Positions 1 to 64,000 of a stretch of 64,000 bases of DNA are shown in pieces (the stretch's first letter is position 1; each line of letters begins with the position of its first letter). Origin of the DNA: Candidatus Methylospira mobilis (GTDB lineage: Bacteria > Pseudomonadota > Gammaproteobacteria > Methylococcales > Methylococcaceae). The position numbers and the translations under genes were made by a program. The DNA lies in the NCBI RefSeq assembly GCF_009498235.1, contig NZ_CP044205.1, positions 1,359,716 to 1,423,715 on the forward strand, given 5' to 3'. The notes under the pieces are model-generated. The model was not told the DNA's origin and made no database searches. It was given only the letters and a program-made list of their open reading frames with translations.

Positions 1-290
1 ATTACTACATCGCGATGGGCAGCGGCGCATACGGTTATCTGTCCGGCAAACGTGGCGCATCGGCGCGCACGCGCACGCTCGCCGACATTTTCGCTGAGCT
101 GGCCGGAAAATTTCACGCATTTGTCGATGTATTGAACGAAGTAGCCGAACAGTGCCGACTGCACGGCAACGAGGATGTGTTGCGGCTTTATGATGTATGG
201 ATCAAAACCGGCAGTCCGCGCGCTGCCGGCAAACTAAGGCAGCTCGGTGTGGAGCCTGCGGCCGGGGCGGTCAGCCGCAGGTATAATTAG
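1..290 (+). CDS. C-terminal end of an unknown protein (cut by window edge)
   Basis: An open frame enters from the left edge in phase with codons starting at base 3 and ends at a TAG at 288-290. The visible residues begin YYIAMGSGAYGYLSGKRG, so an upstream start outside the window is likely, although an in-frame ATG exists at 15. The rest is mainly helical-looking and charged, with no motif I recognise. The gene points right, towards the tail of the leftward nitrilase cluster. No function is proposed. Being a real coding 3' end is moderately likely from its codon pattern. Confidence 0.5.
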   Translation, partial: YYIAMGSGAYGYLSGKRGASARTRTLADIFAELAGKFHAFVDVLNEVAEQCRLHGNEDVLRLYDVWIKTGSPRAAGKLRQLGVEPAAGAVSRRYN

Positions 291-808
291 TGTCTGAACG
301 GAAACGCTGCCAATCTATATGAATCAAGGGTTTCAGAGATTTCTTGAACACGAAGAAATAAACTGTCCACGAAAAGCACGAAATACACGAAAATTTTTAT
401 ATATTTTTCGTGAGTTTCGTGGACAAAAAATCTTTCCTGCTTTAGTTATTTGAACATTGAGCAAATTATATCTTCATATTTCAAAGATCTTCGATCGATG
501 ATTTTGTCTGAAACCTTTGGTGGATAAGGCTTGTAGAATTTCCGTTCAAGCACTAATTAGCATTAGCGCGGTTTTTTTACCCGCGCGATTTATGGTGATG
601 GGAATGGAAGCCCTCCCTCTGCCATACAAGGATTTCGGAAATCTTCTTTCTCATAGCTTCGAATTTATTTACCCGACGACCTGCCGGATTGTTTTTCGAC
701 GGACGACAGCCTGGGTGAGCCGACAGCCAGTGTCCAGGCATGCACATGCACCCGATGGCCTGAATGGGGCCGCAGTCGGCACTTTCATATTGTTGAGTGA
801 ATGCGCGG
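291..808. other. Intergenic region between convergent genes
   Basis: About 500 bases lie between the unknown gene and the last gene of the nitrilase cluster. It contains one long hairpin repeat at 364-425. The short open frames on both strands resemble no protein and have no ribosome-binding site, so I call no gene here. Confidence 0.6.
364..425. repeat. CACGAAA-type inverted repeat
   Basis: TGTCCACGAAA at 364-374 is matched by its exact reverse complement TTTCGTGGACA at 415-425. Several CACGAAA units and an AT-rich centre lie between, giving a long imperfect hairpin. Such CACGAAA palindromes occur as dispersed intergenic repeats in various proteobacteria. Its place between two convergent genes would also allow a transcription-ending role. 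Confidence 0.75.
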
Positions 809-1096
809 TTATTCAATGAACTCTTCCAGCACAATCTGTGCGTTTGCGGTATCGGAAAAGCGCGCGGCGATGGTTTCGATTTCCTCCAGCTGGTTCATTG
901 CGCTGCTGCAGGTAAAGCCGAATTTCCGGCGTACCCGTTCGCTGGCGATGTTCAGCGCTTCGCGGCTACGCGTGAGGAAGTCGGCCAGCTCGTAGCTGTC
1001 GCCCGGATTGAAATAATCCTTGATGATCAGCGACGGCGAATAACAAAGGGTTTCGGATTGGTCCGGCCAGCGGACGCGAAAACGCATTTCAGGCAT
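809..1096 (-). CDS. nitG: NitG, MSMEG_0570-family nitrogen starvation response protein
   Basis: This 95-residue protein has the profile of the MSMEG_0570 family: an N-terminal strand region ending in an R-W-P-D motif, a conserved SLII-D/Y-F-PG-SY segment, and a helical C-terminus. It is the last gene of the leftward Nit1C operon, and its start overlaps the stop of the glycosyltransferase gene by 8 bases. Members accompany the nitrilase cluster in cyanobacteria, mycobacteria and proteobacteria. Their biochemical role is unknown. The symbol follows the nit gene naming used for cyanide-assimilating pseudomonads and is tentative for this member. Confidence 0.8.
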   Translation of the reverse strand: MPEMRFRVRWPDQSETLCYSPSLIIKDYFNPGDSYELADFLTRSREALNIASERVRRKFGFTCSSAMNQLEEIETIAARFSDTANAQIVLEEFIE

Positions 1097-2264
1097 GGGT
1101 ATTACCTCTTGGGTTGATGATGGATTGATAAATCTTCAAATGAGTCCGTGCCGATGTTTCCCAGGAAAATTCAGAGGCAAGACGCGAAGCTGTGGCAGCC
1201 AGACGCTGCCGGGGAAAGTCGCCGATTGCCTGCTTCATCGCTGCAGCAATGGCTAGCCTTTCTTCAGGGTCGGTCCAGACGCAGTCATGCTCCTGCAGGT
1301 ATTCGCTAAATGGCGGCCGGCGCGAAACGATGACCGGCGTGCCGGAAACAATGGCTTCCAGCACCACCAGACCGAAGCCTTCCTGCAGCGACGGAAACAC
1401 CAGCGCGTCGGCGAGACGAAACAGCGATGGCATTGCGGCGTCCGGCAACGGCCCGCTGATAACCAGCGGCTGGTCGGGGCCTTCCGCGATGCCGCTGTTT
1501 TTTACCGCATCGTCGAATGCTTGCCGATAACCGCTGTGATCGAGCAGGCTGGCGCCGCCGGCGATCAGCAATTGCGCCTGTGGCTGGTTTTTCAGCACAT
1601 CAAGGAACGAATGGAAAATGCGTAATGTGTTTTTACGTGCTTCGATGCCGCCGACGGCCAGAAACAGCGGGCCGCTCCGGTTAAGACCGAGACGGCTACG
1701 CAGCGATTCATCCTCGGGCTGCGCAGTCGGATGAAAGCGCCGGGTATCGACGCCGTTGTTGATTTCGATGGCGTTAATGCCGTGTTCGTCGGCGAGCTTT
1801 TCGCGCCAGTGGCGGCTGACGCACAGTACCTGCCGCGCTTCACGAAACGAACGCGCCTGCCAGGCCGCGAGATCGGCAGCGCCGAAAGTATCGAGATGAT
1901 GCACGGTGCGCACGAAGCCGGGCAGTATGCCGCGCTCGCTCAGCATTGCCAGCGCGCAGCCGCTGATCGCGTCCTGGGCGTGATAGATGTCGTAGCGCGG
2001 CGTATCAGGGCGCGAAAAATACTCGACATATGCCCGGATGCGCTGTTCGACCTGCGTGCTCAGGTCGCCGGATAAAACCGGCAGCGTCAGCAACTGCGTA
2101 GCGCAGAAGGTCTTGCGAAAAAAGGCTTTGCCGTGTTCCGCCGCCGCGATCAGCGTGACGCGCTGCCCCTGTGCATGCAGGGCTTCGGCCAGCTCCAGTG
2201 CATGTACTACGCCGCCGCGCGGATTGGTGGAGTGGGCGAGCATCGCAATGCGTAGCGGACTCAT
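1089..2264 (-). CDS. MSMEG_0565-family glycosyltransferase (GT4-like)
   Basis: The 391-residue protein has a GT-B fold layout. The N-terminus (MLAHSTNPRGGVVHALELAE) carries the glycine-rich acceptor-side loop, a central GGIEARKNTLRIFHSF segment fits the nucleotide-sugar domain, and the PSLQEGFGLVVLEAI motif provides the E-x7-E donor site of family 4 retaining glycosyltransferases. The start overlaps the nitF stop by 4 bases, so the two are translationally coupled. This subfamily occurs almost only with Nit1C genes. Donor and acceptor are not known, and its presence suggests the pathway makes a glycosylated product. Confidence 0.85.
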   Translation of the reverse strand: MSPLRIAMLAHSTNPRGGVVHALELAEALHAQGQRVTLIAAAEHGKAFFRKTFCATQLLTLPVLSGDLSTQVEQRIRAYVEYFSRPDTPRYDIYHAQDAISGCALAMLSERGILPGFVRTVHHLDTFGAADLAAWQARSFREARQVLCVSRHWREKLADEHGINAIEINNGVDTRRFHPTAQPEDESLRSRLGLNRSGPLFLAVGGIEARKNTLRIFHSFLDVLKNQPQAQLLIAGGASLLDHSGYRQAFDDAVKNSGIAEGPDQPLVISGPLPDAAMPSLFRLADALVFPSLQEGFGLVVLEAIVSGTPVIVSRRPPFSEYLQEHDCVWTDPEERLAIAAAMKQAIGDFPRQRLAATASRLASEFSWETSARTHLKIYQSIINPRGNTHA

Positions 2265-3253
2265 GATGCAGTCTCGTGATGTTGCATTTTGTTGCAGCCG
2301 GTTAACGGCTCGTCATTCAAATCCCAGAGCAGCGCCTGGTCGGATGCATCGGCCAGATGCAGTTGCCCTGAGTTGTCGGTTGTGCCGATGACGGCGCAGG
2401 TGATGCCGCGCCGGGAAAAATGTTCGATGATGGCTTCGCTGTGTTCGTCCTCGGCGCTCAAAATAAAACCGTAGCTCGGGAAGCAACGCAGCCAGCGTTC
2501 CAGCTCGACGCCGGGCGGGCGCGGAATCGCGGCGATGTCGATGACGCCGCCGAGACCAGAGCATTCCAGCAGCATCAGCACGGTGCCGATCAGTCCGGCC
2601 ATGCTGATATCCTTGGCTGCGGCGCACAGGCCGCTTTCCGCCAGCAGCGGCAGCAGTTCGAGATCGGCGCGCAGGCGTTCGGGCGGCGCGTTGCTGCTGG
2701 CGTCCCACCAGTTATGCGGTTCACGGAAATGTCCGCGCAGATCGACCGCCGCCAGCAGTTTTTGTCCGGCTTGCGCGGCAAAACTGCTCAGTAATTTTTC
2801 GGCGCGCCCGAGAATCGCTACCGATAGTTGCGGGCGGTCGTTGCGGGTATTGCTGTGTCCGCCGACGACCGGCACGCCGTAAACTGCGGAGGCGGCGGCG
2901 AGTCCTTCCAGTATCGGGCGCGCTTTGGCTTCGCCCTCGCTCCAGATTGCATCGACCACCGCGATGGGACGGCCGCCCATCGCATAGATGTCGCTGACAT
3001 TGACCATCACGCCGCAGTAACCGGCAAACCAGGGCTGGGTGGCGACAAACTCGTTCAGGAAACCTTCTGTCGCCAGCAGCAGATAGCCGTTCCCGTCCGC
3101 TATCGCGGCGCAGTCGTCGCCGAGCGCGATGGCGCGATTCTGGTGCAATGGCGCGGAGCGCGACAGGATGTCGACCACGGCGGCGATATCGCGCTTGTGC
3201 GCCAAACCGGTACTTTGCGCAATATTCCGTGCGAGTTGACCCAGGCTGTTCAT
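2261..3253 (-). CDS. nitF: NitF, AIR-synthase-like (PurM fold) MSMEG_0567/sll0787-family protein
   Basis: The reading frame is open further upstream, but the real start is the ATG at 3253, which overlaps the nitE stop in an ATGA arrangement. This gives a 330-residue protein. It has the PurM-type ATP-binding signature: an ALGDDCAAI segment near residue 45, then VNVSDIYAMGGRP, where aspartates bind metal-ATP, and a VVGGHSN glycine loop. The family is related to phosphoribosylaminoimidazole synthetase, selenophosphate synthetase and HypE, which make or use acyl-phosphate or iminophosphate intermediates. The substrate in the Nit1C pathway is not established. Confidence 0.85.
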   Translation of the reverse strand: MNSLGQLARNIAQSTGLAHKRDIAAVVDILSRSAPLHQNRAIALGDDCAAIADGNGYLLLATEGFLNEFVATQPWFAGYCGVMVNVSDIYAMGGRPIAVVDAIWSEGEAKARPILEGLAAASAVYGVPVVGGHSNTRNDRPQLSVAILGRAEKLLSSFAAQAGQKLLAAVDLRGHFREPHNWWDASSNAPPERLRADLELLPLLAESGLCAAAKDISMAGLIGTVLMLLECSGLGGVIDIAAIPRPPGVELERWLRCFPSYGFILSAEDEHSEAIIEHFSRRGITCAVIGTTDNSGQLHLADASDQALLWDLNDEPLTGCNKMQHHETAS

Positions 3254-3792
3254 GCCGCGATCCGGCTGGTGGCGATAAAACCGGTCAGGGCGTCGGCATA
3301 GGGCGGATAGCGTTTCAGGTCGGCCTGCATCAGATGATGCGGGCGTCCGTGCGGCGTGATTTCTTCCAGCGTCTGCCAGTGCAGACGGCGAAACAGCGGC
3401 ACATTGCGGCTTTGCACCTGCGCCAGAAAGGTATGGCAGCCCTGGGCATGCGCACTGCTGACCGCCAGACGGATCAGCGCCGCGCCCAGACTGCCCTGTT
3501 TGCGATAGGCGGACGCCACCGCCAGCCGCGAACCCCACCAGAGGCCCGGTTCAGGCTGGTGAATGCGCACGGTGCCGACTACTTCGTCCGGCAGTCCGCC
3601 GACGCAGGCGATAGCGACGATAGGGGTGGCGATACGGTCGATTGCATCCATATCGTCACCTTCGAATACGCCCTGTTCTTCGCAGAAAACCGCCTGCCGC
3701 AGACGTAGCATCTGCTGCCGCTCCCAGTCCTGAGTGACCCATTTGAGCAGGTATTCATTCGCCATAAAATGTTTGATGGGTTGGTTCAGCAT
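3250..3792 (-). CDS. nitE: NitE, GNAT-family N-acetyltransferase of the Nit1C cluster
   Basis: This 180-residue GNAT protein carries the family's CoA-pyrophosphate loop in the SRLAVASAYRKQGSLGAALI region (Q/R-x-x-G-x-G/A-like, about residues 90-110), preceded by the strand VVGTVRIHQPEPGLW. It is the MSMEG_0567-type acetyltransferase found between the radical SAM and AIR-synthase-like genes of Nit1C clusters. The gene starts one base before nitD ends and overlaps nitF by 4 bases, as expected for a tightly coupled operon. The acceptor is unknown. Confidence 0.82.
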   Translation of the reverse strand: MLNQPIKHFMANEYLLKWVTQDWERQQMLRLRQAVFCEEQGVFEGDDMDAIDRIATPIVAIACVGGLPDEVVGTVRIHQPEPGLWWGSRLAVASAYRKQGSLGAALIRLAVSSAHAQGCHTFLAQVQSRNVPLFRRLHWQTLEEITPHGRPHHLMQADLKRYPPYADALTGFIATSRIAA

Positions 3793-3793
3793 G

Positions 3794-4891
3794 TCACACC
3801 TCGTAGGCGGAAAGCGCCGAACATGCGCCGCATTTGGCGCAACCGGCTTTCAGGTCGGCGGAGTGCAGTCCGGCTTGTTTCAGCATTGCGCCGAGCGGTT
3901 GCAGGATGTCCTGCATGAAACGCGGATCGGGTGAGGGATGATGTTCCAGCGGGGTGCCGACTATCGGCACGAACGGCACCACGAACGGATAAACGCCTTT
4001 GCCGGTCAACTGCTCGCAAACAGACAGGATGGCCTCAATCGTATCGCCGAGACCGGCCAGTATGTAGGTGCTGACTTCGCCGCGTCCGAACACCGCAACC
4101 GCCACATCGAAGGCATCCATATAGCGCGTCAGCGGCACGGCGGCTTTGCCGGGCATGATGCGCGCGCGCACTTCCGGGGTGACGGCTTCCAGATGCATGC
4201 CGAGGCTGTCGATGCCGCTCGTCTTCATGCGCTCGAACCAGCTATCCTGATCCGGCGGTTCGCATTGTCCCTGTATCGGCAAATCCACGGCGGCTTTCAC
4301 TGCGCGCGTGCTTTCGCATAAAATCGCCGCGCCGCGATCGGTGGCGTTGGGCGTGCCGGTGGTCATCACCATATGTTTGACGTTATCCAGCAGCACGGCG
4401 GCGCGCGCGACTTCAGCAAGTTGTTGCGGGGTTTTGCGCAGTATGGTTTTACCGGCCGCCAGCGATTGCCCGATGGCGCAGAACTGGCAGGATTTCTGAC
4501 GGTTGTTGTAGCGTATGCACGATTGCAGCAGCGTGGTGGCGAGCACATCCGCCGCATGCAGCGTGGCGATGTGGGAATAGGGAACGCCGTCCAGGGTCTG
4601 CAGCCGGTAAAAACGCGGCTGGCGCGGAAAGGCGATTTTGGCGAGCGCGCGTTCGCCGTGCCGAATCACGCTGATGCCGTGCGCGTCGGGCTGGGCGGCG
4701 ACGAATGGCGAGCTGCTTGCCGTAACGGTGGCGACCGGCACCATCACGGTTTTACCGCCGATGTTGACGGCTTTGTGGTCGGAGGGGCCGGCGCCGCCGC
4801 GCCGGTCGGCAACACTGTCGTGTTCGAGGCGCAGTCCCAGCGATTGCAGTTCGTTGATGAGCTGCGGCGAAACCGGTTCAACGTAATGCAT
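3794..4891 (-). CDS. nitD: NitD, MSMEG_0568-family radical SAM protein
   Basis: The family start is the ATG at 4891 ([10 protein letters not shown]), although an in-frame ATG exists at 4933. The gene then overlaps nitC by 14 bases and encodes 365 residues. The iron-sulfur site is unusual: C125-x9-C135-x2-C138 ([15 protein letters not shown]), not the standard C-x3-C-x2-C. This long first spacing is typical of this family. A second cysteine group, CAKCGAC, near the C-terminus could bind an auxiliary cluster. It presumably catalyses a radical step on the product or precursor of the nitrilase reaction; the substrate is unknown. Confidence 0.88.
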
Positions 4892-5897
4892 GACTGATTT
4901 CCTCGCTGTCGGGGATGAAGGGTGTTGTTGCAAACGCCGGGAGACTGGATTTCGGCGCTGCGGTATCGGTGGTAACCATTGGAGATGCCGCTCTGTCGTC
5001 GATACGCAGGCTCAGCAATTCCGGGCGCGCGTAATGGCCGACCGAATCCATCATGCGTTTGCGTTTGGTGATCAGCGTCTTATCGAGATCGGCGATTACC
5101 ATGCCTTCGCCCGAGCGTAGCGGTTCCGCCAGATGCTGGCCTTCCGGGGAGACGATGGCGGTGCAACAGCCGCCGCGGAGCGCTTTTTGCAGGCCGGGAT
5201 CGGGCGTGACCGCCGCGATTTGTTCGTCGCTGAGCCAGCCGGTGGCGTTGACGACGAAGCAGCCGGATTCGAGCGCATGGTGACGTATCGTGACTTCGAT
5301 CTGATCGGCGAAAATCGGTCCGACCAGCGAGCCGGGAAACTGGCTGCAGTGGATTTCTTCGTGCTGCGCCATCAAGGCATAGCGCGCCAGCGGGTTGTAA
5401 TGTTCCCAGCAGGCGAGCGCGCCGATGCGCCCGATGCCGGTATCGACCACCTCGAGGCCTGATGCGTCGCCCTGGCCCCAGATCATGCGCTCGTGAAAAG
5501 TCGGGGTGATCTTGCGCCGTTTCAGCGCCAGTTGGCCGTTTTCGTCGAAGATCAGTTGTGTGTTGTAGAGGCTGCCGTGATCGCGCTCGTTGACGCCGAG
5601 CACCACGACTATGCCGAGTGCGCGCGCCTGTGCGGCAACGGCTTCGGTGACCGGTCCCGGTACTGTCGGGGCGTATTCGTACAGTTTCAGGTGTTCGCTG
5701 CCGGACTGCACGGGCGGCAATACGAAGGAAAAATACGGGTAATAAGGTACGAAGGTTTCCGGGAACACCACCAGTTGCGCGCCTTGGCGGGCGGCATCGG
5801 CGATGGCCTGGCAAACCTTGTCGACGGTGCCGGTAGGCGAGTCGAACACCGGCGCGATCTGTACCGCTGCCGCTCTGACGATTGTTTGCGATGTCAC
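4878..5897 (-). CDS. nitC: NitC, Nit1-type nitrilase
   Basis: This is a full-length 339-residue nitrilase. The catalytic triad is visible: Glu47 in [14 protein letters not shown], Lys129 in [13 protein letters not shown], and Cys163 in [15 protein letters not shown]. Nitrilases hydrolyse a nitrile to a carboxylate and ammonia. In the Nit1C cluster of Pseudomonas, the nitrilase is needed to assimilate cyanide, probably through cyanohydrin-type nitriles. It is the second gene of the leftward operon and is separated from nitB by about 250 bases that hold a hairpin repeat. Confidence 0.93.
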
Positions 5898-5972
5898 TAT
5901 CTGTTCTCCTGTTTTTCGTGATTGAAGTCCCGAACACGAGTTCTGGAATTCACATTTGATAGAAAAAGCAAC

Positions 5973-6135
5973 GCAACTATTCAGCTATCGGCATTGGGTC
6001 TGCGGGTAAGGCTGTCGAGACACGCCGTAAATCCATCCCTGGAGGCTCGACTGCGGCATCCCTGCCGCAGACGGTCTCGCCAACCTTACCCGCAGCCCCT
6101 CCGTGGCGTCATGCTCGGTGGTACTGAATAGCTGC
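5973..6135. repeat. Palindromic repeat element between nitB and nitC
   Basis: The element begins with GCAACTATTCAG and ends with CTGAATAGCTGC, a near-exact inverted repeat. Inside, TGCGGGTAAGG near 6000 pairs with CCTTACCCGCA near 6090, with GTCTCG/CGAGAC extending the stem. It sits in the gap between nitB and nitC, so it may weaken read-through or set mRNA stability. Its ends match those of the element at 11501-11712, so both look like members of one non-autonomous family. Confidence 0.75.
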
Positions 6136-6144
6136 GAAAAAGAC

Positions 6145-6627
6145 CTACATCGTCCAGGTATCCAGAATAAATGCGTTTTCGCGACGATGAATCAGCGCAA
6201 TATCGAGCACATCGAGCGGGCTGATCGGGCGTATACCTTCGATGAGGCTCGGTTCGCCGTGTCCGTAGAGCGCTTGCAGCGCAAAACGGCAGGCGTAAAC
6301 CTTGCCGCCTTCCTCAATGAACTTCTTGATTTGATTGGTGTAGTTTTGATGCCCAGGAAAGGCCTCGTCGCCCAGACGCGGAAAACCGCGCTGTAGGCCC
6401 AGCGTCACGCCAGGCCCATACAGCAGGATTGAAGTTTCGAAGCCCTTGCGTTGCAAACGCGTGGCCTGCAACAGATTCACGAAACCGATGGAGCCTTCGA
6501 ACGCGACGGTGTGAAATTTCACCAGCGCTTTTTCGCCGGGTAGAGCTTTAACGTCCTCGAATACTTTCTCTTCGTAATCGACAAAAAAATCGCCGTTGGC
6601 GTGAGCCGGTTTTTGAACTGCTGGCAT
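6145..6627 (-). CDS. nitB: NitB, MSMEG_0572-family protein (DsrE-like)
   Basis: This 160-residue protein matches the MSMEG_0572/Sll0783 family, the usual first gene of Nit1C operons. The sequence suggests a DsrE/DsrF-like alpha/beta fold with segments such as [25 protein letters not shown] and [14 protein letters not shown], including one central cysteine. A GAGG ribosome-binding site lies about 8 bases before the ATG. A sigma-54-like promoter and a palindromic upstream site lie upstream. Function is unproven, but genetics elsewhere links the gene to cyanide resistance and nitrogen starvation. Confidence 0.88.
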
Positions 6628-6681
6628 GGGATGAACCTCGTTTTAAAAGTTGAAAATCTCCGCACCGGCGTGATGCCGGGA

Positions 6682-6697
6682 AGCGTTGTGCTTGCCA
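6682..6697 (-). promoter_or_regulatory. Candidate sigma-54 promoter for nitB
   Basis: Read on the minus strand the site is TGGCAAGCACAACGCT. It has the GG of the -24 box and the GC of the -12 box at the required spacing, plus TGGCA and a T after GC. It lies 55 bases upstream of the nitB ATG. Nit1C clusters in Pseudomonas are controlled by a sigma-54-dependent activator, NitA, which fits. No such activator gene is present in this window. Confidence 0.55.
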
Positions 6698-6815
6698 ATC
6701 GCGAGCTTGATCGACGGGGATTACTTTAAAAGCGGGGCGGTTTTGGGAACAGATTCAGGATTTGCTAATTTTTATGCGTACAGATAGGCGGTGTGTAGAA
6801 CTGTACTGCCTGATA

Positions 6816-6834
6816 AACCGGATAACTGTTATGG
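6816..6834 (-). promoter_or_regulatory. Palindromic upstream activator-like site of nitB
   Basis: Read towards nitB the site is CCATAACAGTTATCCGGTT, centred on the palindrome ATAAC-A-GTTAT (6822-6832). The identical 19-mer, in the same orientation relative to its gene, precedes nitH at 11737-11755. In both cases the centre lies 130 bases upstream of a sigma-54-like -24 box. That is a typical enhancer distance, so I read it as the binding site of the cluster's regulator. Confidence 0.65.
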
Positions 6835-7135
6835 CTATGTGTCGGTTGACCGGTTAACGCGTTTGTGCCATTTCAGGCGACAAATGGCGAAATGACACGG
6901 TTTTATGTCGCGAAGAGTGAAAGTTAGGCTATTTCCAGAAAAAACATACCAGAGTTCCAGTTCGCTTCTTTATCTCGTCATTCCGGCTGGGAATGACGGA
7001 ATCCAGACTCTGGATGGTTTGGGGGTAACGTCCCTATCAACTGGACACCGGGAGAATCCATACGGGTATGACGTACCAAGAAGGATCCTCTTTCAAGGAA
7101 ACCACCTTATATACACGCTCTACCATCAATTCGCT

Positions 7136-7247
7136 AAGTGTGTCCGCTTAACCGACGTGGAACATAATTTCTGCCGCCATACAGCCCCATATAGGACTGG
7201 GGGTGACAAGCTAAAGAATTTTCCACGCCAGTTAACCTTGAATACTT
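7136..7247. repeat. MITE-like repeat, copy 1
   Basis: This 112-base element begins AAGTGTGTCCGCTTAACC and ends GGTTAACCTTGAATACTT-like, with internal GTGGAA/TTCCAC arms, so its ends are imperfect inverted repeats of about 27 bases. A second copy of the same organisation is at 14826-14936. No coding sequence is visible, which suggests a non-autonomous mobile element. The open frame crossing it (6905-7249) is not credible as a gene. Confidence 0.7.
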
Positions 7248-7369
7248 AGCAAGTTCCATATCAGTAATACATGACTACTTATGACCAATTCGGGCCGCTC
7301 TAGGCGGCTGCAAATTTTACCTGCCAAACTGCTTCTGCGACTTGATTGATCGACAGCAGAACAAACAAT

Positions 7370-7467
7370 GAAACACTGATTTAATCGGTTTTCACCATGA
7401 ATTTGAATGGTAACCAATTGATTTTTATTGTCCGTAATCAGCCGATTTTGAATTAATCAGTGGTTCC
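7370..7467. repeat. Short repeat with IS5-like ends abutting the WYL gene
   Basis: The left end GAAACACTGATTTAATCGG resembles the inverted right end (GGAACCACTGATTAATTC). The same end sequence borders the IS5-family remnant at 44851-44868 and occurs alone at 52021-52040. About 98 bases long and without coding capacity, it looks like a MITE mobilised by an IS5-type transposase. It ends exactly where the WYL gene stops. Confidence 0.6.
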
Positions 7468-8361
7468 CTAATGAGAATTAATTTTGTTTGGAGGTTGATA
7501 ACCCGGTGCAAACAGTGCACTCTCTACGCCATATAGAGCTAAAGGGTCTCTTAACCACAGCCGAAACGCTTTATCTTCGCCTTTGCTGTGGTTCGGTGAG
7601 CAATCGACATGCCATTGGAGTAAAACATAACCAGCCATTGCGGCTCGAAGGTTGATACGCAATACACCGTCGTGTATTTCAAAATCTCTCGCGACTAATT
7701 CGGGACACTCATTATCTGGATGAGGCACTAAATCGAGTTCAACGATTCGGTTCCACTGAATATCCTGCTCGGGTAGCTCGTGTTTTTCAGGAACACTGTT
7801 GTCAATAACAACGGCATAGTCAATCCGACTTATTACAAAATCCACAAACTTTTGCCTCTTGCGATCAAATGCGCGTGTATGCCAGCGCAATCCGTCTGTA
7901 GCCAAGGAAAATGGTACAATCTCCCGCTCAGATGCTCCACTACCAGAAAAATAACGTATTTTTACAGCCTTATTTAAATTAATTGCGCGTGTGATTGGAG
8001 CTAAGCTAGTTAATTGAAGGCGATTTAATACCATTGGCATTTCACATGAAATCAATGGGCCAACAACCGGATTAACTCCGTCACCAAAGCCTTGAGATAG
8101 CGCCGTTAGTACTCGCTCAGGCGAATGAGTAAATAATGGCTCAAATCTCTCGCCAAGCACATATATTTTTGAAGCATTGTCAAATACGATATTTCCAGGA
8201 GCAAATTTTTTATATAGAGCAAAGTCACGCGTTGCACCGGCCGGGGCCACCCCAAATCGCCCCATCAATTCTCCTCGTCCTACCTTACCCAGAAAGTACA
8301 GCTGAAACTCAATGTATGCCAATCGTTCACGTTGGGCTTGGCTAAGCATATCCATCATCAT
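7468..8361 (-). CDS. WYL-domain transcriptional repressor (CapW/BrxR-like)
   Basis: The protein, up to 297 residues, has an N-terminal winged-helix region (about 1-90), a central WYL domain (about 115-205; the segments KIRYFSGSGASEREIVPFSLATDGLRWHTRAF and VDFVISRID fit the ligand-binding barrel) and a C-terminal extension. This layout is that of CapW and BrxR, repressors that guard phage-defence operons. Four close ATG codons exist. AAGGTG sits too near the first, so translation probably begins at 8358 or 8355. It is divergent from two tiny genes whose promoter carries an inverted repeat, so autorepression and control of them is likely. Confidence 0.82.
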   Translation of the reverse strand: MMMDMLSQAQRERLAYIEFQLYFLGKVGRGELMGRFGVAPAGATRDFALYKKFAPGNIVFDNASKIYVLGERFEPLFTHSPERVLTALSQGFGDGVNPVVGPLISCEMPMVLNRLQLTSLAPITRAINLNKAVKIRYFSGSGASEREIVPFSLATDGLRWHTRAFDRKRQKFVDFVISRIDYAVVIDNSVPEKHELPEQDIQWNRIVELDLVPHPDNECPELVARDFEIHDGVLRINLRAAMAGYVLLQWHVDCSPNHSKGEDKAFRLWLRDPLALYGVESALFAPGYQPPNKINSH

Positions 8362-8442
8362 CGCACCTTAATTAGAGAGTATATGGTCAATATGTTTTTA
8401 TTATGCGTCAATTTGCCGCACATGTAAAACCAAAAAAGATCA

Positions 8443-8471
8443 TTGACATCATCATATTGATGACATATGAT
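8443..8471 (+). promoter_or_regulatory. Strong sigma-70 promoter for the small-gene operon
   Basis: A perfect TTGACA (8443-8448) is followed after 17 bases by TATGAT (8466-8471), close to the sigma-70 ideal. Transcription would start near 8478, about 22 bases before the ATG at 8500, which has AAGGAG at 8489-8494. The spacer contains the inverted repeat at 8449-8463, so a bound repressor would block polymerase. Confidence 0.75.
8449..8463. promoter_or_regulatory. Probable WYL-repressor operator
   Basis: TCATCA and TGATGA form a perfect inverted repeat with a 3-base TAT centre, lying between the -35 and -10 boxes. GATCAT (8438-8443) and ATGATC (8467-8472) form a second nested pair around it. 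BrxR and CapW proteins bind inverted repeats in such divergent regions. Assignment to this WYL protein is inferred from position. Confidence 0.6.
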
Positions 8472-8499
8472 CATCTTTAAATTAAATGAAGGAGCTACA

Positions 8500-8673
8500 A
8501 TGGCAAAAAATCCACCGAGCGGTGATGGACAGCGCATCGGCGCGGTACGAGATCGCAGTCAGACACAAACGCCAACCGGAAATTGGGTAAAAAGAGATAC
8601 CGACACCGGTCGGTTTATTGATGTTAAGACAACTGATAAGACGCCGTTCAAAGGGGTGTGTAAGGAAAAGTGA
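8500..8673 (+). CDS. Tiny conserved-looking protein under WYL control
   Basis: The gene encodes 57 residues beginning MAKNPPSGDGQRIGAVRDRS. The chosen start has an ideal AAGGAG site 5 bases upstream; the longer frame from 8467 would begin inside the promoter. The protein is very hydrophilic, rich in Gly, Arg, Lys and Asp, with no membrane segment or catalytic motif. It resembles small proteins I have seen as hypotheticals in other proteobacteria, but I cannot assign a function. Its own repressor and the partner gene at 9952 suggest a small accessory module, possibly defence related. Confidence 0.72.
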   Translation: MAKNPPSGDGQRIGAVRDRSQTQTPTGNWVKRDTDTGRFIDVKTTDKTPFKGVCKEK

Positions 8674-8726
8674 GCGGGCTTTTCGTACAAATATCACCCA
8701 TAAATCAACGAAAATAGGAGATTGCG

Positions 8727-8795
8727 ATGACACATCAATAACAGAGATAAGCTCGAAAGCTTATCACGGAAACATACGCAATGGGATTGGGGCAG
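8727..8795 (+). other. Possible broken small open frame at the IS30 insertion point
   Basis: An ATG at 8727 after AGGAG (8716-8720) gives only four codons before TAA (8739-8741). Moving one frame, the sequence continues without stops as ITEISSKAYHGNIRNGIGAG up to the IS30 border, and beyond the element for ten more codons. This could be a short gene broken by one frameshift and then by IS30, or chance. Evidence is weak. Confidence 0.25.
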
Positions 8796-9890
8796 GGCGG
8801 TTTCAAATTCCAAGTGCAACGGTTGTTGATTCGCACATAGCCTCATCCTTTTGGCAATTATGCAGGAATTCGGCATAAACTTCCAAGGGGGTTCTAAACC
8901 CGAGAATTTTTCTCGGTCTCGTGTTCAGTCTGTATGCGATTTCATCCAGTTGCTCCTGCGAGTAGGTCGACAAATCGGTTCCTTTGGGTAAATACTGGCG
9001 CAGTAGTCCATTGGTGTTCTCGTTACTTCCGCGTTGCCAAGGGCTATGAGGGTCGGCAAAGTAGATGGTGATGCCCGCTCGCTCACTGAGCGTTTTATGG
9101 CAGCTCATTTCCTTACCTTGATCATAGGTCATGGTTTTGCGCATCGGCTCATGGACACGGTTCAATGCGTTACTGAAGCCTTCCAGTGCGGCTTCAGCCG
9201 TGCCGGACGTCATAGCCGCCAGCATCACAAGGCGGCTGCTACGCTCGACCAGCGTGCCTACCGAAGAACGATTGCCTGACCCCTTGATCAGATCACCTTC
9301 CCAATGCCCTGGAACCAGCCGGTCTTCAATCTCCGGTGGACGTACATGCAAGCTGTTCATATCAGGTATCTGACCACGCCGATCGGTTCCTCTGGCGCGA
9401 GGACGTCTGCCCGTGTGAGATTGCCGCAAACAGCTCAACAGTTCGCTGCGTAATTCACCGCGTGGGAAGGCATACAGTGCGGTGTATATCGTTTCATGTG
9501 ACACCGTAAGGGCTCCCTGCTCTGCATACACGCGCTTGAGTGTGCCAGAAATCTGTTCAGGCGACCAACCTTCATGCAGAAAGTAATCGACTACGCCAAA
9601 AAGCAGGCTATCCGGTAATAATTTGCGCGGCTTTCGAGCCATATGGCGTAACTGCCTCGCTCGTATCCCCGCCGTACCTGCGCAATAGCTACCAGACTTG
9701 ACTGGATTGCGTAACAATTCGCGACTGATCGTTGACGGAGATCGCTGTAATCTCAAAGCCATCGCCCTCAGGCTATGTCCATCTGACTTCATCAACATGA
9801 TCGCGGCACGATCCTCTGCACTTAAGTGATTATATTTCTTTTCCATTGCAACACCTTATCATAGTGTTGCACTTGTATTTTGAGCCCGCC
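8796..9890 (-). mobile_element. IS30-family insertion sequence, complete
   Basis: The 1,095-base element has imperfect 25-base terminal inverted repeats: 8796-8820 (GGCGGTTTCAAATTCCAAGTGCAAC is the plus-strand left end, split here as GGCGG plus 20 bases) and 9866-9890. The shared core is CAAGTGCAAC. The flanking trinucleotide CAG occurs at 8793-8795 and 9891-9893 and is the likely target duplication. The single transposase gene is intact. Insertion separates the two small genes at 8500 and 9952. Confidence 0.88.
8803..9846 (-). CDS. IS30-family transposase
   Basis: The 347-residue protein has the IS30 layout: an N-terminal helix-turn-helix (AEDRAAIMLMKSDGHSLRAMALRLQRSPSTISREL) and a C-terminal DDE integrase core. 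Visible acidic landmarks are WEGDLIKG, the TYDQGKEM region and NENTNGLLRQYLP, where the last glutamate of the DDE triad sits. The stop codon lies within the left inverted repeat, as is common in this family. No frameshift is seen, so it should be active. Confidence 0.93.
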   Translation of the reverse strand: MEKKYNHLSAEDRAAIMLMKSDGHSLRAMALRLQRSPSTISRELLRNPVKSGSYCAGTAGIRARQLRHMARKPRKLLPDSLLFGVVDYFLHEGWSPEQISGTLKRVYAEQGALTVSHETIYTALYAFPRGELRSELLSCLRQSHTGRRPRARGTDRRGQIPDMNSLHVRPPEIEDRLVPGHWEGDLIKGSGNRSSVGTLVERSSRLVMLAAMTSGTAEAALEGFSNALNRVHEPMRKTMTYDQGKEMSCHKTLSERAGITIYFADPHSPWQRGSNENTNGLLRQYLPKGTDLSTYSQEQLDEIAYRLNTRPRKILGFRTPLEVYAEFLHNCQKDEAMCESTTVALGI

Positions 9891-9951
9891 CAGGTAATAA
9901 TGCCCGCCTTTGTCTAAGCCCATAAATCAACTTTTACCAGGAAGCACCGGT

Positions 9952-10212
9952 ATGAAACTTCAAGGCGCAGTTATTAAAGAGCAAGGCCAAACATTCGCTA
10001 TCATTATCGTAAAGTCACATGTTATTAATTCACAAACAGAATCACAGGAAGCAGCACGGGCCTTCTCTGTGTATTTTCCTGGCATGCCAGTTACGCTAAT
10101 GGCACAAGATAGTAGAGGAGTGCCGACTTATCGAGGCCGTAAAGATATTGTTAATTTCCTTGCGAATATTCACATGTCACAAATACCATGGAGGGAGTAT
10201 ACATTTTCATAA
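9952..10212 (+). CDS. Small unknown protein, partner of the 8500 gene
   Basis: This 86-residue protein begins MKLQGAVIKEQGQTFAIIIV. AGGAAG lies 7 bases before the ATG; longer frames have no site. It looks like a compact alpha/beta protein, with a hydrophobic strand (TFAIIIVKSHVI), a PGMPVTLMAQDSRG-PTY-GR segment and a C-terminal PWREYTF. No catalytic motif is recognised. Both this gene and the one at 8500 are followed or preceded by CCCATAAATCAAC (8697-8709, 9919-9931), so before IS30 inserted they formed one transcription unit with a spacer near 180 bases. IS30 may now cut it off from the WYL-controlled promoter. Confidence 0.7.
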   Translation: MKLQGAVIKEQGQTFAIIIVKSHVINSQTESQEAARAFSVYFPGMPVTLMAQDSRGVPTYRGRKDIVNFLANIHMSQIPWREYTFS

Positions 10213-10303
10213 TACATTATATGGATAGGTAGTCATCATACATAGTCTACTGTAGACTATCTGTAGAATTACTTAATTTACAACAGCCAATGTTCAATAA
10301 ATA

Positions 10304-10331
10304 TTATGAGGCTCCTTGTTGAGCCTCATAA
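10304..10331. terminator. Hairpin after the small-gene operon
   Basis: TTATGAGGCTC and GAGCCTCATAA form a perfect 11-base-pair stem with a 6-base loop. It lies about 90 bases after the stop of the small gene. No clear T-run follows on the plus strand, although the AT-rich left flank would give one on the minus strand. It is therefore plausible as a terminator in either direction. Confidence 0.6.
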
Positions 10332-10454
10332 CCAATTACTTCGCTACTGTGCCAGTAATTATTCACTAATATGGCGCGGCTTTCACTTTCTGCGACCTCC
10401 TATATGTTACCCGCTTTGTAATATGAACTGGATATTCTGTACTGCTAGTGGAAC

Positions 10455-10698
10455 TTCCCCATAACAGTTATCCGATTGTTCTGGCATAACAAATTCATTC
10501 CAGCAGGATCTGTGTCCTGAAAAATTTTTTTTCTCTGAATCTGTGATCGGATCAGTCTCGTTTCCTGAATATTCCGTGCCAATCTGGCATCAGGCTGGCG
10601 GTCACTTGAGTAACCTTACCGCATAGTCGCAACCGGAAGAGATAACCGTAGGAAATAACATTAAAATAAACACTCGTACGGGCGTTTTCTTATGACCG
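10455..10698 (+). pseudogene. Decayed duplicate of the nitH upstream region and start
   Basis: This block aligns with 11733-11976 at a constant offset of 1,278 bases through the first 200 positions, with most positions identical. It includes the palindrome ATAACAGTTAT (10461-10471), the GAATATTCCGTGCCAAT stretch and the sequence before the start codon. The position matching the nitH ATG is AGG (10650), and the following codons contain stops. It is thus a dead copy of the promoter plus the first codons of a nitH-like gene. It shows that nitH or its promoter was once duplicated, with a toxin-antitoxin pair now between the copies. Confidence 0.8.
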
Positions 10699-10870
10699 GA
10701 GTTTTACACAATACGCGGTTTGGGTTGATGTGTGCCAGCGGCATCCAAAGAAAGAACTCGCCCATCTCAAGGGCAGAAGCCAAGGTAGCAAAGGAAGTGG
10801 AACGTAAAGCCGGAATCAGGCGCGTGGGTCGATATTGCAGCTTTGGGTAGCCGCGATCGACCGATGGTCT

Positions 10871-11176
10871 TCAGTGGTAGGCGGAATCATGATCGGCGTG
10901 AAGACTGAGTATCCTTAACCATGGCCCGTCGCGGTATCCCAGCACGCGAAAAACCTTGCTCGCACGGAAGCTGTATAACCGTTGACCGTTTGGGCCTTGC
11001 CTGGAGTGGATAGCTTCCCATTTTAACCCACGGTCGGCGTAGACCTGCGGCCAGGACATGGTGCTCAAACGCTTGAGCGTGGACAGCAGCGCGGTTTGCT
11101 CGGCCTTCTCCAAAACAAACAGGTCGCGCTGAAATACCGGGCTGTTCAGGTCGAGCCGCAGCGTGTTATCGGCCAT
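10871..11176 (-). CDS. RelE/ParE-like toxin of a type II toxin-antitoxin pair
   Basis: The best start is the ATG at 11176, giving 101 residues and an 11-base overlap with the upstream antitoxin gene. The frame is open further but would run across that gene. The C-terminal half (LKWEAIHSRQGPNGQRLYSFRASKVFRVLGYRDGPWLRILSLHADHDSAYH) has the strand-rich, basic character of RelE-fold ribonucleases or gyrase poisons, ending in a conserved-looking H-D-x-A-Y-H. The size and overlapping order (antitoxin first) suit a type II pair. The exact target is unknown. Confidence 0.65.
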   Translation of the reverse strand: MADNTLRLDLNSPVFQRDLFVLEKAEQTALLSTLKRLSTMSWPQVYADRGLKWEAIHSRQGPNGQRLYSFRASKVFRVLGYRDGPWLRILSLHADHDSAYH

Positions 11177-11423
11177 GCACAGCGGCCTCAATGTCAGCCA
11201 TATTATCCGAGTAGGGCGGATGGGTTTCCGCCCAGACAATAGCCTCATCCAGTTTTGCCTTGTTTTCCGGCGTATGCAGCCATTGCTCGCTGTCAGGAAT
11301 GAACTGACCGGTTTTGACGATCCAGACGCCGGGTTCGATCTCATCGACCAGCACAGTCTGCCCGGAATACTCTTTGCCCAAGGTGATTTGTCCGCTCGCT
11401 CCGATGGTCTTGATCATGCTCAT
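11166..11423 (-). CDS. Antitoxin with AbrB-like N-terminus
   Basis: The start at 11423 (MSMIKTIGASGQITLGKEYSGQTVLVDEIEPG) has a GGAG 8 bases upstream. It gives 85 residues. The N-terminal 45 resemble the swapped-hairpin AbrB/SpoVT DNA-binding fold (a short strand, G-Q-I-T-L-G, then V-x-V-D-E-I-E-P-G-V-W). The acidic C-terminal part (SEQWLHTPENKAKLDEAIVWAE) would wrap the toxin. It overlaps the toxin gene by 11 bases, so both would be made from one mRNA. Confidence 0.68.
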   Translation of the reverse strand: MSMIKTIGASGQITLGKEYSGQTVLVDEIEPGVWIVKTGQFIPDSEQWLHTPENKAKLDEAIVWAETHPPYSDNMADIEAAVHGR

Positions 11424-11500
11424 GCCGACATCTCCGTTAAATATTATTGCATGGCTGCATGATCGCATGATTTATCGGGTTGCGATAGCGCGTCGCAAGG

Positions 11501-11712
11501 ATATTTGTAACTATTCAGCCTACCCGCTGGAGAGGAAGTGAGGTGAGTCAGGCGAGACCTTTTGCGCCCATGGATGGGCGCAGAGAGCTTCCATGGACGG
11601 ACTTGCAGCGTGGTTGATTGACCGACACGCTTCCGCGTGTCTCGACTGGCTTGCCTCACTTCCGACCGCTTCGGTCATGAAGCTAAAGCGCTCTCTGAAT
11701 AGTTACGGATAT
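11501..11712. repeat. MITE-like element with 18-base inverted ends
   Basis: The ends ATATTTGTAACTATTCAG (11501-11518) and the inverse of ATATCCGTAACTATTCAG (11695-11712) match at 16 of 18 positions. Inside are three further hairpins: GCGCCCATGGATGGGCGC, GACACG-CGTGTC and GACCG-CGGTC. The ends match those of the element at 5973-6135. It sits just upstream of the nitH control region and downstream (in the opposite direction) of the antitoxin start. Confidence 0.75.
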
Positions 11713-11736
11713 TTCACCCCGACCGCGGCTACGTTC

Positions 11737-11755
11737 CCATAACAGTTATCCGGTT
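11737..11755 (+). promoter_or_regulatory. Palindromic upstream activator-like site of nitH
   Basis: CCATAACAGTTATCCGGTT is identical over 19 bases to the site before nitB and faces its gene in the same direction. The palindrome centre is at 11744, 184 bases before the nitH ATG. The likeness continues downstream with substitutions (ATCTGT, CTGAATCTGT), so the two control regions are probably related by descent. Confidence 0.65.
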
Positions 11756-11873
11756 GTTCGGGCATCACAGATTCGCTTCAGCGGGATCTGTATCCAGAAA
11801 ATTTTCTCTGCTCTGAATCTGTGACCGGATCGGTCTCGCTTCCAGAATATTCCGTGCCAATCCGGCATCCGGC

Positions 11874-11889
11874 TGACGGTCACTTTGTC
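11874..11889 (+). promoter_or_regulatory. Weak sigma-54-like element before nitH
   Basis: TGACGGTCACTTTGTC lies at the same 130-base distance from the palindrome as the nitB promoter. It keeps TG-C and TTTG but lacks one G of GG and the C of GC. The dead copy at 10596 reads TGGC at the matching place. Support comes mainly from position. Confidence 0.3.
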
Positions 11890-11927
11890 AGTCTTACCGC
11901 ATCGCCACAACCAGAAGAGAGAACCGT

Positions 11928-13205
11928 ATGAAACAACATCAAAACGCCACACCCAGTGTTCATTATGACGTCATCATTGTCGGCGGCGGTCAGGCCGGAT
12001 TATCGGTGAGTTACCACCTGCAAAAACTAGGCGTCAACCACATTGTTTTCGAAAAAAACCGCGTCGCTCATTCCTGGCGCGCCGACCGTTGGGACACTTT
12101 CTGTCTGGTGACGCCGAACTGGCAATGCCGGTTGCCGGATTTTCCGTATCAGGGCAACGATCCGCAGGGCTTCATGCTCAAGGACGAAATCGTCGAATAT
12201 GTGGAAGCCTTTGCGCAAAAGGTCAATGCGCCGCTACGGGAAGGCGTGGCGGTCACGCGCGTTTGCCGAAGCAAATCCGGGAAGTTGGAGGTGACGACGA
12301 GTGAAGGACAATTCAGCGCCGATCATCTGGTGGTGGCGACCGGCGGTTACGATATTCCGATAGTGCCGGATTACGCCCACAGCCTGCCGAAACACATCAC
12401 GCAAGTGCATTCCATGCACTACCGCAATCCTGAGCAATTGCCGCCCGGCGAGGTGCTGGTGGTGGGTTCCGGGCAAAGCGGCGTGCAGATCGTGGAAGAT
12501 CTGCATCTGGCGGGCCGCAAGGTGCATCTGGCCGTCGGCACCGCGCCGCGCTCGCCGCGCCTGTATCGCGGGCGCGAGGCGACCGAATGGCTGTACGACC
12601 TGGGGTTTTACGATCTGACCGTTGATCGACATCCGTTAGGCGACGCAGTACGCCACAAAACCAACCACTACATGACCGGGCGCGACGGCGGTCACGAAAT
12701 CGACCTGCGCAAGTTTGCGCTGGAAGGCGTGCGTTTATACGGCAGCATGGTGAATATTCGCGGCGCGCGCCTGGAATTCAAACCGGATCTGACCAAAAAC
12801 CTTGATGATGCCGACAAGATTTACGTCAATATCCGTAACGACATCGACCGCTACATCGCTGAAAACGACATTGATGCGCCGGTGGAGCCGCCGTTCCGGA
12901 AACTCTGGGAACCGGATTTCGATCCGATCAGTGTGGATGCCAACGAAGCAGGCATTACCTCTATCGTATGGGCGATCGGTTTCCGTCCGGATTACAGTTG
13001 GATCGAACTGCCCGCTTTCGACGATCGCGGACATCCCCGTTTCCGGCGCGGCGTCACCGATGTGGCGGGGCTGTATTTTATTGGCTTACCCTGGCTCAAC
13101 ACCTGGGGATCGGGGCGCTTCCTCGGCATTGCCGAAGATGCCGAGTATCTGGCCGTTGAGATAGCCGAACGCCTGTCGAACAGCCGAGTCGGTCGCTTGG
13201 GCTAG
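11928..13205 (+). CDS. nitH: NitH, MSMEG_0569-family FAD-dependent oxidoreductase
   Basis: This 425-residue flavoprotein has an N-terminal FAD-binding Rossmann motif (DVIIVGGGQAGLSVSYHL, about residues 14-31) and a second dinucleotide site (VLVVGSGQSGVQIVEDL, about 174-190) for NAD(P)H. The overall plan is that of flavin monooxygenases and thioredoxin-reductase-like enzymes. In Nit1C clusters it is the conserved oxidoreductase. Here it is detached from the rest, on the opposite strand and about 5 kb away, but shares the upstream control region of nitB. Substrate unknown. Confidence 0.9.
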   Translation: MKQHQNATPSVHYDVIIVGGGQAGLSVSYHLQKLGVNHIVFEKNRVAHSWRADRWDTFCLVTPNWQCRLPDFPYQGNDPQGFMLKDEIVEYVEAFAQKVNAPLREGVAVTRVCRSKSGKLEVTTSEGQFSADHLVVATGGYDIPIVPDYAHSLPKHITQVHSMHYRNPEQLPPGEVLVVGSGQSGVQIVEDLHLAGRKVHLAVGTAPRSPRLYRGREATEWLYDLGFYDLTVDRHPLGDAVRHKTNHYMTGRDGGHEIDLRKFALEGVRLYGSMVNIRGARLEFKPDLTKNLDDADKIYVNIRNDIDRYIAENDIDAPVEPPFRKLWEPDFDPISVDANEAGITSIVWAIGFRPDYSWIELPAFDDRGHPRFRRGVTDVAGLYFIGLPWLNTWGSGRFLGIAEDAEYLAVEIAERLSNSRVGRLG

Positions 13206-13322
13206 TTGGCGGATGCGATGCCGCTTATCCGCTCTGCGGCAGTCAGTGCTGGTCGGGTAAAGTGGGGGTAAGCGTAGCGCCCCACCAGGACGCGGGATAA
13301 GATCGGGAAGTTATTTCCAGCC

Positions 13323-14762
13323 CTATCCCTGGCCTGTTTTTGTCATTAACTCACGAGTCAAGTCGCCCAGTTTTTTGATCGCGCGTTCGATGCGATCCGA
13401 CCAGGGGGCGCCGCAACTGATGCGGATGAAGTTGCCGTACTTCTTTTGCGTCGCAGAGAACAGCGGGCCGGGGGCGATGATGATGTTTTCCAGACCGGCG
13501 CGGCGATGCAATTCCATCGCATCGGCTCCGGCGGGCATTTCCACCCACAGCGCAAAGCCGCCTTCCGGTTGGGTGACCTTGGTGCCTTCCGGAAACGCCA
13601 GACTCACTGCCTGCACCGTGCGAGCGATGTTGCGGGCGTATTCCTGTCTGATTTGGCGCAGATAACGGTCGTACCCGCCCTGTTCCAGCACATGGGCGAC
13701 AACGAGCTGATTCAGTGTTGGTACGGCCTGATGCTGCATGTATTTCAGGTTTTCGACTTTTTCCCGGTGGCGGCGTCCCGGCACCAGCCAACCGACGCGT
13801 AGCCCCGGCGAAAGCGTTTTTGCAAAGGATGAGCAGTACAACGCATCTGCTTCCTTGTTGTGCGACATCAGTATGGATGGACGCAGCTGACCGAAGGCCA
13901 GGTCGCCGTAAACATCGTCTTCGATCAACGGAATGCCGTGCTGGTCCAGCAGCGTTATCAGCGATCGTTTCCTGTCGTCGGGCATGCACGAGCCCAACGG
14001 GTTGTTGAAGTTGGCGACGAGCAGACATGCCTTGATCGGCCACTGATCAATGGCCAACTGCAGTGCATCAAGCGAAATGCCATCGCGCGGATGCGTGGGG
14101 ATCTCCAGCGCCTGCATGCCGCAGGATTCGATGACCTGAAGCAGGCCATAAAACGTCGGGGATTCGATGGCGATGACATCGCCCGGCTGGCAAACTGTCC
14201 GCAACGCCAGCCGCACGGCGTCCCTCGCGCCGAAAGTGATGACAATATCGTCGGCGGCGAAGCTGTAATTGAGCGCCGCCATGCGCTTGGCGATTTGGCG
14301 TCTCAGATCCTGGTTGCCAAGCAACTCTTCCGCATCGAAACAGCGTTTACCGTAGGTGCGCGCCACTTTTGCGGTTGCCTGTTGCAAGGTATGCGTCGGC
14401 AGCAGGTCGGGGTGGGGGACGGATGAGCCCAGATTGATCAGATGCGGCTCTTTGGCGGCGCGCAGAATCTGGCGCGTCAGCGACTGTCCTGTGACGCGCG
14501 ATGGGGTGGACGGCGGATCGGAAATGGCGGGTTCGATGATGTTTGGGCGGTGAATGTTGCTGACATAGTAACCCGAACGCGTCCGAGCCTGAATTTTGCC
14601 TTGATCTTCCAGCAGCCGGTAGGCTTCCAGCGCCGTCGATATGCTCACATTCAGTTGCTGACTCAAGCCGCGCACGCCGGGCAGTCGTTCCCCCTGGCGA
14701 TAAACGCCTTGCTCGATACGGGCCGCGATATCTTCGGCTACGGTTTCGTAAAGATGTTTCAT
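13323..14762 (-). CDS. MocR-family regulator (GntR HTH fused to aminotransferase-like domain)
   Basis: Residues 1-70 form a GntR winged helix (DIAARIEQGVYRQGERLPGVRGLSQQLNVSISTALEAYRLLEDQG). Residues from about 100 to 479 resemble fold-type I aminotransferases, including the NFNNPLGSCMPDDRK segment, IPLIEDDVYGDL and the pyridoxal-phosphate lysine region CSSFAKTLSPGLRVGW. MocR proteins use pyridoxal phosphate or an amine to regulate neighbouring genes. It is convergent with nitH. A role in nitrogen or amine metabolism would fit but is not shown. Confidence 0.9.
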   Translation of the reverse strand: MKHLYETVAEDIAARIEQGVYRQGERLPGVRGLSQQLNVSISTALEAYRLLEDQGKIQARTRSGYYVSNIHRPNIIEPAISDPPSTPSRVTGQSLTRQILRAAKEPHLINLGSSVPHPDLLPTHTLQQATAKVARTYGKRCFDAEELLGNQDLRRQIAKRMAALNYSFAADDIVITFGARDAVRLALRTVCQPGDVIAIESPTFYGLLQVIESCGMQALEIPTHPRDGISLDALQLAIDQWPIKACLLVANFNNPLGSCMPDDRKRSLITLLDQHGIPLIEDDVYGDLAFGQLRPSILMSHNKEADALYCSSFAKTLSPGLRVGWLVPGRRHREKVENLKYMQHQAVPTLNQLVVAHVLEQGGYDRYLRQIRQEYARNIARTVQAVSLAFPEGTKVTQPEGGFALWVEMPAGADAMELHRRAGLENIIIAPGPLFSATQKKYGNFIRISCGAPWSDRIERAIKKLGDLTRELMTKTGQG

Positions 14763-14825
14763 TCGGTGTTGTGCGGTAAATATCGGAGTACGAAGCGCAT
14801 TTGTACCGCCTCTCAGGAATGGGAT

Positions 14826-14936
14826 AAGTGTGTCTGTCTAACCATCGTGGAAATATGCGCTTGTGTCGCCAGCAACACGCTTTGGGGCTGGAAAACGAGC
14901 CAAAGTGTCTTCCACGTCAGTTAGTCTTGAACACTT
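14826..14936. repeat. MITE-like repeat, copy 2
   Basis: The 111-base element starts AAGTGTGTCTGTCTAACC and ends GTTAGTCTTGAACACTT, with inner CGTGGAA and TTCCACG arms, mirroring copy 1 at 7136-7247. The inner sequences differ while the ends are conserved, as expected for an element recognised by its termini. It lies upstream of the MocR gene. Confidence 0.72.
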
Positions 14937-15190
14937 AAGGCGCTGTCGGTTACTGTAGCGTCCAGAGACATAACTTCGTCAGGCACGCTTGCCCAGTTGA
15001 CATTTTTTATCTGTGGGGCAAAACGAAAATGGCGTGTCGTGTTTGACGAGATCGTCGTAAATTCTGCAGCAGCGGTAAGGTTTGCACACGAAATAGTCCT
15101 TATCGTCGCCTGCAGCAAGTGTCGTTTTGATGGAAATACATCAGCTGGAGCGGAGCTCCGCTGCATAGCAGGCAGGGATAATTGCTCCGC
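14937..15190. other. Intergenic region downstream of the Fic gene
   Basis: About 250 bases without a credible gene. The only notable item is a perfect 14-base palindrome AGCGGAGCTCCGCT at 15149-15162, about 30 bases past the Fic stop on its strand. It could help end that transcript, but no T-run follows. Confidence 0.5.
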
Positions 15191-15853
15191 TCACTTCGAT
15201 TTTGACTGTGCTGCTTTTCTGGGCTTTTTGGGCGCGGTGTTGCTCGGCTGAGCAACTGTTACGCGCGGGTAAAGGTTGTCGCGGATGAAACCGGCAAACC
15301 ATGTCGTGTCTCCGCTATGGAGCGACTCGGTGGAAGCCTCGGCCATCTCTTCCTGCGAGGTGTTGTTCCAGGCGATGGACAGCCCGTTGTTATAGGCAAG
15401 GTGATTGATGAATTCGCGTTGCGCGCGGCCGTTTCCGCTGCGGAAAGGATGCAGTGCGTTGATTTCACCCAGATAGCAAGCCGCCCGGTCTGCGAAAGCC
15501 GATGTAGTCAGTCCGGCCAGTGCATTTTCCTTTGCCAGTTTCTCAAAAATCGATCGTGCGGCGCTGACTATGTGGGTATGGTTTGCAAAGTAATTGTCTC
15601 CTTTTGCCAGGTCAATATCGCGAAGCTCGCCCGCCCAGTCGTAAACGTCCCCAAATAGGTGCTTATGAACGGATTTCAGGTGGGCTAAGTCAAACTGTCC
15701 ATGGAGAGGGGTTTGAGCCAGTTCATAGGCGCGCGCCGCAGCATAATCGGCTTCGAGTTCTTGAAGAATAGTCTGGTTTTTGATTCCCAGCTTATTTTTT
15801 AGAACACCGGTTTCCATATCAAGGTAATGATCATTGCCCGTGGGTTTCTGCAT
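15191..15853 (-). CDS. Fic-domain AMP-transferase toxin
   Basis: The 220-residue protein contains the Fic active-site motif HPFRSGNGR with the catalytic His at residue 135, and the flap region KGDNYFANHTHI near 84-95. Fic enzymes transfer AMP or related groups to target proteins. Class I members act as toxins held by a separate small antitoxin, here encoded just upstream with a 23-base overlap. The C-terminus ends in a lysine-rich tail. Cellular target unknown; topoisomerases are known targets of related FicT proteins. Confidence 0.92.
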   Translation of the reverse strand: MQKPTGNDHYLDMETGVLKNKLGIKNQTILQELEADYAAARAYELAQTPLHGQFDLAHLKSVHKHLFGDVYDWAGELRDIDLAKGDNYFANHTHIVSAARSIFEKLAKENALAGLTTSAFADRAACYLGEINALHPFRSGNGRAQREFINHLAYNNGLSIAWNNTSQEEMAEASTESLHSGDTTWFAGFIRDNLYPRVTVAQPSNTAPKKPRKAAQSKSK

Positions 15854-16028
15854 CCCTGTGCCTCTTGCCTATGTTGGAGATGACCTCGCGCACGCTGATT
15901 TCACCCTGTGCGGCACGTTCCAGATCGCTTACCAGTTCAGCGGAAGGCGTAAGCCCTTCCAGTCGCTGCTGGGCAATTGCGTTTTTAATGTCGAACAGGT
16001 TTTGTTTGATGTTGTCGTCGTTTGGCAT
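15831..16028 (-). CDS. VbhA-type Fic antitoxin
   Basis: This 65-residue protein precedes and overlaps the Fic gene. It carries the VbhA family block NAIAQQRLEGLTPSAELVSDLERAAQGEIS. The inhibitory helix is normally S/T-x3-E-G/N. Here Glu and Gly are kept (QQRLEG), but the Ser/Thr position reads Gln. The glutamate blocks ATP binding in the Fic pocket. The substitution may alter inhibition strength. Gene order antitoxin-toxin is normal for this class. Confidence 0.82.
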   Translation of the reverse strand: MPNDDNIKQNLFDIKNAIAQQRLEGLTPSAELVSDLERAAQGEISVREVISNIGKRHRDAETHGQ

Positions 16029-16133
16029 GGCCAGCCCCTTGGGATATTGGATGGCGCGTGCTGCGCTTTATGTTTTCAATGATGGAACAGCGAGAAACGG
16101 GAGTCAATCGTTTTATCCTTCGTCCGGGTGTTT

Positions 16134-16886
16134 TCACTTTTTGACGTTCAGACGTTGACGCACGGCTTCGAACAGTATTACGCCGGTTGCGACGGAAAGG
16201 TTCAGGCTTTCGACCTGTCCGAACATCGGGATTTTGAAAAGAAAATCGCATTTTTCCCGCGTCAGGCGGCGTAAACCGGTACCTTCCGCGCCGATTACAA
16301 TAGCCAGTGGCAGCTTCATATCGGTTTCGTAAACGGTTTTATCGGCTTCGCCGGCTGCGCCGGCCACCCAGATGCCGCTCTCCTTGAACCACCCCAGGGT
16401 TCTGGCCAGGTTTGTTACGCGGTAAAACGGGACGGTCTCGGCTGCTCCGGAAGAAACCTTGGATACGGTAGCGGTAATGCCTACCGATTGATCGCGCGTG
16501 GTGACGATGCCGTCGACGCCGGCGGCGTCGGCGGTGCGCAGGCAGGCGCCCAGATTGTGAGGGTCCTGCACATGATCGAGCACCAGAAACAGGCGCTGCC
16601 CGCTGTTCTCATCCAGGCTGTCGCGCAAGTCGGGCTCGCCGAGCTCCGTCGGCAGATCGATTTCCACGAGTATGCCTTGATGCGGACGGCGTTCAGCAAA
16701 ACGTTCCAGTTGTTTGCGATCAACCTGTTTGATCGTTATCCCGGCCGTTTCGAGCGCGTCGCGCAGTTTCAGCAGGCGCGCATCCTGCCGCGACAGGTCG
16801 ATCCAGGCGCTGGTTATTTTTTCAGGGCTGTGATCGAGCGCCGCCTGCGCGGCATGGATTCCAACAATACGGCGTAGCGTAGCCAT
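16134..16886 (-). CDS. rlmB: RlmB, 23S rRNA Gm2251 methyltransferase
   Basis: This 250-residue SPOUT methyltransferase modifies the 2'-O of G2251 in the ribosomal P-loop. The N-terminal substrate-binding domain (residues 1-75) is followed by the knotted catalytic domain with motifs NLGACLRTADAAGVDGIV, LAIVIGAEGTGLRRL and ESLNLSVATGVILFEAVRQR. Its ATG directly follows the RNase R stop, the usual rnr-rlmB order in beta- and gammaproteobacteria. Confidence 0.96.
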   Translation of the reverse strand: MATLRRIVGIHAAQAALDHSPEKITSAWIDLSRQDARLLKLRDALETAGITIKQVDRKQLERFAERRPHQGILVEIDLPTELGEPDLRDSLDENSGQRLFLVLDHVQDPHNLGACLRTADAAGVDGIVTTRDQSVGITATVSKVSSGAAETVPFYRVTNLARTLGWFKESGIWVAGAAGEADKTVYETDMKLPLAIVIGAEGTGLRRLTREKCDFLFKIPMFGQVESLNLSVATGVILFEAVRQRLNVKK

Positions 16887-19151
16887 TTATTTTTCTATCT
16901 TCTTGCGCGGTCTGCGCTTTCTTTTCGGTTTGTCGACTGTCTCGGCGGGTCTTTCCGATGTCTTTACAAGATCGAAATCCATTTTGCGTTCATCCAGGTC
17001 GACGCGGGCGATGCGTATGCTGACCGGATCGCCGAGACGGTATTGTATGCCGCTTCTTTCTCCCTGCAGACGGTGGCCGATGGGATCGAAATGGAAATAA
17101 TCCTTGTCCAGCGTGGAAATATGCACCAGGCCCTCCACAAAGATATCGGTTAGTTCGACAAACAGGCCGAATGAGGTGACCGCGGAAATGATGCCGTCGA
17201 AGGTTTCGCCCAGTTTCGATTGCATGTATTCGCATTTGAGCCAGCTGACGACATCGCGCGTCGCTTCGTCGGCGCGGCGTTCGGCCGCCGAACAGTGTTC
17301 GCCGAACAGCACCATGTCGTTGACCGAGTAACCGAACGCTTCCGGCGGACGGCCTTCCAGCACGTATTTGATCGCGCGGTGAACCAGCAGGTCGGGGTAG
17401 CGCCGGATCGGCGAGGTAAAGTGCGTGTAGGCGTCCAACGCCAGTCCGAAGTGGCCCTTTGGCTCCGGGCTGTAAACGGCCTGCGAAAGCGAGCGCAGCA
17501 GCACGGTCTGGATCAGGTGTTTGTCGGCACGGTCGCCTATCTGTTCCAGCAGGCGGAAATAATCCTTGGGACTGGGGTCTTCGCCACCGCCGAGCCGTAG
17601 TCCGACTTCGCCGAGGAACAGGCGCAAGTCGGAAAGCTTTTCATCGGTGGGGCCGTCGTGATTGCGCAATAAATGCGGAATCTTGGCGCGCGCCAGAAAT
17701 TTTGCCGATGCGGTATTGGCTGCCAGCATGCACTCTTCGATCAAACGATGCGCGTCGTTGCGCGTAACCGGCACGATATTTTCTATCTTGCGGTCGTCGG
17801 CAAAAACGATTTTCGATTCCTGGGTATCGAAATCCATCGCGCCGCGCGCTTCGCGCGCCTTGTGCAGTTTTTTGTAGAGCGCATGCAGAGCTTCGAGATG
17901 CGGGAGCAGGGATGACCGTTTTTCGCGCAATGCAGCGTCCTGATCGATCAGTATTGCGGCGACTTCATTGTAGGTGAGTCTGGCGTGCGAGCGCATCACC
18001 GCGGGGTAGAATGCATAACGTTCGATTTGTCCCGAACGGCCGATATGCATTTCGCACACCATGCTCAGGCGGTCTACGTCGGGATTGATCGAGCAAAGGC
18101 CGTTGGACAGAATTTCCGGCAGCATCGGGATGACGCGTTCGGGGAAGTATACCGAAGTGCCGCGTTTCTGTGCCTCTCTGTCCAGCGCCGTACCCGGCCT
18201 GACATAGTGCGATACGTCGGCAATGGCGACCAACAGCTTCCATCCGTCGCTCAGCGGTTCACAGTAAACGGCGTCGTCGAAATCGCGTGCGTCTTCTCCG
18301 TCTATGGTTACCAGCGGCAGCGAACGCAGGTCGACCCTGCCTGATTTTGCCTGTTCCGGTACATCGGGTCCGATGCCGGACAGTTCGTCGTCCACGGCTT
18401 CCGGCCATTGATTGGGCAGGTTATGAGAGCGTATTGCGACCTCTATTTCCATGCCGGCCGCCATATGGTCGCCCAGCACCTCGATGATGCGTCCTACCGG
18501 GCCGCGGCGCCGTGTCGGCTGCTCGATTATTTCTACCGCAACGATCTGGTCGGGCTGCGCGCCGCCCAGGTCCTGCTCAGGGATGATGATTTCATGGGTG
18601 ATGTGCCGGCTGTCGGGTTTGACGCTGGCGACGCCGCGCTCCAGATAGAGGCGTCCGACAATTTGTTGCGTGTTGCGTTCCAGAACCTGGATAACGGCGG
18701 CTTCGCGCCTGCCGCGCCGATCGACGCCGCGTATGCTGACCACGGCGCGATCTTCGTGCATCAGCAGTTGCATTTCCTTGGGCGACAGGAACAAGTCTTC
18801 GCTGCCGTCGTCCGGTCGCAGGAATCCGAAACCGTCATGGTGGCCGAGTACGCGTCCTATCACCAGATCTTTCTGGTTAACCACGCAATAGCGGTCGGCG
18901 CGATTTTTCAGCAGTTGACCGTCACGCTCCATGGCGTTCAGCCGTCTGCGCAACGATTCGCTATCGTCGTCGTCTTCCAGGCCCAGCAGCTGGGTAATTT
19001 CATAAAAGCCGAGAGGCGCGCCTTGGTCCTTGAGCACATCGAGTATCAACTCGCGGCTCGGTATCGGCTTTTCATACTTTTCGGCTTCGCGTTGCGCATA
19101 TGGATCTTCCAGCTTGATGCCGGATTCCTTCGTTGAAGAAGGGGATGTCAT
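16887..19151 (-). CDS. rnr: Ribonuclease R
   Basis: This 754-residue RNase R degrades structured RNA 3'-5'. Order of domains: N-terminal helix-turn-helix (about 25-90), cold-shock domains, the RNB catalytic domain with DGEDARDFDDAVYCE (metal-binding aspartates near residues 285-295), an S1 domain (GETFDGIISAVTSFGLFVELTDIFVEGLVHI), and a short basic tail (KPKRKRRPRKK). It is cotranscribed with rlmB. Confidence 0.97.
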   Translation of the reverse strand: MTSPSSTKESGIKLEDPYAQREAEKYEKPIPSRELILDVLKDQGAPLGFYEITQLLGLEDDDDSESLRRRLNAMERDGQLLKNRADRYCVVNQKDLVIGRVLGHHDGFGFLRPDDGSEDLFLSPKEMQLLMHEDRAVVSIRGVDRRGRREAAVIQVLERNTQQIVGRLYLERGVASVKPDSRHITHEIIIPEQDLGGAQPDQIVAVEIIEQPTRRRGPVGRIIEVLGDHMAAGMEIEVAIRSHNLPNQWPEAVDDELSGIGPDVPEQAKSGRVDLRSLPLVTIDGEDARDFDDAVYCEPLSDGWKLLVAIADVSHYVRPGTALDREAQKRGTSVYFPERVIPMLPEILSNGLCSINPDVDRLSMVCEMHIGRSGQIERYAFYPAVMRSHARLTYNEVAAILIDQDAALREKRSSLLPHLEALHALYKKLHKAREARGAMDFDTQESKIVFADDRKIENIVPVTRNDAHRLIEECMLAANTASAKFLARAKIPHLLRNHDGPTDEKLSDLRLFLGEVGLRLGGGEDPSPKDYFRLLEQIGDRADKHLIQTVLLRSLSQAVYSPEPKGHFGLALDAYTHFTSPIRRYPDLLVHRAIKYVLEGRPPEAFGYSVNDMVLFGEHCSAAERRADEATRDVVSWLKCEYMQSKLGETFDGIISAVTSFGLFVELTDIFVEGLVHISTLDKDYFHFDPIGHRLQGERSGIQYRLGDPVSIRIARVDLDERKMDFDLVKTSERPAETVDKPKRKRRPRKKIEK

Positions 19152-19289
19152 TGATGAGTTCCTTGGTTGTTATTCGTGTTTGTCTATAGGCCCGTCAAGC
19201 CGGTAAAGACGTAAAGGGTGAGTCTAATGTTTTAAATAATAAAACATTTAAGCCAGGTTTGTTGTTAAAGATGAAGGCTGGCGTGTCCG

Positions 19290-20438
19290 TCATGGAAACA
19301 GGATGAAAATCAGATAGCCGAAAAAAAGCATCAAGTGCACCACGCCCTGCAGCAGATTGGCTGCGCCGCTGATAAAAGTCAGCATGGCTATCAGCAGGGA
19401 GGCCTGCAGCAATGTGGTGTTGGCGCCGCTTAGTCCCAGTATCAGCGGGTGATCGAACCAGCCGGAGGCAATGATGATGGTGGGTACGGTCAAACCTATG
19501 GTCGAAAGCGCCGATCCCAGGCAAATATTGATGGAGCGCTGCATGTGGTTGGCGAGCGCGCTGCGTATCGCGCTTGCCGCTTCGGGAAACAGCACCAGAC
19601 CGGCGATAATAACGCCTCCCAGCGCCGCAGGCGCATGAAGTTCTTCAATGCCGAAGTCTATGAGATGCGCCAGCCATTCGGATAGCAGCACGACCGGTAA
19701 TATACTGATGATTAATCCGAATACGGGTTTTGTAATATCGACGAGGCGGCGCGGGCGCTTTTGCCTGACGGCGACTTCGGATGTGCTGGCAAGACTGAAG
19801 TAGGCCCGATGGCGACCGGTTTGCAGCATCAGAAAAAGCCCGTACACGACCGCGCAAAGCACGCCCAGGAATACGGATTGCGTCGGGGCAAGCGTGGGTC
19901 CGGGGGATGATTCCGTGTAGTTCGGCATGATCAGTATCAGCATCGACAGCGGTGCGATCAGTTGCAGAAATGACAGCGCGCCGCGCAGGTTGAACGACTG
20001 TTCGCGATGACGCAACGCTCCGCTGAGCAGCGCCAGCCCGGTTACGCCGTTGAGCGTAATCATCAATGCCGCGAATACTGTGTCGCGCAGCATGGCGTGA
20101 TTTTCCTCGCCGCCGAACATGATGCGCAGCATCAGGGTAACTTCGATGCAGGTGGACGACAGCGTCAACACCAGGGTGCCGAAAGGCTCTCCCAGGCGTT
20201 CGGCCAGTTTATCCGCGTATCTGACTGTCGATGATACGCAGCCCAGCATGATAAGGAATATGATGCCGGCGGTTACGGCGGTAGCGCCTAGGCCCTGTGC
20301 CAGCATTGCCGGTCGGGTTGGCGGGCGGGAAAGCAATAACCATAACGCCCATCCGGACAGGGCGGGCGCCAGGCGTATTATGGCGGTTTTTGCACGAGAG
20401 GCTTTCAATTCGCTATCTTCGATAATGGCGTATTTCAC
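19290..20438 (-). CDS. chaA: ChaA-like Ca2+(Na+)/H+ antiporter
   Basis: The 382-residue integral membrane protein has about 11 hydrophobic segments. It carries two related cation-exchanger motifs: ERLGEPFGTLVLTLSSTCIEVTLM (about residues 80-103) and VLFPEAASAIRSALANHMQRSINICLGSALSTIGLTVP (about 285-322). Their conserved acidic residues bind the cation. The family exports calcium or sodium/potassium in exchange for protons. The gene stands alone between rnr and cysB on the same strand. Confidence 0.88.
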   Translation of the reverse strand: MKYAIIEDSELKASRAKTAIIRLAPALSGWALWLLLSRPPTRPAMLAQGLGATAVTAGIIFLIMLGCVSSTVRYADKLAERLGEPFGTLVLTLSSTCIEVTLMLRIMFGGEENHAMLRDTVFAALMITLNGVTGLALLSGALRHREQSFNLRGALSFLQLIAPLSMLILIMPNYTESSPGPTLAPTQSVFLGVLCAVVYGLFLMLQTGRHRAYFSLASTSEVAVRQKRPRRLVDITKPVFGLIISILPVVLLSEWLAHLIDFGIEELHAPAALGGVIIAGLVLFPEAASAIRSALANHMQRSINICLGSALSTIGLTVPTIIIASGWFDHPLILGLSGANTTLLQASLLIAMLTFISGAANLLQGVVHLMLFFGYLIFILFP

Positions 20439-20484
20439 TCGGGGTTATTGTCTGTCCGCAGTGGTGGGGTGTCCTTATCAAGGC

Positions 20485-21462
20485 TTAGTGCTCTGGAAGC
20501 TCGATCTGTTTGAAAAGCGAGCCGATTTCCTTCCTGTCGCGCAGCATCACGGCCTGCTCTATCAGTGAGCGCGTCAGGTGGGGGGCGAAAAGTTTGATGA
20601 AATCGAACATGAATCCGCGGATATACATATCGCGCTTCAAGCATACCTTGGTAATGCTTGATTCGAATAAATGGCCTACGTCCAGCGCGGTCAGCTCTGT
20701 GTCTACATCGGGATCGAAAGCCATTTTTGCGACTATGCCTATCCCTAGGCCGAGTTTGACATAGGTTTTGATGACGTCCGCATCGACGGCGGTGAGCGCA
20801 ATTTGGGGGTGTATATGTTTTTTCTCGAAGGCTTTATCCAGCTGTGAGCGTCCGGTAAAACCGAAGGTATAAGTAATCAGCGGATAATCGGCCAGATTTT
20901 CGAGCGTGACGGAGCTGACTGTTGTCAGCGGATGATCCCGGGGGACCAGCACGCAGCGGTTCCACCTGTAACACGGCAGCATTAACAGGGTGTCAGATTC
21001 TTCCTGTATCGTTTCTGTGGCGATCGTCATGTCAACCACGCCTTTCAGCGCCATTTCGTGGATTTGACTGGGCGTTCCCTGGTGGATATGCAGTTTGATT
21101 GCCGGGTAAGCTTTTATGAACTCGGTAATGGTGGCGGGAAGCGCATAACGTGCCTGCGTATGCGTGGTGGCGATGCCGAGCGAACCCATCCTGCTGTTTT
21201 TATGGTCCTGAGCGACATGCTTGATGTCTCTTGCCTTGGCCAGGATATCGCCGGCAATCGCCACTATCTGTTGTCCTGCCGGGGTTATTTCCGTGAAGTG
21301 CTTGCCGTTGCGAGAGAAAACAAGGACGCCCAGCTCGTCTTCCAGTAGACGAACCTGTTTGCTGATTCCCGGCTGGGATGTGAACAGGCTGTCCGCGGTT
21401 GCCGAAACATTCAAATCATGTTGGACGATTTCCCAGATGTACCGTAGTTGCTGCAGTTTCAT
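20485..21462 (-). CDS. cysB: CysB, LysR-type regulator of sulfur assimilation
   Basis: The 325-residue protein matches CysB along its length: an N-terminal winged helix (MKLQQLRYIWEIVQHDLNVSATADSLFTSQPGISKQVRLLEDELG) and an effector domain with the TTHTQARYALP motif that binds N-acetylserine or sulfate. CysB activates cysteine biosynthesis under sulfur limitation. A ten-base G run (C run on this strand) lies only 12-21 bases before the ATG, where the ribosome-binding site is expected. Confidence 0.94.
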   Translation of the reverse strand: MKLQQLRYIWEIVQHDLNVSATADSLFTSQPGISKQVRLLEDELGVLVFSRNGKHFTEITPAGQQIVAIAGDILAKARDIKHVAQDHKNSRMGSLGIATTHTQARYALPATITEFIKAYPAIKLHIHQGTPSQIHEMALKGVVDMTIATETIQEESDTLLMLPCYRWNRCVLVPRDHPLTTVSSVTLENLADYPLITYTFGFTGRSQLDKAFEKKHIHPQIALTAVDADVIKTYVKLGLGIGIVAKMAFDPDVDTELTALDVGHLFESSITKVCLKRDMYIRGFMFDFIKLFAPHLTRSLIEQAVMLRDRKEIGSLFKQIELPEH

Positions 21463-21473
21463 GTCGATTCAAT

Positions 21474-21483
21474 GGGGGGGGGG
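21474..21483 (-). promoter_or_regulatory. Homopolymeric C10 tract in the cysB leader
   Basis: Ten consecutive G on the plus strand (C on the cysB strand) end 12 bases before the cysB start, and no clear Shine-Dalgarno motif remains. Such runs slip during replication, and in other bacteria change promoter or leader spacing. An effect on cysB expression is only inferred. Confidence 0.55.
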
Positions 21484-21719
21484 CGGCGATTTCGGTCCGA
21501 AGCATTCCTTTGCAGTAACACCATCCGCCGCCTTAAAAATTGTACAAAAACAGACATTGGACTGTCTGATTTTGTCGTTTTGCCACAATCCTGCCTGACC
21601 AGCGCCTGGGAAGCGTTGGTTTGATCGTTTTTTCCGGCAAACTCAAGGCGAAAGTCATTTATATTGTTTTTTTTTATATAAAAAACCCGCTTTTCTTTGC
21701 CCAAGCTGCCGCTCAAATT

Positions 21720-22043
21720 CTATCGTTCCAGTAAGTCGGTTTTCCCGCTCTTCCCTTTCCATTCATCTGCATCGGGAAGCGCGTCCTTTACTTCGGTAAT
21801 GCCTGGCCAGATTTTTGCCAGTTCGGCATTAAGCGTAATAAAATCCTCCATTGCCGCCGGTACTTCGTCTTCCGAAAAAATGGCGTTTGCCGGGCATTCG
21901 GGTTCGCACAGCGTGCAATCTATGCATTCATCCGGATCGATTACCAGAAAGTTGGGGCCTTCGTGAAAGCAATCGACGGGACAGACATCGACACAGTCAG
22001 TGTATTTGCACTTGATGCAATTTTCGGTTACTACAAAAGTCAT
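21720..22043 (-). CDS. fdxA: FdxA, 7Fe (3Fe-4S/4Fe-4S) ferredoxin
   Basis: The start is the ATG at 22043 ([20 protein letters not shown]), with AGGA upstream; the longer frame is not needed. The 107-residue protein has one cluster motif [18 protein letters not shown], with the arrangement of a [3Fe-4S] site, and one C-x2-C-x2-C-x3-CP motif [12 protein letters not shown] for [4Fe-4S]. The C-terminal helix ([22 protein letters not shown]) is that of the Azotobacter FdI/FdxA type. It is a low-potential electron carrier in the cytoplasm. Confidence 0.95.
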
Positions 22044-22215
22044 TGATATTCCTGGTAATTTCTGGTATTGGCGATCAGCACCGCATAGCCAGTGCACTTC
22101 AGCCGGCGATGGTGGAGCATGTCGTCTCGGTTGCAAAAGCATATTTTACATGGAATATATCGGTTCAGCATCCCTGGAGCCGTTCAAAAATGCGAAAGAA
22201 CTTCGTTTTTGCCGG

Positions 22216-22683
22216 TTACCAGCTATTAAACGGATGTTTGGACAGTTGCGTGTTGTAGTAGCGAATGTCCTCGGTTACTTCCCGTCCGAGCCATGCGGGT
22301 TTCTCGAAATACTCCTCCGGCGAAGACAGCTCAATCTCAGCGACGATCAATGCGCTATTATCGCCTTCAAATTCATCGATTTCCCATAAATGATCGCGAT
22401 ATCGAACCAGATGGCGAACTTTTTCAATCAATGGACCCTGCCGGAGCGATCCCAGCATATCCAGCGCATCCTGTATCGGTATCTCGTACTCGAACTCCAG
22501 GCGGCTGCTGCCGATGGTGGCGCTTTTTATATTAAGCCAGGCCTGCTCGCCGCAGGTGCGTATACGCACCGAACAATGAAGTTCGTTGTTCAGGTAGCCT
22601 TGCGTCATACGATGCGAGGCATGTATCTCCTTGCGCCAATCGTTGCCGGCGACTAAAAATTTGCGTTCTATTTCATGAGCCAT
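22216..22683 (-). CDS. CYTH-domain triphosphatase-like protein
   Basis: Starting at 22683 (MAHEIERKFLVAGNDW), this 155-residue single-domain CYTH protein shows the signature E-x-E-x-K (EIERK) at the N-terminus. Alternating charged strands (SVRIRTCGEQAWLNIK, EFEYEIP, LWEIDEFEGD, IVAEIEL) line the triphosphate tunnel. Short CYTH proteins of this type are inorganic triphosphatases (as in Nitrosomonas). The longer frame upstream overlaps the LysR gene and is unlikely to be translated. Confidence 0.9.
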   Translation of the reverse strand: MAHEIERKFLVAGNDWRKEIHASHRMTQGYLNNELHCSVRIRTCGEQAWLNIKSATIGSSRLEFEYEIPIQDALDMLGSLRQGPLIEKVRHLVRYRDHLWEIDEFEGDNSALIVAEIELSSPEEYFEKPAWLGREVTEDIRYYNTQLSKHPFNSW

Positions 22684-22732
22684 GCGTAGTATGAGAGCCG
22701 GTTTGTTGTTTTTTTGTCGGGCGGTGTGCTGT

Positions 22733-23662
22733 TTAATCGTGCGGACCCGACGCCCATTTTTCCCATGGCGGGGTAGGGTGGAAGCGTTCATGCAGGAAAT
22801 CCACGAATGTTCTGACCTTTGCCGACAAATGTTTACGGTGGGGGTATACGGCGTGTATTTCGACTTGTACCGGGTCGTAATTTTTCAGTATTGCCTGCAG
22901 CCGCCCTTTTTGCAGGTCCTGGCCGGTCATGTAGGTGGGCAGCAGCGCCAGTCCCAGGCCGCTAATGGCCGCCAGTCTTAATGCGTCGGCATTGTTGGCT
23001 TCGAGCGTGCCGGTAACCTTGACGACGGAAGTATTGCCGGTTACCGGTTCGCTGAATTGCCATTGATCACGTGGAGCAAGCGTATTGTTCACCAGACAAT
23101 TGTGTTTTTTCAGGTCGTTCGGGGTAGCGGGGAAGCCGCGCCGCTTGAAATAATCGGGCGAGCCGCACACGACGCGCTGTGAACTGCCGAGTTTGCGCGC
23201 AATCAGGCTGGAATCGTGCAGTTCGTTCAGGTTGATCGCAAGATCGAAGCCCTCCTCGATCAGGTCCACATGGCCGGTTTGCAGCACCAGCTCTACATTG
23301 ACGTCCGGGTAGGCTTCGTTATATGCCGCTATGGCCGGCGCAATATGATAGGTGCCGAAAAACGGCGTCGCATTAACCTTGAGCGTGCCTCTGGGCTCGG
23401 TTTGCAGGCGGGTTACGGATAGTTCCGTTTCTTCGATATCGTCGAGTATTTGCAGGCAGCGTTCCAGGTAGGCGATGCCGACTTCGGTAAGATTGAGATT
23501 GCGGGTGGTTCTGTTCAGTAAGCGGATGCCCAATGTATTTTCGAGTTGCATCACGTGTTTGGTGGCCATCGCACGCGAAAGGTTCAGTTCTTTTGCCGCT
23601 GCCGCGAAGCTTCCCGCCTTGGCGACTTTGGTAAATACAATCATGCTGGTCAGTTTGTCCAT
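22733..23662 (-). CDS. LysR-family transcriptional regulator
   Basis: The 309-residue regulator has the LysR winged helix (MIVFTKVAKAGSFAAAAKELNLSRAMATKHVMQLENTLGIRLLNR) followed by a periplasmic-binding-protein-like effector domain. It is closest in style to the CrgA/DmlR group. It is divergent from the secreted SnoaL-like gene at 23782 with 119 bases between them. That region contains TTGTATACAA and another GTATAC, likely part of its binding site. The effector is unknown. Confidence 0.92.
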   Translation of the reverse strand: MDKLTSMIVFTKVAKAGSFAAAAKELNLSRAMATKHVMQLENTLGIRLLNRTTRNLNLTEVGIAYLERCLQILDDIEETELSVTRLQTEPRGTLKVNATPFFGTYHIAPAIAAYNEAYPDVNVELVLQTGHVDLIEEGFDLAINLNELHDSSLIARKLGSSQRVVCGSPDYFKRRGFPATPNDLKKHNCLVNNTLAPRDQWQFSEPVTGNTSVVKVTGTLEANNADALRLAAISGLGLALLPTYMTGQDLQKGRLQAILKNYDPVQVEIHAVYPHRKHLSAKVRTFVDFLHERFHPTPPWEKWASGPHD

Positions 23663-23718
23663 GTTGGATTCCTGAGTTTATTTTTTATGAGGAAACAATC
23701 AATAAAGAATTTTGGGTA

Positions 23719-23754
23719 TTGTATACAAGTTGTTGGTTTTGTATAGTCGTATAC
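23719..23754. promoter_or_regulatory. Candidate LysR operator in the divergent region
   Basis: The perfect 10-base palindrome TTGTATACAA (23719-23728) and a second GTATAC (23749-23754) lie between the two divergent genes, about one helical turn multiple apart. LysR proteins typically bind dyads in such places. The assignment rests on position only. Confidence 0.45.
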
Positions 23755-23781
23755 AGCATTAAAACTTGTGAGGTAGCTATC

Positions 23782-24252
23782 ATGAAAAAAAATATTCTGG
23801 CTTTTGCCGTTTTACCGGTCGTTCTTTGGGGCGGTCAAGTTAGCGCCGATGACAGTTCTCAGCGGATAGCCGATTCCAATGTCGCCAAGTGGAATGAGGC
23901 ATTCGCGCACGGTAAGGTGGACGATATTGTCGCTCTCTATGCCGATAACGCCATGCTGGTTCAGCCGAATGGCACGATCTCGAAAAATACAAGCGAAATT
24001 CGTGCCTTTTGGCAGACATTGATTGAAAAGCGCGGCGGCGTTCTGGCGATCGATGTGATCGAGGTTAAAGACGAGCATGAAGATACTATCGTGACAACTA
24101 CGCGTATTTCCGAGGTAAAAACGCTTCCGGCCGCCGCACAGGTCATGAAATACCACTATGACGGCGTGCTGTACAGCGTATTGAAACGGCAGCGTGACGG
24201 TTCCTGGAAGGCGCAGGTTCAGCAGTGGCGTGATAACGGGCATGGCGTATAG
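23782..24252 (+). CDS. Secreted SnoaL/DUF4440-like protein
   Basis: Translation from the ATG at 23782 gives 156 residues; the longer frame would begin inside the operator. An N-terminal signal peptide (MKKNILAFAVLPVVLWGGQVSA) should be cleaved after A-D. The mature part fits the NTF2-like fold: a helix with AKWNEAFAHGKVDDIVALYADNAMLVQPNG and a C-terminal sheet ending SWKAQVQQW. Such proteins are small-molecule binders or unknown. Probably controlled by the divergent LysR protein. Confidence 0.78.
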   Translation: MKKNILAFAVLPVVLWGGQVSADDSSQRIADSNVAKWNEAFAHGKVDDIVALYADNAMLVQPNGTISKNTSEIRAFWQTLIEKRGGVLAIDVIEVKDEHEDTIVTTTRISEVKTLPAAAQVMKYHYDGVLYSVLKRQRDGSWKAQVQQWRDNGHGV

Positions 24253-24402
24253 TTATTGTATAATGGGACGGCAATGAGGGTTTTCTGTCGGTTCACGGAG
24301 TGATACTATTCCCTAGGAAACTACCCGGAAATATTTGCTGCACGCCGGGTGTGGCTTCCCGCGCGGTTTAAAGCAGTTTGTTGAATTTGAATGGAGATCG
24401 TC

Positions 24403-24984
24403 ATGACACATGTGTTACCGGAACTACCTTATGATAAAAGTGCTCTGGCCCCGCATATTTCTGCGGAGACCCTGGAATATCACTACGGCAAGCACCATCA
24501 GACCTATGTGACCAATCTTAATAACCTGATCAAGGGTACCGAGTTCGAAAACCTGTCGTTGGAGGAAATCGTAAAAAAATCCAGCGGCGGTATTTTTAAT
24601 AATGCGGCGCAGGTGTGGAATCATACCTTCTACTGGAACAGTCTGTCTCCTCAGGGCGGCGGCGGGCCGAGCGGTGTGCTGGCCGACGCGATTAATCAAA
24701 GTTTCGGTTCCTTTGACAAGTTCAAGGATGCTCTGACCCAGTCTGCCGTTACTACCTTCGGTTCCGGCTGGGCTTGGCTGGTAAAAAATGCGGATGGCAG
24801 TCTTGCCGTGGTCAGCACCAGTAACGCGGCAACGCCGTTGACTACGGACCAGAAGCCATTGTTGACGGTCGATGTATGGGAACACGCTTACTATATCGAT
24901 TATCGCAATGCGCGTCCCAAATATCTCGAGGCGTACTGGAATCTGGTTAACTGGGCGTTTGCGACCAAGAATTTCGTTGCCTGA
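24403..24984 (+). CDS. sodB: Iron superoxide dismutase
   Basis: The start at 24403 ([20 protein letters not shown]) follows the GGAG of the longer frame and gives 193 residues, normal for SodB. The metal ligands are visible: His in [13 protein letters not shown], His in [12 protein letters not shown], and the Asp and His of [21 protein letters not shown] and the Gln/Gly context favour iron over manganese. It converts superoxide to hydrogen peroxide and oxygen in the cytoplasm. A hairpin with T-run follows, so it is monocistronic. Confidence 0.95.
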
Positions 24985-25033
24985 TTCCGGGCAGTCAGCG
25001 CGGTTTGCCTGACGGTTGCCGCATTTTGTCGAA

Positions 25034-25071
25034 TAGGGCAGGTACTTGAGTACCCGCCCTATTCTTTTTTT
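25034..25071 (+). terminator. Rho-independent terminator of sodB
   Basis: AGGGCAGGTACT pairs with the inverse of AGTACCCGCCCT, giving a GC-rich stem with a short loop. It is followed by ATTC and seven T. It lies about 50 bases after sodB and just before the convergent lipoprotein gene. Confidence 0.85.
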
Positions 25072-25076
25072 GCCGA

Positions 25077-25211
25077 TCAATTGGTGTAGGCGGGCCTTTT
25101 GGGTTGTCCGTTGCCCAGCGGTTCTCCGCCGCAGCCGGTGGCGCTGACGACTGTAAGACCGAGCATGATAATAAGTACGATACTTTTCAGGATAGACATG
25201 GGTTTAGCCAT
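25077..25211 (-). CDS. Small lipoprotein
   Basis: Only 44 residues from the ATG at 25211 (or 40 from 25199, MSILKSIVLI). A lipoprotein signal peptide is clear: a hydrophobic core LIIMLGLTVVSATGC with the cysteine of the lipobox. The mature part is a short tail (CGGEPLGNGQPKRPAYTN). It recalls the LptM/YifL family of tiny outer-membrane lipopeptides but lacks the usual KGPL motif, so I leave it unnamed. It is convergent with sodB. Confidence 0.6.
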   Translation of the reverse strand: MAKPMSILKSIVLIIMLGLTVVSATGCGGEPLGNGQPKRPAYTN

Positions 25212-25538
25212 AAGGATTTGAAAGTTGATAAAACCGGCCTTCCGTTCGCCTGCCCAGGTCGAAAAAAGGGCGTACGATCCGAGATATGGGTTGTTTTGCC
25301 GGGCCTGCGCCGCATGATACACCTCGTATGCTCCCGCTGCCTATGGGTTGGCGCATTCTCGTCATTATTTTGTCACACGCGGTGGCGGTCAGTTACCGCC
25401 TGCCAGTCGCCGCAGGTTATTGGATGGTAAAAGTTGGCGGTATAGCTGCCGATACCTGGCGCTCTCTGCAAAACTCGGTTCGCATGTTTATATATGTTTT
25501 TGTGGAACGATTGTTAATGGCTCGATTCCGGTTTTGTC
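25212..25538. other. Intergenic region before the lipoprotein gene
   Basis: Roughly 330 bases between the lipoprotein start and the end of the PAS/LuxR gene. Short frames on either strand show no recognisable protein and I see no repeat or terminator that stands out. Confidence 0.5.
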
Positions 25539-26951
25539 TTATTCATAGAGCGACAGCAGATAACTGTGAAGGTTGCTGGCCTTTCCTTTCAATTCCAATT
25601 TCTTGCGGATATGCTTGCGGTGAATGCTGACGGTTCCAGGCGAGAGATTCAATGTTTTTGCGATCAGCTTGGTGGCCAGCCCCTGCCTGACCAATGACGC
25701 CACCTGAATTTCTACTGGGGTTAACTGCTGGTAGACGGCAGGCAGATTTTCTGCGCGTCCGTAGGATTTTACCAGGTGCCGTAGATTGATTTCGAGAATG
25801 TCGATCAAACGACCTTGATTTTCATCGATAGCCGCCCCCTTTAACCTGGTCAGGAAGGGTATGACTGTTCTCTCTATTTCATGTGAAAGCTGATTTTGGG
25901 CTTCGGATTTGTCTGTTTCCCGATACTTGAGCAGAACGTCGAGCGCGGTATTGACCAGCGCCGATTCCTGCTTGAATTTTTCCAGCTCCATTTGCGTGTG
26001 TGCCACCTGATTTTCCAGACGATCGCGGGTATCGAACAATATCTTTTCGGCTTGTTTTTGTGCTGTGATCTCCGTGAAAGAGCCGACATAATGGGTTATA
26101 TGTCCTTCGTCGTCGGCGACTGCGGCTATGGTGCTCCATAACGGGAACACCTCGCCATTCTTACCTTTGTCCCAGATTTCGCCCTGCCAGTAACCATGGT
26201 GCTTTACCGATGCCCAGATAGCCCGATAAAAATCCTCGTTATGCAGGCCTGAATGCAGGAAGGACGGTTTCCGGCCGCAGGCTGCTTCAGCACTGTAGCC
26301 GGTGATACGGCTGAAAGCGCGATTAACGCGAAGGGTGGTTTTGTCCGCATCGGTTACCAGGATGCCGGCCTGCGTTTCGAAGGCTACGGCGGCAATGCGC
26401 AGCGCCTGATCCGCACGTTTGCGTTCGGTGATGTCGGTGAGGATGATGCCCATCAGCACAGGAGAATGGAGTGTTTCCATCGGCCGGCAATCGAGCTGGG
26501 CATGCCATACGGCGCCACCGGTGTGGCGGAGCGCCAGTTCAACGCTTTGTTTTCCGCCCTGCTGCATTGCCTGCCGGTAATAACGATGCCAGCGGTCGCT
26601 GTCTTCGGCTGCGACAAAGTGCGCAAAACGGCGGTTGATCAGTTTTGTGCGATCGACGCCGAGCAGTTTGGCGCAAGTCAGGTTGGCTTCTATAATTGAT
26701 TCGTCTTCGGCAAGTGTGATATAGCCGACTGGAGCGAAATCGTAGAGCCGCAGATAACGGTCGCGGGACGCTTCCAAAGCCGTTTGAGCTTGGCATAGTT
26801 CCTCATGCTGCATTTCCAGTTCAATCTGATGCACCTGCAACTCGTGGAGCAGTTCCTGCGCGGCAGGCTGCTCAATTTCAGGCGCGCGGGCTATGCAGGC
26901 CTCAGCCTTGGCGCGCAATGGTTGCCGATGTTTGATGTATTTATCGTTCAT
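25539..26951 (-). CDS. PAS-PAS-LuxR-type transcriptional regulator
   Basis: This 470-residue protein has an N-terminal helical segment (ELLHELQVHQIELEMQHEEL), two PAS domains (about 65-180 and 185-310, each ending in a PAC motif such as ILTDITERKRADQ and SFTEITAQKQAE), a coiled coil, and a C-terminal LuxR helix-turn-helix (LTPVEIQVASLVRQGLATKLIAKTLNLSPGTVSIHRKHIRKKL). It is likely a cytoplasmic redox or ligand sensor acting directly on DNA. Its ATG overlaps the stop of the CheB-CheR fusion by 4 bases, so both act in one pathway. Confidence 0.88.
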   Translation of the reverse strand: MNDKYIKHRQPLRAKAEACIARAPEIEQPAAQELLHELQVHQIELEMQHEELCQAQTALEASRDRYLRLYDFAPVGYITLAEDESIIEANLTCAKLLGVDRTKLINRRFAHFVAAEDSDRWHRYYRQAMQQGGKQSVELALRHTGGAVWHAQLDCRPMETLHSPVLMGIILTDITERKRADQALRIAAVAFETQAGILVTDADKTTLRVNRAFSRITGYSAEAACGRKPSFLHSGLHNEDFYRAIWASVKHHGYWQGEIWDKGKNGEVFPLWSTIAAVADDEGHITHYVGSFTEITAQKQAEKILFDTRDRLENQVAHTQMELEKFKQESALVNTALDVLLKYRETDKSEAQNQLSHEIERTVIPFLTRLKGAAIDENQGRLIDILEINLRHLVKSYGRAENLPAVYQQLTPVEIQVASLVRQGLATKLIAKTLNLSPGTVSIHRKHIRKKLELKGKASNLHSYLLSLYE

Positions 26952-29830
26952 GCATCGACCTCCATCGACAGCAATATCAGTTGCGGCTCACCGGCCTTGC
27001 CTATGAATTGACGGGCGTTCAGCACTATCCTGCGATGACCGATAACCGGGAAGTCCTGTTCCAGCACAAAGCCTTCGAATCCCCGGTCATCAGGCAGTAT
27101 TTTCTCCAGTAATTCATGCAGGGCGGGGTGGTCCCACTGGCGGCAGCCAAGATCGAAAATCAGGCTGCCTGCGGTCTCTTCCGCCGTAACCTGGAATTCC
27201 TGGTAAAATGAGCGGCTGGCGGTGACCACCTTCATCGTGCTATCCAGCACGACCAGCGGTTCGCGTACCGTATTCACTATGCCTTCGGCCAGGTTAAGGG
27301 CTTCTTGCGCCGCTACCGCATTGATGCGTGCGGTGATATCGGTAAAAGTCAGTACGATGCCGTCTATGACGTTATCCAGCATACGGTAAGGCTGGATGCG
27401 CGCCAGCACCCAGGCGTTGCCGTTGATTTTCAGCTCGCGCTCATAAGGCATCAGCGATTCCAGTACGGACCGGGCTGCGGGCAGCAGCTCGCCTCCCTCT
27501 TCCACAACCGGCTTGAAGTCGTTTAAAGGCCGGCCCACGTCGGTGGCGATCAGGGGGTAGATGCGTACCGCCTCTTGCGTGAAACTGCGTATCATCAGGC
27601 GCCGGTCGAGGAAAATGATGCCGACGCTGATATTGTCGAGCAGATTTTTCATGTCGTTCTGCATTCTTTCAAGTTGCTCGATTTTGCTGTGCAGCTCGGA
27701 ATTGACCGTAATCAGTTCTTCATTGGCCAGATGCAGCTCATCCGTGGAGGTTTCCAGTTCTTCGTTGGTTGATTGCAATTCTTCGTTGGTTGATTGCAGT
27801 TCTTCATTGGTCGACTTGAGCTCTTCGTTGGATACCTGCAGTTCTTCGACGGTGGTCTGATGGCATTCTTTGAGATATGCCAGATCGCGTTCCAGTTCTT
27901 CGATGCGCCCCGGTTTCGCACTGCGCTCACGTCCGAGTTTTACTGCCGTATCGGTGACGTCATGGAAACTGACCAGTAGCAGTCTCTGCGCGCCAACGGG
28001 GCAGGGCAGTGGCTTGACGCTCAGACTGAGCGAGGTAGAACCGCCATAGGACTCGATCCGTACTTCCCGGTTCAATGTGGCAATTCCCTCGCCTGCGGCT
28101 GCGTGGAACGCGGAACGCAATTCCAGTTCCAGCCCTTCGCGCGCCATTTCGATCACATTAAGCTTCGTATGCTCCGACGCTGGATGCAGGTATCTGCCGG
28201 TCTCGCCATGCGAGCAAATAATATCGCCCTGAAGGTTGGCTGTCACCGAGGCCTGTGCAAAACATTGTACCGGCGTCCAGTAGTTAGCGTGTTGTAACGG
28301 TTTGGTTCTGCTTGCTTTTTTCATGGCTTGTTCTGGCGGTTTGCCGCCGCTTTCCGCCGGTCTGTGCATACCTCGCGCCATCGCCGCCCTGGAAGATAAA
28401 TTGGAATGGCTGACACGATAAAATTTCCACTTGCGGTGAATGGATGAAAACAGTTCGGTATGATTGCCTATGCTCTCCGATGGCGACAGGAACAGCACTC
28501 CGCCTGGGTTGAGCGCATAGTGGAATTTCGGAATCAGCCGGTTTTGCAGTTCCGCAGTCAAATAGATCAATAAATTCCGGCAGCTTATCAGATCGATTCT
28601 GGTGAAGGGAGGGTCTTTGATCACGTTCTGAGTGGCGAACACCACCATTTCGCGGATATCTTTTTTTACCCGGTATCGGGCATCCTCTCTGGTGAAGAAT
28701 CGCTGTAGCCGCTCCTGGGCAACATCCTGGGCGATACTGGGCGGATAAATGCCCTGGCGGGCAACAGCAATGGCGCTGTCATCCAGATCGGTGCTGTATA
28801 TTTGCGTCTTGAACGGCTGATGGGTTTTCTCCATCAATTCGCGCAGCAGAATGGCGATGGTGTACGCTTCTTCGCCGGTGGCGCAGCCGGCTACCCAGAC
28901 GCGAAACACGTAATCATCCGCTTTGTCTCTGCACATCTTCGGCAAGATATCATTCCGCAGCACGGCAAACGCCTCTGCGTCCCGGAAGAAGCCGGTGACA
29001 TTGATCAGCAGCTCCTTGAACAGATTGCGCGACTCGTCCGGGTTTTCTTCAATGTAATGGGCGTAGACTTCGATATCTTCGATATGTAGCTGGTGCATAC
29101 GGCGTTCGATACGACGGACGATGGTGCTTTTTTTGTATAGCGAAAAGTCGTGACCGGTAAAGTCCAGCAACTGCTTCAGGATAGCCCTGATCCCGCTTTT
29201 CATTGTAGAAAAGGCAGGTGTTTCAGTCTGGGAGGCCAAAGTGCCGGCGCAGGCCAGAACCGCCTCAGGCATTTTATCGACGGGCAGAATATGCGTGGCG
29301 CAACCCGCTTGAATGGCGCTGGACGGCATGCCGTCGAATTCGGCGGTATCAGGTTGCTGCGCGAAGGTGACGCCACCCTGATCCTGAATGGCTTGTAATC
29401 CCAATGTGCCGTCGGTACCGCTGCCGGAAAGGACGATGCCGATAGCGCTTTTCTTCCTGTCTTCAGCCAAAGACCCAAGGAACTTGTCTACCGCCATGCG
29501 CTGGCCGCGAGGCTCAAGCGGTACGCTCAGTTGCAATCTTCCCTGTGCGATGACCATCTCGCGGTTGGGAGGGATGACATACACGCGGTTGGGCTCGACC
29601 GGCATTTGATCCAGCGCTTCGGCCACCGGCATAATGGTGCTGCGTTGCAGGATATCGGCGAGCAGGCTGTCGCGGTCAGGGTCGAGATGCGACACCAGCA
29701 CGAAAGCCATGCCGGTGTCGGCAGCGGTATGTAGAAAGAATTGCTTGAACGCTTCCAGTCCGCCGGCGGAAGCTCCTATGCCGACAATGTGAAAAACAGT
29801 TGCCGCATCATCTGTTTTCTTGATCGGCAT
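26948..29830 (-). CDS. CheB-CheR-PAS fusion protein
   Basis: This 960-residue protein begins with a CheB methylesterase domain (GIGASAGGLEAFKQFF, about 15-195). A CheR methyltransferase domain follows (about 225-490, with STIVRRIERRMHQLHI and the SAM-binding WVAGCATGEEAYTIA). Next is a heptad coiled coil of repeated NEELQST units (about 640-710), then PAS domains. No receiver or histidine kinase is fused. Such proteins act in chemosensory-like or hybrid signalling outside classical chemotaxis. It is translated just before, and coupled to, the PAS-LuxR regulator. Confidence 0.9.
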   Translation of the reverse strand: MPIKKTDDAATVFHIVGIGASAGGLEAFKQFFLHTAADTGMAFVLVSHLDPDRDSLLADILQRSTIMPVAEALDQMPVEPNRVYVIPPNREMVIAQGRLQLSVPLEPRGQRMAVDKFLGSLAEDRKKSAIGIVLSGSGTDGTLGLQAIQDQGGVTFAQQPDTAEFDGMPSSAIQAGCATHILPVDKMPEAVLACAGTLASQTETPAFSTMKSGIRAILKQLLDFTGHDFSLYKKSTIVRRIERRMHQLHIEDIEVYAHYIEENPDESRNLFKELLINVTGFFRDAEAFAVLRNDILPKMCRDKADDYVFRVWVAGCATGEEAYTIAILLRELMEKTHQPFKTQIYSTDLDDSAIAVARQGIYPPSIAQDVAQERLQRFFTREDARYRVKKDIREMVVFATQNVIKDPPFTRIDLISCRNLLIYLTAELQNRLIPKFHYALNPGGVLFLSPSESIGNHTELFSSIHRKWKFYRVSHSNLSSRAAMARGMHRPAESGGKPPEQAMKKASRTKPLQHANYWTPVQCFAQASVTANLQGDIICSHGETGRYLHPASEHTKLNVIEMAREGLELELRSAFHAAAGEGIATLNREVRIESYGGSTSLSLSVKPLPCPVGAQRLLLVSFHDVTDTAVKLGRERSAKPGRIEELERDLAYLKECHQTTVEELQVSNEELKSTNEELQSTNEELQSTNEELETSTDELHLANEELITVNSELHSKIEQLERMQNDMKNLLDNISVGIIFLDRRLMIRSFTQEAVRIYPLIATDVGRPLNDFKPVVEEGGELLPAARSVLESLMPYERELKINGNAWVLARIQPYRMLDNVIDGIVLTFTDITARINAVAAQEALNLAEGIVNTVREPLVVLDSTMKVVTASRSFYQEFQVTAEETAGSLIFDLGCRQWDHPALHELLEKILPDDRGFEGFVLEQDFPVIGHRRIVLNARQFIGKAGEPQLILLSMEVDA

Positions 29831-29943
29831 TGAATGCTACCTTGGTTTAGCCATGAAGTCTGCCGGCGGTTCTCCGAAGTACGGGGCGGCGATGCCTACT
29901 GGTTGCCCGGTTCGCTTGCGCTTGCCCGGCGTCACCGACGTTT

Positions 29944-30021
29944 TTATCTCTCATGCATGACTTCCATCGGCGGCAATTTCAGTTGCGGCGGAATGAGTGG
30001 CGGACCGCTGGCATAAAACTT
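29944..30021 (-). pseudogene. Relic of a second CheB-CheR C-terminus
   Basis: The plus-strand stretch TCATGCATGACTTCCATCG and the following GCAATTTCAGTTGCGGC closely match the 3' end of the CheB-CheR gene at 26945-26985. On the minus strand it reads KFYASGPPLIPPQLKLPPMEV then a stop, paralleling the terminal QLILLSMEV of the intact protein. It appears to be a leftover of a duplicated or deleted related gene. Confidence 0.45.
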
Positions 30022-30455
30022 CAAAATAACCCGAATGAGGTATTCACTATCAGTCTATTTTCATTATTCTGGTAATAAGAAGTAAGTACTTATCTCATTG
30101 TAAGGAAGTCCTTATTTTTTATCAATGTTTCAAGACTGCATTGTGCGCTGATTTCCGGAACGGAATATGGCGGCCGGCCGCAACCGCAAAATAGGTTTAC
30201 CTCGAACAGAGAGCGAAATACCGTGTGCAAACTAAACGATGTTCGAAACCGGTATGGCGCTTTGTCGCTCTCATGTCAACCTGTTCGACGAATGTGAAAA
30301 CTATCAACCTGCTTCGCGGGGCGAAGTCTGGCCTCGGTTTAAGAGCGTCCGGCCATCACCATAGGCATCGTCGGCTACCTGGCTTGTTTCAACGGCGCTG
30401 ACGGCAAGCACGACAAGAGCCCGCAACTCTTTTATTCAGAAGCTTGGGAGGAAAA
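30022..30455. other. Intergenic region upstream of the hemerythrin gene
   Basis: About 430 bases; the first third is AT-rich and could hold divergent promoters for the CheB-CheR gene and the hemerythrin. No open frame with a ribosome-binding site or known domain is visible. Confidence 0.5.
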
Positions 30456-30992
30456 ATGTCTTTAATTACCTGGAGCGACTTTCTTAGCGTTGAAATGGCG
30501 GAAATTGATGGGCAGCACAAGAGGATGGTGCGACTGATTAATGGCTTGGACGAACATATGCGGAAGGGCGACGCCAACGATATCATGGCCGGGGTTTTTA
30601 ACGGGATAGTCGAATTCGCCGGTATTCATTTCGCGACGGAAGAACAATGGATGGCGCGATACGACTTTCCCGGTTTTCCTGAGCACGTGCTGGAACATCA
30701 ACAGTTTACAGCCACAGCGGTCGAACTGCAAAACCGCTTTAGCAGTAACCAAGCCGAGGTTACTGCCCACACCATGGTGTTTTTGCAGGATTGGTTTTAT
30801 CACCATCTGCTGGGGACGGATAAACTGCTTGAGAAGCACCTGCATGCTATGAGCACCGGTCATTTGAGCAGCAGCCAACTGGGATCCAAAGATGCCCAGG
30901 CGGCTGGTGGCGTTTCAGTGATGCTCCGGTCACCCTCGCTTTATGATGGGTATACCGCGACCGTACCCTTGCTTTTCAGACGAGTCGTATAG
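30456..30992 (+). CDS. Bacteriohemerythrin
   Basis: The ATG at 30456 follows GGGAGGAAAA, so it is preferred over 30444. The 178-residue protein has the di-iron ligand pattern of hemerythrins: H in DGQHKRM, H and E in HFATEEQWM, H-x3-H-type in PEHVLEHQQF, and H with D in YHHLLGTDKLL. It binds oxygen reversibly and in many bacteria delivers or senses oxygen; bacteriohemerythrins are abundant in methanotrophs. A non-conserved tail of about 45 residues follows the four-helix bundle. It opens the signalling island. Confidence 0.9.
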   Translation: MSLITWSDFLSVEMAEIDGQHKRMVRLINGLDEHMRKGDANDIMAGVFNGIVEFAGIHFATEEQWMARYDFPGFPEHVLEHQQFTATAVELQNRFSSNQAEVTAHTMVFLQDWFYHHLLGTDKLLEKHLHAMSTGHLSSSQLGSKDAQAAGGVSVMLRSPSLYDGYTATVPLLFRRVV

Positions 30993-31052
30993 GGCGAATA
31001 CAGGGACAGCCATGAGTGATGCTGCCGCGCTTTAGAACAGAGGGCGTCAATA

Positions 31053-31640
31053 GTGAACAGCAATTCTTACAAATCCGATGTGGAAAAGCTTTCAGACTTC
31101 ATATCCGGGATCATCGAAGGGCGCGACCCGGATTTGTACGGGCATCACCAGCGGATCGGAAAGATTGCAATGTTATTTGCGCAACATATCGGTTGCTCGG
31201 CGGAAGACTCGGAACTGCTCGCGATTGGAGCTCGTATACACGACATCGGCAAGCTGTCCATTAACGAACATATCCTGAACAAACCCACGCAGCTTACCGC
31301 GACCGAGTTCTCATTGATCAGGCAACATACCGAAATAGGCGAAAGACTGCTTGCTCCCCTGAAGCTGGATGTGCGTATCGCCGAAATCGTGCGCTTCCAC
31401 CACGAAAACTACGATGGCAGCGGATATCCGCAAGGTCTGGCAGGGGAGGAAATTCCGTTTTTGTCCCGGGTGGTCAGAGTTCTGGACTCCTTGGACGCGT
31501 TAACTTCGAACAGGCCCTATCACCCGCGCGTTTCATGCGACGAGGCTTTGTGCGTAATGCAGCGTGATTCCCATGTTTACGATCCGTTCCTGCTCGAATC
31601 ATGCTGCGAAATGATGAACAAACACCTCATAGAGGTGTAA
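31053..31640 (+). CDS. Stand-alone HD-GYP cyclic-di-GMP phosphodiesterase
   Basis: A GTG start with AGAGGG upstream gives 195 residues. The protein is almost only the HD-GYP domain: H in GHHQRIGKIA, HD in ARIHDIGKLSI, HTEIGERLL, the full HHENYDGSGYPQGL signature, and the RVLDSLDALTSNRPY motif. All metal ligands seem present. It should hydrolyse cyclic di-GMP. It lacks a receiver, so control must come from a partner or from expression. It follows the hemerythrin gene by 60 bases. Confidence 0.9.
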   Translation: MNSNSYKSDVEKLSDFISGIIEGRDPDLYGHHQRIGKIAMLFAQHIGCSAEDSELLAIGARIHDIGKLSINEHILNKPTQLTATEFSLIRQHTEIGERLLAPLKLDVRIAEIVRFHHENYDGSGYPQGLAGEEIPFLSRVVRVLDSLDALTSNRPYHPRVSCDEALCVMQRDSHVYDPFLLESCCEMMNKHLIEV

Positions 31641-31799
31641 GCTAAAACCGCCAAAATTCCGTCAGCGCGAATTGGCATACCCCATGGGTGTGCTGAATTG
31701 CGTTTTTTGCCAAACATGAAACGCAAACTGCCGGCATTACTTCCATCATTGATGTATAAAAAAAATCAGCGCCTCCCAGACTTACGCGGACTCAGAACC

Positions 31800-33671
31800 A
31801 TGACCACGAATAACACGCACGGCGTCGCGGCGTCGCCAGTCACGATGACAGAGGAAGAATTGCAGGCTTCCGCGATACGATACCGCTGTCTTTTCCCGTC
31901 GATTGAAGACGGCATTTTGATCCTCAATGCGCAATCCGGCATGATCGAAGATGTCAACCCAGCCTTGACGGCCCTGCTGGGATACTCGCGGGAGGCGCTG
32001 CTCGAAAAGTTTCTATGGGACATCGGTTCATTCAGGCATGTCGTGTCCGACCGGGCGGGCTTGCTGGACCTGCAGAGCCGAAAATACATATGCTATGACG
32101 ATGTGCCGCTGGAGACTGCGGACGGCGCCGTGATGTATGTAGAGTTCATTAGTCACGTTTATCCTGATGCCGAAGTTCAGGTAATCCAATGCAATATACG
32201 CAGCATGACTGCACACCGGCGCGGCGCGGAACAAACGGAGGAAGCAATAAGTCAGCGCACGCTGGAGCTGATTCGGGCTCGCGATGCCGCCGAATCGGCC
32301 AATAAGGCCAAAAGCCAGTTTTTGGCCAATATGAGCCATGAGCTGCGTACCCCGCTAAACGCTATTCTCGGTTTCTCCAGCATGATGCGCCGCGATCCTC
32401 TCATAACCGAAAGCCAGCGCGAAAACCTCAACATCATCAATAGTAGCGGTGCGCACCTGCTGAGCCTGATCAATGAGGTGCTGGACATGGCTAAAATCGA
32501 TGTGGGAGGCCTGCAACTGGAGACCGCTCCGTTCGATCTGGGCGGAATGCTGCGCGATGTCACAGAAATGATGCAGTTGCGCGCCCATGAAAAAGGCCTG
32601 CAACTCCTGCTTTACCAGACATCCGTATTTCCGCGTTACATCCAGGGCTACGAGGAGCGCCTGCGTCAGGTACTGGTCAAGCTGGTGGACAATGCGCTGA
32701 AATTCACCGAACGGGGCGGCGTGACCATACGTTTTGGCGTGAAACAAAACGCCAGGCAACACATGGTGATCGAGATCGAGGATTCCGGAGTCGGCATCGG
32801 TACTGAAGACAGGAAGCGCTTGTTCGAACCCTTTGTGCATATGGCGGAAGGAGGGGGTCAACAGGGCGCCGGACTGAGTCTGGCGATCTCGCGCCAGTTG
32901 ATCGAGCTGATGGGCGGCAGCATTGTTGTCGAAAGCACGCCGGAGAAAGGCTCGCTGTTCCGGATTGAATTACCGATGGAGCTTGCGAAAGCCGAAGATG
33001 TGTTCAAGTCTGAAAATCAGGGCGAAGTGGAGGGGCTTGCTCCGGGTCAGCCCAGCTATCGTATTTTGATCGCCGAAGATCGGCGCGACAACCGGCTGCT
33101 GCTCAGCCGGCTGATGACCAATATCGGTCTGGATGTGAAAGTGGCGGAAAACGGCGAGCAGTGTGTGGAACTCTTTCAGAGCTGGCATCCCGATCTTATC
33201 TGGATGGATAGACGCATGCCGGTCTTGGACGGCGTGGAAACCACGCGGTGCATTCGCCGGTTGCCAGAAGGCCGGGCAGTAAAGATCGTCGCGGTTACCG
33301 CGTCGGTCACCTCTGAGCAGCATCAGGAAATGCTGGCTGCCGGGGTGGACGATTGTGTGAGCAAGCCCTATCGTTTCAAGCAAATCTATGACAGTCTGGC
33401 GCGGCAACTGGGCATTACCTATCGCTATGCCGAAGCCGGAGAGGCTGCGGGCGCCGCGCTGAAACCGGCAATGCTCGCCAGGTTGCCGTCCGGGTTGCGA
33501 ATTGAACTGCGGGACGCCCTGATACGGCTGGATAGCGACCGTATTGCGGCGGCGATTCGGCAGATTAGTGACATCGACGCAGATTTGGGCCGTACGTTGT
33601 CCGGGTTGACGGAAAATTTCGACTACCCGGCCATACTGAACGTTCTGCGGGAGCGGGGTTCGGAGAATTGA
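31800..33671 (+). CDS. PAS hybrid histidine kinase A
   Basis: From the ATG at 31800 the protein has 623 residues; in-frame TTG (31698) and ATG (31716) starts would add a short basic stretch. Domains: PAS (about 20-120), HisKA (FLANMSHELRTPLNAILGFSSMM, phospho-His), HATPase with KLVDNALKFTERGG and IEDSGVGIG, a receiver (ILIAEDRRDNRLLL and phospho-Asp in LIWMDRRMPVLDG), and an 80-residue C-terminal helical domain. No membrane segment is evident, so it is cytoplasmic. From HisKA onward it is a close paralogue of the kinase at 37548-39887. Confidence 0.88.
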   Translation: MTTNNTHGVAASPVTMTEEELQASAIRYRCLFPSIEDGILILNAQSGMIEDVNPALTALLGYSREALLEKFLWDIGSFRHVVSDRAGLLDLQSRKYICYDDVPLETADGAVMYVEFISHVYPDAEVQVIQCNIRSMTAHRRGAEQTEEAISQRTLELIRARDAAESANKAKSQFLANMSHELRTPLNAILGFSSMMRRDPLITESQRENLNIINSSGAHLLSLINEVLDMAKIDVGGLQLETAPFDLGGMLRDVTEMMQLRAHEKGLQLLLYQTSVFPRYIQGYEERLRQVLVKLVDNALKFTERGGVTIRFGVKQNARQHMVIEIEDSGVGIGTEDRKRLFEPFVHMAEGGGQQGAGLSLAISRQLIELMGGSIVVESTPEKGSLFRIELPMELAKAEDVFKSENQGEVEGLAPGQPSYRILIAEDRRDNRLLLSRLMTNIGLDVKVAENGEQCVELFQSWHPDLIWMDRRMPVLDGVETTRCIRRLPEGRAVKIVAVTASVTSEQHQEMLAAGVDDCVSKPYRFKQIYDSLARQLGITYRYAEAGEAAGAALKPAMLARLPSGLRIELRDALIRLDSDRIAAAIRQISDIDADLGRTLSGLTENFDYPAILNVLRERGSEN

Positions 33672-33746
33672 CCATGGATCTTTTGGGTTCTCCTGGGTTT
33701 CGTGGACAGAGAGACCCGTTTGTAAGCAGCGCCAAGGAGCCAATCA

Positions 33747-34295
33747 ATGAGTAATGACGCAGAAAATATTGCCGAACAAATGGCGGCCCTGAAAATCCCT
33801 TTGGATCGCGACCTGTTCATGCGCACCCTGATCCGGGAGCTGGCCGACGTGCTGCAGGATGTAGTCGGCGCCGAGCAGGCGTCGAGCTTTATCAGCGTAG
33901 TCGGTCAGTTGATGGGCAAGCGGATCAACGAACAGTATTGCAAGGCCCTCGACGCAACTTCGCTGAGCAGGGAGCAGGTTGCAGCGGTGCTGGTGGATTT
34001 GAAAAAGCGCATCGGAGGCGATTTTTTCATAGTCGCGCAGGATGATGAGAAAATCATTTTTGGCAGCCGATCGTGCCCGTTCGAGGAAAAAGTGGTTGGA
34101 CAAAAGGCGATGTGCATGATGACTTCCAATGTTTTCGGCAGCATCGCAGCCGCCAACCTGGGCTACGCCAAAGTACACCTGCAAGCTACTCTTGCCGAAG
34201 GACAGCCCGAATGCCGCGTGGTGGTGTTTTTAAAGATGAGCGACGAAGCGGATGCGGTAGAGGGCCGGGAATACTTCAAGAGCGCAGCCGGATGA
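33747..34295 (+). CDS. MetOD1-domain protein
   Basis: The 182-residue protein resembles the methanogen output domain 1 (MetOD1) family. It has an N-terminal helix ([33 protein letters not shown]) and a central [54 protein letters not shown] segment with three cysteines (SRSCPF, AMCMM and EGQPECRV). In other genomes this domain is a signalling output or co-sensor. Here it is translationally coupled (ATGA overlap) to the multi-PAS kinase that follows, implying a sensor pair. Confidence 0.8.
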
Positions 34296-37000
34296 TTGCG
34301 AGGGAAACCGCCCAGTTGCTTCGACTGATAACGGGCCCGTTTCTGGTGGTCGACGGAGCCTGCGAGGTTGTTTTCGCCAATCAATCCTTCTGCGAACTGC
34401 TTAAATGGGAAAAAGGCCGGTTGATCGGCCGCTCTTTCATGGAACTGGTCGCGGAGCCACGGGAAAAAACCAGACAGACCTTGAAACTGTTTTTCGGCAG
34501 CGGCGAGTGGCTGGTGGGCCGCTTGTCTCTGCATAAGGGCGATGGGAGCAGACTGGAGTTCCCGTGCAAGGGGTGCGTGATGCAACGGCCATCCCCCGGA
34601 CAGCAGCTTTTGGTCATTATTCAATTCGACGAACCTATTCAGTTTCAGGCATTGGTCCAAAAAGTCGAGGAGCTCAACACCGAAATCCGGCGCAGGCGGC
34701 TGGTCGAAGAGCAACTGCGGGAACGCTCCGTCAAACTTGAACAGGAAGAGGATGCATTACGCGAAAGTGAACACTTCCTCAGTTGTGTAATAGACCACAT
34801 TCCCAATTTACTATTTGTAAAAGACGCCAATGACCTGTGTTTTGTTAGGTTTAATAAAGCCGGAGAAGCGTTGCTTGGCTATACGCGCGAAGAGTTGCTG
34901 GGAAAAAACGATTATGATTTTTTTCCAAAAGCGCAGGCGGACTTTTTCGTAGCGAAAGACCGGGCGATTCTCGACAGCGCCGAGCCGCTGGATATACCGG
35001 AAGAGCCTATCAGTACGAGACTGCTGGGTCTGCGTTATTTGCATACGAAAAAAATTCCTATTTTTGCCGGTGACGGGAGCCCTCGTTATCTTCTCGGTAT
35101 TTCAGAGGACATCACCGAACGCAAGCGGGAGAAGGATGCTTTACGCGAAAACGAGGAGAAGTTGCGCAGTCTCTACGAACTCTCGCCCCTGGGTATTGCA
35201 TTGACGGATATGAATGGGCGTTATGTGGAGTTCAACGAATCGTTCCGGCGCATCTGCGGTTATAGCGAGGAGGAGTTGAAGACGCTGGACTACTGGACCC
35301 TGACACCCAGGAAATACGAGGCGGACGAGGCGCGGCATTTGGAATCGCTCGCAGGTACAGGGCGCTACGGCCCCTACGAAAAAGAGTATGTGCGCAAGGA
35401 CGGCAGCCTGATTCCTCTCCGTTTCAACGGAATATTGGTTACGGGACGCGACGGCCGGATGTACATCTGGTCCATTGTCGAAGACATCACCGAAAGCAAG
35501 CGGGCGGAAATGGAGTTGCGGGCAGCATCGCTGTATTCACGCAGCCTGATTGAGGCAAGCATCGATCCGTTGGTGACCATCAGCCCGGAGGGGAAAATTA
35601 CAGACGTTAATCTGGCTACCGAGGCCATTACCGGCAGGAAGCGTTCCGAGTTGATTGACACCGATTTCGCCGACAACTTTACCGAGCCGGACAAGGCGCG
35701 TGCGGGCTATCGGCAAGTATTCGCCAGGGGCTTCGTTCGTGACTTTCCACTGACCCTGCGCCATATCTCCGGAAAGGAAACCGAAGTGAACTATAACGCC
35801 AGCGTCTACCTCAACGAAGAGGGTGAAGTGGCGGGGGTGTTTGCCGCCGCGCGCGATATCACCGAACACAAGCGGGCGGAAGCGGCCCGGACGCAGCTGG
35901 CGGCCATCGTGGAGTTTTCCAACGATGCGATTATCGGAAAAACGCCGGACGGCATTATTACCAGCTGGAACAAAGGCGCCGAGAGAATTTACGGCTATTC
36001 CGCAGATGAAGTCCTGGGTAAGTCGATCACCTTGCTGGGACCCGAACGCCATGCCGAAATCCACGGGCTGCTGGAAACGATACGCAAGGGCGGCACCGTC
36101 GTAAACCACGAGACTGAGCGAGTCTGCAAGGGTGGGGCCCTGATCCACGTCGCTCTCACTCTTTCGCCGATCAGAGACGCTTCCGGCAATATCTCCGGCA
36201 TATCCACCATCGCACGCGACATTACCGAGCGCAGGCAGGCGGAAACCGAGTTGCGCGCGCTCAAGAATGAACTTGAACAGCGTGTAGTCGAACGCACCCG
36301 GCAACTCGAAGCCGCCAACAAGGAGCTCGAAGCTTTTGCATATTCCGTTTCGCACGACTTGCGCACGCCGTTGCGCGCCATAGACGGATTTTCCCGTATC
36401 CTGCTGGATGAGTATCCCGGCAAGCTGGATAAAGAAGGCAGACGGCTGCTTAATGTGGTGAGGGACAATACCTGCAGAATGGGGCAACTCATCGACGACA
36501 TGCTGAAGTTCTCCCGCACAGGTCGTGTGGAGCTGACTTTATCCCTTATAGACATGGAGAGACTGGCCCATGAGGTTTTCGAAGAACTTCGTCCTGCTGG
36601 CGCCGGCGACAGGCTGCAGCTGGAAATAGAGGCGATTCCCCCGGCTATGGGCGACAGCGCCATGATGCGTCAGGTTTTTGTCAATTTGCTGTCCAATGCG
36701 ATCAAGTTCAGCCATTCCAGGGATATCGCCAGAATCAAGGTGGGTGGTTCCATTGCAGGGAGTGAAGCTGTTTATTATGTGATGGATAATGGTGTAGGCT
36801 TTGACAACCAATATGTCGATAAACTGTTCGGCGTGTTTCAGCGCCTGCATAGCGTGAACGAGTTCGAGGGAACGGGTATCGGACTCGCGATAGTCAAACG
36901 CATCATCACCCGTCACGGCGGACGGGTTTGGGCTGAAGGAGAGGTTGGCAGGGGCGCAACGGTACATTTCACCTTACCGGTCAGAGTATGTGCTGATTAA
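34292..37000 (+). CDS. Multi-PAS phytochrome-type histidine kinase
   Basis: Start at the ATG at 34292, overlapping the MetOD1 gene by 4 bases; 902 residues. It carries an N-terminal PAS-like segment (about 1-110), a coiled coil, then four PAS domains with PAC endings ([43 protein letters not shown]). HisKA ([21 protein letters not shown]) and HATPase ([32 protein letters not shown]) follow. The kinase core is of the bacteriophytochrome class that pairs with single-domain Rcp1-like receivers, and one is encoded next. Confidence 0.9.
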
Positions 37001-37089
37001 CTCGAAATAAGCTGGCGCCGGTAAACCCACTAGTGTGGGCTGAATTATTGCTGAACGGGACAAATCTGTGTTTATAAAGGAAAATATAT

Positions 37090-37545
37090 ATGGATGATGC
37101 AGTAAAAGAAGTTGAAATCCTGCTGGTTGAAGACAATCCGACCGATGCGGAACTGGCGATACGGGCGCTTAAAAAAAACAATTTCGCCAATAAACTGGTA
37201 TGGGTAAAAGATGGCGCGGAAGCATTGGATTTCCTTTTCGCTACCGGAGCCTATAGCGGACGCCAGGTGACAAATGGCCCCAAGGTGATTCTGCTGGACC
37301 TGCGCCTGCCCAAGGTGGACGGTATGGAAGTGCTGCGCCGGATCAAGGACGATGAGCGTACCCGTATTATCCCTGTGGTGGTGCTGACCTCTTCCACTGA
37401 GGACAGAGATGTCGCGGAAAGTTACCAGCTCGGCGTCAACAGCTATATCAGCAAACCTCTGGAATTCGACCAGTTCGCCAAGACAGTATCCGAACTGGGA
37501 CTGTACTGGCTGCTGGTGAATCGCCCGCCGCTTGCCGCGAAGTAG
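37090..37545 (+). CDS. Rcp1-like single-domain response regulator
   Basis: This 151-residue protein is a lone receiver: acidic pocket [13 protein letters not shown], phospho-Asp in [13 protein letters not shown], Thr/Ser in [12 protein letters not shown], and Lys in [13 protein letters not shown]. The insert after the first helices ([13 protein letters not shown]) is typical of Rcp1 partners of phytochrome kinases. It sits 90 bases after the multi-PAS kinase, its presumed phosphodonor, and 3 bases before the next kinase gene. Confidence 0.92.
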
Positions 37546-37547
37546 CC

Positions 37548-39887
37548 GTGGCGCAGACCGCCATGAATCGGGGGGCGCGTGTCCTGATGTTGGAGGACTC
37601 GCTTACTGACGCGGAATTGGCTGAGCGCGAACTGCGCAAGTCGGGTATGACTTTCAGTTCAATGCGCGTGGATACTCGTGATGCGTTCATCCGGGCGCTG
37701 GATGACTTCCGTCCGGATATTGTGCTGTCCGACTACAAACTGCCCGATTTCGACGGCATGACCGCGCTGGAAATTGTGCGCGGCAACCACCCTGACGTGC
37801 CGGTGATCATGGTCACCGGCGCGCTTAGCGACATCGAAGCGGTGAAGCTGATCCAGGCGGGGGCCAAGGATTATGTACTGAAAGACGGGTTGGCGCGGCT
37901 GGCGTCGTCCGTCCGTCAGGCGTTGTCTGCAGAGCGGGGTATTCGCGCGCGCAAGGCGGCGGAGAAAGCGCTGAGGGAGAGCGAGGAGCGCTTTCGCTCT
38001 CTGGTGGAAAGCACCAGCGACTGGATATGGGAGATCAACGCGCAGGCGGTCTACACCTATGCCAGTCCCCAGGTGTTTGACCTGCTGGGTTACAGCGTTG
38101 GGGAGATTCTCGGCAAGACGCCATTCGATCTGATGCCGCCAGCTGAATCGGGGCGGGTCAAGGCGGTATTCAATGACATCGCCAGTGAGAAGAAGCCGTT
38201 CCGTCTTTTGGAAAACGCCAATCTGCACAAGGATGGCAGGGTGGTTTTTCTGGAAAGCAGCGCTACCCCTATATTTGACGCCGAGGGCAGGCTGAAGGGG
38301 TATCGCGGAATTGACCGTGACATTACCGAACGGAAGCGTGTCGAGGAAAATTTCAGGCGTTACAAGGATCAGCTGGAGGAAACGGTAAGGCAACGTACGG
38401 AGGAGTTGCAGCTGGCGCGCGATGCGGCCGAGGCGGCCAACAAGGCCAAGAGCCTGTTTCTTGCCAACATGAGCCACGAGTTGCGCACACCGATGAATGC
38501 CATACTCGGCTTCTCTCATATGATGCGCCGCGACCCGCATCTGACCGAAAGTCAGCGTGAAAATCTCAATATCATCAATCGTAGCGGCGAGCATTTGCTG
38601 AGTTTGATCAATGATGTGCTGGAAATGGCAAAAATCGAGTCTGGACACCTGCAGTTGGAAATAGCTCCATTCGATTTGGGCGGCATGGTGCGGGAAGTTG
38701 TCGAGATGATGCGATTGCGCGCAGAAGAAAAGGGCTTGCAGCTGGCGCTCGATCTGGCCTCCTCTTTTCCGCGAAATATCAGGGGCGATGAAGCGCGGAT
38801 ACGCCAGATTCTGGTCAATCTGGTCAGCAACGCTGTGAAATTCACCAAACAGGGTCAGGTTACTGTCCGTCTCGGCGTCGAGTGCAATTCCAATTTCAAT
38901 CAACATTTACGAATCGAGGTCGAAGACACCGGCCCCGGTATCAGCCAGCAAGATCAGCAGCGTCTGTTCCATCCTTTCGTGCAATTGGCGGATGGCGGAG
39001 AACAAAAGGGCACCGGACTGGGTTTGAGTATCTCTCGTCAGTTTGCTCAGTTGATGGGCGGTGACATAGGCGTCGACAGCACAGCCGGGAAAGGGGCATT
39101 GTTCTGGGTTGACTTGCCGGTGGAGCTGGTGAGCGCTGCCGACGTTTTCAAGCCGGAGAAACGCGGCGAAGTGGCGGGACTTGCTCCTGGGCAGCCAAGC
39201 TATCGCATACTGATCGCCGAGGATCAGCAAGAAAACCAGTTATTGCTCGGCAAGCTAATGACCGGCCTTGGTCTCGAAGTGAAAGCGACCGGGACCGGCG
39301 AGCAATGTGTGAAACTCTTCCAGGATTGGCATCCGGATCTCATTTGGATGGACAGGCGCATGCCGGTTATGGATGGGGATGAAGCCGCCCGGCGCATCCG
39401 TCAATTGCCGGAGGGCCAATCGGTGAAGATCGTCGCCGTAACCGCTTCGGTTTTTAGCGAAGAGCAGCAGGAACTGCTTGATGCGGGGATGAACGATATC
39501 GTGCATAAGCCCTACCGCTTCGAAGAAATCTATGACAGTCTTGCGCGGCAACTGGGCATCAAATATCGCTATCATGCCGAGGTCGAGGAACACAATATTC
39601 CAGTGGTTCTGACGCCGGCGATGCTGGCCGTATTGCCGGCCGCAGTGCGTCAACAGCTCAGGGAAGCGCTGGAAAGCTTGGATAGCGGGCGCATCACGGC
39701 TATAATCCGGCAGATAGGCGAGTGCGATGCGCATCTGGGGCGTAAGTTGTCCGGCCTGGTGGAGTATTTCGATTATCCTGCTATATTGAACTCGCTCGGC
39801 CGGACCGCCGACCTTTCGGTCGCGTCAGCGTCGCTATCGCACCCTGGGCATCAACCGGATGCCCAATGTTTTAAACCGCCTGTGTAA
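37548..39887 (+). CDS. REC-PAS hybrid histidine kinase B
   Basis: A GTG start 3 bases after the receiver gene gives 779 residues; the ATG at 37563 is an alternative. Order: receiver (MLEDSLTDAELAE, phospho-Asp in IVLSDYKLPDFDG), PAS (about 145-265), HisKA (FLANMSHELRTPMNAILGFSHMM), HATPase (LVSNAVKFTKQG, GTGLGLSIS), second receiver (ILIAEDQQENQLLL, LIWMDRRMPVMDG) and a C-terminal helical domain. It is a multistep phosphorelay kinase with input and output receivers, paralogous to kinase A. Confidence 0.9.
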   Translation: MAQTAMNRGARVLMLEDSLTDAELAERELRKSGMTFSSMRVDTRDAFIRALDDFRPDIVLSDYKLPDFDGMTALEIVRGNHPDVPVIMVTGALSDIEAVKLIQAGAKDYVLKDGLARLASSVRQALSAERGIRARKAAEKALRESEERFRSLVESTSDWIWEINAQAVYTYASPQVFDLLGYSVGEILGKTPFDLMPPAESGRVKAVFNDIASEKKPFRLLENANLHKDGRVVFLESSATPIFDAEGRLKGYRGIDRDITERKRVEENFRRYKDQLEETVRQRTEELQLARDAAEAANKAKSLFLANMSHELRTPMNAILGFSHMMRRDPHLTESQRENLNIINRSGEHLLSLINDVLEMAKIESGHLQLEIAPFDLGGMVREVVEMMRLRAEEKGLQLALDLASSFPRNIRGDEARIRQILVNLVSNAVKFTKQGQVTVRLGVECNSNFNQHLRIEVEDTGPGISQQDQQRLFHPFVQLADGGEQKGTGLGLSISRQFAQLMGGDIGVDSTAGKGALFWVDLPVELVSAADVFKPEKRGEVAGLAPGQPSYRILIAEDQQENQLLLGKLMTGLGLEVKATGTGEQCVKLFQDWHPDLIWMDRRMPVMDGDEAARRIRQLPEGQSVKIVAVTASVFSEEQQELLDAGMNDIVHKPYRFEEIYDSLARQLGIKYRYHAEVEEHNIPVVLTPAMLAVLPAAVRQQLREALESLDSGRITAIIRQIGECDAHLGRKLSGLVEYFDYPAILNSLGRTADLSVASASLSHPGHQPDAQCFKPPV

Positions 39888-39979
39888 AAAGCCTTGTTTT
39901 GCCTGTTTCCGGCCGGTTTTGATTAAATTCATGCTTCACAAGCCGGCAGTATTGGCGGATAGGTTGCGGGGTTGCTTTG

Positions 39980-41314
39980 CTAACCGGTTGTTGTATCAGG
40001 GCTGGCGACGTTATGCGGTCCGTCACAAGGCTGGGCGAAATAACTGAAACGGTTACGGCCCGCATTTTTGGCTTCATACATCGCTCTTTCGGCATTATAG
40101 AGCAGCTCTTTGATGGTAACGGCGTCGTTTGGATAAAAGGCTATGCCGATGCTGGCTGAAAGGCGGGTTGTTTCGTCTCCCGATGCGTAAGGCTGGTTCA
40201 ATGCTTGAATAATTTTCTGGGCGACGCGTTCGATATTGGTTGGGACGGCTATTTCAGGCAGAATAACGGCAAACTCATCGCCGTCCAACCTCGCGACGGT
40301 ATCCGATTCGCGCACGCTTGCGCCAATGCGGCGCGCGGCTTCTATCAGCAAACTGTCGCCTTCGTCATATCCCAAATGTTCATTTATCTCCTTGAGGCGG
40401 TCGATGTCTATAAGAAATAACGCCAGGGACATATCCGCCCCAGCCGAATCTTCGACACCTTGCTTCAGCCGTTCATGGAACATCTGCCGGTTGGGTAGTT
40501 GCGTCAGGCCGTCGAAATGCGTCTGACGCCACGTCAGTTCTTCCGCCAGCTTGCGTTCGGAGAGGTCGCGCACGACTGCCTGCAGAATGGGCTTACTCTC
40601 CAGTATCGTCCTGCTCAGCATTACTTCTGCAGGAAAGCTTGCGCCGGTATCGGCACGCTCGAATACCCAATCAAAATGTTGATTGCCTTCGTTCAGGGCC
40701 TGGGCGATCTTCTGGTCGGCCAGCGTTCTGGAATTGGCGCCGCAGGGTTGCTCCGGCGGAGACAAGTCGGCGAGGTGCAAATAAAACGCTTCCTGGCTGG
40801 CGCAACCGAAAACTGTCAAGGTCGCTTCGTTACAGTCGAAAACGCTTTGCTCATCCAGCAGCATGACCGCATCAACGGTCGAATCATAAAGCGTGCGAAA
40901 CCTGCTCTCCGATCGGCATAAGGCATCTTCCAGTTTCACTCGATGCAGCGCATTGCGAATGCAGTGTGCCAAGCCATTGTGGCCGAAATCGCCCTTCACC
41001 AAGTAGTCGGTAGCCCCTGCGTCCAGCATTTTCTGGCAGAAATCGGTTTGGTCTGGCGCGGTTAATGCGATGATGGGAATACGCTTCGCCGATTGCCGCG
41101 CGATGCGGACGGTTTCCAGGGCTTCCGTTTCGGCGTGCGGCAGATCCAGAAGTAAAACATCGTAGCTTGATTCAACTTCCTCTTGCAGCGCTTCGCGCAA
41201 CGAACAGATCCGGGTAACATCAAAATGCATACGCGCAAACCGATGCAGCGAGATTTGTATATCGCCGGCTTCGGTTTCTATCGACAGTACACGGATGAGT
41301 TCGGTTTCGCTCAT
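39980..41314 (-). CDS. REC-PAS-GGDEF diguanylate cyclase
   Basis: This 444-residue protein has a receiver-like domain (about 1-125; the phospho-Asp lies in DVLLLDLPHAE and the loop differs from the norm), a PAS domain (about 135-255) and a GGDEF domain (about 265-430). The active site reads LDGDEF, with Asp replacing the first Gly, a common functional variant. RESD five residues upstream forms the inhibitory I-site. It should make cyclic di-GMP, opposing the nearby HD-GYP proteins. It converges on the kinase operon. Confidence 0.9.
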   Translation of the reverse strand: MSETELIRVLSIETEAGDIQISLHRFARMHFDVTRICSLREALQEEVESSYDVLLLDLPHAETEALETVRIARQSAKRIPIIALTAPDQTDFCQKMLDAGATDYLVKGDFGHNGLAHCIRNALHRVKLEDALCRSESRFRTLYDSTVDAVMLLDEQSVFDCNEATLTVFGCASQEAFYLHLADLSPPEQPCGANSRTLADQKIAQALNEGNQHFDWVFERADTGASFPAEVMLSRTILESKPILQAVVRDLSERKLAEELTWRQTHFDGLTQLPNRQMFHERLKQGVEDSAGADMSLALFLIDIDRLKEINEHLGYDEGDSLLIEAARRIGASVRESDTVARLDGDEFAVILPEIAVPTNIERVAQKIIQALNQPYASGDETTRLSASIGIAFYPNDAVTIKELLYNAERAMYEAKNAGRNRFSYFAQPCDGPHNVASPDTTTG

Positions 41315-41676
41315 TAATCATCTCCAAGCGATACGGAAAAGCAGGCTGGTAATCGCTACGTTTAAGGTTAGGGTGCAAATGCCGCTCCTGTTTCACAATC
41401 CAAGCCTTTCCGGACTGAAGTAGAGGGTAAGCGTTCGTTTTGCTGTTTGCACCATGCCATATGGGCGCAAGGAATATTCCTGAATCCGTGGTCGATTCCG
41501 GGAATATTCATGGAATTCATATGGATGCGCCGCTTTTCGCTTCACCCAAAATGAACGTTGATTTCTTATGAAATCATACTGTTGACTCTAACTACCACGG
41601 ACTCAGGATATTGTCTTTACATTATAATATTATCCGGTCTCTTCGCTCAAATGGTTTGTGCGCCTGGGTGTTCCGC
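41315..41676. other. Intergenic region upstream of the cyclase gene
   Basis: About 360 bases holding the presumed promoter of the cyclase gene. I see no gene or clear repeat. ATTCCTGAATCC and GGGAATATTC-like half-sites near 41475-41510 form a loose dyad of unknown meaning. Confidence 0.45.
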
Positions 41677-41790
41677 CATATTAAAAAGTCCCGGATGAAG
41701 CGCAAACAGCTCCATGTCTTGATAGACCTGTTGATCCTTGGCATCTGTGCGGTCAGCAGGGGAGCGGGGAGGGATGAAGTGTTCCTGCAA
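41677..41790 (+). pseudogene. Fragment of an ISAs1-family transposase
   Basis: The translated stretch RMKRKQLHVLIDLLILGICA, continuing VSRGAG, resembles the N-terminal block of ISAs1 (H-repeat) transposases: D-P-R, R-K-x-H-x-L, D-I-L, I-C-A-V, G-A-D. The similarity stops after about 40 residues and no DDE core follows. It is a short degraded remnant, and the identification is tentative. Confidence 0.4.
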
Positions 41791-41920
41791 AAACTGGATT
41801 TTCACGTCAGATTTCGCAAAAAATGGCGATACTTTCGGTGTTGTACTGCTGTACCGAAGTTGCCATGCCACGCATAGAAAAAAGCATGGCAACTCGGCCG
41901 CAATAACGAAGCGGTATTTC

Positions 41921-43843
41921 CTACTGCTTTATACACGAATCCGGATAGGCGTTAGGCGCAATAAGAGGGGTCATCCTTCCGTTCGCAAAGTCGTATACGC
42001 CGCAGTCCGACGCGTCGTATTTTATCAACATGGGAATAGCGTCGGTGAATACACTTTTATCGGCGAACATGCTGGTAAAGTCTGTGCTGGTTGACATTGC
42101 TCCGAATAATGTCGTCAGATCCTTCCATGTGTATGCGAATAATGAATTATGTGGAAGGTCGCAGTAGGTTTGTCCGGCAATGTAGGAATTCTCAGATGTA
42201 TTCTTTGATGCCTGTATGTACTCAATCGATTGTAGATAATACTTATGACGGTTTTGGCTGTTCCGCTTAAGCTGGCCTTTCGTATCTTTCTTCCATTCAG
42301 GGTTTTCAGAAGTTTCCAAAGAACATTCGTACGCGCCGTTGATGGCGCTGGTGCTGAATTTAAACGGGTCGGCTACTTCGCCCTGGTTGGTGATATTGAT
42401 TCCCAGCGGTCCGACCGCCTGTCGGTAATCCTTGGCTGTTTTTTCCGGAAGCGGCGTCCCGTAATTATATAAAGCGCCTGGCTTGTAACTGCCAATGAAC
42501 ATGGCGTGTATCGAAGGTTTTGGCGGATCTGGCGTCATATAAAAATAAACAGCCGAAGCCAGTATCAAATATCCATCGCGCGCAACGTGATCCGGGTATT
42601 TCAGTAAAAAGTCCGGGTCGCCGAGCATGACTGCAGAAAAGTTTGCGTAGTTGCTGGGATGGCTTAATTGGTGCAAACCCCTGCCGTAATAGCATACTTG
42701 ATAATTGTCCAAAAGCTTTTGATCATTGCCGCCGTAACTCGTATAACACCAGTTGGTTGTCGTGATCGGTTTAAACTCGTATGCGTAGCTTTCCTGGTTG
42801 TTTTCACGGCTTGCAGACAATATTTGCCTGTTTTCAGGGTATTTGATTTGGTCTACGATGGTATCGTGACCGCCGGTTTCTTGCGCGGCATGACCGAACA
42901 TGGCTGCAATTTCTCTTCTGCACGTATCGATCGATACGTTACCCTTATCCGAGGCGGAAGGGTCGCCGCAAAAGTGCGGATATCTTGCAATAACCTTAAG
43001 CAAGTTTTCGTAACTCAACGTTTGGGTCAACACAGGGCCGCCGCCGTTTTCAACAAAAATATCCTGCCAGTTCTTCTCTATGGATTTTTTATTTGCCTCA
43101 CTGTTTTTTGCATTTTTCTGTGTTACTTCCGTAAGGTATTTTGTGTACATATTCCATGACTCTATTGGAAATGCCTGCATGACGTTCTGCACATTATATT
43201 GATTATTACCCATATTGCCTGCATCGACGGCAGGCTGGCAGGGTAGCGCATAAGCTGCCGACAATTGCTTGAGGATATAATCTTTTTGAGTTTGCGAAAG
43301 CGATGAAAAATTCGTCGCTACGGATTCACGGCTTTTGATGTCTCCGTTGTTAAACAGATAGTCAATATCCTTGCGGCTTTTGAATAATGCGTCGGCCTGC
43401 AGTGGCGTATAAAATGAAGGGCACGTCGGTACAGGTTTATACGGCGGCGGTCCTGGCGGTACGATAGTATTTTCCACTTTTTGCCATAAGCCGGCTTTGC
43501 CTGGTATATCCCCAGGGTTGGCCCACCACTGATTCTGATATATCGCGCCTTGATAGCAGATTTTAGTAAATGCCGTGGCATATACTTTGGCTTCCCAGGC
43601 TGGAAAGTCCGAGCAGCGCTTTTCTTCGAAAAGAGCCCAGGGCCCTTGCGTTTCCGAAGGCGTCATGCCTGGTTCCACCCAGTACATGGCGCGCCATTTT
43701 TTTCCGCCGTACATGACATCCGCAAGCTTTTTGTATGTTTGGGACGGGTCGTAATTCGGTACGGTTGCAGCCAAAACCGGCCCGCCAAATAAACAGCATA
43801 AAGCGAATAGAGCGATTAGGTGTTGTCGGTGTTTTTTTTTCAC
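41921..43843 (-). CDS. Secreted GH19 chitinase with chitin-binding modules
   Basis: The 640-residue protein starts with a signal peptide (LIALFALCCLFGGPVLAATV). Two carbohydrate-binding type 5/12 modules follow (YDPSQTYKKLADVMYGGKKWRAMYWVEPG and VYATAFTKICYQGAIYQNQWWANPGDIPG; Trp/Tyr residues bind chitin). A helical linker leads to the glycoside hydrolase 19 domain with FGHAAQETGGHD (catalytic Glu) and YYGRGLHQLSHPSNYANF. It cleaves beta-1,4-linked N-acetylglucosamine polymers by inversion. Being exported by Sec, it is a natural candidate for the T2SS encoded at 53777-62751. Confidence 0.9.
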   Translation of the reverse strand: MKKKHRQHLIALFALCCLFGGPVLAATVPNYDPSQTYKKLADVMYGGKKWRAMYWVEPGMTPSETQGPWALFEEKRCSDFPAWEAKVYATAFTKICYQGAIYQNQWWANPGDIPGKAGLWQKVENTIVPPGPPPYKPVPTCPSFYTPLQADALFKSRKDIDYLFNNGDIKSRESVATNFSSLSQTQKDYILKQLSAAYALPCQPAVDAGNMGNNQYNVQNVMQAFPIESWNMYTKYLTEVTQKNAKNSEANKKSIEKNWQDIFVENGGGPVLTQTLSYENLLKVIARYPHFCGDPSASDKGNVSIDTCRREIAAMFGHAAQETGGHDTIVDQIKYPENRQILSASRENNQESYAYEFKPITTTNWCYTSYGGNDQKLLDNYQVCYYGRGLHQLSHPSNYANFSAVMLGDPDFLLKYPDHVARDGYLILASAVYFYMTPDPPKPSIHAMFIGSYKPGALYNYGTPLPEKTAKDYRQAVGPLGINITNQGEVADPFKFSTSAINGAYECSLETSENPEWKKDTKGQLKRNSQNRHKYYLQSIEYIQASKNTSENSYIAGQTYCDLPHNSLFAYTWKDLTTLFGAMSTSTDFTSMFADKSVFTDAIPMLIKYDASDCGVYDFANGRMTPLIAPNAYPDSCIKQ

Positions 43844-44068
43844 ATGCGCCTCCTGTACGGATTAACTGCGTTACGGTATACGCCGACCGGTTGATCGGCT
43901 ACACGAGGGTTTTGAACTACGGGTTTTCTCAATCGACTGGGTTAGACGCAATTCATGCCTGAGCGCTCTTCTGTACGGTTGACGTTGGCGGGCCGGCGGT
44001 TGATTGGTTTGCCCGCGCTGTGAGCGGTACGAGGCGGTCGTCAAGTGCAAGTTTTCGTTTTCGGCGCA
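43844..44068. other. Intergenic region upstream of the chitinase
   Basis: Holds the chitinase promoter region and ribosome-binding site (GGAGGCGC just before the start on the minus strand). No further gene or repeat is seen. Confidence 0.5.
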
Positions 44069-44287
44069 TTATTGACAAGGCTCCGGTTTGTAAGGACAAC
44101 TCAATTGGGGAACGGTCTCATCGAGTTTACCATGGTTGATAAACTGCGCGGCGACCGGAATGATACCGTTGATAGGGTTGATTTGCTGATAAACGACGCC
44201 GTTTTTAACATATGCCGCGTTGATGCCCATCCACCCTGCTTGCGCATTTTGCGCGCTCAGCGCCGCGCATCGCTTTTAGTTTCCCGC
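44069..44287 (-). pseudogene. 3' fragment of an unknown gene next to the IS5 remnant
   Basis: On the minus strand an open stretch reads QNAQAGWMGINAAYVKNGVV, continuing YQQINPINGIIPVAAQFINHGKLDETVPQLSCPYKPEPCQ, then stop. The codon pattern and regular sequence look like the C-terminal end of a real protein, not IS5. Its upstream part is missing and replaced by the IS5 fragment. Product unknown. Confidence 0.4.
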
Positions 44288-44290
44288 GCT

Positions 44291-44868
44291 TTCCACTTTT
44301 GTTTTGGTCGAGGGCGGCGCTGCTATCAGCGTAGCGTCGACTATCGTTCCTTCGCGCATCATAACCCCTTCGCCTCCAGTAATGCATGAATGCGTTCCAG
44401 CATCACCGCAGCCAGCTTATGCTCTTCCAGCAGATGGCGGAAGGTCAATAGCGTGGCGGCGTCGGGTACGCGTTCATGCGTGAGGTCTATACCGGCAAAG
44501 CGGCAAAGTATTGGTATGTCATAAAGCGCGTCTTCGGTTCCTTCGTCTGGAAAGCCGGACCATTGCTGGATAAAATACAGCCGCAGCATCCTTTTTATCC
44601 CGATAGGCGGGCGGCCTCGCCCGGAAGCGGGATATACCGGCTGAATGATCTCAATCAGCTCGGACCAGGGAACTACCGATCCATCGGGTTCAAAAAAGTC
44701 TCGCGCCGCGTGATGCGGGATTTCTGCTGGAGAAGTAGGTCTGGGAGAGCGGTCTGTTTCATCATGCGCCTGGCGCCGTTACAGTGTAATATATTGATTG
44801 TTATATCATGATTAAATGTTATCAATAATAAATACATGGAAATAGGCGGCGATTAAATCAGTGTTTCC
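44291..44868 (-). mobile_element. IS5-family element, truncated and frameshifted
   Basis: From the ATG at 44765 the minus strand encodes MMKQTAL and then, after a frameshift near 44735, SPAEIPHHAARDFFEPDGS and on through RMLRLYFIQQWSGFPDEGTE to IVDATLIAAPPSTKTK, the N-terminal half of an IS5 transposase. The catalytic C-terminal half is absent. One terminal repeat remains at 44851-44868 (GATTAAATCAGTGTTTCC). The element is dead but its end sequence recurs at 7370, 7467 and 52021. Confidence 0.85.
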
Positions 44869-45091
44869 TTAATGGACGTTTACTTCATCGGACGATCGAG
44901 CAAACAGCGCCGATCAATGGCTGCTGCAAAAAGCGAGAACCATTTCTCGCGTACTGTTACTCAAACCATAAGCAGTCAAAATTTCGATGCCGATTAATAA
45001 GCTGAAAGACTTGGGTAAAATTTATCGCGCATGACTGGGTGGCTTTATGCGCGCAGCAACGATCTTATATTCAATATTCCAAGGAGCAATC

Positions 45092-45175
45092 ATGAAAAGC
45101 CTAATCCGATGTAGTGGTCAAGTATTTTCGGACATCCAGATAGGTTGTGTTGCTGCCATTTTCTGCTCGTAGGCT
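45092..45175 (+). mobile_element. IS3-like terminal fragment fused to a gene start
   Basis: AAGGAG followed by an ATG at 45092 begins a frame MKSLIR that runs at 45110 into TGTAGTGGTCAAGTATTTTC and on into GGACATCCAGATAGG. The TGTAGTGGTCAAG opening is of the type that borders IS3-family elements. The frame stops after 26 codons. I read it as the start of a lost gene interrupted by an IS end, with the rest of the IS deleted. Confidence 0.4.
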
Positions 45176-45265
45176 ATGGGCGGCAGGTTAAACGTCCTAA
45201 TAACAGGGTGGTGAAAGTGTGCCGCAGGCACACACAGTAAGGTAATCTAAACAGGAACAGTAATT

Positions 45266-48200
45266 ATGGGTAGTCTCAATCTTAGAAGCCAGAATCTGGA
45301 TGGAATCAGCGGTAACATCTATGCGCCAGGTGACTGGGTCAGCACATACAGCAATGTGGCGCAGAATAATTCAAATACCTTCATATTCGGGACGCTGGGC
45401 GATGCCAACATTACCAGCCGGCAAGACAGCACCGATACACAAACGGGATTCCATCGGTTGTTCACATTGAAGGTGGAAGGCTCATATAAATCGTATACAG
45501 TATCGAGCAGTTATGGCTATGTCACATTGACTAACGTTCAGAACGGCCAGACTATAAAATTTCAGCTCAGCCAACCGGAAGCCGGCGCCAATGATTCAGG
45601 TGTCGACGTACAGTTTCTTGATGGCGGTCTGGCCTTTACGTCTTATGTCGATGCCAACAGCGGTGCCTGGTCAGCCTATGTCACCAAAGGCGGAACCAGT
45701 AACATGTGGGGAACGGGTTCGGTGGCGCTTCCCGCGACTAACGTACAAACTGCGCTGAGTCTTGCGACGCTCGGTTCTACGACAGTCAACCCGGCGGATA
45801 CGCTCGCCCCTATCTATGCTCCTTCTTCTGGTTCTGTAGCCAGTACCTGGAGCAGCACTACCGGACTCGGGATGATAAATCTCGATACTGCGCTGGCGCT
45901 GGCTACAGGGAAGACCGTTACCCCTGCGTCCCCCCTTACCTCTGCCTCTGATACTACAACGCTTAATTGGGGTATAAACGCAGCTAATTTCCAGAGTGCC
46001 TGGAAAGCCGGGTACACCGGCGCGGGTATTACCATCGCAGTAATCGATAGCGGCCTCGACCTGAGCAATACCGCGCTCAAAACAAACTACCTGGCATCAA
46101 AAAGCAGCGCTTTTTCCTCTGTGCAGGATTTCAACGGTCATGGCACCTTTGTAGCCAGTCAAATAATTGCGCAGAATACAGGTACGGCAGCAAACCCGTC
46201 GCCGGTTACCGGCGGCGCTTACGGTGCGAGCTTGCTGGCGCTGAATGATGGCACCTACGTCAACGGTAGCTATCAGGGTATTCAAGGCAGCATAGCGGCA
46301 GGAATCACTTATGCCGTCAATAACGGCGCCAACGTAATCAATATATCGTTGGGAACGTCTGTCGACAACGAGCTGTTGACAGCTTTGCAATACGCCAGTG
46401 ATAACGGGGTCATTGTGGTGGTTGCCTCTGCCAATTCGGGCTATACTAGCCCAGCTTATCCGGCTGCTGCCGCTCAAACACTGGGCAATGTCATCGCTGT
46501 GGGTGCTACGCAGTACACTGCTTCCGGTTCAGATATAGTGCAGGCCGGTTTCAGCAATCAGGCCGGCAGCAGCGCCGCTTATAATTATGTGGACGCGCCG
46601 GGCGCCAATGTGTTGGGCTATCAGATAGGAGGGGGGGTAAAGGCTGACTCAGGCACCTCTTACGCGGCACCGGAGGTTGCAGCAGAGGCAGCGGTTTTGG
46701 AGCAGGCGATCAAACAATCCAACCCCGCTCTTGATCAAACGCAGTTAGCAGCGGCGGTAGTGCATGCCATTACGGTGGGATTGGTCGGAGTCTCGCCTAA
46801 TGTCATCACGAATGATGCGACAAATGCTTATTCTCCATACACATTCACGCTCAGTGCTTCAGTGACCAGCTATATTGCTGCAAACCCAGTTATGAATACT
46901 TTTAACGGTAGCTATAGCGATGGCGAAGTTGGGGGGGGGAATACGTTTAAAATTGACGATATTATCACTGGCAAGGGAACTATCAATACGCTGAATATCT
47001 CGTATTATACGGAAGGTGGTGCTACTTCATTTACAGCAGATAATGACAGTATTTGGTCTCATGTTAGCGGGATCCAAAATCTTTCGATTGCAACCGACGG
47101 CACAGGCGCACAGACCCTTACCTCAGGTGCTAAGTTTAATGCCGCATTTGCTACGGCAGGCGTATATCTGACGTCGACAGCCGTCGACGGCGCGATTAAT
47201 GTTTATATGGATGGGAGTCATGGTGGGACCCTGTTTACCGGGACTGAAACAATCAATGCAAACACAACCGGTCAGGGTGCGCAGACTATTAACGCCGGCT
47301 CTGGTCCTGCCACAGTGATAGCATCAGACCGGGGTGGTGCGCAAACCATTGCGGGTGCAAATCTTATCGGAGTGTCGATAACAAACAAAGGTGGCGGTGG
47401 TGCGCAGACGATTACCAGTACGGGCGCAGGCCCTGTCACAATATCAGCATCAGATGGTTCGGGCGCGCAGACGATTACCAGTACGGGCGCAGGCCCTGTC
47501 ACAATATCAGCATCAGATGGTTCGGGCGCGCAGACGATTACCAGTACGGGCGCAGGCCCTGTCACAATATCAGCATCAGATGGTTCGGGCGCGCAGATGA
47601 TTACCAGTACGGGCGCAGGCTCCGTCACAATAACAGCATTTGATGATTCAGGCGCGCAGACGATTACCAGTACGGGCGCAGGCTCCGCCACAATAACAGC
47701 ATCAGATCTTTCAGGCGCGCAGACGATTACAACGGGTGCGGGCAACGATATTTTAAACGTGACGTTGTCTGCCGGAGCAACCAATACCATTGCAACGGGC
47801 GCAGGCAACGATACGATCAACCTCTCTTATACTGCTACTGCTGGCTCGGCTTCGACCAACACCATTACAGGCGGCCTCGGTGCTGACACGATCAACTTGG
47901 GTACCCAAACCACCGGTACGGTTGATAAACTGATCTATGCCGCACTTAGCGGTACCAATGATACCGGCTCGGCCATCACCGCCAACGGCGCACTGAGCGG
48001 TGTCGACGTTATCAGCGGCGCAAGAACTGGGGACGTAATCAATCTTGGCGCTGCTGCCGGTACGCTGACCAACGCATTGGATGGCGGCTTTACAAACCCG
48101 GTTGTTGCCGGTGGGCTGTCAGCACAAATCGTGCTGGGTAATTACACTGGTGGTACCAATGGTACGTTTACTGCCTCTGCCACGGGTAATTCATCCCTGG

Positions 48201-48313
48201 TTCAGTGGGCCGATGCGACTGTCGGCCACGGTACGGCTGCGGTCGTCCTCATTGGTTATGCCGATACCGCAGCCACGGTTATTAGTGGGGCGGGTCTCAT
48301 CACCCTCGCTTAA
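45266..48313 (+). CDS. Subtilisin-like (S8) extracellular protease with repeats and RTX-like tail
   Basis: This 1,015-residue protein has no N-terminal signal peptide. A beta-rich N-terminal domain (about 1-235) precedes an S8 protease: Asp in IAVIDSGLDLSN (near 259), His in DFNGHGTFVAS (near 292), Ser in SGTSYAAPE (near 464). Residues about 712-825 are 21-residue tandem repeats. Then come RTX-like calcium-binding motifs (GAGNDTINLS, GGLGADTINLG) and a hydrophobic C-terminus of the kind recognised by type I secretion. No type I exporter is present nearby. A GGAA-containing site precedes the ATG, and a terminator follows. Confidence 0.9.
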   Translation: MGSLNLRSQNLDGISGNIYAPGDWVSTYSNVAQNNSNTFIFGTLGDANITSRQDSTDTQTGFHRLFTLKVEGSYKSYTVSSSYGYVTLTNVQNGQTIKFQLSQPEAGANDSGVDVQFLDGGLAFTSYVDANSGAWSAYVTKGGTSNMWGTGSVALPATNVQTALSLATLGSTTVNPADTLAPIYAPSSGSVASTWSSTTGLGMINLDTALALATGKTVTPASPLTSASDTTTLNWGINAANFQSAWKAGYTGAGITIAVIDSGLDLSNTALKTNYLASKSSAFSSVQDFNGHGTFVASQIIAQNTGTAANPSPVTGGAYGASLLALNDGTYVNGSYQGIQGSIAAGITYAVNNGANVINISLGTSVDNELLTALQYASDNGVIVVVASANSGYTSPAYPAAAAQTLGNVIAVGATQYTASGSDIVQAGFSNQAGSSAAYNYVDAPGANVLGYQIGGGVKADSGTSYAAPEVAAEAAVLEQAIKQSNPALDQTQLAAAVVHAITVGLVGVSPNVITNDATNAYSPYTFTLSASVTSYIAANPVMNTFNGSYSDGEVGGGNTFKIDDIITGKGTINTLNISYYTEGGATSFTADNDSIWSHVSGIQNLSIATDGTGAQTLTSGAKFNAAFATAGVYLTSTAVDGAINVYMDGSHGGTLFTGTETINANTTGQGAQTINAGSGPATVIASDRGGAQTIAGANLIGVSITNKGGGGAQTITSTGAGPVTISASDGSGAQTITSTGAGPVTISASDGSGAQTITSTGAGPVTISASDGSGAQMITSTGAGSVTITAFDDSGAQTITSTGAGSATITASDLSGAQTITTGAGNDILNVTLSAGATNTIATGAGNDTINLSYTATAGSASTNTITGGLGADTINLGTQTTGTVDKLIYAALSGTNDTGSAITANGALSGVDVISGARTGDVINLGAAAGTLTNALDGGFTNPVVAGGLSAQIVLGNYTGGTNGTFTASATGNSSLVQWADATVGHGTAAVVLIGYADTAATVISGAGLITLA
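47402..47730 (+). repeat. 63-bp tandem repeats inside the protease gene
   Basis: Units begin at 47402, 47465, 47528, 47591, 47654 and 47717 (last partial). Each full unit encodes AQTITSTGAGPVTISASDGS plus G. The first three are nearly identical at the DNA level, whereas later ones differ at several codons, pointing to recent expansion. The unit keeps the reading frame, so copy number could vary without destroying the protein. Confidence 0.92.
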
Positions 48314-48356
48314 TTAAGTGGTCGGGTAAAGGTAGGTGTAACCGCCGTAGAAAGGG

Positions 48357-48382
48357 GAAACCGGCTTCTGGCCGGTTTTTTC
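48357..48382 (+). terminator. Terminator of the protease gene
   Basis: AAACCGGC and GCCGGTTT form a strong stem with a TTCTG-like loop, followed by TTTTCG. It lies about 45 bases after the protease stop, a typical rho-independent terminator. Confidence 0.82.
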
Positions 48383-48436
48383 GTTTCAAGGAGGTTTATC
48401 TTGCGCACAGTGTTCTTTATCGATGGGTAACTGAGC

Positions 48437-48637
48437 ATGCGAACACATCACGAACTGGACGAACGTAGTCTCGCATTGCATCGTTTGATCGCGGACAAGA
48501 TCAGGCAGTATCCAGTCTTGTTCGACAGGGCCAAGGAGACGCTCGCCCGGCGGCGAAAAATTGTCTGCGTATCGTCACACAGCCCAGTCTGCCGGTATTT
48601 AAGTCTGGCGGATATCGCTAGAAGCCGTAGCGGGTGA
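48437..48637 (+). pseudogene. Truncated small gene
   Basis: The 66-codon frame begins MRTHHELDERSLALHRLIAD, a helical, charged opening that resembles a family of roughly 100-residue proteins of unknown function in proteobacteria. After about residue 43 (RRKIVCVSS) the sequence becomes uncharacteristic and ends early. I therefore read it as a 5' remnant with a frameshift or deletion. Function unknown. Confidence 0.45.
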
Positions 48638-48658
48638 CTGTAGGCCGTGCGCGTCGGA

Positions 48659-49663
48659 TCAGTCCGGAAACTGATAGTCCCGTTCCCGAAAAAGTTTCAG
48701 GCAGGCATCCACCGCCAGGGGATCGTAAAGCGCGCCTCTGTTACGGGTGATTTCCTCCAGCGCGGCATCGACACCCCGTCCAGGGCGATAGGGGCGGTGC
48801 GACATCATGGCTTCTACTACGTCGGCGACCGCCAGAATCCTGGCTTCCAGCAGGATTTCCGTCTCGCTGAGCCCCTGCGGATAACCCGACCCGTTTTGCC
48901 GTTCCTGGTGTTGCAATACGATTTGGGGAATCGGCCAGGGAAAATTGATCGGTTTGAGTATTTCATAGCCAGCTTCCGGGTGCTCCTTGATGAGACAGTA
49001 TTCAGTGGCGCTCAGCCGTCCCGGTTTGCAGAGTATTTCGGCCGGAACCCGTATCTTGCCGATGTCGTGCACTACGCCGGCAAGATAGATTCCCTCGATC
49101 TGATCTTCCGGCAATTGCATCTCTCTGGCGATAGCGGCAGCGAGGCCGGCCGCACGGCGCTGATGTCCGGCAGTGTAGGGGTCGCGCATTTCGACTGTGG
49201 CGGCGATCGCGGTGATGAAGTCCAGCATGCTTTCCTTTAGCTTGCTGGTGCGATCTTCCACCATTTCTTCCAGATGGTTGCGCAGACGGTTAATTTCGAG
49301 GTGGGCTTGGACCCTGGCCAGCAACTCTTCGCGCTGATAGGGTTTTGTGACAAAATCCACGGCCCCCAAGGCAAATCCTTGCACTTTTTCTTCGGTTTCG
49401 GACAGGGCGGTGACGAAAATCACCGGTGCGCCACGGGTTTTAGGGTGCTCCTTGAGTCTCCGGCAGACTTCGAAGCCATCCATATCGGGCATGCGAATAT
49501 CGAGCAAAACCAGTTCAGGCGGGTTACTGATCGCGGACTTCAAGGCCAGTTCCCCGTTAATGGCTGCGCGTACCTCATAACCTTCCTCCTGGAGGAGGTT
49601 CGACAACAATTTCAGAGAGGCCGGAGTGTCATCGACGGCAAGAATTTTACCTTTTTTAGCCAT
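48659..49663 (-). CDS. Receiver-HD-GYP response regulator (RpfG-like)
   Basis: The ATG at 49663, after GAGAGAC, gives 334 residues; the longer frame has no support. Residues 1-125 are a receiver (ILAVDDTPASL, phospho-Asp in LVLLDIRMPDMDG, Lys in FVTKPYQ). After a coiled linker comes an HD-GYP domain with HDIGKIRVP, HPEAGYEIL, GYPQGL and the ARILAVADVVEAMMSHRPYRP block. The signature reads HQERQNGSGYP where HHE is usual: the second His, a metal ligand in known structures, is Gln. It probably still cleaves cyclic di-GMP, but activity may be altered. Confidence 0.9.
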   Translation of the reverse strand: MAKKGKILAVDDTPASLKLLSNLLQEEGYEVRAAINGELALKSAISNPPELVLLDIRMPDMDGFEVCRRLKEHPKTRGAPVIFVTALSETEEKVQGFALGAVDFVTKPYQREELLARVQAHLEINRLRNHLEEMVEDRTSKLKESMLDFITAIAATVEMRDPYTAGHQRRAAGLAAAIAREMQLPEDQIEGIYLAGVVHDIGKIRVPAEILCKPGRLSATEYCLIKEHPEAGYEILKPINFPWPIPQIVLQHQERQNGSGYPQGLSETEILLEARILAVADVVEAMMSHRPYRPGRGVDAALEEITRNRGALYDPLAVDACLKLFRERDYQFPD

Positions 49664-50229
49664 ATGTCTCTCAATCAATTCGTCAGTAGCGTCTTCAGAG
49701 TCGCAGTCTAGTTGAAGTTTTCGACAAAACCGTCTGACTATGCTGTTGACATTCGAGTTTGCGCATCCCGTTACGCCGTGGTTTTTCCTTCCAATCCAAA
49801 TCCGGAAACAGTACGTATCTGCATGACGTGATATCTGCAATTAGTCGATACGGAGCAAGTTTTTAATTTCTTGCATAAATTAATGCGGACAGCTTGATTT
49901 TTGCCCAGGCAATGGATGGTCGTAATCTTTCTCTACATCCTCAGTCTATCAACTTTGAGGGTACACAGGAAGTCGCGGGTATTTGCCCGTAAATTGACCG
50001 AAAGCAGGAAATGTCAGTGTTCCTTGGGTTATCATGCAATATGTTCGCCGTCCGGTGGGAGCGATACTGTATTCTCGGGCATTCCAACTGTTGGTACAGG
50101 CTGAGGCTCGCTCCATTGACTTTCAAGCCCGCGCCCGTTAAAAACATACCCCTGTTGCATTCATGGAATGCAACTTTGCCATGATCAGAGCCTAACTTTT
50201 GAATTTTACTACCTCTCGGGAATATTAAC
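49664..50229. other. Intergenic region between two divergent genes
   Basis: About 570 bases between the HD-GYP regulator and ybiT, transcribed away from each other. It must hold both promoters. Frames in it show no protein similarity and no ribosome-binding site. No repeat was seen. Confidence 0.5.
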
Positions 50230-51825
50230 TTGCTTATCACCAATAACCTCAGCATCCAATTCGGAGCCAAGCCGCTTTTCGAAAATGTTTCCGTCAAGTT
50301 TGGCGAAGGCAACCGTTACGGCCTGATCGGCGCCAACGGCTGCGGTAAATCCACCTTTATGAAAATTCTGGCTTCGGTGCTGGAGCCGAGCGCCGGCAAT
50401 ATTTCGCTAGACAGTAATGAGCGCATGGCATGGCTTAAGCAGGATCAGTTTGCCTATGAAGATAGGCGCGTACTGGATGTGGTCATGATGGGACATGAGG
50501 AAATGTGGCGCGCGATGCAGGAGCGCGACGCCATATACGCCAACCCGGATGCAAGCGAAGATGATTACATGCGGGCGGCGGAGCTGGAGTCCGAGTTCGC
50601 CGAATACGACGGTTATACGGCGGAAGCGCGCGCCGGCGAGTTGTTGCTGGGCGTCGGCATACCGATCGGCCAGCACAACGGCCCGATGAGCGCGGTCGCG
50701 CCCGGCTGGAAACTGCGCGTACTGCTGGTGCAGGCGCTGTTTTCCAATCCGGATGTGCTGCTGCTGGACGAACCGACCAACAACCTCGATATCAACACCA
50801 TACGCTGGCTGGAAGACGTGCTCAACAACCGCACCTGCACCATGATCATCATCTCGCATGACCGGCATTTCCTCAATCAGGTCTGTACCCATATCGCGGA
50901 CATGGACTACGGCAAGCTGACCGTTTACCCGGGCAATTACGACGATTATATGGAAGCCTCGACGCTGGCGCGCACGCGTCAGCTTACCGATAACGCCAAG
51001 GCCAGGGAGCGCGTCGCCGAGCTGCAGGATTTCGTGCGGCGCTTTTCCGCCAATGCTTCCAAGGCGCGTCAGGCGACTTCGCGCGCCAGACAGATCGAAA
51101 AAATCAAGATCGAGGATATTCAGCCTTCCAGCCGCCAGTATTCCTTTATTCGTTTCGAGTACGATGAACGCGAAAAGCTGCACCGTCAGGCGCTGGATGT
51201 GACGGAGCTGAGCAAGGGGTTTGACCGTTCGTTATTCGAGAACCTTAATTTACGTATCGAGGCGGGCGAGCGCGTGGCCATTATCGGCGAAAACGGTGTC
51301 GGTAAAACCACGCTGCTGCGCTGTCTGGCAACGGATCTGGAACCGGATCACGGTGGCGTCAAATGGGTGGAGAAAGCCAATATCGGCTATTTCGCACAGG
51401 ACCATGCCGCCGATTTCAATAATAGTATGAAGCTGGACGAGTGGATGCAGCAGTGGATGCGCCCCGGCGACGACGAGCAGACGGTGCGCGGCATCCTCGG
51501 CCGTTTGCTGTTTTCCGGCGACGACGTGAAGAAACCGGTGCGCGTGCTTTCCGGCGGAGAACAGGGACGCATGCTGTTCGGCAAGCTGATACTGCAGCGT
51601 CCCAACGTATTGTTGATGGACGAGCCCACCAACCACATGGACATGGAATCGATCGAATCGCTGAACACCGCGCTCGACAAATACAAGGGCACGCTGATTT
51701 TCGTCAGCCACGATCGCGCCTTTGTCGGATCGCTGGCTACCCGCATTCTGGAGATACGTGACGGCAAGGTCATCGATTTCAATGGCAATTATGAGGATTA
51801 TCTTGCCAGTCAGGGTGTGGTGTAA
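50230..51825 (+). CDS. ybiT: YbiT-type ABC-F ATPase
   Basis: The gene begins with TTG at 50230; no ATG is near and the protein start [20 protein letters not shown] matches the family. The 531 residues hold two ABC domains: Walker [10 protein letters not shown] and GENGVGKTT, Walker [12 protein letters not shown] and [11 protein letters not shown]. The first signature is the YbiT-specific [11 protein letters not shown], not LSGG; the second is [10 protein letters not shown]. The interdomain linker is charged and helical. ABC-F proteins bind the ribosomal E site and aid translation; there is no transmembrane part. Confidence 0.95.
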
Positions 51826-51882
51826 CGCCTACTGGTTACACTGTACGATGTATTTACTTACAAATCGCGAAGCGAGCACTTA

Positions 51883-51909
51883 AGCGCCGCTCCGTTTGGG
51901 AGCGGCGCT
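51883..51909. terminator. Strong hairpin after ybiT
   Basis: AGCGCCGCTCC and GGAGCGGCGCT form a perfect 11-base-pair GC-rich stem with a five-base loop, about 60 bases after the ybiT stop. No T-run follows, so termination efficiency is uncertain. Confidence 0.6.
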
Positions 51910-52020
51910 GTGAGGGAAACCGGGCAAGGTAAGAGCTTCCATGATAGGGGTGGCGGTTTCCTCTCGACCTTGTTAAGCAATGCTAATTCGATATAATCAG
52001 CGACATCCATTTAGTATTGG

Positions 52021-52040
52021 GGAAGCGCTGATTTAATCGG
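52021..52040. repeat. Solo IS5-type terminal repeat
   Basis: GGAAGCGCTGATTTAATCGG matches the end of the element at 7370 and the inverse of the IS5 remnant end at 44851-44868. No matching partner end or transposase lies nearby, so it is a solo remnant. Confidence 0.5.
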
Positions 52041-52091
52041 TTTTTGCAGACCTGCTGCGTTAGGCAGAGCGGCCGGATACCCAGGCCAGGT

Positions 52092-52167
52092 TTAATTCTC
52101 GTAGCCGATGTAGCGGATGATTTTCCATTCGCCGTTGGCCTGCTTACGAACAATTGATCCAATCGTA
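52092..52167 (-). pseudogene. 3' fragment of a SnoaL-like gene
   Basis: On the minus strand a short frame reads IVRKQANGEWKIIRYIGYEN then stop, just like the last strand of NTF2/SnoaL-fold proteins (compare the ending of the 23782 gene). A stop precedes it by about ten codons, so no intact gene exists. Confidence 0.4.
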
Positions 52168-52231
52168 ATTGACGCATGGTTTTGCGTCAAATAGCATATC
52201 CGGATTAGATACCAGCCAACCCGGGAGCACA

Positions 52232-52597
52232 GTGAATAATTTTACGCACATGGTTTTTCTGCACAATCTCGATCATTTGGACTCGCCCCTGGCATATCTG
52301 CTTTACTCCATGCACCAATCGGCTTATTTAGCCAATGAACAAGTGATTCAATTCCTGCCATGCTCGGAAATTGTAGTTTCGGGACCGTATTTTTCAGCAA
52401 GAGTTCATCGTCTCTATGATGGACAGGAAGTGGAGGATGAAGTATTTTTGCCGCATAATCTGATTGCCGCGATACTTCCTTTGGACTCCCATAAACGACA
52501 GCTTGGATTTGTTCCCGAGGAAAGCCGCGAACAACAAAAATCTGCGAGCGTCGTTGAAATCCAGATTGAGCTGACTGAAGAGCACACGCACCCATAA
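52232..52597 (+). CDS. Unknown 121-residue protein
   Basis: The probable start is the GTG at 52232, preceded by GGGAG at 5 bases; the longer frame from a TTG at 52169 lacks a site. The protein (VNNFTHMVFLHNLDHLDSPL onward) is soluble and slightly acidic, with a compact strand-rich middle (FSARVHRLYDGQEVEDEVFLPHNLIAAILPLD) and a charged tail. I recognise no domain. It stands alone between gene fragments. Confidence 0.55.
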   Translation: MNNFTHMVFLHNLDHLDSPLAYLLYSMHQSAYLANEQVIQFLPCSEIVVSGPYFSARVHRLYDGQEVEDEVFLPHNLIAAILPLDSHKRQLGFVPEESREQQKSASVVEIQIELTEEHTHP

Positions 52598-52619
52598 GTT
52601 TAAGGACAAAAGCAAAGTA

Positions 52620-53075
52620 ATGAATATGGTCATTACAAATTCGTTCTTTGCATTGCGGGTGCTATGCTTCCGGCTCATGCGGCGGCGCGCCATCGTTCGA
52701 GACGTATTACGAATCGCCGGTCAGTACGGAAGTCGGCACGACGCCCCGGTTTTTAATCGAGCCAGGATCGAGAGTATAAAGCCCGGATTCTTGATGCATT
52801 GAAACAGCGCATTAATTTTGCAGGTCACTATGTACTGTCGTCATTCGGCTGCTGAGGGGTTGCTTCATGTCGTTTGTGTTGGACAAAACCAGCGGACAGG
52901 TTTTCTGGCTGTATGCTGCGGGGAAGACTTCGGCCCAGACGTTGAGCCGGTGGCCTTCAGGAAAAACAGCCGCTTGCTTGTGATCACGGGAAGCCGCAAC
53001 GAGCAGGGAAAAGGCGTTTATTATTACGAATTCAAACAGGGTCAGTTCGCTTTGATTCAACAGGCTGAGCGGTGA
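52620..53075 (+). pseudogene. Multiply frameshifted gene for a secreted unknown protein
   Basis: Pieces of one protein appear in successive frames: GAPSFETYYESPVSTEVGTT, then EYKARILDALKQRINFAGHY followed by VLSSFGC, then CFMSFVLDKTSGQVFWLYA, and finally VCCGEDFGPDVEPVAFRKNS followed by RLLVITGSRNEQGKGVYYYEFKQGQF to a stop. The whole recalls a family of about 150-residue exported proteins in proteobacteria. At least three frameshifts separate the parts, so it is a decayed gene. Function of the intact family unknown. Confidence 0.7.
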
Positions 53076-53155
53076 CGCGCGCTCTTCCGCTCAACTCCGA
53101 GTGTTGCGTTATCCGTCAAGTCACGGACTGGATCGCGCCCATGCGGCAGGTTCTA

Positions 53156-53461
53156 TCAATCCGCGCTCCGCATGATGGGATGCTCGACGGCGATTTCCTG
53201 TTCGCATTGCGGGCAGGCGTACCAGGTTTCCGCATCCTGCAGGGTGTAGACGTCGTGGCTGTCCTGTTCCATCGGGATCAGGTCGCGTCCTCGCCCGCGC
53301 CAGCCGCAGTCCTGGCACAGAAACATCGAGCGCTCCATATCGTCGAGAAAACGCTGAAACGCGACAAAACTGATTTTTTTTATAGACATCCGCGCCGAAC
53401 TGATATGGAAGCGGATACCGGCGGATTTGTCATCGCTGTCTTTATCTATACGTCTAGGCAT
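53156..53461 (-). CDS. Zinc-ribbon-like small protein
   Basis: From the ATG at 53461 (MPRRIDKDSD) the protein has 101 residues; the ATG at 53479 would add six. Two cysteine pairs, C-Q-D-C and C-P-Q-C, about 38 residues apart, should bind one zinc ion. Between them lies a charged loop (GWRGRGRDLIPMEQDSHDVYTLQ). The N-terminal half is basic. Function unknown; it may bind nucleic acid or a protein partner. Confidence 0.6.
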   Translation of the reverse strand: MPRRIDKDSDDKSAGIRFHISSARMSIKKISFVAFQRFLDDMERSMFLCQDCGWRGRGRDLIPMEQDSHDVYTLQDAETWYACPQCEQEIAVEHPIMRSAD

Positions 53462-53776
53462 AGCCGTGCCCTCCTGCATGACAGAGTATTTTTGATCACC
53501 GACGTTGTCTGAAGCTTTGGTAGTAGCGACGACGGGGTTTACCTGCCGGCCTGAGAATTATCATACGCCAAAAACAGCCGGATATGAAAGGCTTGATTCA
53601 TAATATTGTTAAGGATGCCAGCTCTGCGTATCCGGAAATCGAGAGGTTATTTTTAACGAAATCCTGACTACTTATCCGACCCTGAACTATGGGATACTGT
53701 AATAATGACAATCCGGCTTTATTAATCGAAAGCCGATAGCGTGTTTTTCAAGTTTATGACTGTTCCCATCTAGGTT
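53462..53776. other. Upstream region of the secretion operon
   Basis: About 310 bases upstream of gspL that should hold its promoter. No gene or clear motif is seen apart from AT-rich stretches near 53680-53720. Confidence 0.5.
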
Positions 53777-54868
53777 ATGTTTGACTTACCCTCGTTGCTG
53801 AAAACTGAATTCGACTACAATGCTTTTTTGCGATGGTGGGGGTTGCAGCTCGGTTTTTTAGCACCTGAGGGCGTCCGGAATTTTTTGTGGCCGCGGCGTC
53901 CTTCGCTACTGATACGCCCGATGTCGGGGCAATTGTTGGTTTTCGTGTATGAAAACGATAATCTGCAGGAGTTGGGGTTATTTCCAATCGATGAAACGGG
54001 CGCACAGGCGCGCGACGCCTTGTTTGCCAAAAACCCCTATCTGTGCGATACCGATCAGGTGCTGATGTTGACACAGGATGTGTCTTTGCTGCGCCGTTGC
54101 AAGCTGCCCCACGCCGCGATAGAAAACCTGCATCAGGTTGTCGGCTTCGAGCTCGATAGGTTGACGCCGTTCAAACCGGAGCAAGTGTATTACAGCGCCC
54201 GAATTTTGGAGCGTATAAAGGAAAGCAAACAATTGCGAGTCGAGGTCGCGCTGGTGCTGCGTGACACGCTCGATCCCCTGCTTCAGGCGATGCATCGATG
54301 CGGCTGGAAGCCCTTTCGCGCTGATATAGATGAGGGCGTTGCGTTGACCCGGCGCCATGAGTTGCTGCCCGAAGCCTTTCGCATCCCCAGAAAGCGGGGG
54401 CCGTGGTGGGTCGCTGCCGCGGCGGGGGGCGTGTTGATGGCGATAGCGGGTATCGCCCTGTGGTTGCCGCTTACGATGGGGGAGACTATGGCAAGCCGTC
54501 TGCAAGCGGAAATTAAAGCGGGAAACAAGGTTGTGGCGGAGGTTGAAGCATTAAAAACAGGAGCGGAAAAGATAAGGATCAACGCTAATTTTATACGCCG
54601 TAAAAAGCGGGAAGAACCGCGCATGCTCGATATGCTGGAAGAACTGACGCGTATATTGCCGGACGATACGTGGTTGAACGGTTTGCAATACGATGAACAC
54701 AAGCTGCTTGTGCAGGGACAGTCTCCGAATTCGACGGAATTGATCGAAAAACTGGAGGTTTCCCCTTATTTTCAGGACGTGAAGTTCGCCTCGCCTATAA
54801 CCAAGGATGCCAACCGGATTGAACGCTTTCAGATTTCCGCTGCGGTGATTAATGGTCAGGCTAATTAA
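53777..54868 (+). CDS. gspL: GspL-like T2SS assembly platform protein
   Basis: This 363-residue protein has an N-terminal actin-like cytoplasmic domain (about 1-210), one membrane segment (GPWWVAAAAGGVLMAIAGIALWLPLT, about 215-240), and a periplasmic ferredoxin-like part similar to PilN (MLDMLEELTRILPDDTWLNGLQYDEHKLLVQGQ). It links the GspE ATPase to the inner-membrane platform. It opens the operon and overlaps gspM by 17 bases. Confidence 0.85.
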   Translation: MFDLPSLLKTEFDYNAFLRWWGLQLGFLAPEGVRNFLWPRRPSLLIRPMSGQLLVFVYENDNLQELGLFPIDETGAQARDALFAKNPYLCDTDQVLMLTQDVSLLRRCKLPHAAIENLHQVVGFELDRLTPFKPEQVYYSARILERIKESKQLRVEVALVLRDTLDPLLQAMHRCGWKPFRADIDEGVALTRRHELLPEAFRIPRKRGPWWVAAAAGGVLMAIAGIALWLPLTMGETMASRLQAEIKAGNKVVAEVEALKTGAEKIRINANFIRRKKREEPRMLDMLEELTRILPDDTWLNGLQYDEHKLLVQGQSPNSTELIEKLEVSPYFQDVKFASPITKDANRIERFQISAAVINGQAN

Positions 54869-55463
54869 AATAACATTCGATAAGTCTCGTCTGCTTGCAT
54901 TGGGGTTGCTGGCGGGAATTGCCGGATTGTTTTTCTTTGTGGCCGTTCTGCCGGTGCTGGGACAACGAGCGGAATATGCCGCATCTATCGAAAATTCGAT
55001 TTTCCGCCTGCAGCGGCTCAATGGCCTGATTGCGAAAAAAGATTACTGGCAAGAAGAGCTTGACCGTGCAAAACAGCAGGATCAGCAGGAGTTCCAGTTT
55101 ATCTTCAGAGAAACGTCTTCGCTGGCATCCGCCGACATGCAGGCGCAAATCGGCGAAATCATTAAGGACGCCAGAGGAGAGTTGATTAGTACCCAGACGC
55201 TGCCGGACGAAATGGAGGAAAAGTTTGTCCGGGTTGGAATCAAGGTGCGCATGACGGGAAGTACGCGAACCTTGAGAAAGGTGCTTTATTATGTCAAGGC
55301 AACTTATTTCGACTCCACTAAACCGGCTTTGTTCGTTGAAAGTCTCAGTATCCGTCCGATACGGCTTAGTCAAACGCTCTCCAATGGCGTCGTCGCGCCA
55401 GTTATGGAAAAATTGAGTATCGAATTCGATGTGGTTGGCTATATGCATCCGGGGTCGCAATGA
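54852..55463 (+). CDS. gspM: GspM-like T2SS protein
   Basis: 203 residues, with an N-terminal membrane anchor (LLALGLLAGIAGLFFFVAVLPVL), a coiled segment (NSIFRLQRLNGLIAKKDYWQEELDRAKQQ) and a periplasmic domain (RVGIKVRMTGSTRTLRKVLYYVKA) of the GspMb type. It partners GspL in the inner membrane. Overlaps with both neighbours (17 bases with gspL, 4 with the next gene) indicate translational coupling. Confidence 0.82.
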   Translation: MVRLIKITFDKSRLLALGLLAGIAGLFFFVAVLPVLGQRAEYAASIENSIFRLQRLNGLIAKKDYWQEELDRAKQQDQQEFQFIFRETSSLASADMQAQIGEIIKDARGELISTQTLPDEMEEKFVRVGIKVRMTGSTRTLRKVLYYVKATYFDSTKPALFVESLSIRPIRLSQTLSNGVVAPVMEKLSIEFDVVGYMHPGSQ

Positions 55464-55996
55464 AGCAATTCTCTAACGACAGTCTGGCTGTGAAGCGTGC
55501 GCTGAACGATTATCGCTGGGCAATTTTTCTTTTTGTTTTAAGTGTTTTTATGCTGTTTATGCTGCTGGCCGAGTGGGGTGTGATGTCATGGCGCGATAAG
55601 ATGCTGCTGGCCAGACTTGATGAAAAGCCTCCGCAAGCGGCTCAGCCGCCTGCCGTCAAGGGGCCGGTTGCATCCGATCTGCTTCCAATGGAAAGCTACG
55701 CGCAAACCGTTGAACGTCCGGTGTTTATGGAAGGACGCAAACCCGGTTTGGAGCCGTGGCTGTCTCTGGAGCAGGGTACGAAGACGACGCAGGGACCGCT
55801 GAGCTTGACGGGTGTCGTTTTATCGCCGGGTGGTGAAGAGGCGCTGCTGACCGATGATCAGCACCACACCAAGCGACTTAAAAAAGGCGAAAGCTGGAAC
55901 GGGTGGACGTTGCAGGGCGTATATCCCGACCATGCCGTTATAGAGCAGCGAGGCGATAGACAGGATATCCGTCTGCATACCAAAAAAAAGCCATAG
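55460..55996 (+). CDS. GspC/GspN-like T2SS periplasmic protein
   Basis: 178 residues with one membrane segment near residues 20-42 (WAIFLFVLSVFMLFMLLAEWGVM), a proline/alanine-rich linker and a small periplasmic domain (LSLTGVVLSPGGEEALLTDDQHHTKRLKKGESWNGWTLQGVYPDHAVIEQ) of the GspC homology-region type. That domain normally docks on the secretin. It lies between gspM and gspD, consistent with this role; family annotation could read GspC or GspN. Confidence 0.75.
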   Translation: MKQFSNDSLAVKRALNDYRWAIFLFVLSVFMLFMLLAEWGVMSWRDKMLLARLDEKPPQAAQPPAVKGPVASDLLPMESYAQTVERPVFMEGRKPGLEPWLSLEQGTKTTQGPLSLTGVVLSPGGEEALLTDDQHHTKRLKKGESWNGWTLQGVYPDHAVIEQRGDRQDIRLHTKKKP

Positions 55997-56079
55997 CTGC
56001 AGACCTGCGCCGCTCTAACAATAAATTGGCGCTGTACATGCCGGTTGCCTGATATAGTTAAACCCGCTGTTTAAGTTGG

Positions 56080-58551
56080 ATGAAAATGCATACTGCCTTG
56101 TTTCAAACGTATCGATTTAATAAAACCTTATCGTGGGCCGGATTATTGGTGGTTACCGGGCTATTGATAGGTTGCCAGTATCTGGCGCCGTTCGATAGGC
56201 CGAAGGAGGTTCCCGAGATATTGAAAGTCCAGCAGGTAAAACCCGCTCCGCCGCAAGTAGAAGAAGTCGTTGAGGATAACCGGGGACTCAAAGAGACCGA
56301 GTATTTCCCTGCTACCGGGTCTTCTTATAAAGCCGTCCAGAGCAATGAGCGGAAACAGCCCGGCCGGCAGAATAAGCGCAACGCCGCTGAGATAGCGCCG
56401 GGAAAGCCGGAAGGCAAATACACCCTGAACTTCGACGATGCCGATATAGGCGAAGTCGCCAAAGTGATTTTGGGCGATACGCTGAAATTGAATTATGTCA
56501 TCAATCCGAAAGTAACCGGCAAGATCAGCTTGCAAACGACGGCGCCGCTGAGCGACGCTGAAATGATACCGACGCTGGAGACGCTGCTGCGCATGAACGG
56601 CGCCGCGTTGATCAAGAGCGATTCGATTTATCGTATCGAACCGGATGCGGCTGCGATCATCAATGCGCCGAATAGCGGGATCGGGCTGACCGGCAAGATA
56701 CAGCCGGGCTTCCAGGTGCGGGTGGTGCCGTTGCGCTTTGCCGGCGCGCATGAAATGCAAAAAATCGTAGAACCGTTGCTGCCGCCTAAATCGGTAGTCT
56801 ATGCCGATCCGTTGCGCAATTTGCTGATCGTCGCCGCGAACGCTGACGATCTGGAAAATGTCAAGCAGACCGTGAATGCTTTCGATGTCGATTTCATGCG
56901 CGGGATGGCGGTGGCGTTTTTCCCGCTGCAGAATGTCGATCCGACTACGCTGGCGCATGAGCTGGATGCATTGATGATGACCGGTGATAAAGGGGCGATG
57001 TCGGGCATGGTGCGCATCCTGCCGGTGGAGCGCTTGAACGCGGTGATGGCGATTTCGGCGCAACCTGCCTACCTGCGCGACGTGGAAACCTGGATAGAGC
57101 GGTTGGATCGCTTCAGTCCGCATAAATCCGGCAATATGCATGTTTACAAGGTTCAAAATGTTGACGCGGTCACGTTGGCGCAGACGCTGGCCCAGGTTTT
57201 CGGTCCGGCGGCCCATGCGGGTTCGGGGCCGCAGGCTTCGATCGCGCCGGGAATGAGCGGAACTTCTATAGGCGGTGGCGGCGGCGCCGCTTTTGGCGCC
57301 AGCAATCTGCAGAGCAGTGTGTCGGGCGTCGGCTTTGGCGTCAGCGATAGCGGGCAGGCTTCCGGCAGTTCATCCGGCGGGTTTGGTGGTGGCTCCTCCT
57401 CAGGCAGCTCAGGCATGGGGGGGGCTGCTGCCGCCTCAACCGGTTCTTCGACCGGCGCAAGCCCTGGCTCTTCGAGCCCGGCTTCATCTTCTACCACTGG
57501 ATCGAGCGGATCGAGCGCTTCAGGCGGCTTCGGGGCCGGCTCTTCGGGGCTTGGCGGCGCCGGCAGCAGCGGAACCGGCAACCGGCAACCGGTGGTTGCG
57601 GAACTGGCCAACAATGCGCGCGTGGTCGCCGATCCGGTCAATAATGCCCTGGTGATATTCGCCAAGCCCGCGGAATTCCATGACATAGAAACCGTGCTGA
57701 AAGAGCTGGACGTGATGCCCCGGCAGGTCATTGTCGATGCGATGATCGCCGAAGTGACGCTGACCGGCAAATTGCAATACGGTTTGCAATGGTATTTTAA
57801 TAAAGGCAGCAGTTCGGGCGGTTTATATACGCCCGGCATAATGGGGTTTCCAGCCAACTTCCCCGTTCCCGATACTGCTTATACCAAAAATATGCAGAAT
57901 GGCGGGTTTAGTTATATTTTTTCGGCCAATCAAATCCGCGCCGAGCTGGATTTGCTGTCTACGGAAGGCAAGGTCAAGATTTTGTCGACCCCATCGATAA
58001 TGGTGCTGAACAATCAGGAGGGGCAAATCAATGTAGGTCAACAGGTCCCCGTATCCAACGGTCAACAGAATGTCACCACGGGCGGTATTCCGACCTCAAC
58101 CAGTACGTTTTCCTATAGGGACACCGGCGTTACGCTCAAGCTCAGGCCGCGGGTTAACGAAGGCGGCCTGGTATTGATGACGGTTCAACAGGAGCTGGTG
58201 CAGCCGCAACCCGCTCCGGTTACCGCGCCGTTGAATCCGCCTTTTTTGCAACGTAAAATTATAAGCACGGTCGCCGTAAATAACGGCGATACCATTACTA
58301 TGGGCGGGTTGATACAGGAAAATACCCAGGATACGGTAACGGGCATACCGGTGTTGGCTCAATTGCCCTATATCGGCTGGCTGTTCGGAACAACCGTCAA
58401 AAGTATGGATAGAACCGAGCTGGTGATGCTGTTGACGCCGAGGACTCTTGATTCGCGGCCCGACGTAACCAGGGTGGCCAACGAGTTCAGACGCCATTTG
58501 ACAGGATGGAACGACTTGAAACCGCTGTCGCCCGATCCGGGTGGGCGTTAA
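56080..58551 (+). CDS. gspD: GspD secretin, first copy
   Basis: The 823-residue outer-membrane secretin has a lipoprotein signal (VVTGLLIGC, cleavage before Cys). N0 domain (YTLNFDDADIGEVAKVILGD, about 110-190), N1-N3 domains (VRVVPLRFAGAHEMQKIVEPLL and following) and the secretin pore (VNVGQQVPVSNG-type, GVTLKLRPRVNEGGL, ALPYIGWLFG-like) follow. Between N3 halves lies an unusual Gly/Ser-rich linker of about 110 residues (about 390-505). Twelve- to fifteen-fold rings of GspD form the exit channel. It is followed by a paralogue. Confidence 0.93.
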   Translation: MKMHTALFQTYRFNKTLSWAGLLVVTGLLIGCQYLAPFDRPKEVPEILKVQQVKPAPPQVEEVVEDNRGLKETEYFPATGSSYKAVQSNERKQPGRQNKRNAAEIAPGKPEGKYTLNFDDADIGEVAKVILGDTLKLNYVINPKVTGKISLQTTAPLSDAEMIPTLETLLRMNGAALIKSDSIYRIEPDAAAIINAPNSGIGLTGKIQPGFQVRVVPLRFAGAHEMQKIVEPLLPPKSVVYADPLRNLLIVAANADDLENVKQTVNAFDVDFMRGMAVAFFPLQNVDPTTLAHELDALMMTGDKGAMSGMVRILPVERLNAVMAISAQPAYLRDVETWIERLDRFSPHKSGNMHVYKVQNVDAVTLAQTLAQVFGPAAHAGSGPQASIAPGMSGTSIGGGGGAAFGASNLQSSVSGVGFGVSDSGQASGSSSGGFGGGSSSGSSGMGGAAAASTGSSTGASPGSSSPASSSTTGSSGSSASGGFGAGSSGLGGAGSSGTGNRQPVVAELANNARVVADPVNNALVIFAKPAEFHDIETVLKELDVMPRQVIVDAMIAEVTLTGKLQYGLQWYFNKGSSSGGLYTPGIMGFPANFPVPDTAYTKNMQNGGFSYIFSANQIRAELDLLSTEGKVKILSTPSIMVLNNQEGQINVGQQVPVSNGQQNVTTGGIPTSTSTFSYRDTGVTLKLRPRVNEGGLVLMTVQQELVQPQPAPVTAPLNPPFLQRKIISTVAVNNGDTITMGGLIQENTQDTVTGIPVLAQLPYIGWLFGTTVKSMDRTELVMLLTPRTLDSRPDVTRVANEFRRHLTGWNDLKPLSPDPGGR

Positions 58552-58587
58552 GAAATATGGCTAAAATTATTTGTCGATGATACTCGT

Positions 58588-60930
58588 TTGTTTCAGGAAT
58601 ATTCATACGCAAAAGTTTCAGCATGGGCCGGTTTGTGCGTGTCCGCCTTACTATTGACAGGCTGTCAATATCCGGCTCCGTTCGACAGGCAGACGGAAGT
58701 TCCCGGGATATTACAAATTCAGCAGGTAAAACCTGTTCCGCCGCAACTCAATGAGGTTGCCGAAGCTTCCCGGAACTTGAGCGAGGTCGAGTATCTCCCG
58801 GTCTCCGGGACTATCTATGATGCTCAGAGCGGTAATGCGGAGAAAATAACTCGGACGGAGGGCAAGAGGGAGGGTAAACATGCCCTGAACTTTGACAATG
58901 CCGACATAGGCGAAGTAGCCGGGGTTATTTTGGGCGATGCGCTGAAGTTGAACTACGTCATCAACCCGAAAGTGACAGGCAAGATCAGCCTGCAAACTGC
59001 AGCGCCGTTGAGCGATGCTGAAATGATACCGGTGCTGGAGACGCTGCTGCACATGAACGGCGCCGCGTTGATCAAGAGCGATTCGCTTTATCGCATCGAA
59101 GCGGATACGTCCGCGATCGTCAATGCGCCAAGCCGTGGAGCCGGGCCGGCCGGAAAGATACAGCCGGGATTTCAGGTGCGGGTGGTGCCGTTGCGTTTTG
59201 CAGGCGCGCATGAAATGCAAAAAATCGTAGAGCCGTTGTTGCCGCCGAAGTCGGTGATCTATGCCGATTCGCTGCGGAACCTGCTGATAGTTGCCGCGAA
59301 TGCCGACGATCTTGAGAACGTCAAGCAGACCGTAAGCGCTTTCGATGTCGACTTTATGCGCGGAATGGCGGTGGCGTTTTTCCCGTTGCATAATGTCGAT
59401 CCGGTTACGCTGAAGCACGAGCTGGATGCGTTGATGATGAGCGGCGATAAGGGGGCTGCGCAGGGGTTACTGCGCATTCTGCCGGTAGAGCGGCTGAATG
59501 CCGTCATGGCGGTTTCGGCGCAGCCTGCCTATTTGCGCGACGTGGAAACCTGGGTAGAGCGGTTGGATCGCCTGAGCCCGCATAAATTCGGAGAAATGAA
59601 TATTTATAAAGCGCAGCATGTGGATGCCATGTCGTTGGCGCGGACGCTGACCCAGGTTTTTGGTCCGGCGGCTCATGCGGAGTCCGGGCCGCAGGTTTCA
59701 ATCGCGCTGGGAATGAGCGGCGCGTCTGTCGGTGGCGGCGCTTTTGGCGCGAGCGATAACGGCCGAAGCGGTCAGGCGTCGGGCGTTTCTTCGGGCGGTA
59801 GCGGCAGTACGGCCGGTTCCTCTTCCGTCGCGAACGATGCGGCTTCGGGTCCTGGTTCCGCATTGGTTGCAGAAACAGGCGCTTCCGGCGCCTTCGGAGC
59901 CGGCGCGTCAACTGCCGGCGTCAGGAGCGGAAACGGCAATAGTCAGGCTACGGTTGCCGAACTGGCCAACAACGCGCGCGTGGTTGCTGATCCAGCCAAT
60001 AACGCCTTGGTGATATTCGCCAAGCCGGCGGAATACCATGACATGGAAATCGTGCTGAAGGAGCTGGATACGATGCCCAGGGAGGTGATTGTCGACGCGA
60101 TGATTGCCGAAGTGACGTTGACCGGTAGTTTGCAATACGGTCTGCAATGGTATTTTAACCATGGCAGCAGTTCCGGCGGGTTGGGGCAGCCCGGTTTGTT
60201 GGGAGTGAACGCCAATAATCCGCTGTCGGCAGTTCCCTCCAACGCAGCGACCAAGGGGTTTTTTACCCCTGCGATGGCGGCAGGCGGGTTCAGTTACGTG
60301 ATGGCCGCCAATGATCTCAGGGTCGAACTGGATTTGCTGGCATCGCAAGGCAAGGTCAATATTTTGACTACGCCTTCGATCGTGGTGCGGAACAACCAGG
60401 AGGGGCAAATCAATGTGGGTCAGCAAGTAGCCGTGTCGAACGGCAGCCAGGTTGTCACCACAAACGGCGCTCCGACCTCGACCAGTACATTTTCTTATAG
60501 AGATACCGGCGTTACGCTTAAACTCAGGCCGCGCGTGAATGAAGGCGGTCTGGTGTTCCTGACGGTTCAACAGGAGCTTGTGCAACCGCAAGCCGCTTCG
60601 GTTGCCGCTCCGTTGAATCCTCCCTTTTTACAGCGCAAAATTTTGAGTACGGTAGCAGTATATAGCGGAGATACCCTGGCCATGGGAGGGTTGATTTCGG
60701 AACAAACCAACGATACCGTTTACGGTATACCGATACTGTCCGAATTGCCCTATATCGGCTGGTTGTTTGGCACAACGCTCAAATCCTTGAATAGAACCGA
60801 GGTGGTGATGCTGTTGACGCCTAGAATTTTAGCATCGCGGACCGATGCGGCCAGCGTGACAAATGAGTACAGGCGCCGCTTGTCCGAATGGAATGAGACT
60901 GCGCCGTCGATGCCTGCAGCCGTACACTGA
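58588..60930 (+). CDS. gspD: GspD secretin, second tandem copy
   Basis: 780 residues starting at a TTG (no in-frame ATG lies between the stop of the first copy and this codon). It is collinear with the first copy: lipobox SALLLTGC, N0 to N3, Gly/Ser/Ala-rich linker (about 385-445, shorter than in copy 1), and a pore domain with VNVGQQVAVSNG-like and GVTLKLRPRVNEGGL segments. Most residues outside the linker and signal peptide are the same. Both genes look intact. The pair may form mixed rings or separate channels. Confidence 0.9.
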   Translation: MFQEYSYAKVSAWAGLCVSALLLTGCQYPAPFDRQTEVPGILQIQQVKPVPPQLNEVAEASRNLSEVEYLPVSGTIYDAQSGNAEKITRTEGKREGKHALNFDNADIGEVAGVILGDALKLNYVINPKVTGKISLQTAAPLSDAEMIPVLETLLHMNGAALIKSDSLYRIEADTSAIVNAPSRGAGPAGKIQPGFQVRVVPLRFAGAHEMQKIVEPLLPPKSVIYADSLRNLLIVAANADDLENVKQTVSAFDVDFMRGMAVAFFPLHNVDPVTLKHELDALMMSGDKGAAQGLLRILPVERLNAVMAVSAQPAYLRDVETWVERLDRLSPHKFGEMNIYKAQHVDAMSLARTLTQVFGPAAHAESGPQVSIALGMSGASVGGGAFGASDNGRSGQASGVSSGGSGSTAGSSSVANDAASGPGSALVAETGASGAFGAGASTAGVRSGNGNSQATVAELANNARVVADPANNALVIFAKPAEYHDMEIVLKELDTMPREVIVDAMIAEVTLTGSLQYGLQWYFNHGSSSGGLGQPGLLGVNANNPLSAVPSNAATKGFFTPAMAAGGFSYVMAANDLRVELDLLASQGKVNILTTPSIVVRNNQEGQINVGQQVAVSNGSQVVTTNGAPTSTSTFSYRDTGVTLKLRPRVNEGGLVFLTVQQELVQPQAASVAAPLNPPFLQRKILSTVAVYSGDTLAMGGLISEQTNDTVYGIPILSELPYIGWLFGTTLKSLNRTEVVMLLTPRILASRTDAASVTNEYRRRLSEWNETAPSMPAAVH

Positions 60931-61038
60931 TATCAGGTAGTCTGGTTTGCGAAAATAGCGATTTCTTTGATTTGTTTGTTGATAAAGTGACTGCGGGTCC
61001 GTTCACTATGAAGTTAACCATGTCGGAGTTTTTCACAT

Positions 61039-62751
61039 CTGAATACGATTACTGAGGTTTCATCGGCTTATTCACAGTTTACCGGCTGGTTGCAGGAAAC
61101 AGGCAAAGCGCGCGATGTGGAAATTAATCGCGCTTACCGCTTGGCGCAGCAGTCGGAAGAGGTGTCGCTGCCGCTGTTGTTGATGCGCATGGGGGTGATT
61201 TCCGAAAGGGACGTGGCCGAAGGTTTGGCCGATGTCAGCGGTTTGCTGCTGGTCAAGGCTGCCGAGTACCCCAGCGCAGCGATACTCCCTGATTCCATAC
61301 CGCAGCGATTTCTACAGGAAAACAAGGTTATCGGTCTGAATGAAACGCCCGAAGCTTTCGAAGTGGCGGTCGCGGACCCGCTGGACCGGTTCCTGGCGCA
61401 CGCGCTGAGTCTGGCTTGCGGCAAGCCCGTGCATATGCGCGTCGGACTTGCTTCCGAAATCGAAAAAGCCATTGAGCAGCAGCTGGGTACAGGACGTTCC
61501 TTGATGGGACAGTTGACCGATCATTTTGGCGGCGATGACGAAAGTGAAGAGACTGATGTCGAGCAGCTCAAGGATATGGCAAGCGAGGCGCCGGTTGTGC
61601 GCATGGTGAATCTGGTAATGCAGCGCGCGGTGGACGCGCGGGCTTCCGATATCCATATCGAACCGTTCGAGGAGCGGCTGCATGTGCGTTTTCGTGTCGA
61701 CGGCGTGTTGAAGGAAGTGGAAGCGCCGCCGGTGCGTTCGACGGCTGCCGTGATTTCCCGCATCAAGATCATGGCGAAGCTGAACATAGCCGAGCGGCGC
61801 TTGCCGCAGGATGGCCGCATCAGTTTGATGGTTCAAGGGCGTGAGCTGGACTTGCGCGTTTCGACGGTGCCGACGCTGTACGGCGAAAGCGTCGTCATAC
61901 GTTTATTGCACAAGGAAAGCATCAGTCTCGATTTTGCCGCATTGGGTTTTGATGGCGACGTACTCGCGCGTTTTCTGAGACTCCTGGAGTTGCCGCATGG
62001 CGTTATTCTGATTACCGGCCCGACCGGCAGCGGAAAAAGCACCACGCTGTATACCGCGCTGCATCGTATCAACACCCCGGACCGTAAAATCATCACTGTC
62101 GAAGATCCGGTCGAATACCAGCTCGAAGGCATCAACCAGATACAAACCAAGGCGCAGATAGGACTGACTTTCGCCAGCGCATTGCGTTCCATCATGCGCC
62201 AGGATCCGGATGTGATCATGATAGGCGAGATGCGCGATCTGGAAACGGCGCGTATCGCGGTGCAATCCGCCTTGACCGGTCACTTGGTGCTTTCCACGCT
62301 GCATACCAACGATGCCGCGAGCGGCGTAACGCGTCTGCTCGATATGGGGCTGGAGGATTATTTGATTACTTCCACCGTGAACGGGATACTGGGGCAGCGT
62401 CTGGTGCGGCGCTTGTGTCCGCATTGCCGCGAACCGTACGCCGCGGCGCCGGAGGTGGTCAGCGAAATGAGGTTGCGCCGTTTCGTGGCCGAAGGCGATG
62501 TTACGCTTTACCGTCCGCGTGGATGCGAGCGTTGCGATCAGCGGGGGTACAAGGGACGTCTATCCATCGTCGAGTTGCTGGTGATGAGTGATGAAATTCG
62601 GCGTATGGTGATGGAGCATGTTCAGGCGCGTCATATCGAAGAGCAGGCGCTGAAAGAAGGCATGTTGACCATGCATGCCGACGGCGTGCGCAAGGCGGTC
62701 GAGGGCTTGACTACGATAGAGGAAGTGCTGCGCGTCACTTCGGATGTTTAA
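61039..62751 (+). CDS. gspE: GspE, T2SS ATPase
   Basis: The protein has Walker A GPTGSGKST, Walker B DVIMIGEMRD and the Asp box of secretion ATPases (IITVEDPVEYQLEGINQIQ). A tetracysteine zinc site follows (CPHC and CERC), and the N-terminal domain (RAYRLAQQSEE, GVISERDVAEGLADVSG) binds GspL. A TTG at 61090 gives 553 residues, but homologous sequence continues upstream (LNTITEVSSAYSQFTGWLQE), so the true start is probably the CTG at 61039, after GGAG. GspE powers pseudopilus assembly. Confidence 0.93.
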   Translation: MNTITEVSSAYSQFTGWLQETGKARDVEINRAYRLAQQSEEVSLPLLLMRMGVISERDVAEGLADVSGLLLVKAAEYPSAAILPDSIPQRFLQENKVIGLNETPEAFEVAVADPLDRFLAHALSLACGKPVHMRVGLASEIEKAIEQQLGTGRSLMGQLTDHFGGDDESEETDVEQLKDMASEAPVVRMVNLVMQRAVDARASDIHIEPFEERLHVRFRVDGVLKEVEAPPVRSTAAVISRIKIMAKLNIAERRLPQDGRISLMVQGRELDLRVSTVPTLYGESVVIRLLHKESISLDFAALGFDGDVLARFLRLLELPHGVILITGPTGSGKSTTLYTALHRINTPDRKIITVEDPVEYQLEGINQIQTKAQIGLTFASALRSIMRQDPDVIMIGEMRDLETARIAVQSALTGHLVLSTLHTNDAASGVTRLLDMGLEDYLITSTVNGILGQRLVRRLCPHCREPYAAAPEVVSEMRLRRFVAEGDVTLYRPRGCERCDQRGYKGRLSIVELLVMSDEIRRMVMEHVQARHIEEQALKEGMLTMHADGVRKAVEGLTTIEEVLRVTSDV

Positions 62752-62963
62752 TTTGCATGGGCATAACGCGAACGACGAATCTGCGCTTCGGCGACCTGGG
62801 TACAGGAAGTTTCCGCTGCATCCGTCAGGCGTTCCACATTTGAACGACTGCCGACCGATGACCGGAAGCGTGAAAGGCGGGCAACGCTTGCCCAGCAATT
62901 CACCACAACCGGCAAAGCGTGAGCTGGATGCCAAAAAAAACCTATTATTCAGGGGGATAACTT

Positions 62964-64000
62964 ATGTTTCGCCGACGACTTTCGTTTTTGTCTTCTATCG
63001 CTACCGCTCTTGCCGTACTGGTGCTGACTTCACCTATTCGCTTGGTTAATGCGAAGGAATCAGGCGCGAATGGAGATAGACATAAACCGGAGCCGCGCGC
63101 GATATTACCGGTTTCCGACCCGCTGATGATCTCGCCCCTTGTCTGGTCTGTATTGGCCAAGCCTGTATATCCTGTCGAGACGACCGACGGACGTATCCAT
63201 CTGGTGTATGAGTTAAATGTCAATAATAATTCGCGCTATACGGTTAACCTTGACGCCGTTGAGGTGCTGGACGCGAGAACCGGCCTCCGGACAGGGCTAA
63301 ACCAGGCCATCAGCCTGGACGGGCAGGACATTGCGGGCAAAATCCGACCTTTCTCCCTGGAAAATCCCAGCCAGAACGCAGTTGATTACACGAATCAGCT
63401 CGGTCCCGGACAAGGCGGCGTGATTTATTACGATCTGAGCTACCAGATAGCGAGAGACCTGCCCCAATCGATTAAGCATCGAGTCGTTGTTTCGTTCCAA
63501 AAAGCAGACGGTACGACTCAGTCGCTTACATCCATGGACGCTGGAACCGAAATCAGCCGCGAGAAAGCGCTGAGCATCAGTCCGCCGCTGGAAGGCGCAG
63601 GCTGGCTGATTGCCAACGGAAGCGGCGGAATCGTTACCGCGCATCGCTACACAGCTCAGCCAACCAATGGAGCGCTACGTTCAGCGGAGCATTTTGCCAT
63701 CGATTTTATCAAGCTGGATCAGTCTGGTAAGCTTCACTCAGGCGACCAGTACAACAACAGCAGTTACTTCTGCTATGGGCTAAACGTGCTTTCCGCGACG
63801 AACGGACGCGTGGTAGTAGTGTCCGACGGGATGACGGAGCAGATTCCCGGACGGCTGGTTCCTCCGCAAGAAGTTCTTCAATATACAGGCAATCATGTGG
63901 TTGTCGCGATTGGCTCTGGAAAATATGCGCTCTATGCGCATTTGGTGCCCGGCAGCGTCAAGGTCAAACAGGGCGATGGTGTCAAGGCCGGGCAAATCCT
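62964..64000 (+). CDS. Secreted M23-family peptidase, cut by window edge
   Basis: The ATG at 62964 is preceded by AGGGGG and opens a frame that continues past the right edge (at least 345 residues). It begins with a signal peptide (FLSSIATALAVLVLTSPIRLVNA). A beta-rich domain (about 40-215) precedes the LAS/M23 metallopeptidase domain: H-x3-D in SAEHFAIDFIKLD supplies the first zinc ligands and YALYAHLVPGSV the H-x-H-like motif. M23 enzymes cut peptidoglycan cross-bridges or other glycine-rich peptides. It is a candidate for Sec and T2SS export or periplasmic action. Confidence 0.85.
   Translation, partial: MFRRRLSFLSSIATALAVLVLTSPIRLVNAKESGANGDRHKPEPRAILPVSDPLMISPLVWSVLAKPVYPVETTDGRIHLVYELNVNNNSRYTVNLDAVEVLDARTGLRTGLNQAISLDGQDIAGKIRPFSLENPSQNAVDYTNQLGPGQGGVIYYDLSYQIARDLPQSIKHRVVVSFQKADGTTQSLTSMDAGTEISREKALSISPPLEGAGWLIANGSGGIVTAHRYTAQPTNGALRSAEHFAIDFIKLDQSGKLHSGDQYNNSSYFCYGLNVLSATNGRVVVVSDGMTEQIPGRLVPPQEVLQYTGNHVVVAIGSGKYALYAHLVPGSVKVKQGDGVKAGQI

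Follow-up and report, generated by a model that had tools for sequence, protein, structure and literature searches.

Why a single type II secretion (T2SS) operon should carry two secretin genes side by side, and what the second of them may do, is the question raised by a locus of Candidatus Methylospira mobilis (Methylococcaceae), in which two gspD genes, here called D1 and D2, lie in tandem. The window analysed is a stretch of 64,000 nucleotides with a GC fraction of 0.538, covering bases 1,359,716-1,423,715 of a single-contig genome of 4,703,534 bases. The usual view is that secretin rings are homomers, and a platform served by two neighbouring, diverged secretin genes offers a natural way to ask whether cells also build mixed rings. 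The pair may also help to define which parts of a secretin can drift when a second copy is present, and what the invariant residues do.

Two intact secretin genes in one T2SS operon

The earlier note on this DNA described the two gspD copies as intact, collinear and tandem, and this description is borne out by their exact coordinates (Table 1), by scores above the TIGR02517 type_II_gspD equivalog cut-off (351.35 bits) for both proteins, and by complete domain sets, with N0, three Secretin_N stretches and the Secretin domain following one another in the same order in D1 and D2 (Pfam and predicted models). The D1 stop codon is separated from the D2 start by 36 nt, or 12 codons, both genes share one reading frame, and the 780 codons of D2 contain neither a stop nor a frameshift. 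The two proteins are identical at 558 of 820 positions (68%) by BLASTP, or at 73-74% of aligned residues with other alignments, and similarity by chance is of no concern here. By eye, the lipobox reads LIGC in D1 and LTGC in D2, the latter depending on the TTG start; putatively, both proteins pilot themselves via their lipid anchor without a pilotin, and they are predicted to form a multimeric outer-membrane pore. The predicted models (mean pLDDT 64.1 for D1 and 67.5 for D2) show N0-N3 and the barrel elements in D2, the best Foldseek PDB matches of which are T2SS secretins (6hcg, E 1.8e-32), with a poor overall overlay as judged by a TMq of 0.27 and an rmsd of 36 A. The variable loop that precedes the main barrel lies presumably at about the site of the cap gate in some T2SS secretins.

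Table 1. Positions of the T2SS genes in the window and of the secretin segments discussed in the text
Feature	Position	Strand	Details
gspL-like gene (PilN domain), first T2SS gene of the operon here	53777..54868	+	PF05137 E 7.1e-15; tblastn match to the L position of relatives
gspM (XpsM type)	54852..55463	+	NF040576 134.5 bits, cut-off 60
gspN/gspC-like gene (XpsN-like)	55460..55996	+	NF041470 48.2 bits (cut-off 400); PF11356 21.2 bits (cut-off 27); position as in relatives
gspD1 (D1)	56080..58551	+	ATG, 823 aa, liposecretin, slow-evolving; TIGR02517 509.9 bits; lipobox Cys at residue 32
D1 N0 domain	56413..56649	+	PF21305, predicted model
D1 Gly/Ser linker inside N3	57244..57597	+	118 aa, 62% G+S; pLDDT under 50 over residues 380-503
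D1 variable loop before main barrel	57799..57900	+	34 aa; low pLDDT at 575-604; D2 counterpart aligned to solved T2SS secretins
gspD2 (D2)	58588..60930	+	TTG, 780 aa, liposecretin, fast-evolving; TIGR02517 479.9 bits; lipobox Cys at residue 26
D2 N0 domain	58873..59109	+	PF21305, predicted model
D2 Gly/Ser linker inside N3	59704..59955	+	84 aa, 48% G+S, shorter than in 26 relatives; pLDDT under 50 over residues 362-453
D2 variable loop before main barrel	60157..60282	+	42 aa, counterpart of D1 57799-57900; predicted model, alignment
D2 segment in which three residues kept by all 26 relatives are changed	60382..60432	+	D2 V599, R601, A615; D1 M641, L643, P657
gspE ATPase, directly downstream of D2	61090..62751	+	TIGR02533 665.3 bits, cut-off 630.25; TTG start uncertain
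M23 peptidase gene between gspE and gspF	62964..63998	+	continues beyond the window; 448 aa in L093 680-2026; PF01551 58.2 bits (whole protein), cut-off 28.7

The operon has the order L-M-N-D1-D2-E-(M23)-F-G-H-I-J-K, and its genes are recognized with varying firmness: M, E and G pass their NCBIfam cut-offs (162.7 against 88.85 for G), F does not (385.8 against 424), and H, I, J and K score below theirs, although the best matches of F, H, I, J and K are still T2SS families. Pfam cut-offs are passed by F, G, H and K, that of PilN by L, and neither set by N. The GspK of the operon was found by PF21687 and by NF037980, the latter below its cut-off; a search of the same genome with PF03934 returned as its sole match a distant 119-aa helix-hairpin-helix protein, which is not the operon's K. 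GspM is of the XpsM type (NF040576), but the system was not filed as Xps proper because the equivalog cut-offs are missed by XpsN (48.2/400), XpsF (370.9/650), XpsH (99.5/160) and XpsI (84.3/150), with Xps models nonetheless the top matches for H and I. No terminator or promoter was listed in the gap between D1 and D2, and in the region as a whole promoter-like (2 against 5.2 in shuffles) and terminator-like (10 against 9.5) signals show no clear excess. Genome-wide, PF00263 finds three secretins, namely D1, D2 and a third located elsewhere, which is PilQ (TIGR02515 482.1 bits, cut-off 284.35). PF00482 finds two T2SSF proteins, one encoded in the operon shortly after the window ends and the other at a different place in the genome, and by that measure there is therefore one T2SS platform.

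Elsewhere in the window, a 1015-aa subtilase (PF00082; 45266-48313), with about five 63-bp tandem repeats matching at 94% (47402-47730), is a possible secreted protein, and a protein of 640 aa that contains a GH19 chitinase domain (41921-43843, minus strand) is perhaps the chitinase that the earlier note proposed as a secretion readout. The region 25539-41314 contains several PAS histidine kinases and response regulators, a CheB-CheR-PAS protein and a GGDEF protein.

Rarity of the pair and gene order in relatives

Tandem secretins in one T2SS operon had been called uncommon, a view that a survey of relatives' operons and of wider genome sets now supports. An adjacent GspD pair was found in none of 328 other distinct GspD-bearing genomes, a hand count that includes many drafts in which contig ends could hide pairs. 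At the family level D1 is matched in 34 of 38 genomes, its own included, and two full-length copies occur in its own genome only; where another genome gives two matches, these are pieces that do not overlap and lie on separate contigs (G001, G002, G015 and G023) or are two pieces of one frame (G022). At the order level, TIGR02517 is matched at 1e-60 by 166 of 201 genomes (165 besides its own), and an adjacent pair is absent from all 61 others with at least two matches, which were re-examined; the closest two matches, in G061, are on opposite strands with 13 kb between them. The same holds for the class (96 of 140 genomes matching at 1e-80, 95 of them other genomes) and for the phylum (76 of 150, 75 others), where an adjacent pair occurs in its own genome alone. 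Among 57 named loci the secretin could be read to its stop in 49, with at least 2.6 kb on both sides in 38 of these, and in none of the 49 is there a neighbouring second copy; the extra match in L067 is a 27%-identical secretin on the opposite strand, 5.7 kb away. Each of the matches in a search of 878 plasmid records stays under 60% identity. The pair has been seen in the one species of the genus covered, and a description of it was not found in the open-licence literature searched: the portions of PMC6617341 and PMC6668835 drawn upon contain no tandem gspD, and the main text of the Methylospira genome paper does not contain 'type II secretion' or 'secretin' (PMC6956133).

The arrangement around the pair also differs from that of relatives in a tblastn comparison of gene order across 60 Methylococcales loci. 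The order E-F-G-H-I-J-K-L-M-N-D, with all eleven genes visible, was counted by hand in 22 loci, of which L060 and L096 represent the same place. The gene for E follows D in L043 and L049, and it is not always beside F, since about 1.3 kb upstream of F is visible without E in, for example, L044, L046, L054 and L095; the layout is different again in L053 and L078, and the remaining loci show part of the gene set. Wherever F to D are visible in relatives the L-M-N-D block comes after K, whereas here it stands before E-F-G-H-I-J-K (53777-64000 together with L093 1-6551). For the M23 peptidase gene, weak and distant tblastn matches alone were obtained among the 60 loci, in L075 and L076, and the relatives' available flanks gave no convincing match to shared flanking genes by which the change in gene order could be traced.

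Origin and divergence of the two copies

In a family tree of 28 rows, which excludes the three fragment rows L032-L034, D1 and D2 group as sisters with a support of 100/100, and the gene was therefore duplicated within this lineage; the same pairing rules out horizontal gain of one copy. The stem shared by the two copies measures 1.08 changes per column, so the secretin of this lineage was strongly diverged by the time it was duplicated. After it, the branch lengths are 0.065 for D1 and 0.39 for D2, the latter drawing a warning from the tree program for its length and unusual composition. In Tajima relative-rate tests D2-specific changes outnumber those of D1 with five of five outgroups, with p 0.004-0.032 for four of them and p 0.38 for L021. 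Outside the linker the pairwise dN is 0.17 and the dS 0.71-0.73, giving a dN/dS of 0.24; the pair has been under constraint, because a D2 that had been neutral since the duplication predicts a dN of about half the dS or more. A four-taxon codon model, in which the outgroup branches are saturated, assigns an omega of 0.064 to D1 and 0.315 to D2, but rejects neither equal omega (p 0.079) nor a neutral D2 (p 0.12). A pseudogene since duplication is made unlikely by the pairwise ratio, though these branch tests give it no significant contradiction. Gene conversion is not claimed: the hint of it around D1 residues 160-192 is weak (p 0.025 with a window of 25 same-residue codons, p 0.056 with one of 40 codons), and the longest D1-D2 run has p 0.02, one of seven control pairs having a run with p 0.028.

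Divergence is unevenly distributed along the proteins. Identity is 0.54 in the N-tail, 0.86 in N0, 0.95 in N1, 0.85 in N2 and 0.71 in the first part of N3, and then 0.60 in the linker, 0.87 in the second part of N3, 0.93 in the pre-barrel strands, 0.59 in the variable loop, 0.78 in the barrel and 0.41 in the C-tail. Compared with 244 non-independent orthologue pairs from 25 rows, the C-tail (z -4.2) and the first part of N3 (z -2.3) are more diverged than the distance of the pair predicts, and the linker (z -0.7) is not. It had been noted that the copies differ in signal peptide and in linker length, and both differences are real, the signal peptide plus N-tail being 54% identical and the two linkers differing in length as listed in Table 1. 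The linker is also periplasmic, as proposed, by its domain position, being inserted in N3 and modelled without structure; the influence on gating or spacing suggested for it would be hypothetical. On the other hand, its standing as a special feature of the pair did not survive comparison: each of the 26 relatives compared from the family has a Gly/Ser insert, variable in length (94-138 aa) and with a G+S fraction of 0.40-0.82, the D2 linker falls just below this range, and novelty of the linker is thereby ruled out. The Gly/Ser linker is a family trait of drifting length and should not count as special to this pair.

The losses of D2 at invariant residues, together with its start codon, tell more than the linker does. 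Among 145 columns invariant in the 26 relatives, 12 are changed in D2 alone, one in D1 alone and nine in both. Three of the twelve (M641V, L643R and P657A in D1 numbering) align with the region from TPSIV to VGQEVPVLTG of solved T2SS secretins, which we take to be the strand running into the central gate, so that this stretch of D2 would lie beside that gate. Altered gating in D2 is a reasonable guess by analogy with the phage secretin pIV, in which the gate region holds most of the leaky mutations (PMC8563730, in the portion consulted).

As regards translation, the start codon that preserves the D2 signal peptide is TTG 58588, which aligns with Leu7 of D1 and has no Shine-Dalgarno sequence (duplex energy 0.3), and no in-frame ATG lies between the D1 stop and the D2 signal peptide. 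The ATG codons of D1 have duplex energies of -0.9 and -4.0. A better Shine-Dalgarno score occurs within D2 at GTG 58639 (-4.2), but TTG 58588 is preferred because a start at the GTG would lose most of the signal peptide. Weak starts are also present in other genes of the operon (J 1.2, L 0.7). With its own start, D2 may be produced at a reduced level.

Possible roles of D2 and comparison with known secretins

The explanation that we favour, and regard as probable if not strongly so, is that D2 is a fast-diverging second liposecretin on a shared inner-membrane platform, acting as a minor or alternative pore subunit, with D1 as the main pore. In such a scenario, a single liposecretin gene of a T2SS with one inner-membrane platform would have been duplicated in tandem within the lineage; D1 would have retained the ancestral sequence and would most likely form the main pore, and D2 would be a constrained yet fast-diverging paralogue that kept the lipobox, N0-N3 and the barrel while changing at the N-tail, the first half of N3, the C-terminal tail and otherwise invariant residues, three of them near the presumed central gate. 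Production of D2 would be lowered by its TTG start, without a Shine-Dalgarno sequence and right behind D1, and the protein, if piloted, assembled and docked, might alter gating or use of the system under some condition. This explanation is weakened because the poor start of D2 could mean little or no protein, because the losses at invariant residues could stem equally from decay or from a new function, and because the branch codon tests are non-significant (p 0.079 and p 0.12) and compatible with relaxation of D2.

The main sober rival is accordingly that D2 is a decaying duplicate, once useful and now weakly constrained and poorly translated. Its TTG start, the invariant columns lost in D2 alone, its longer branch and the failure of the four-taxon model to reject neutrality formally all fit this view, which we consider rather unlikely, as the frame is open throughout, the pairwise dN/dS is low, every domain is kept and weak starts are shared with other genes of the operon. 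Two sharper forms of the favoured explanation differ in the ring that D2 would enter. It is possible, if on the unlikely side, that D1 and D2 co-assemble in mixed rings in which D2 sets gate behaviour or stability: the two genes are adjacent, N1 (95% identical) and the pre-barrel strands (93%) are at or above expectation, albeit with small z values (1.2 and 1.3 on the same orthologue pairs), and low D2 expression would make such rings few. Mixed rings are plausible since PulD proteins of two lengths form mixed multimers with a 13-step ladder, secretins that differ in their periplasmic part being able to mix (PMC4604470, part of the source). The other form, in which D2, in the manner of XqhA, makes homomeric pores that use the common platform for some substrates or under some conditions, can be entertained tentatively: the domain set is complete and divergence is strongest in the C-tail and the first part of N3, and there is a precedent in XphA/XqhA, but N0 is still 86% identical to D1 and the locus has no second gspC/N gene beside D2. 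A natural hetero-oligomeric secretin, in which D1 and D2 are co-translated into the same ring and the ratio of subunits tunes pore opening, is a more speculative proposal that we think unlikely; D2 would be its gate-modifying minor subunit, a role suggested by the changed invariant residues near the gate, the short linker and the altered C-tail.

An assembly error or chimera, for which no supporting evidence was found, is extremely improbable. About 0.7 synonymous substitutions per site are too many for a mis-assembled repeat, the genome is a single contig, and what is probably the same genome, that of Ca. Methylospira mobilis Shm1, was sequenced with PacBio reads of 13,195 bp on average at 4803-fold coverage, according to the portion of the genome paper available (PMC6956133).

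Several known systems resemble the pair in part. The single-copy GspD of other Methylococcaceae likewise has a lipobox and a linker at the same site, although it is encoded by one gene, the last of F-G-H-I-J-K-L-M-N-D, whereas here the gene is duplicated and L-M-N-D precedes E and F. For liposecretins of the HxcQ/XpsD type ('Pseudomonas-type' GspD), self-piloting has been described or proposed in the parts of PMC6617341 and PMC3542185 consulted; they share with D1 and D2 the lipoprotein signal peptide and lipobox, and an XpsM-type GspM is a neighbour here, but by their description they differ from a tandem in one operon with an 84-118 aa Gly/Ser insert in N3. Two GspD types occur in one species in E. 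coli as well, where they differ by cap gate and outer-membrane route (PMC10329019, partial text), whereas D1 and D2 form a sister pair within a single operon. In Pseudomonas aeruginosa, XphA/XqhA is a hybrid GspC-GspD unit serving the Xcp machine and thus, like D2, brings a second secretin to one T2SS platform (PMC6567927, excerpt); the gene for XqhA, however, lies outside the xcp locus together with one for a GspC-like partner, while D2 adjoins D1 with no such partner beside it. In conclusion, the D1/D2 pair is real, rare among the sampled genomes and lineage-specific, and it is a variant of a known machine.
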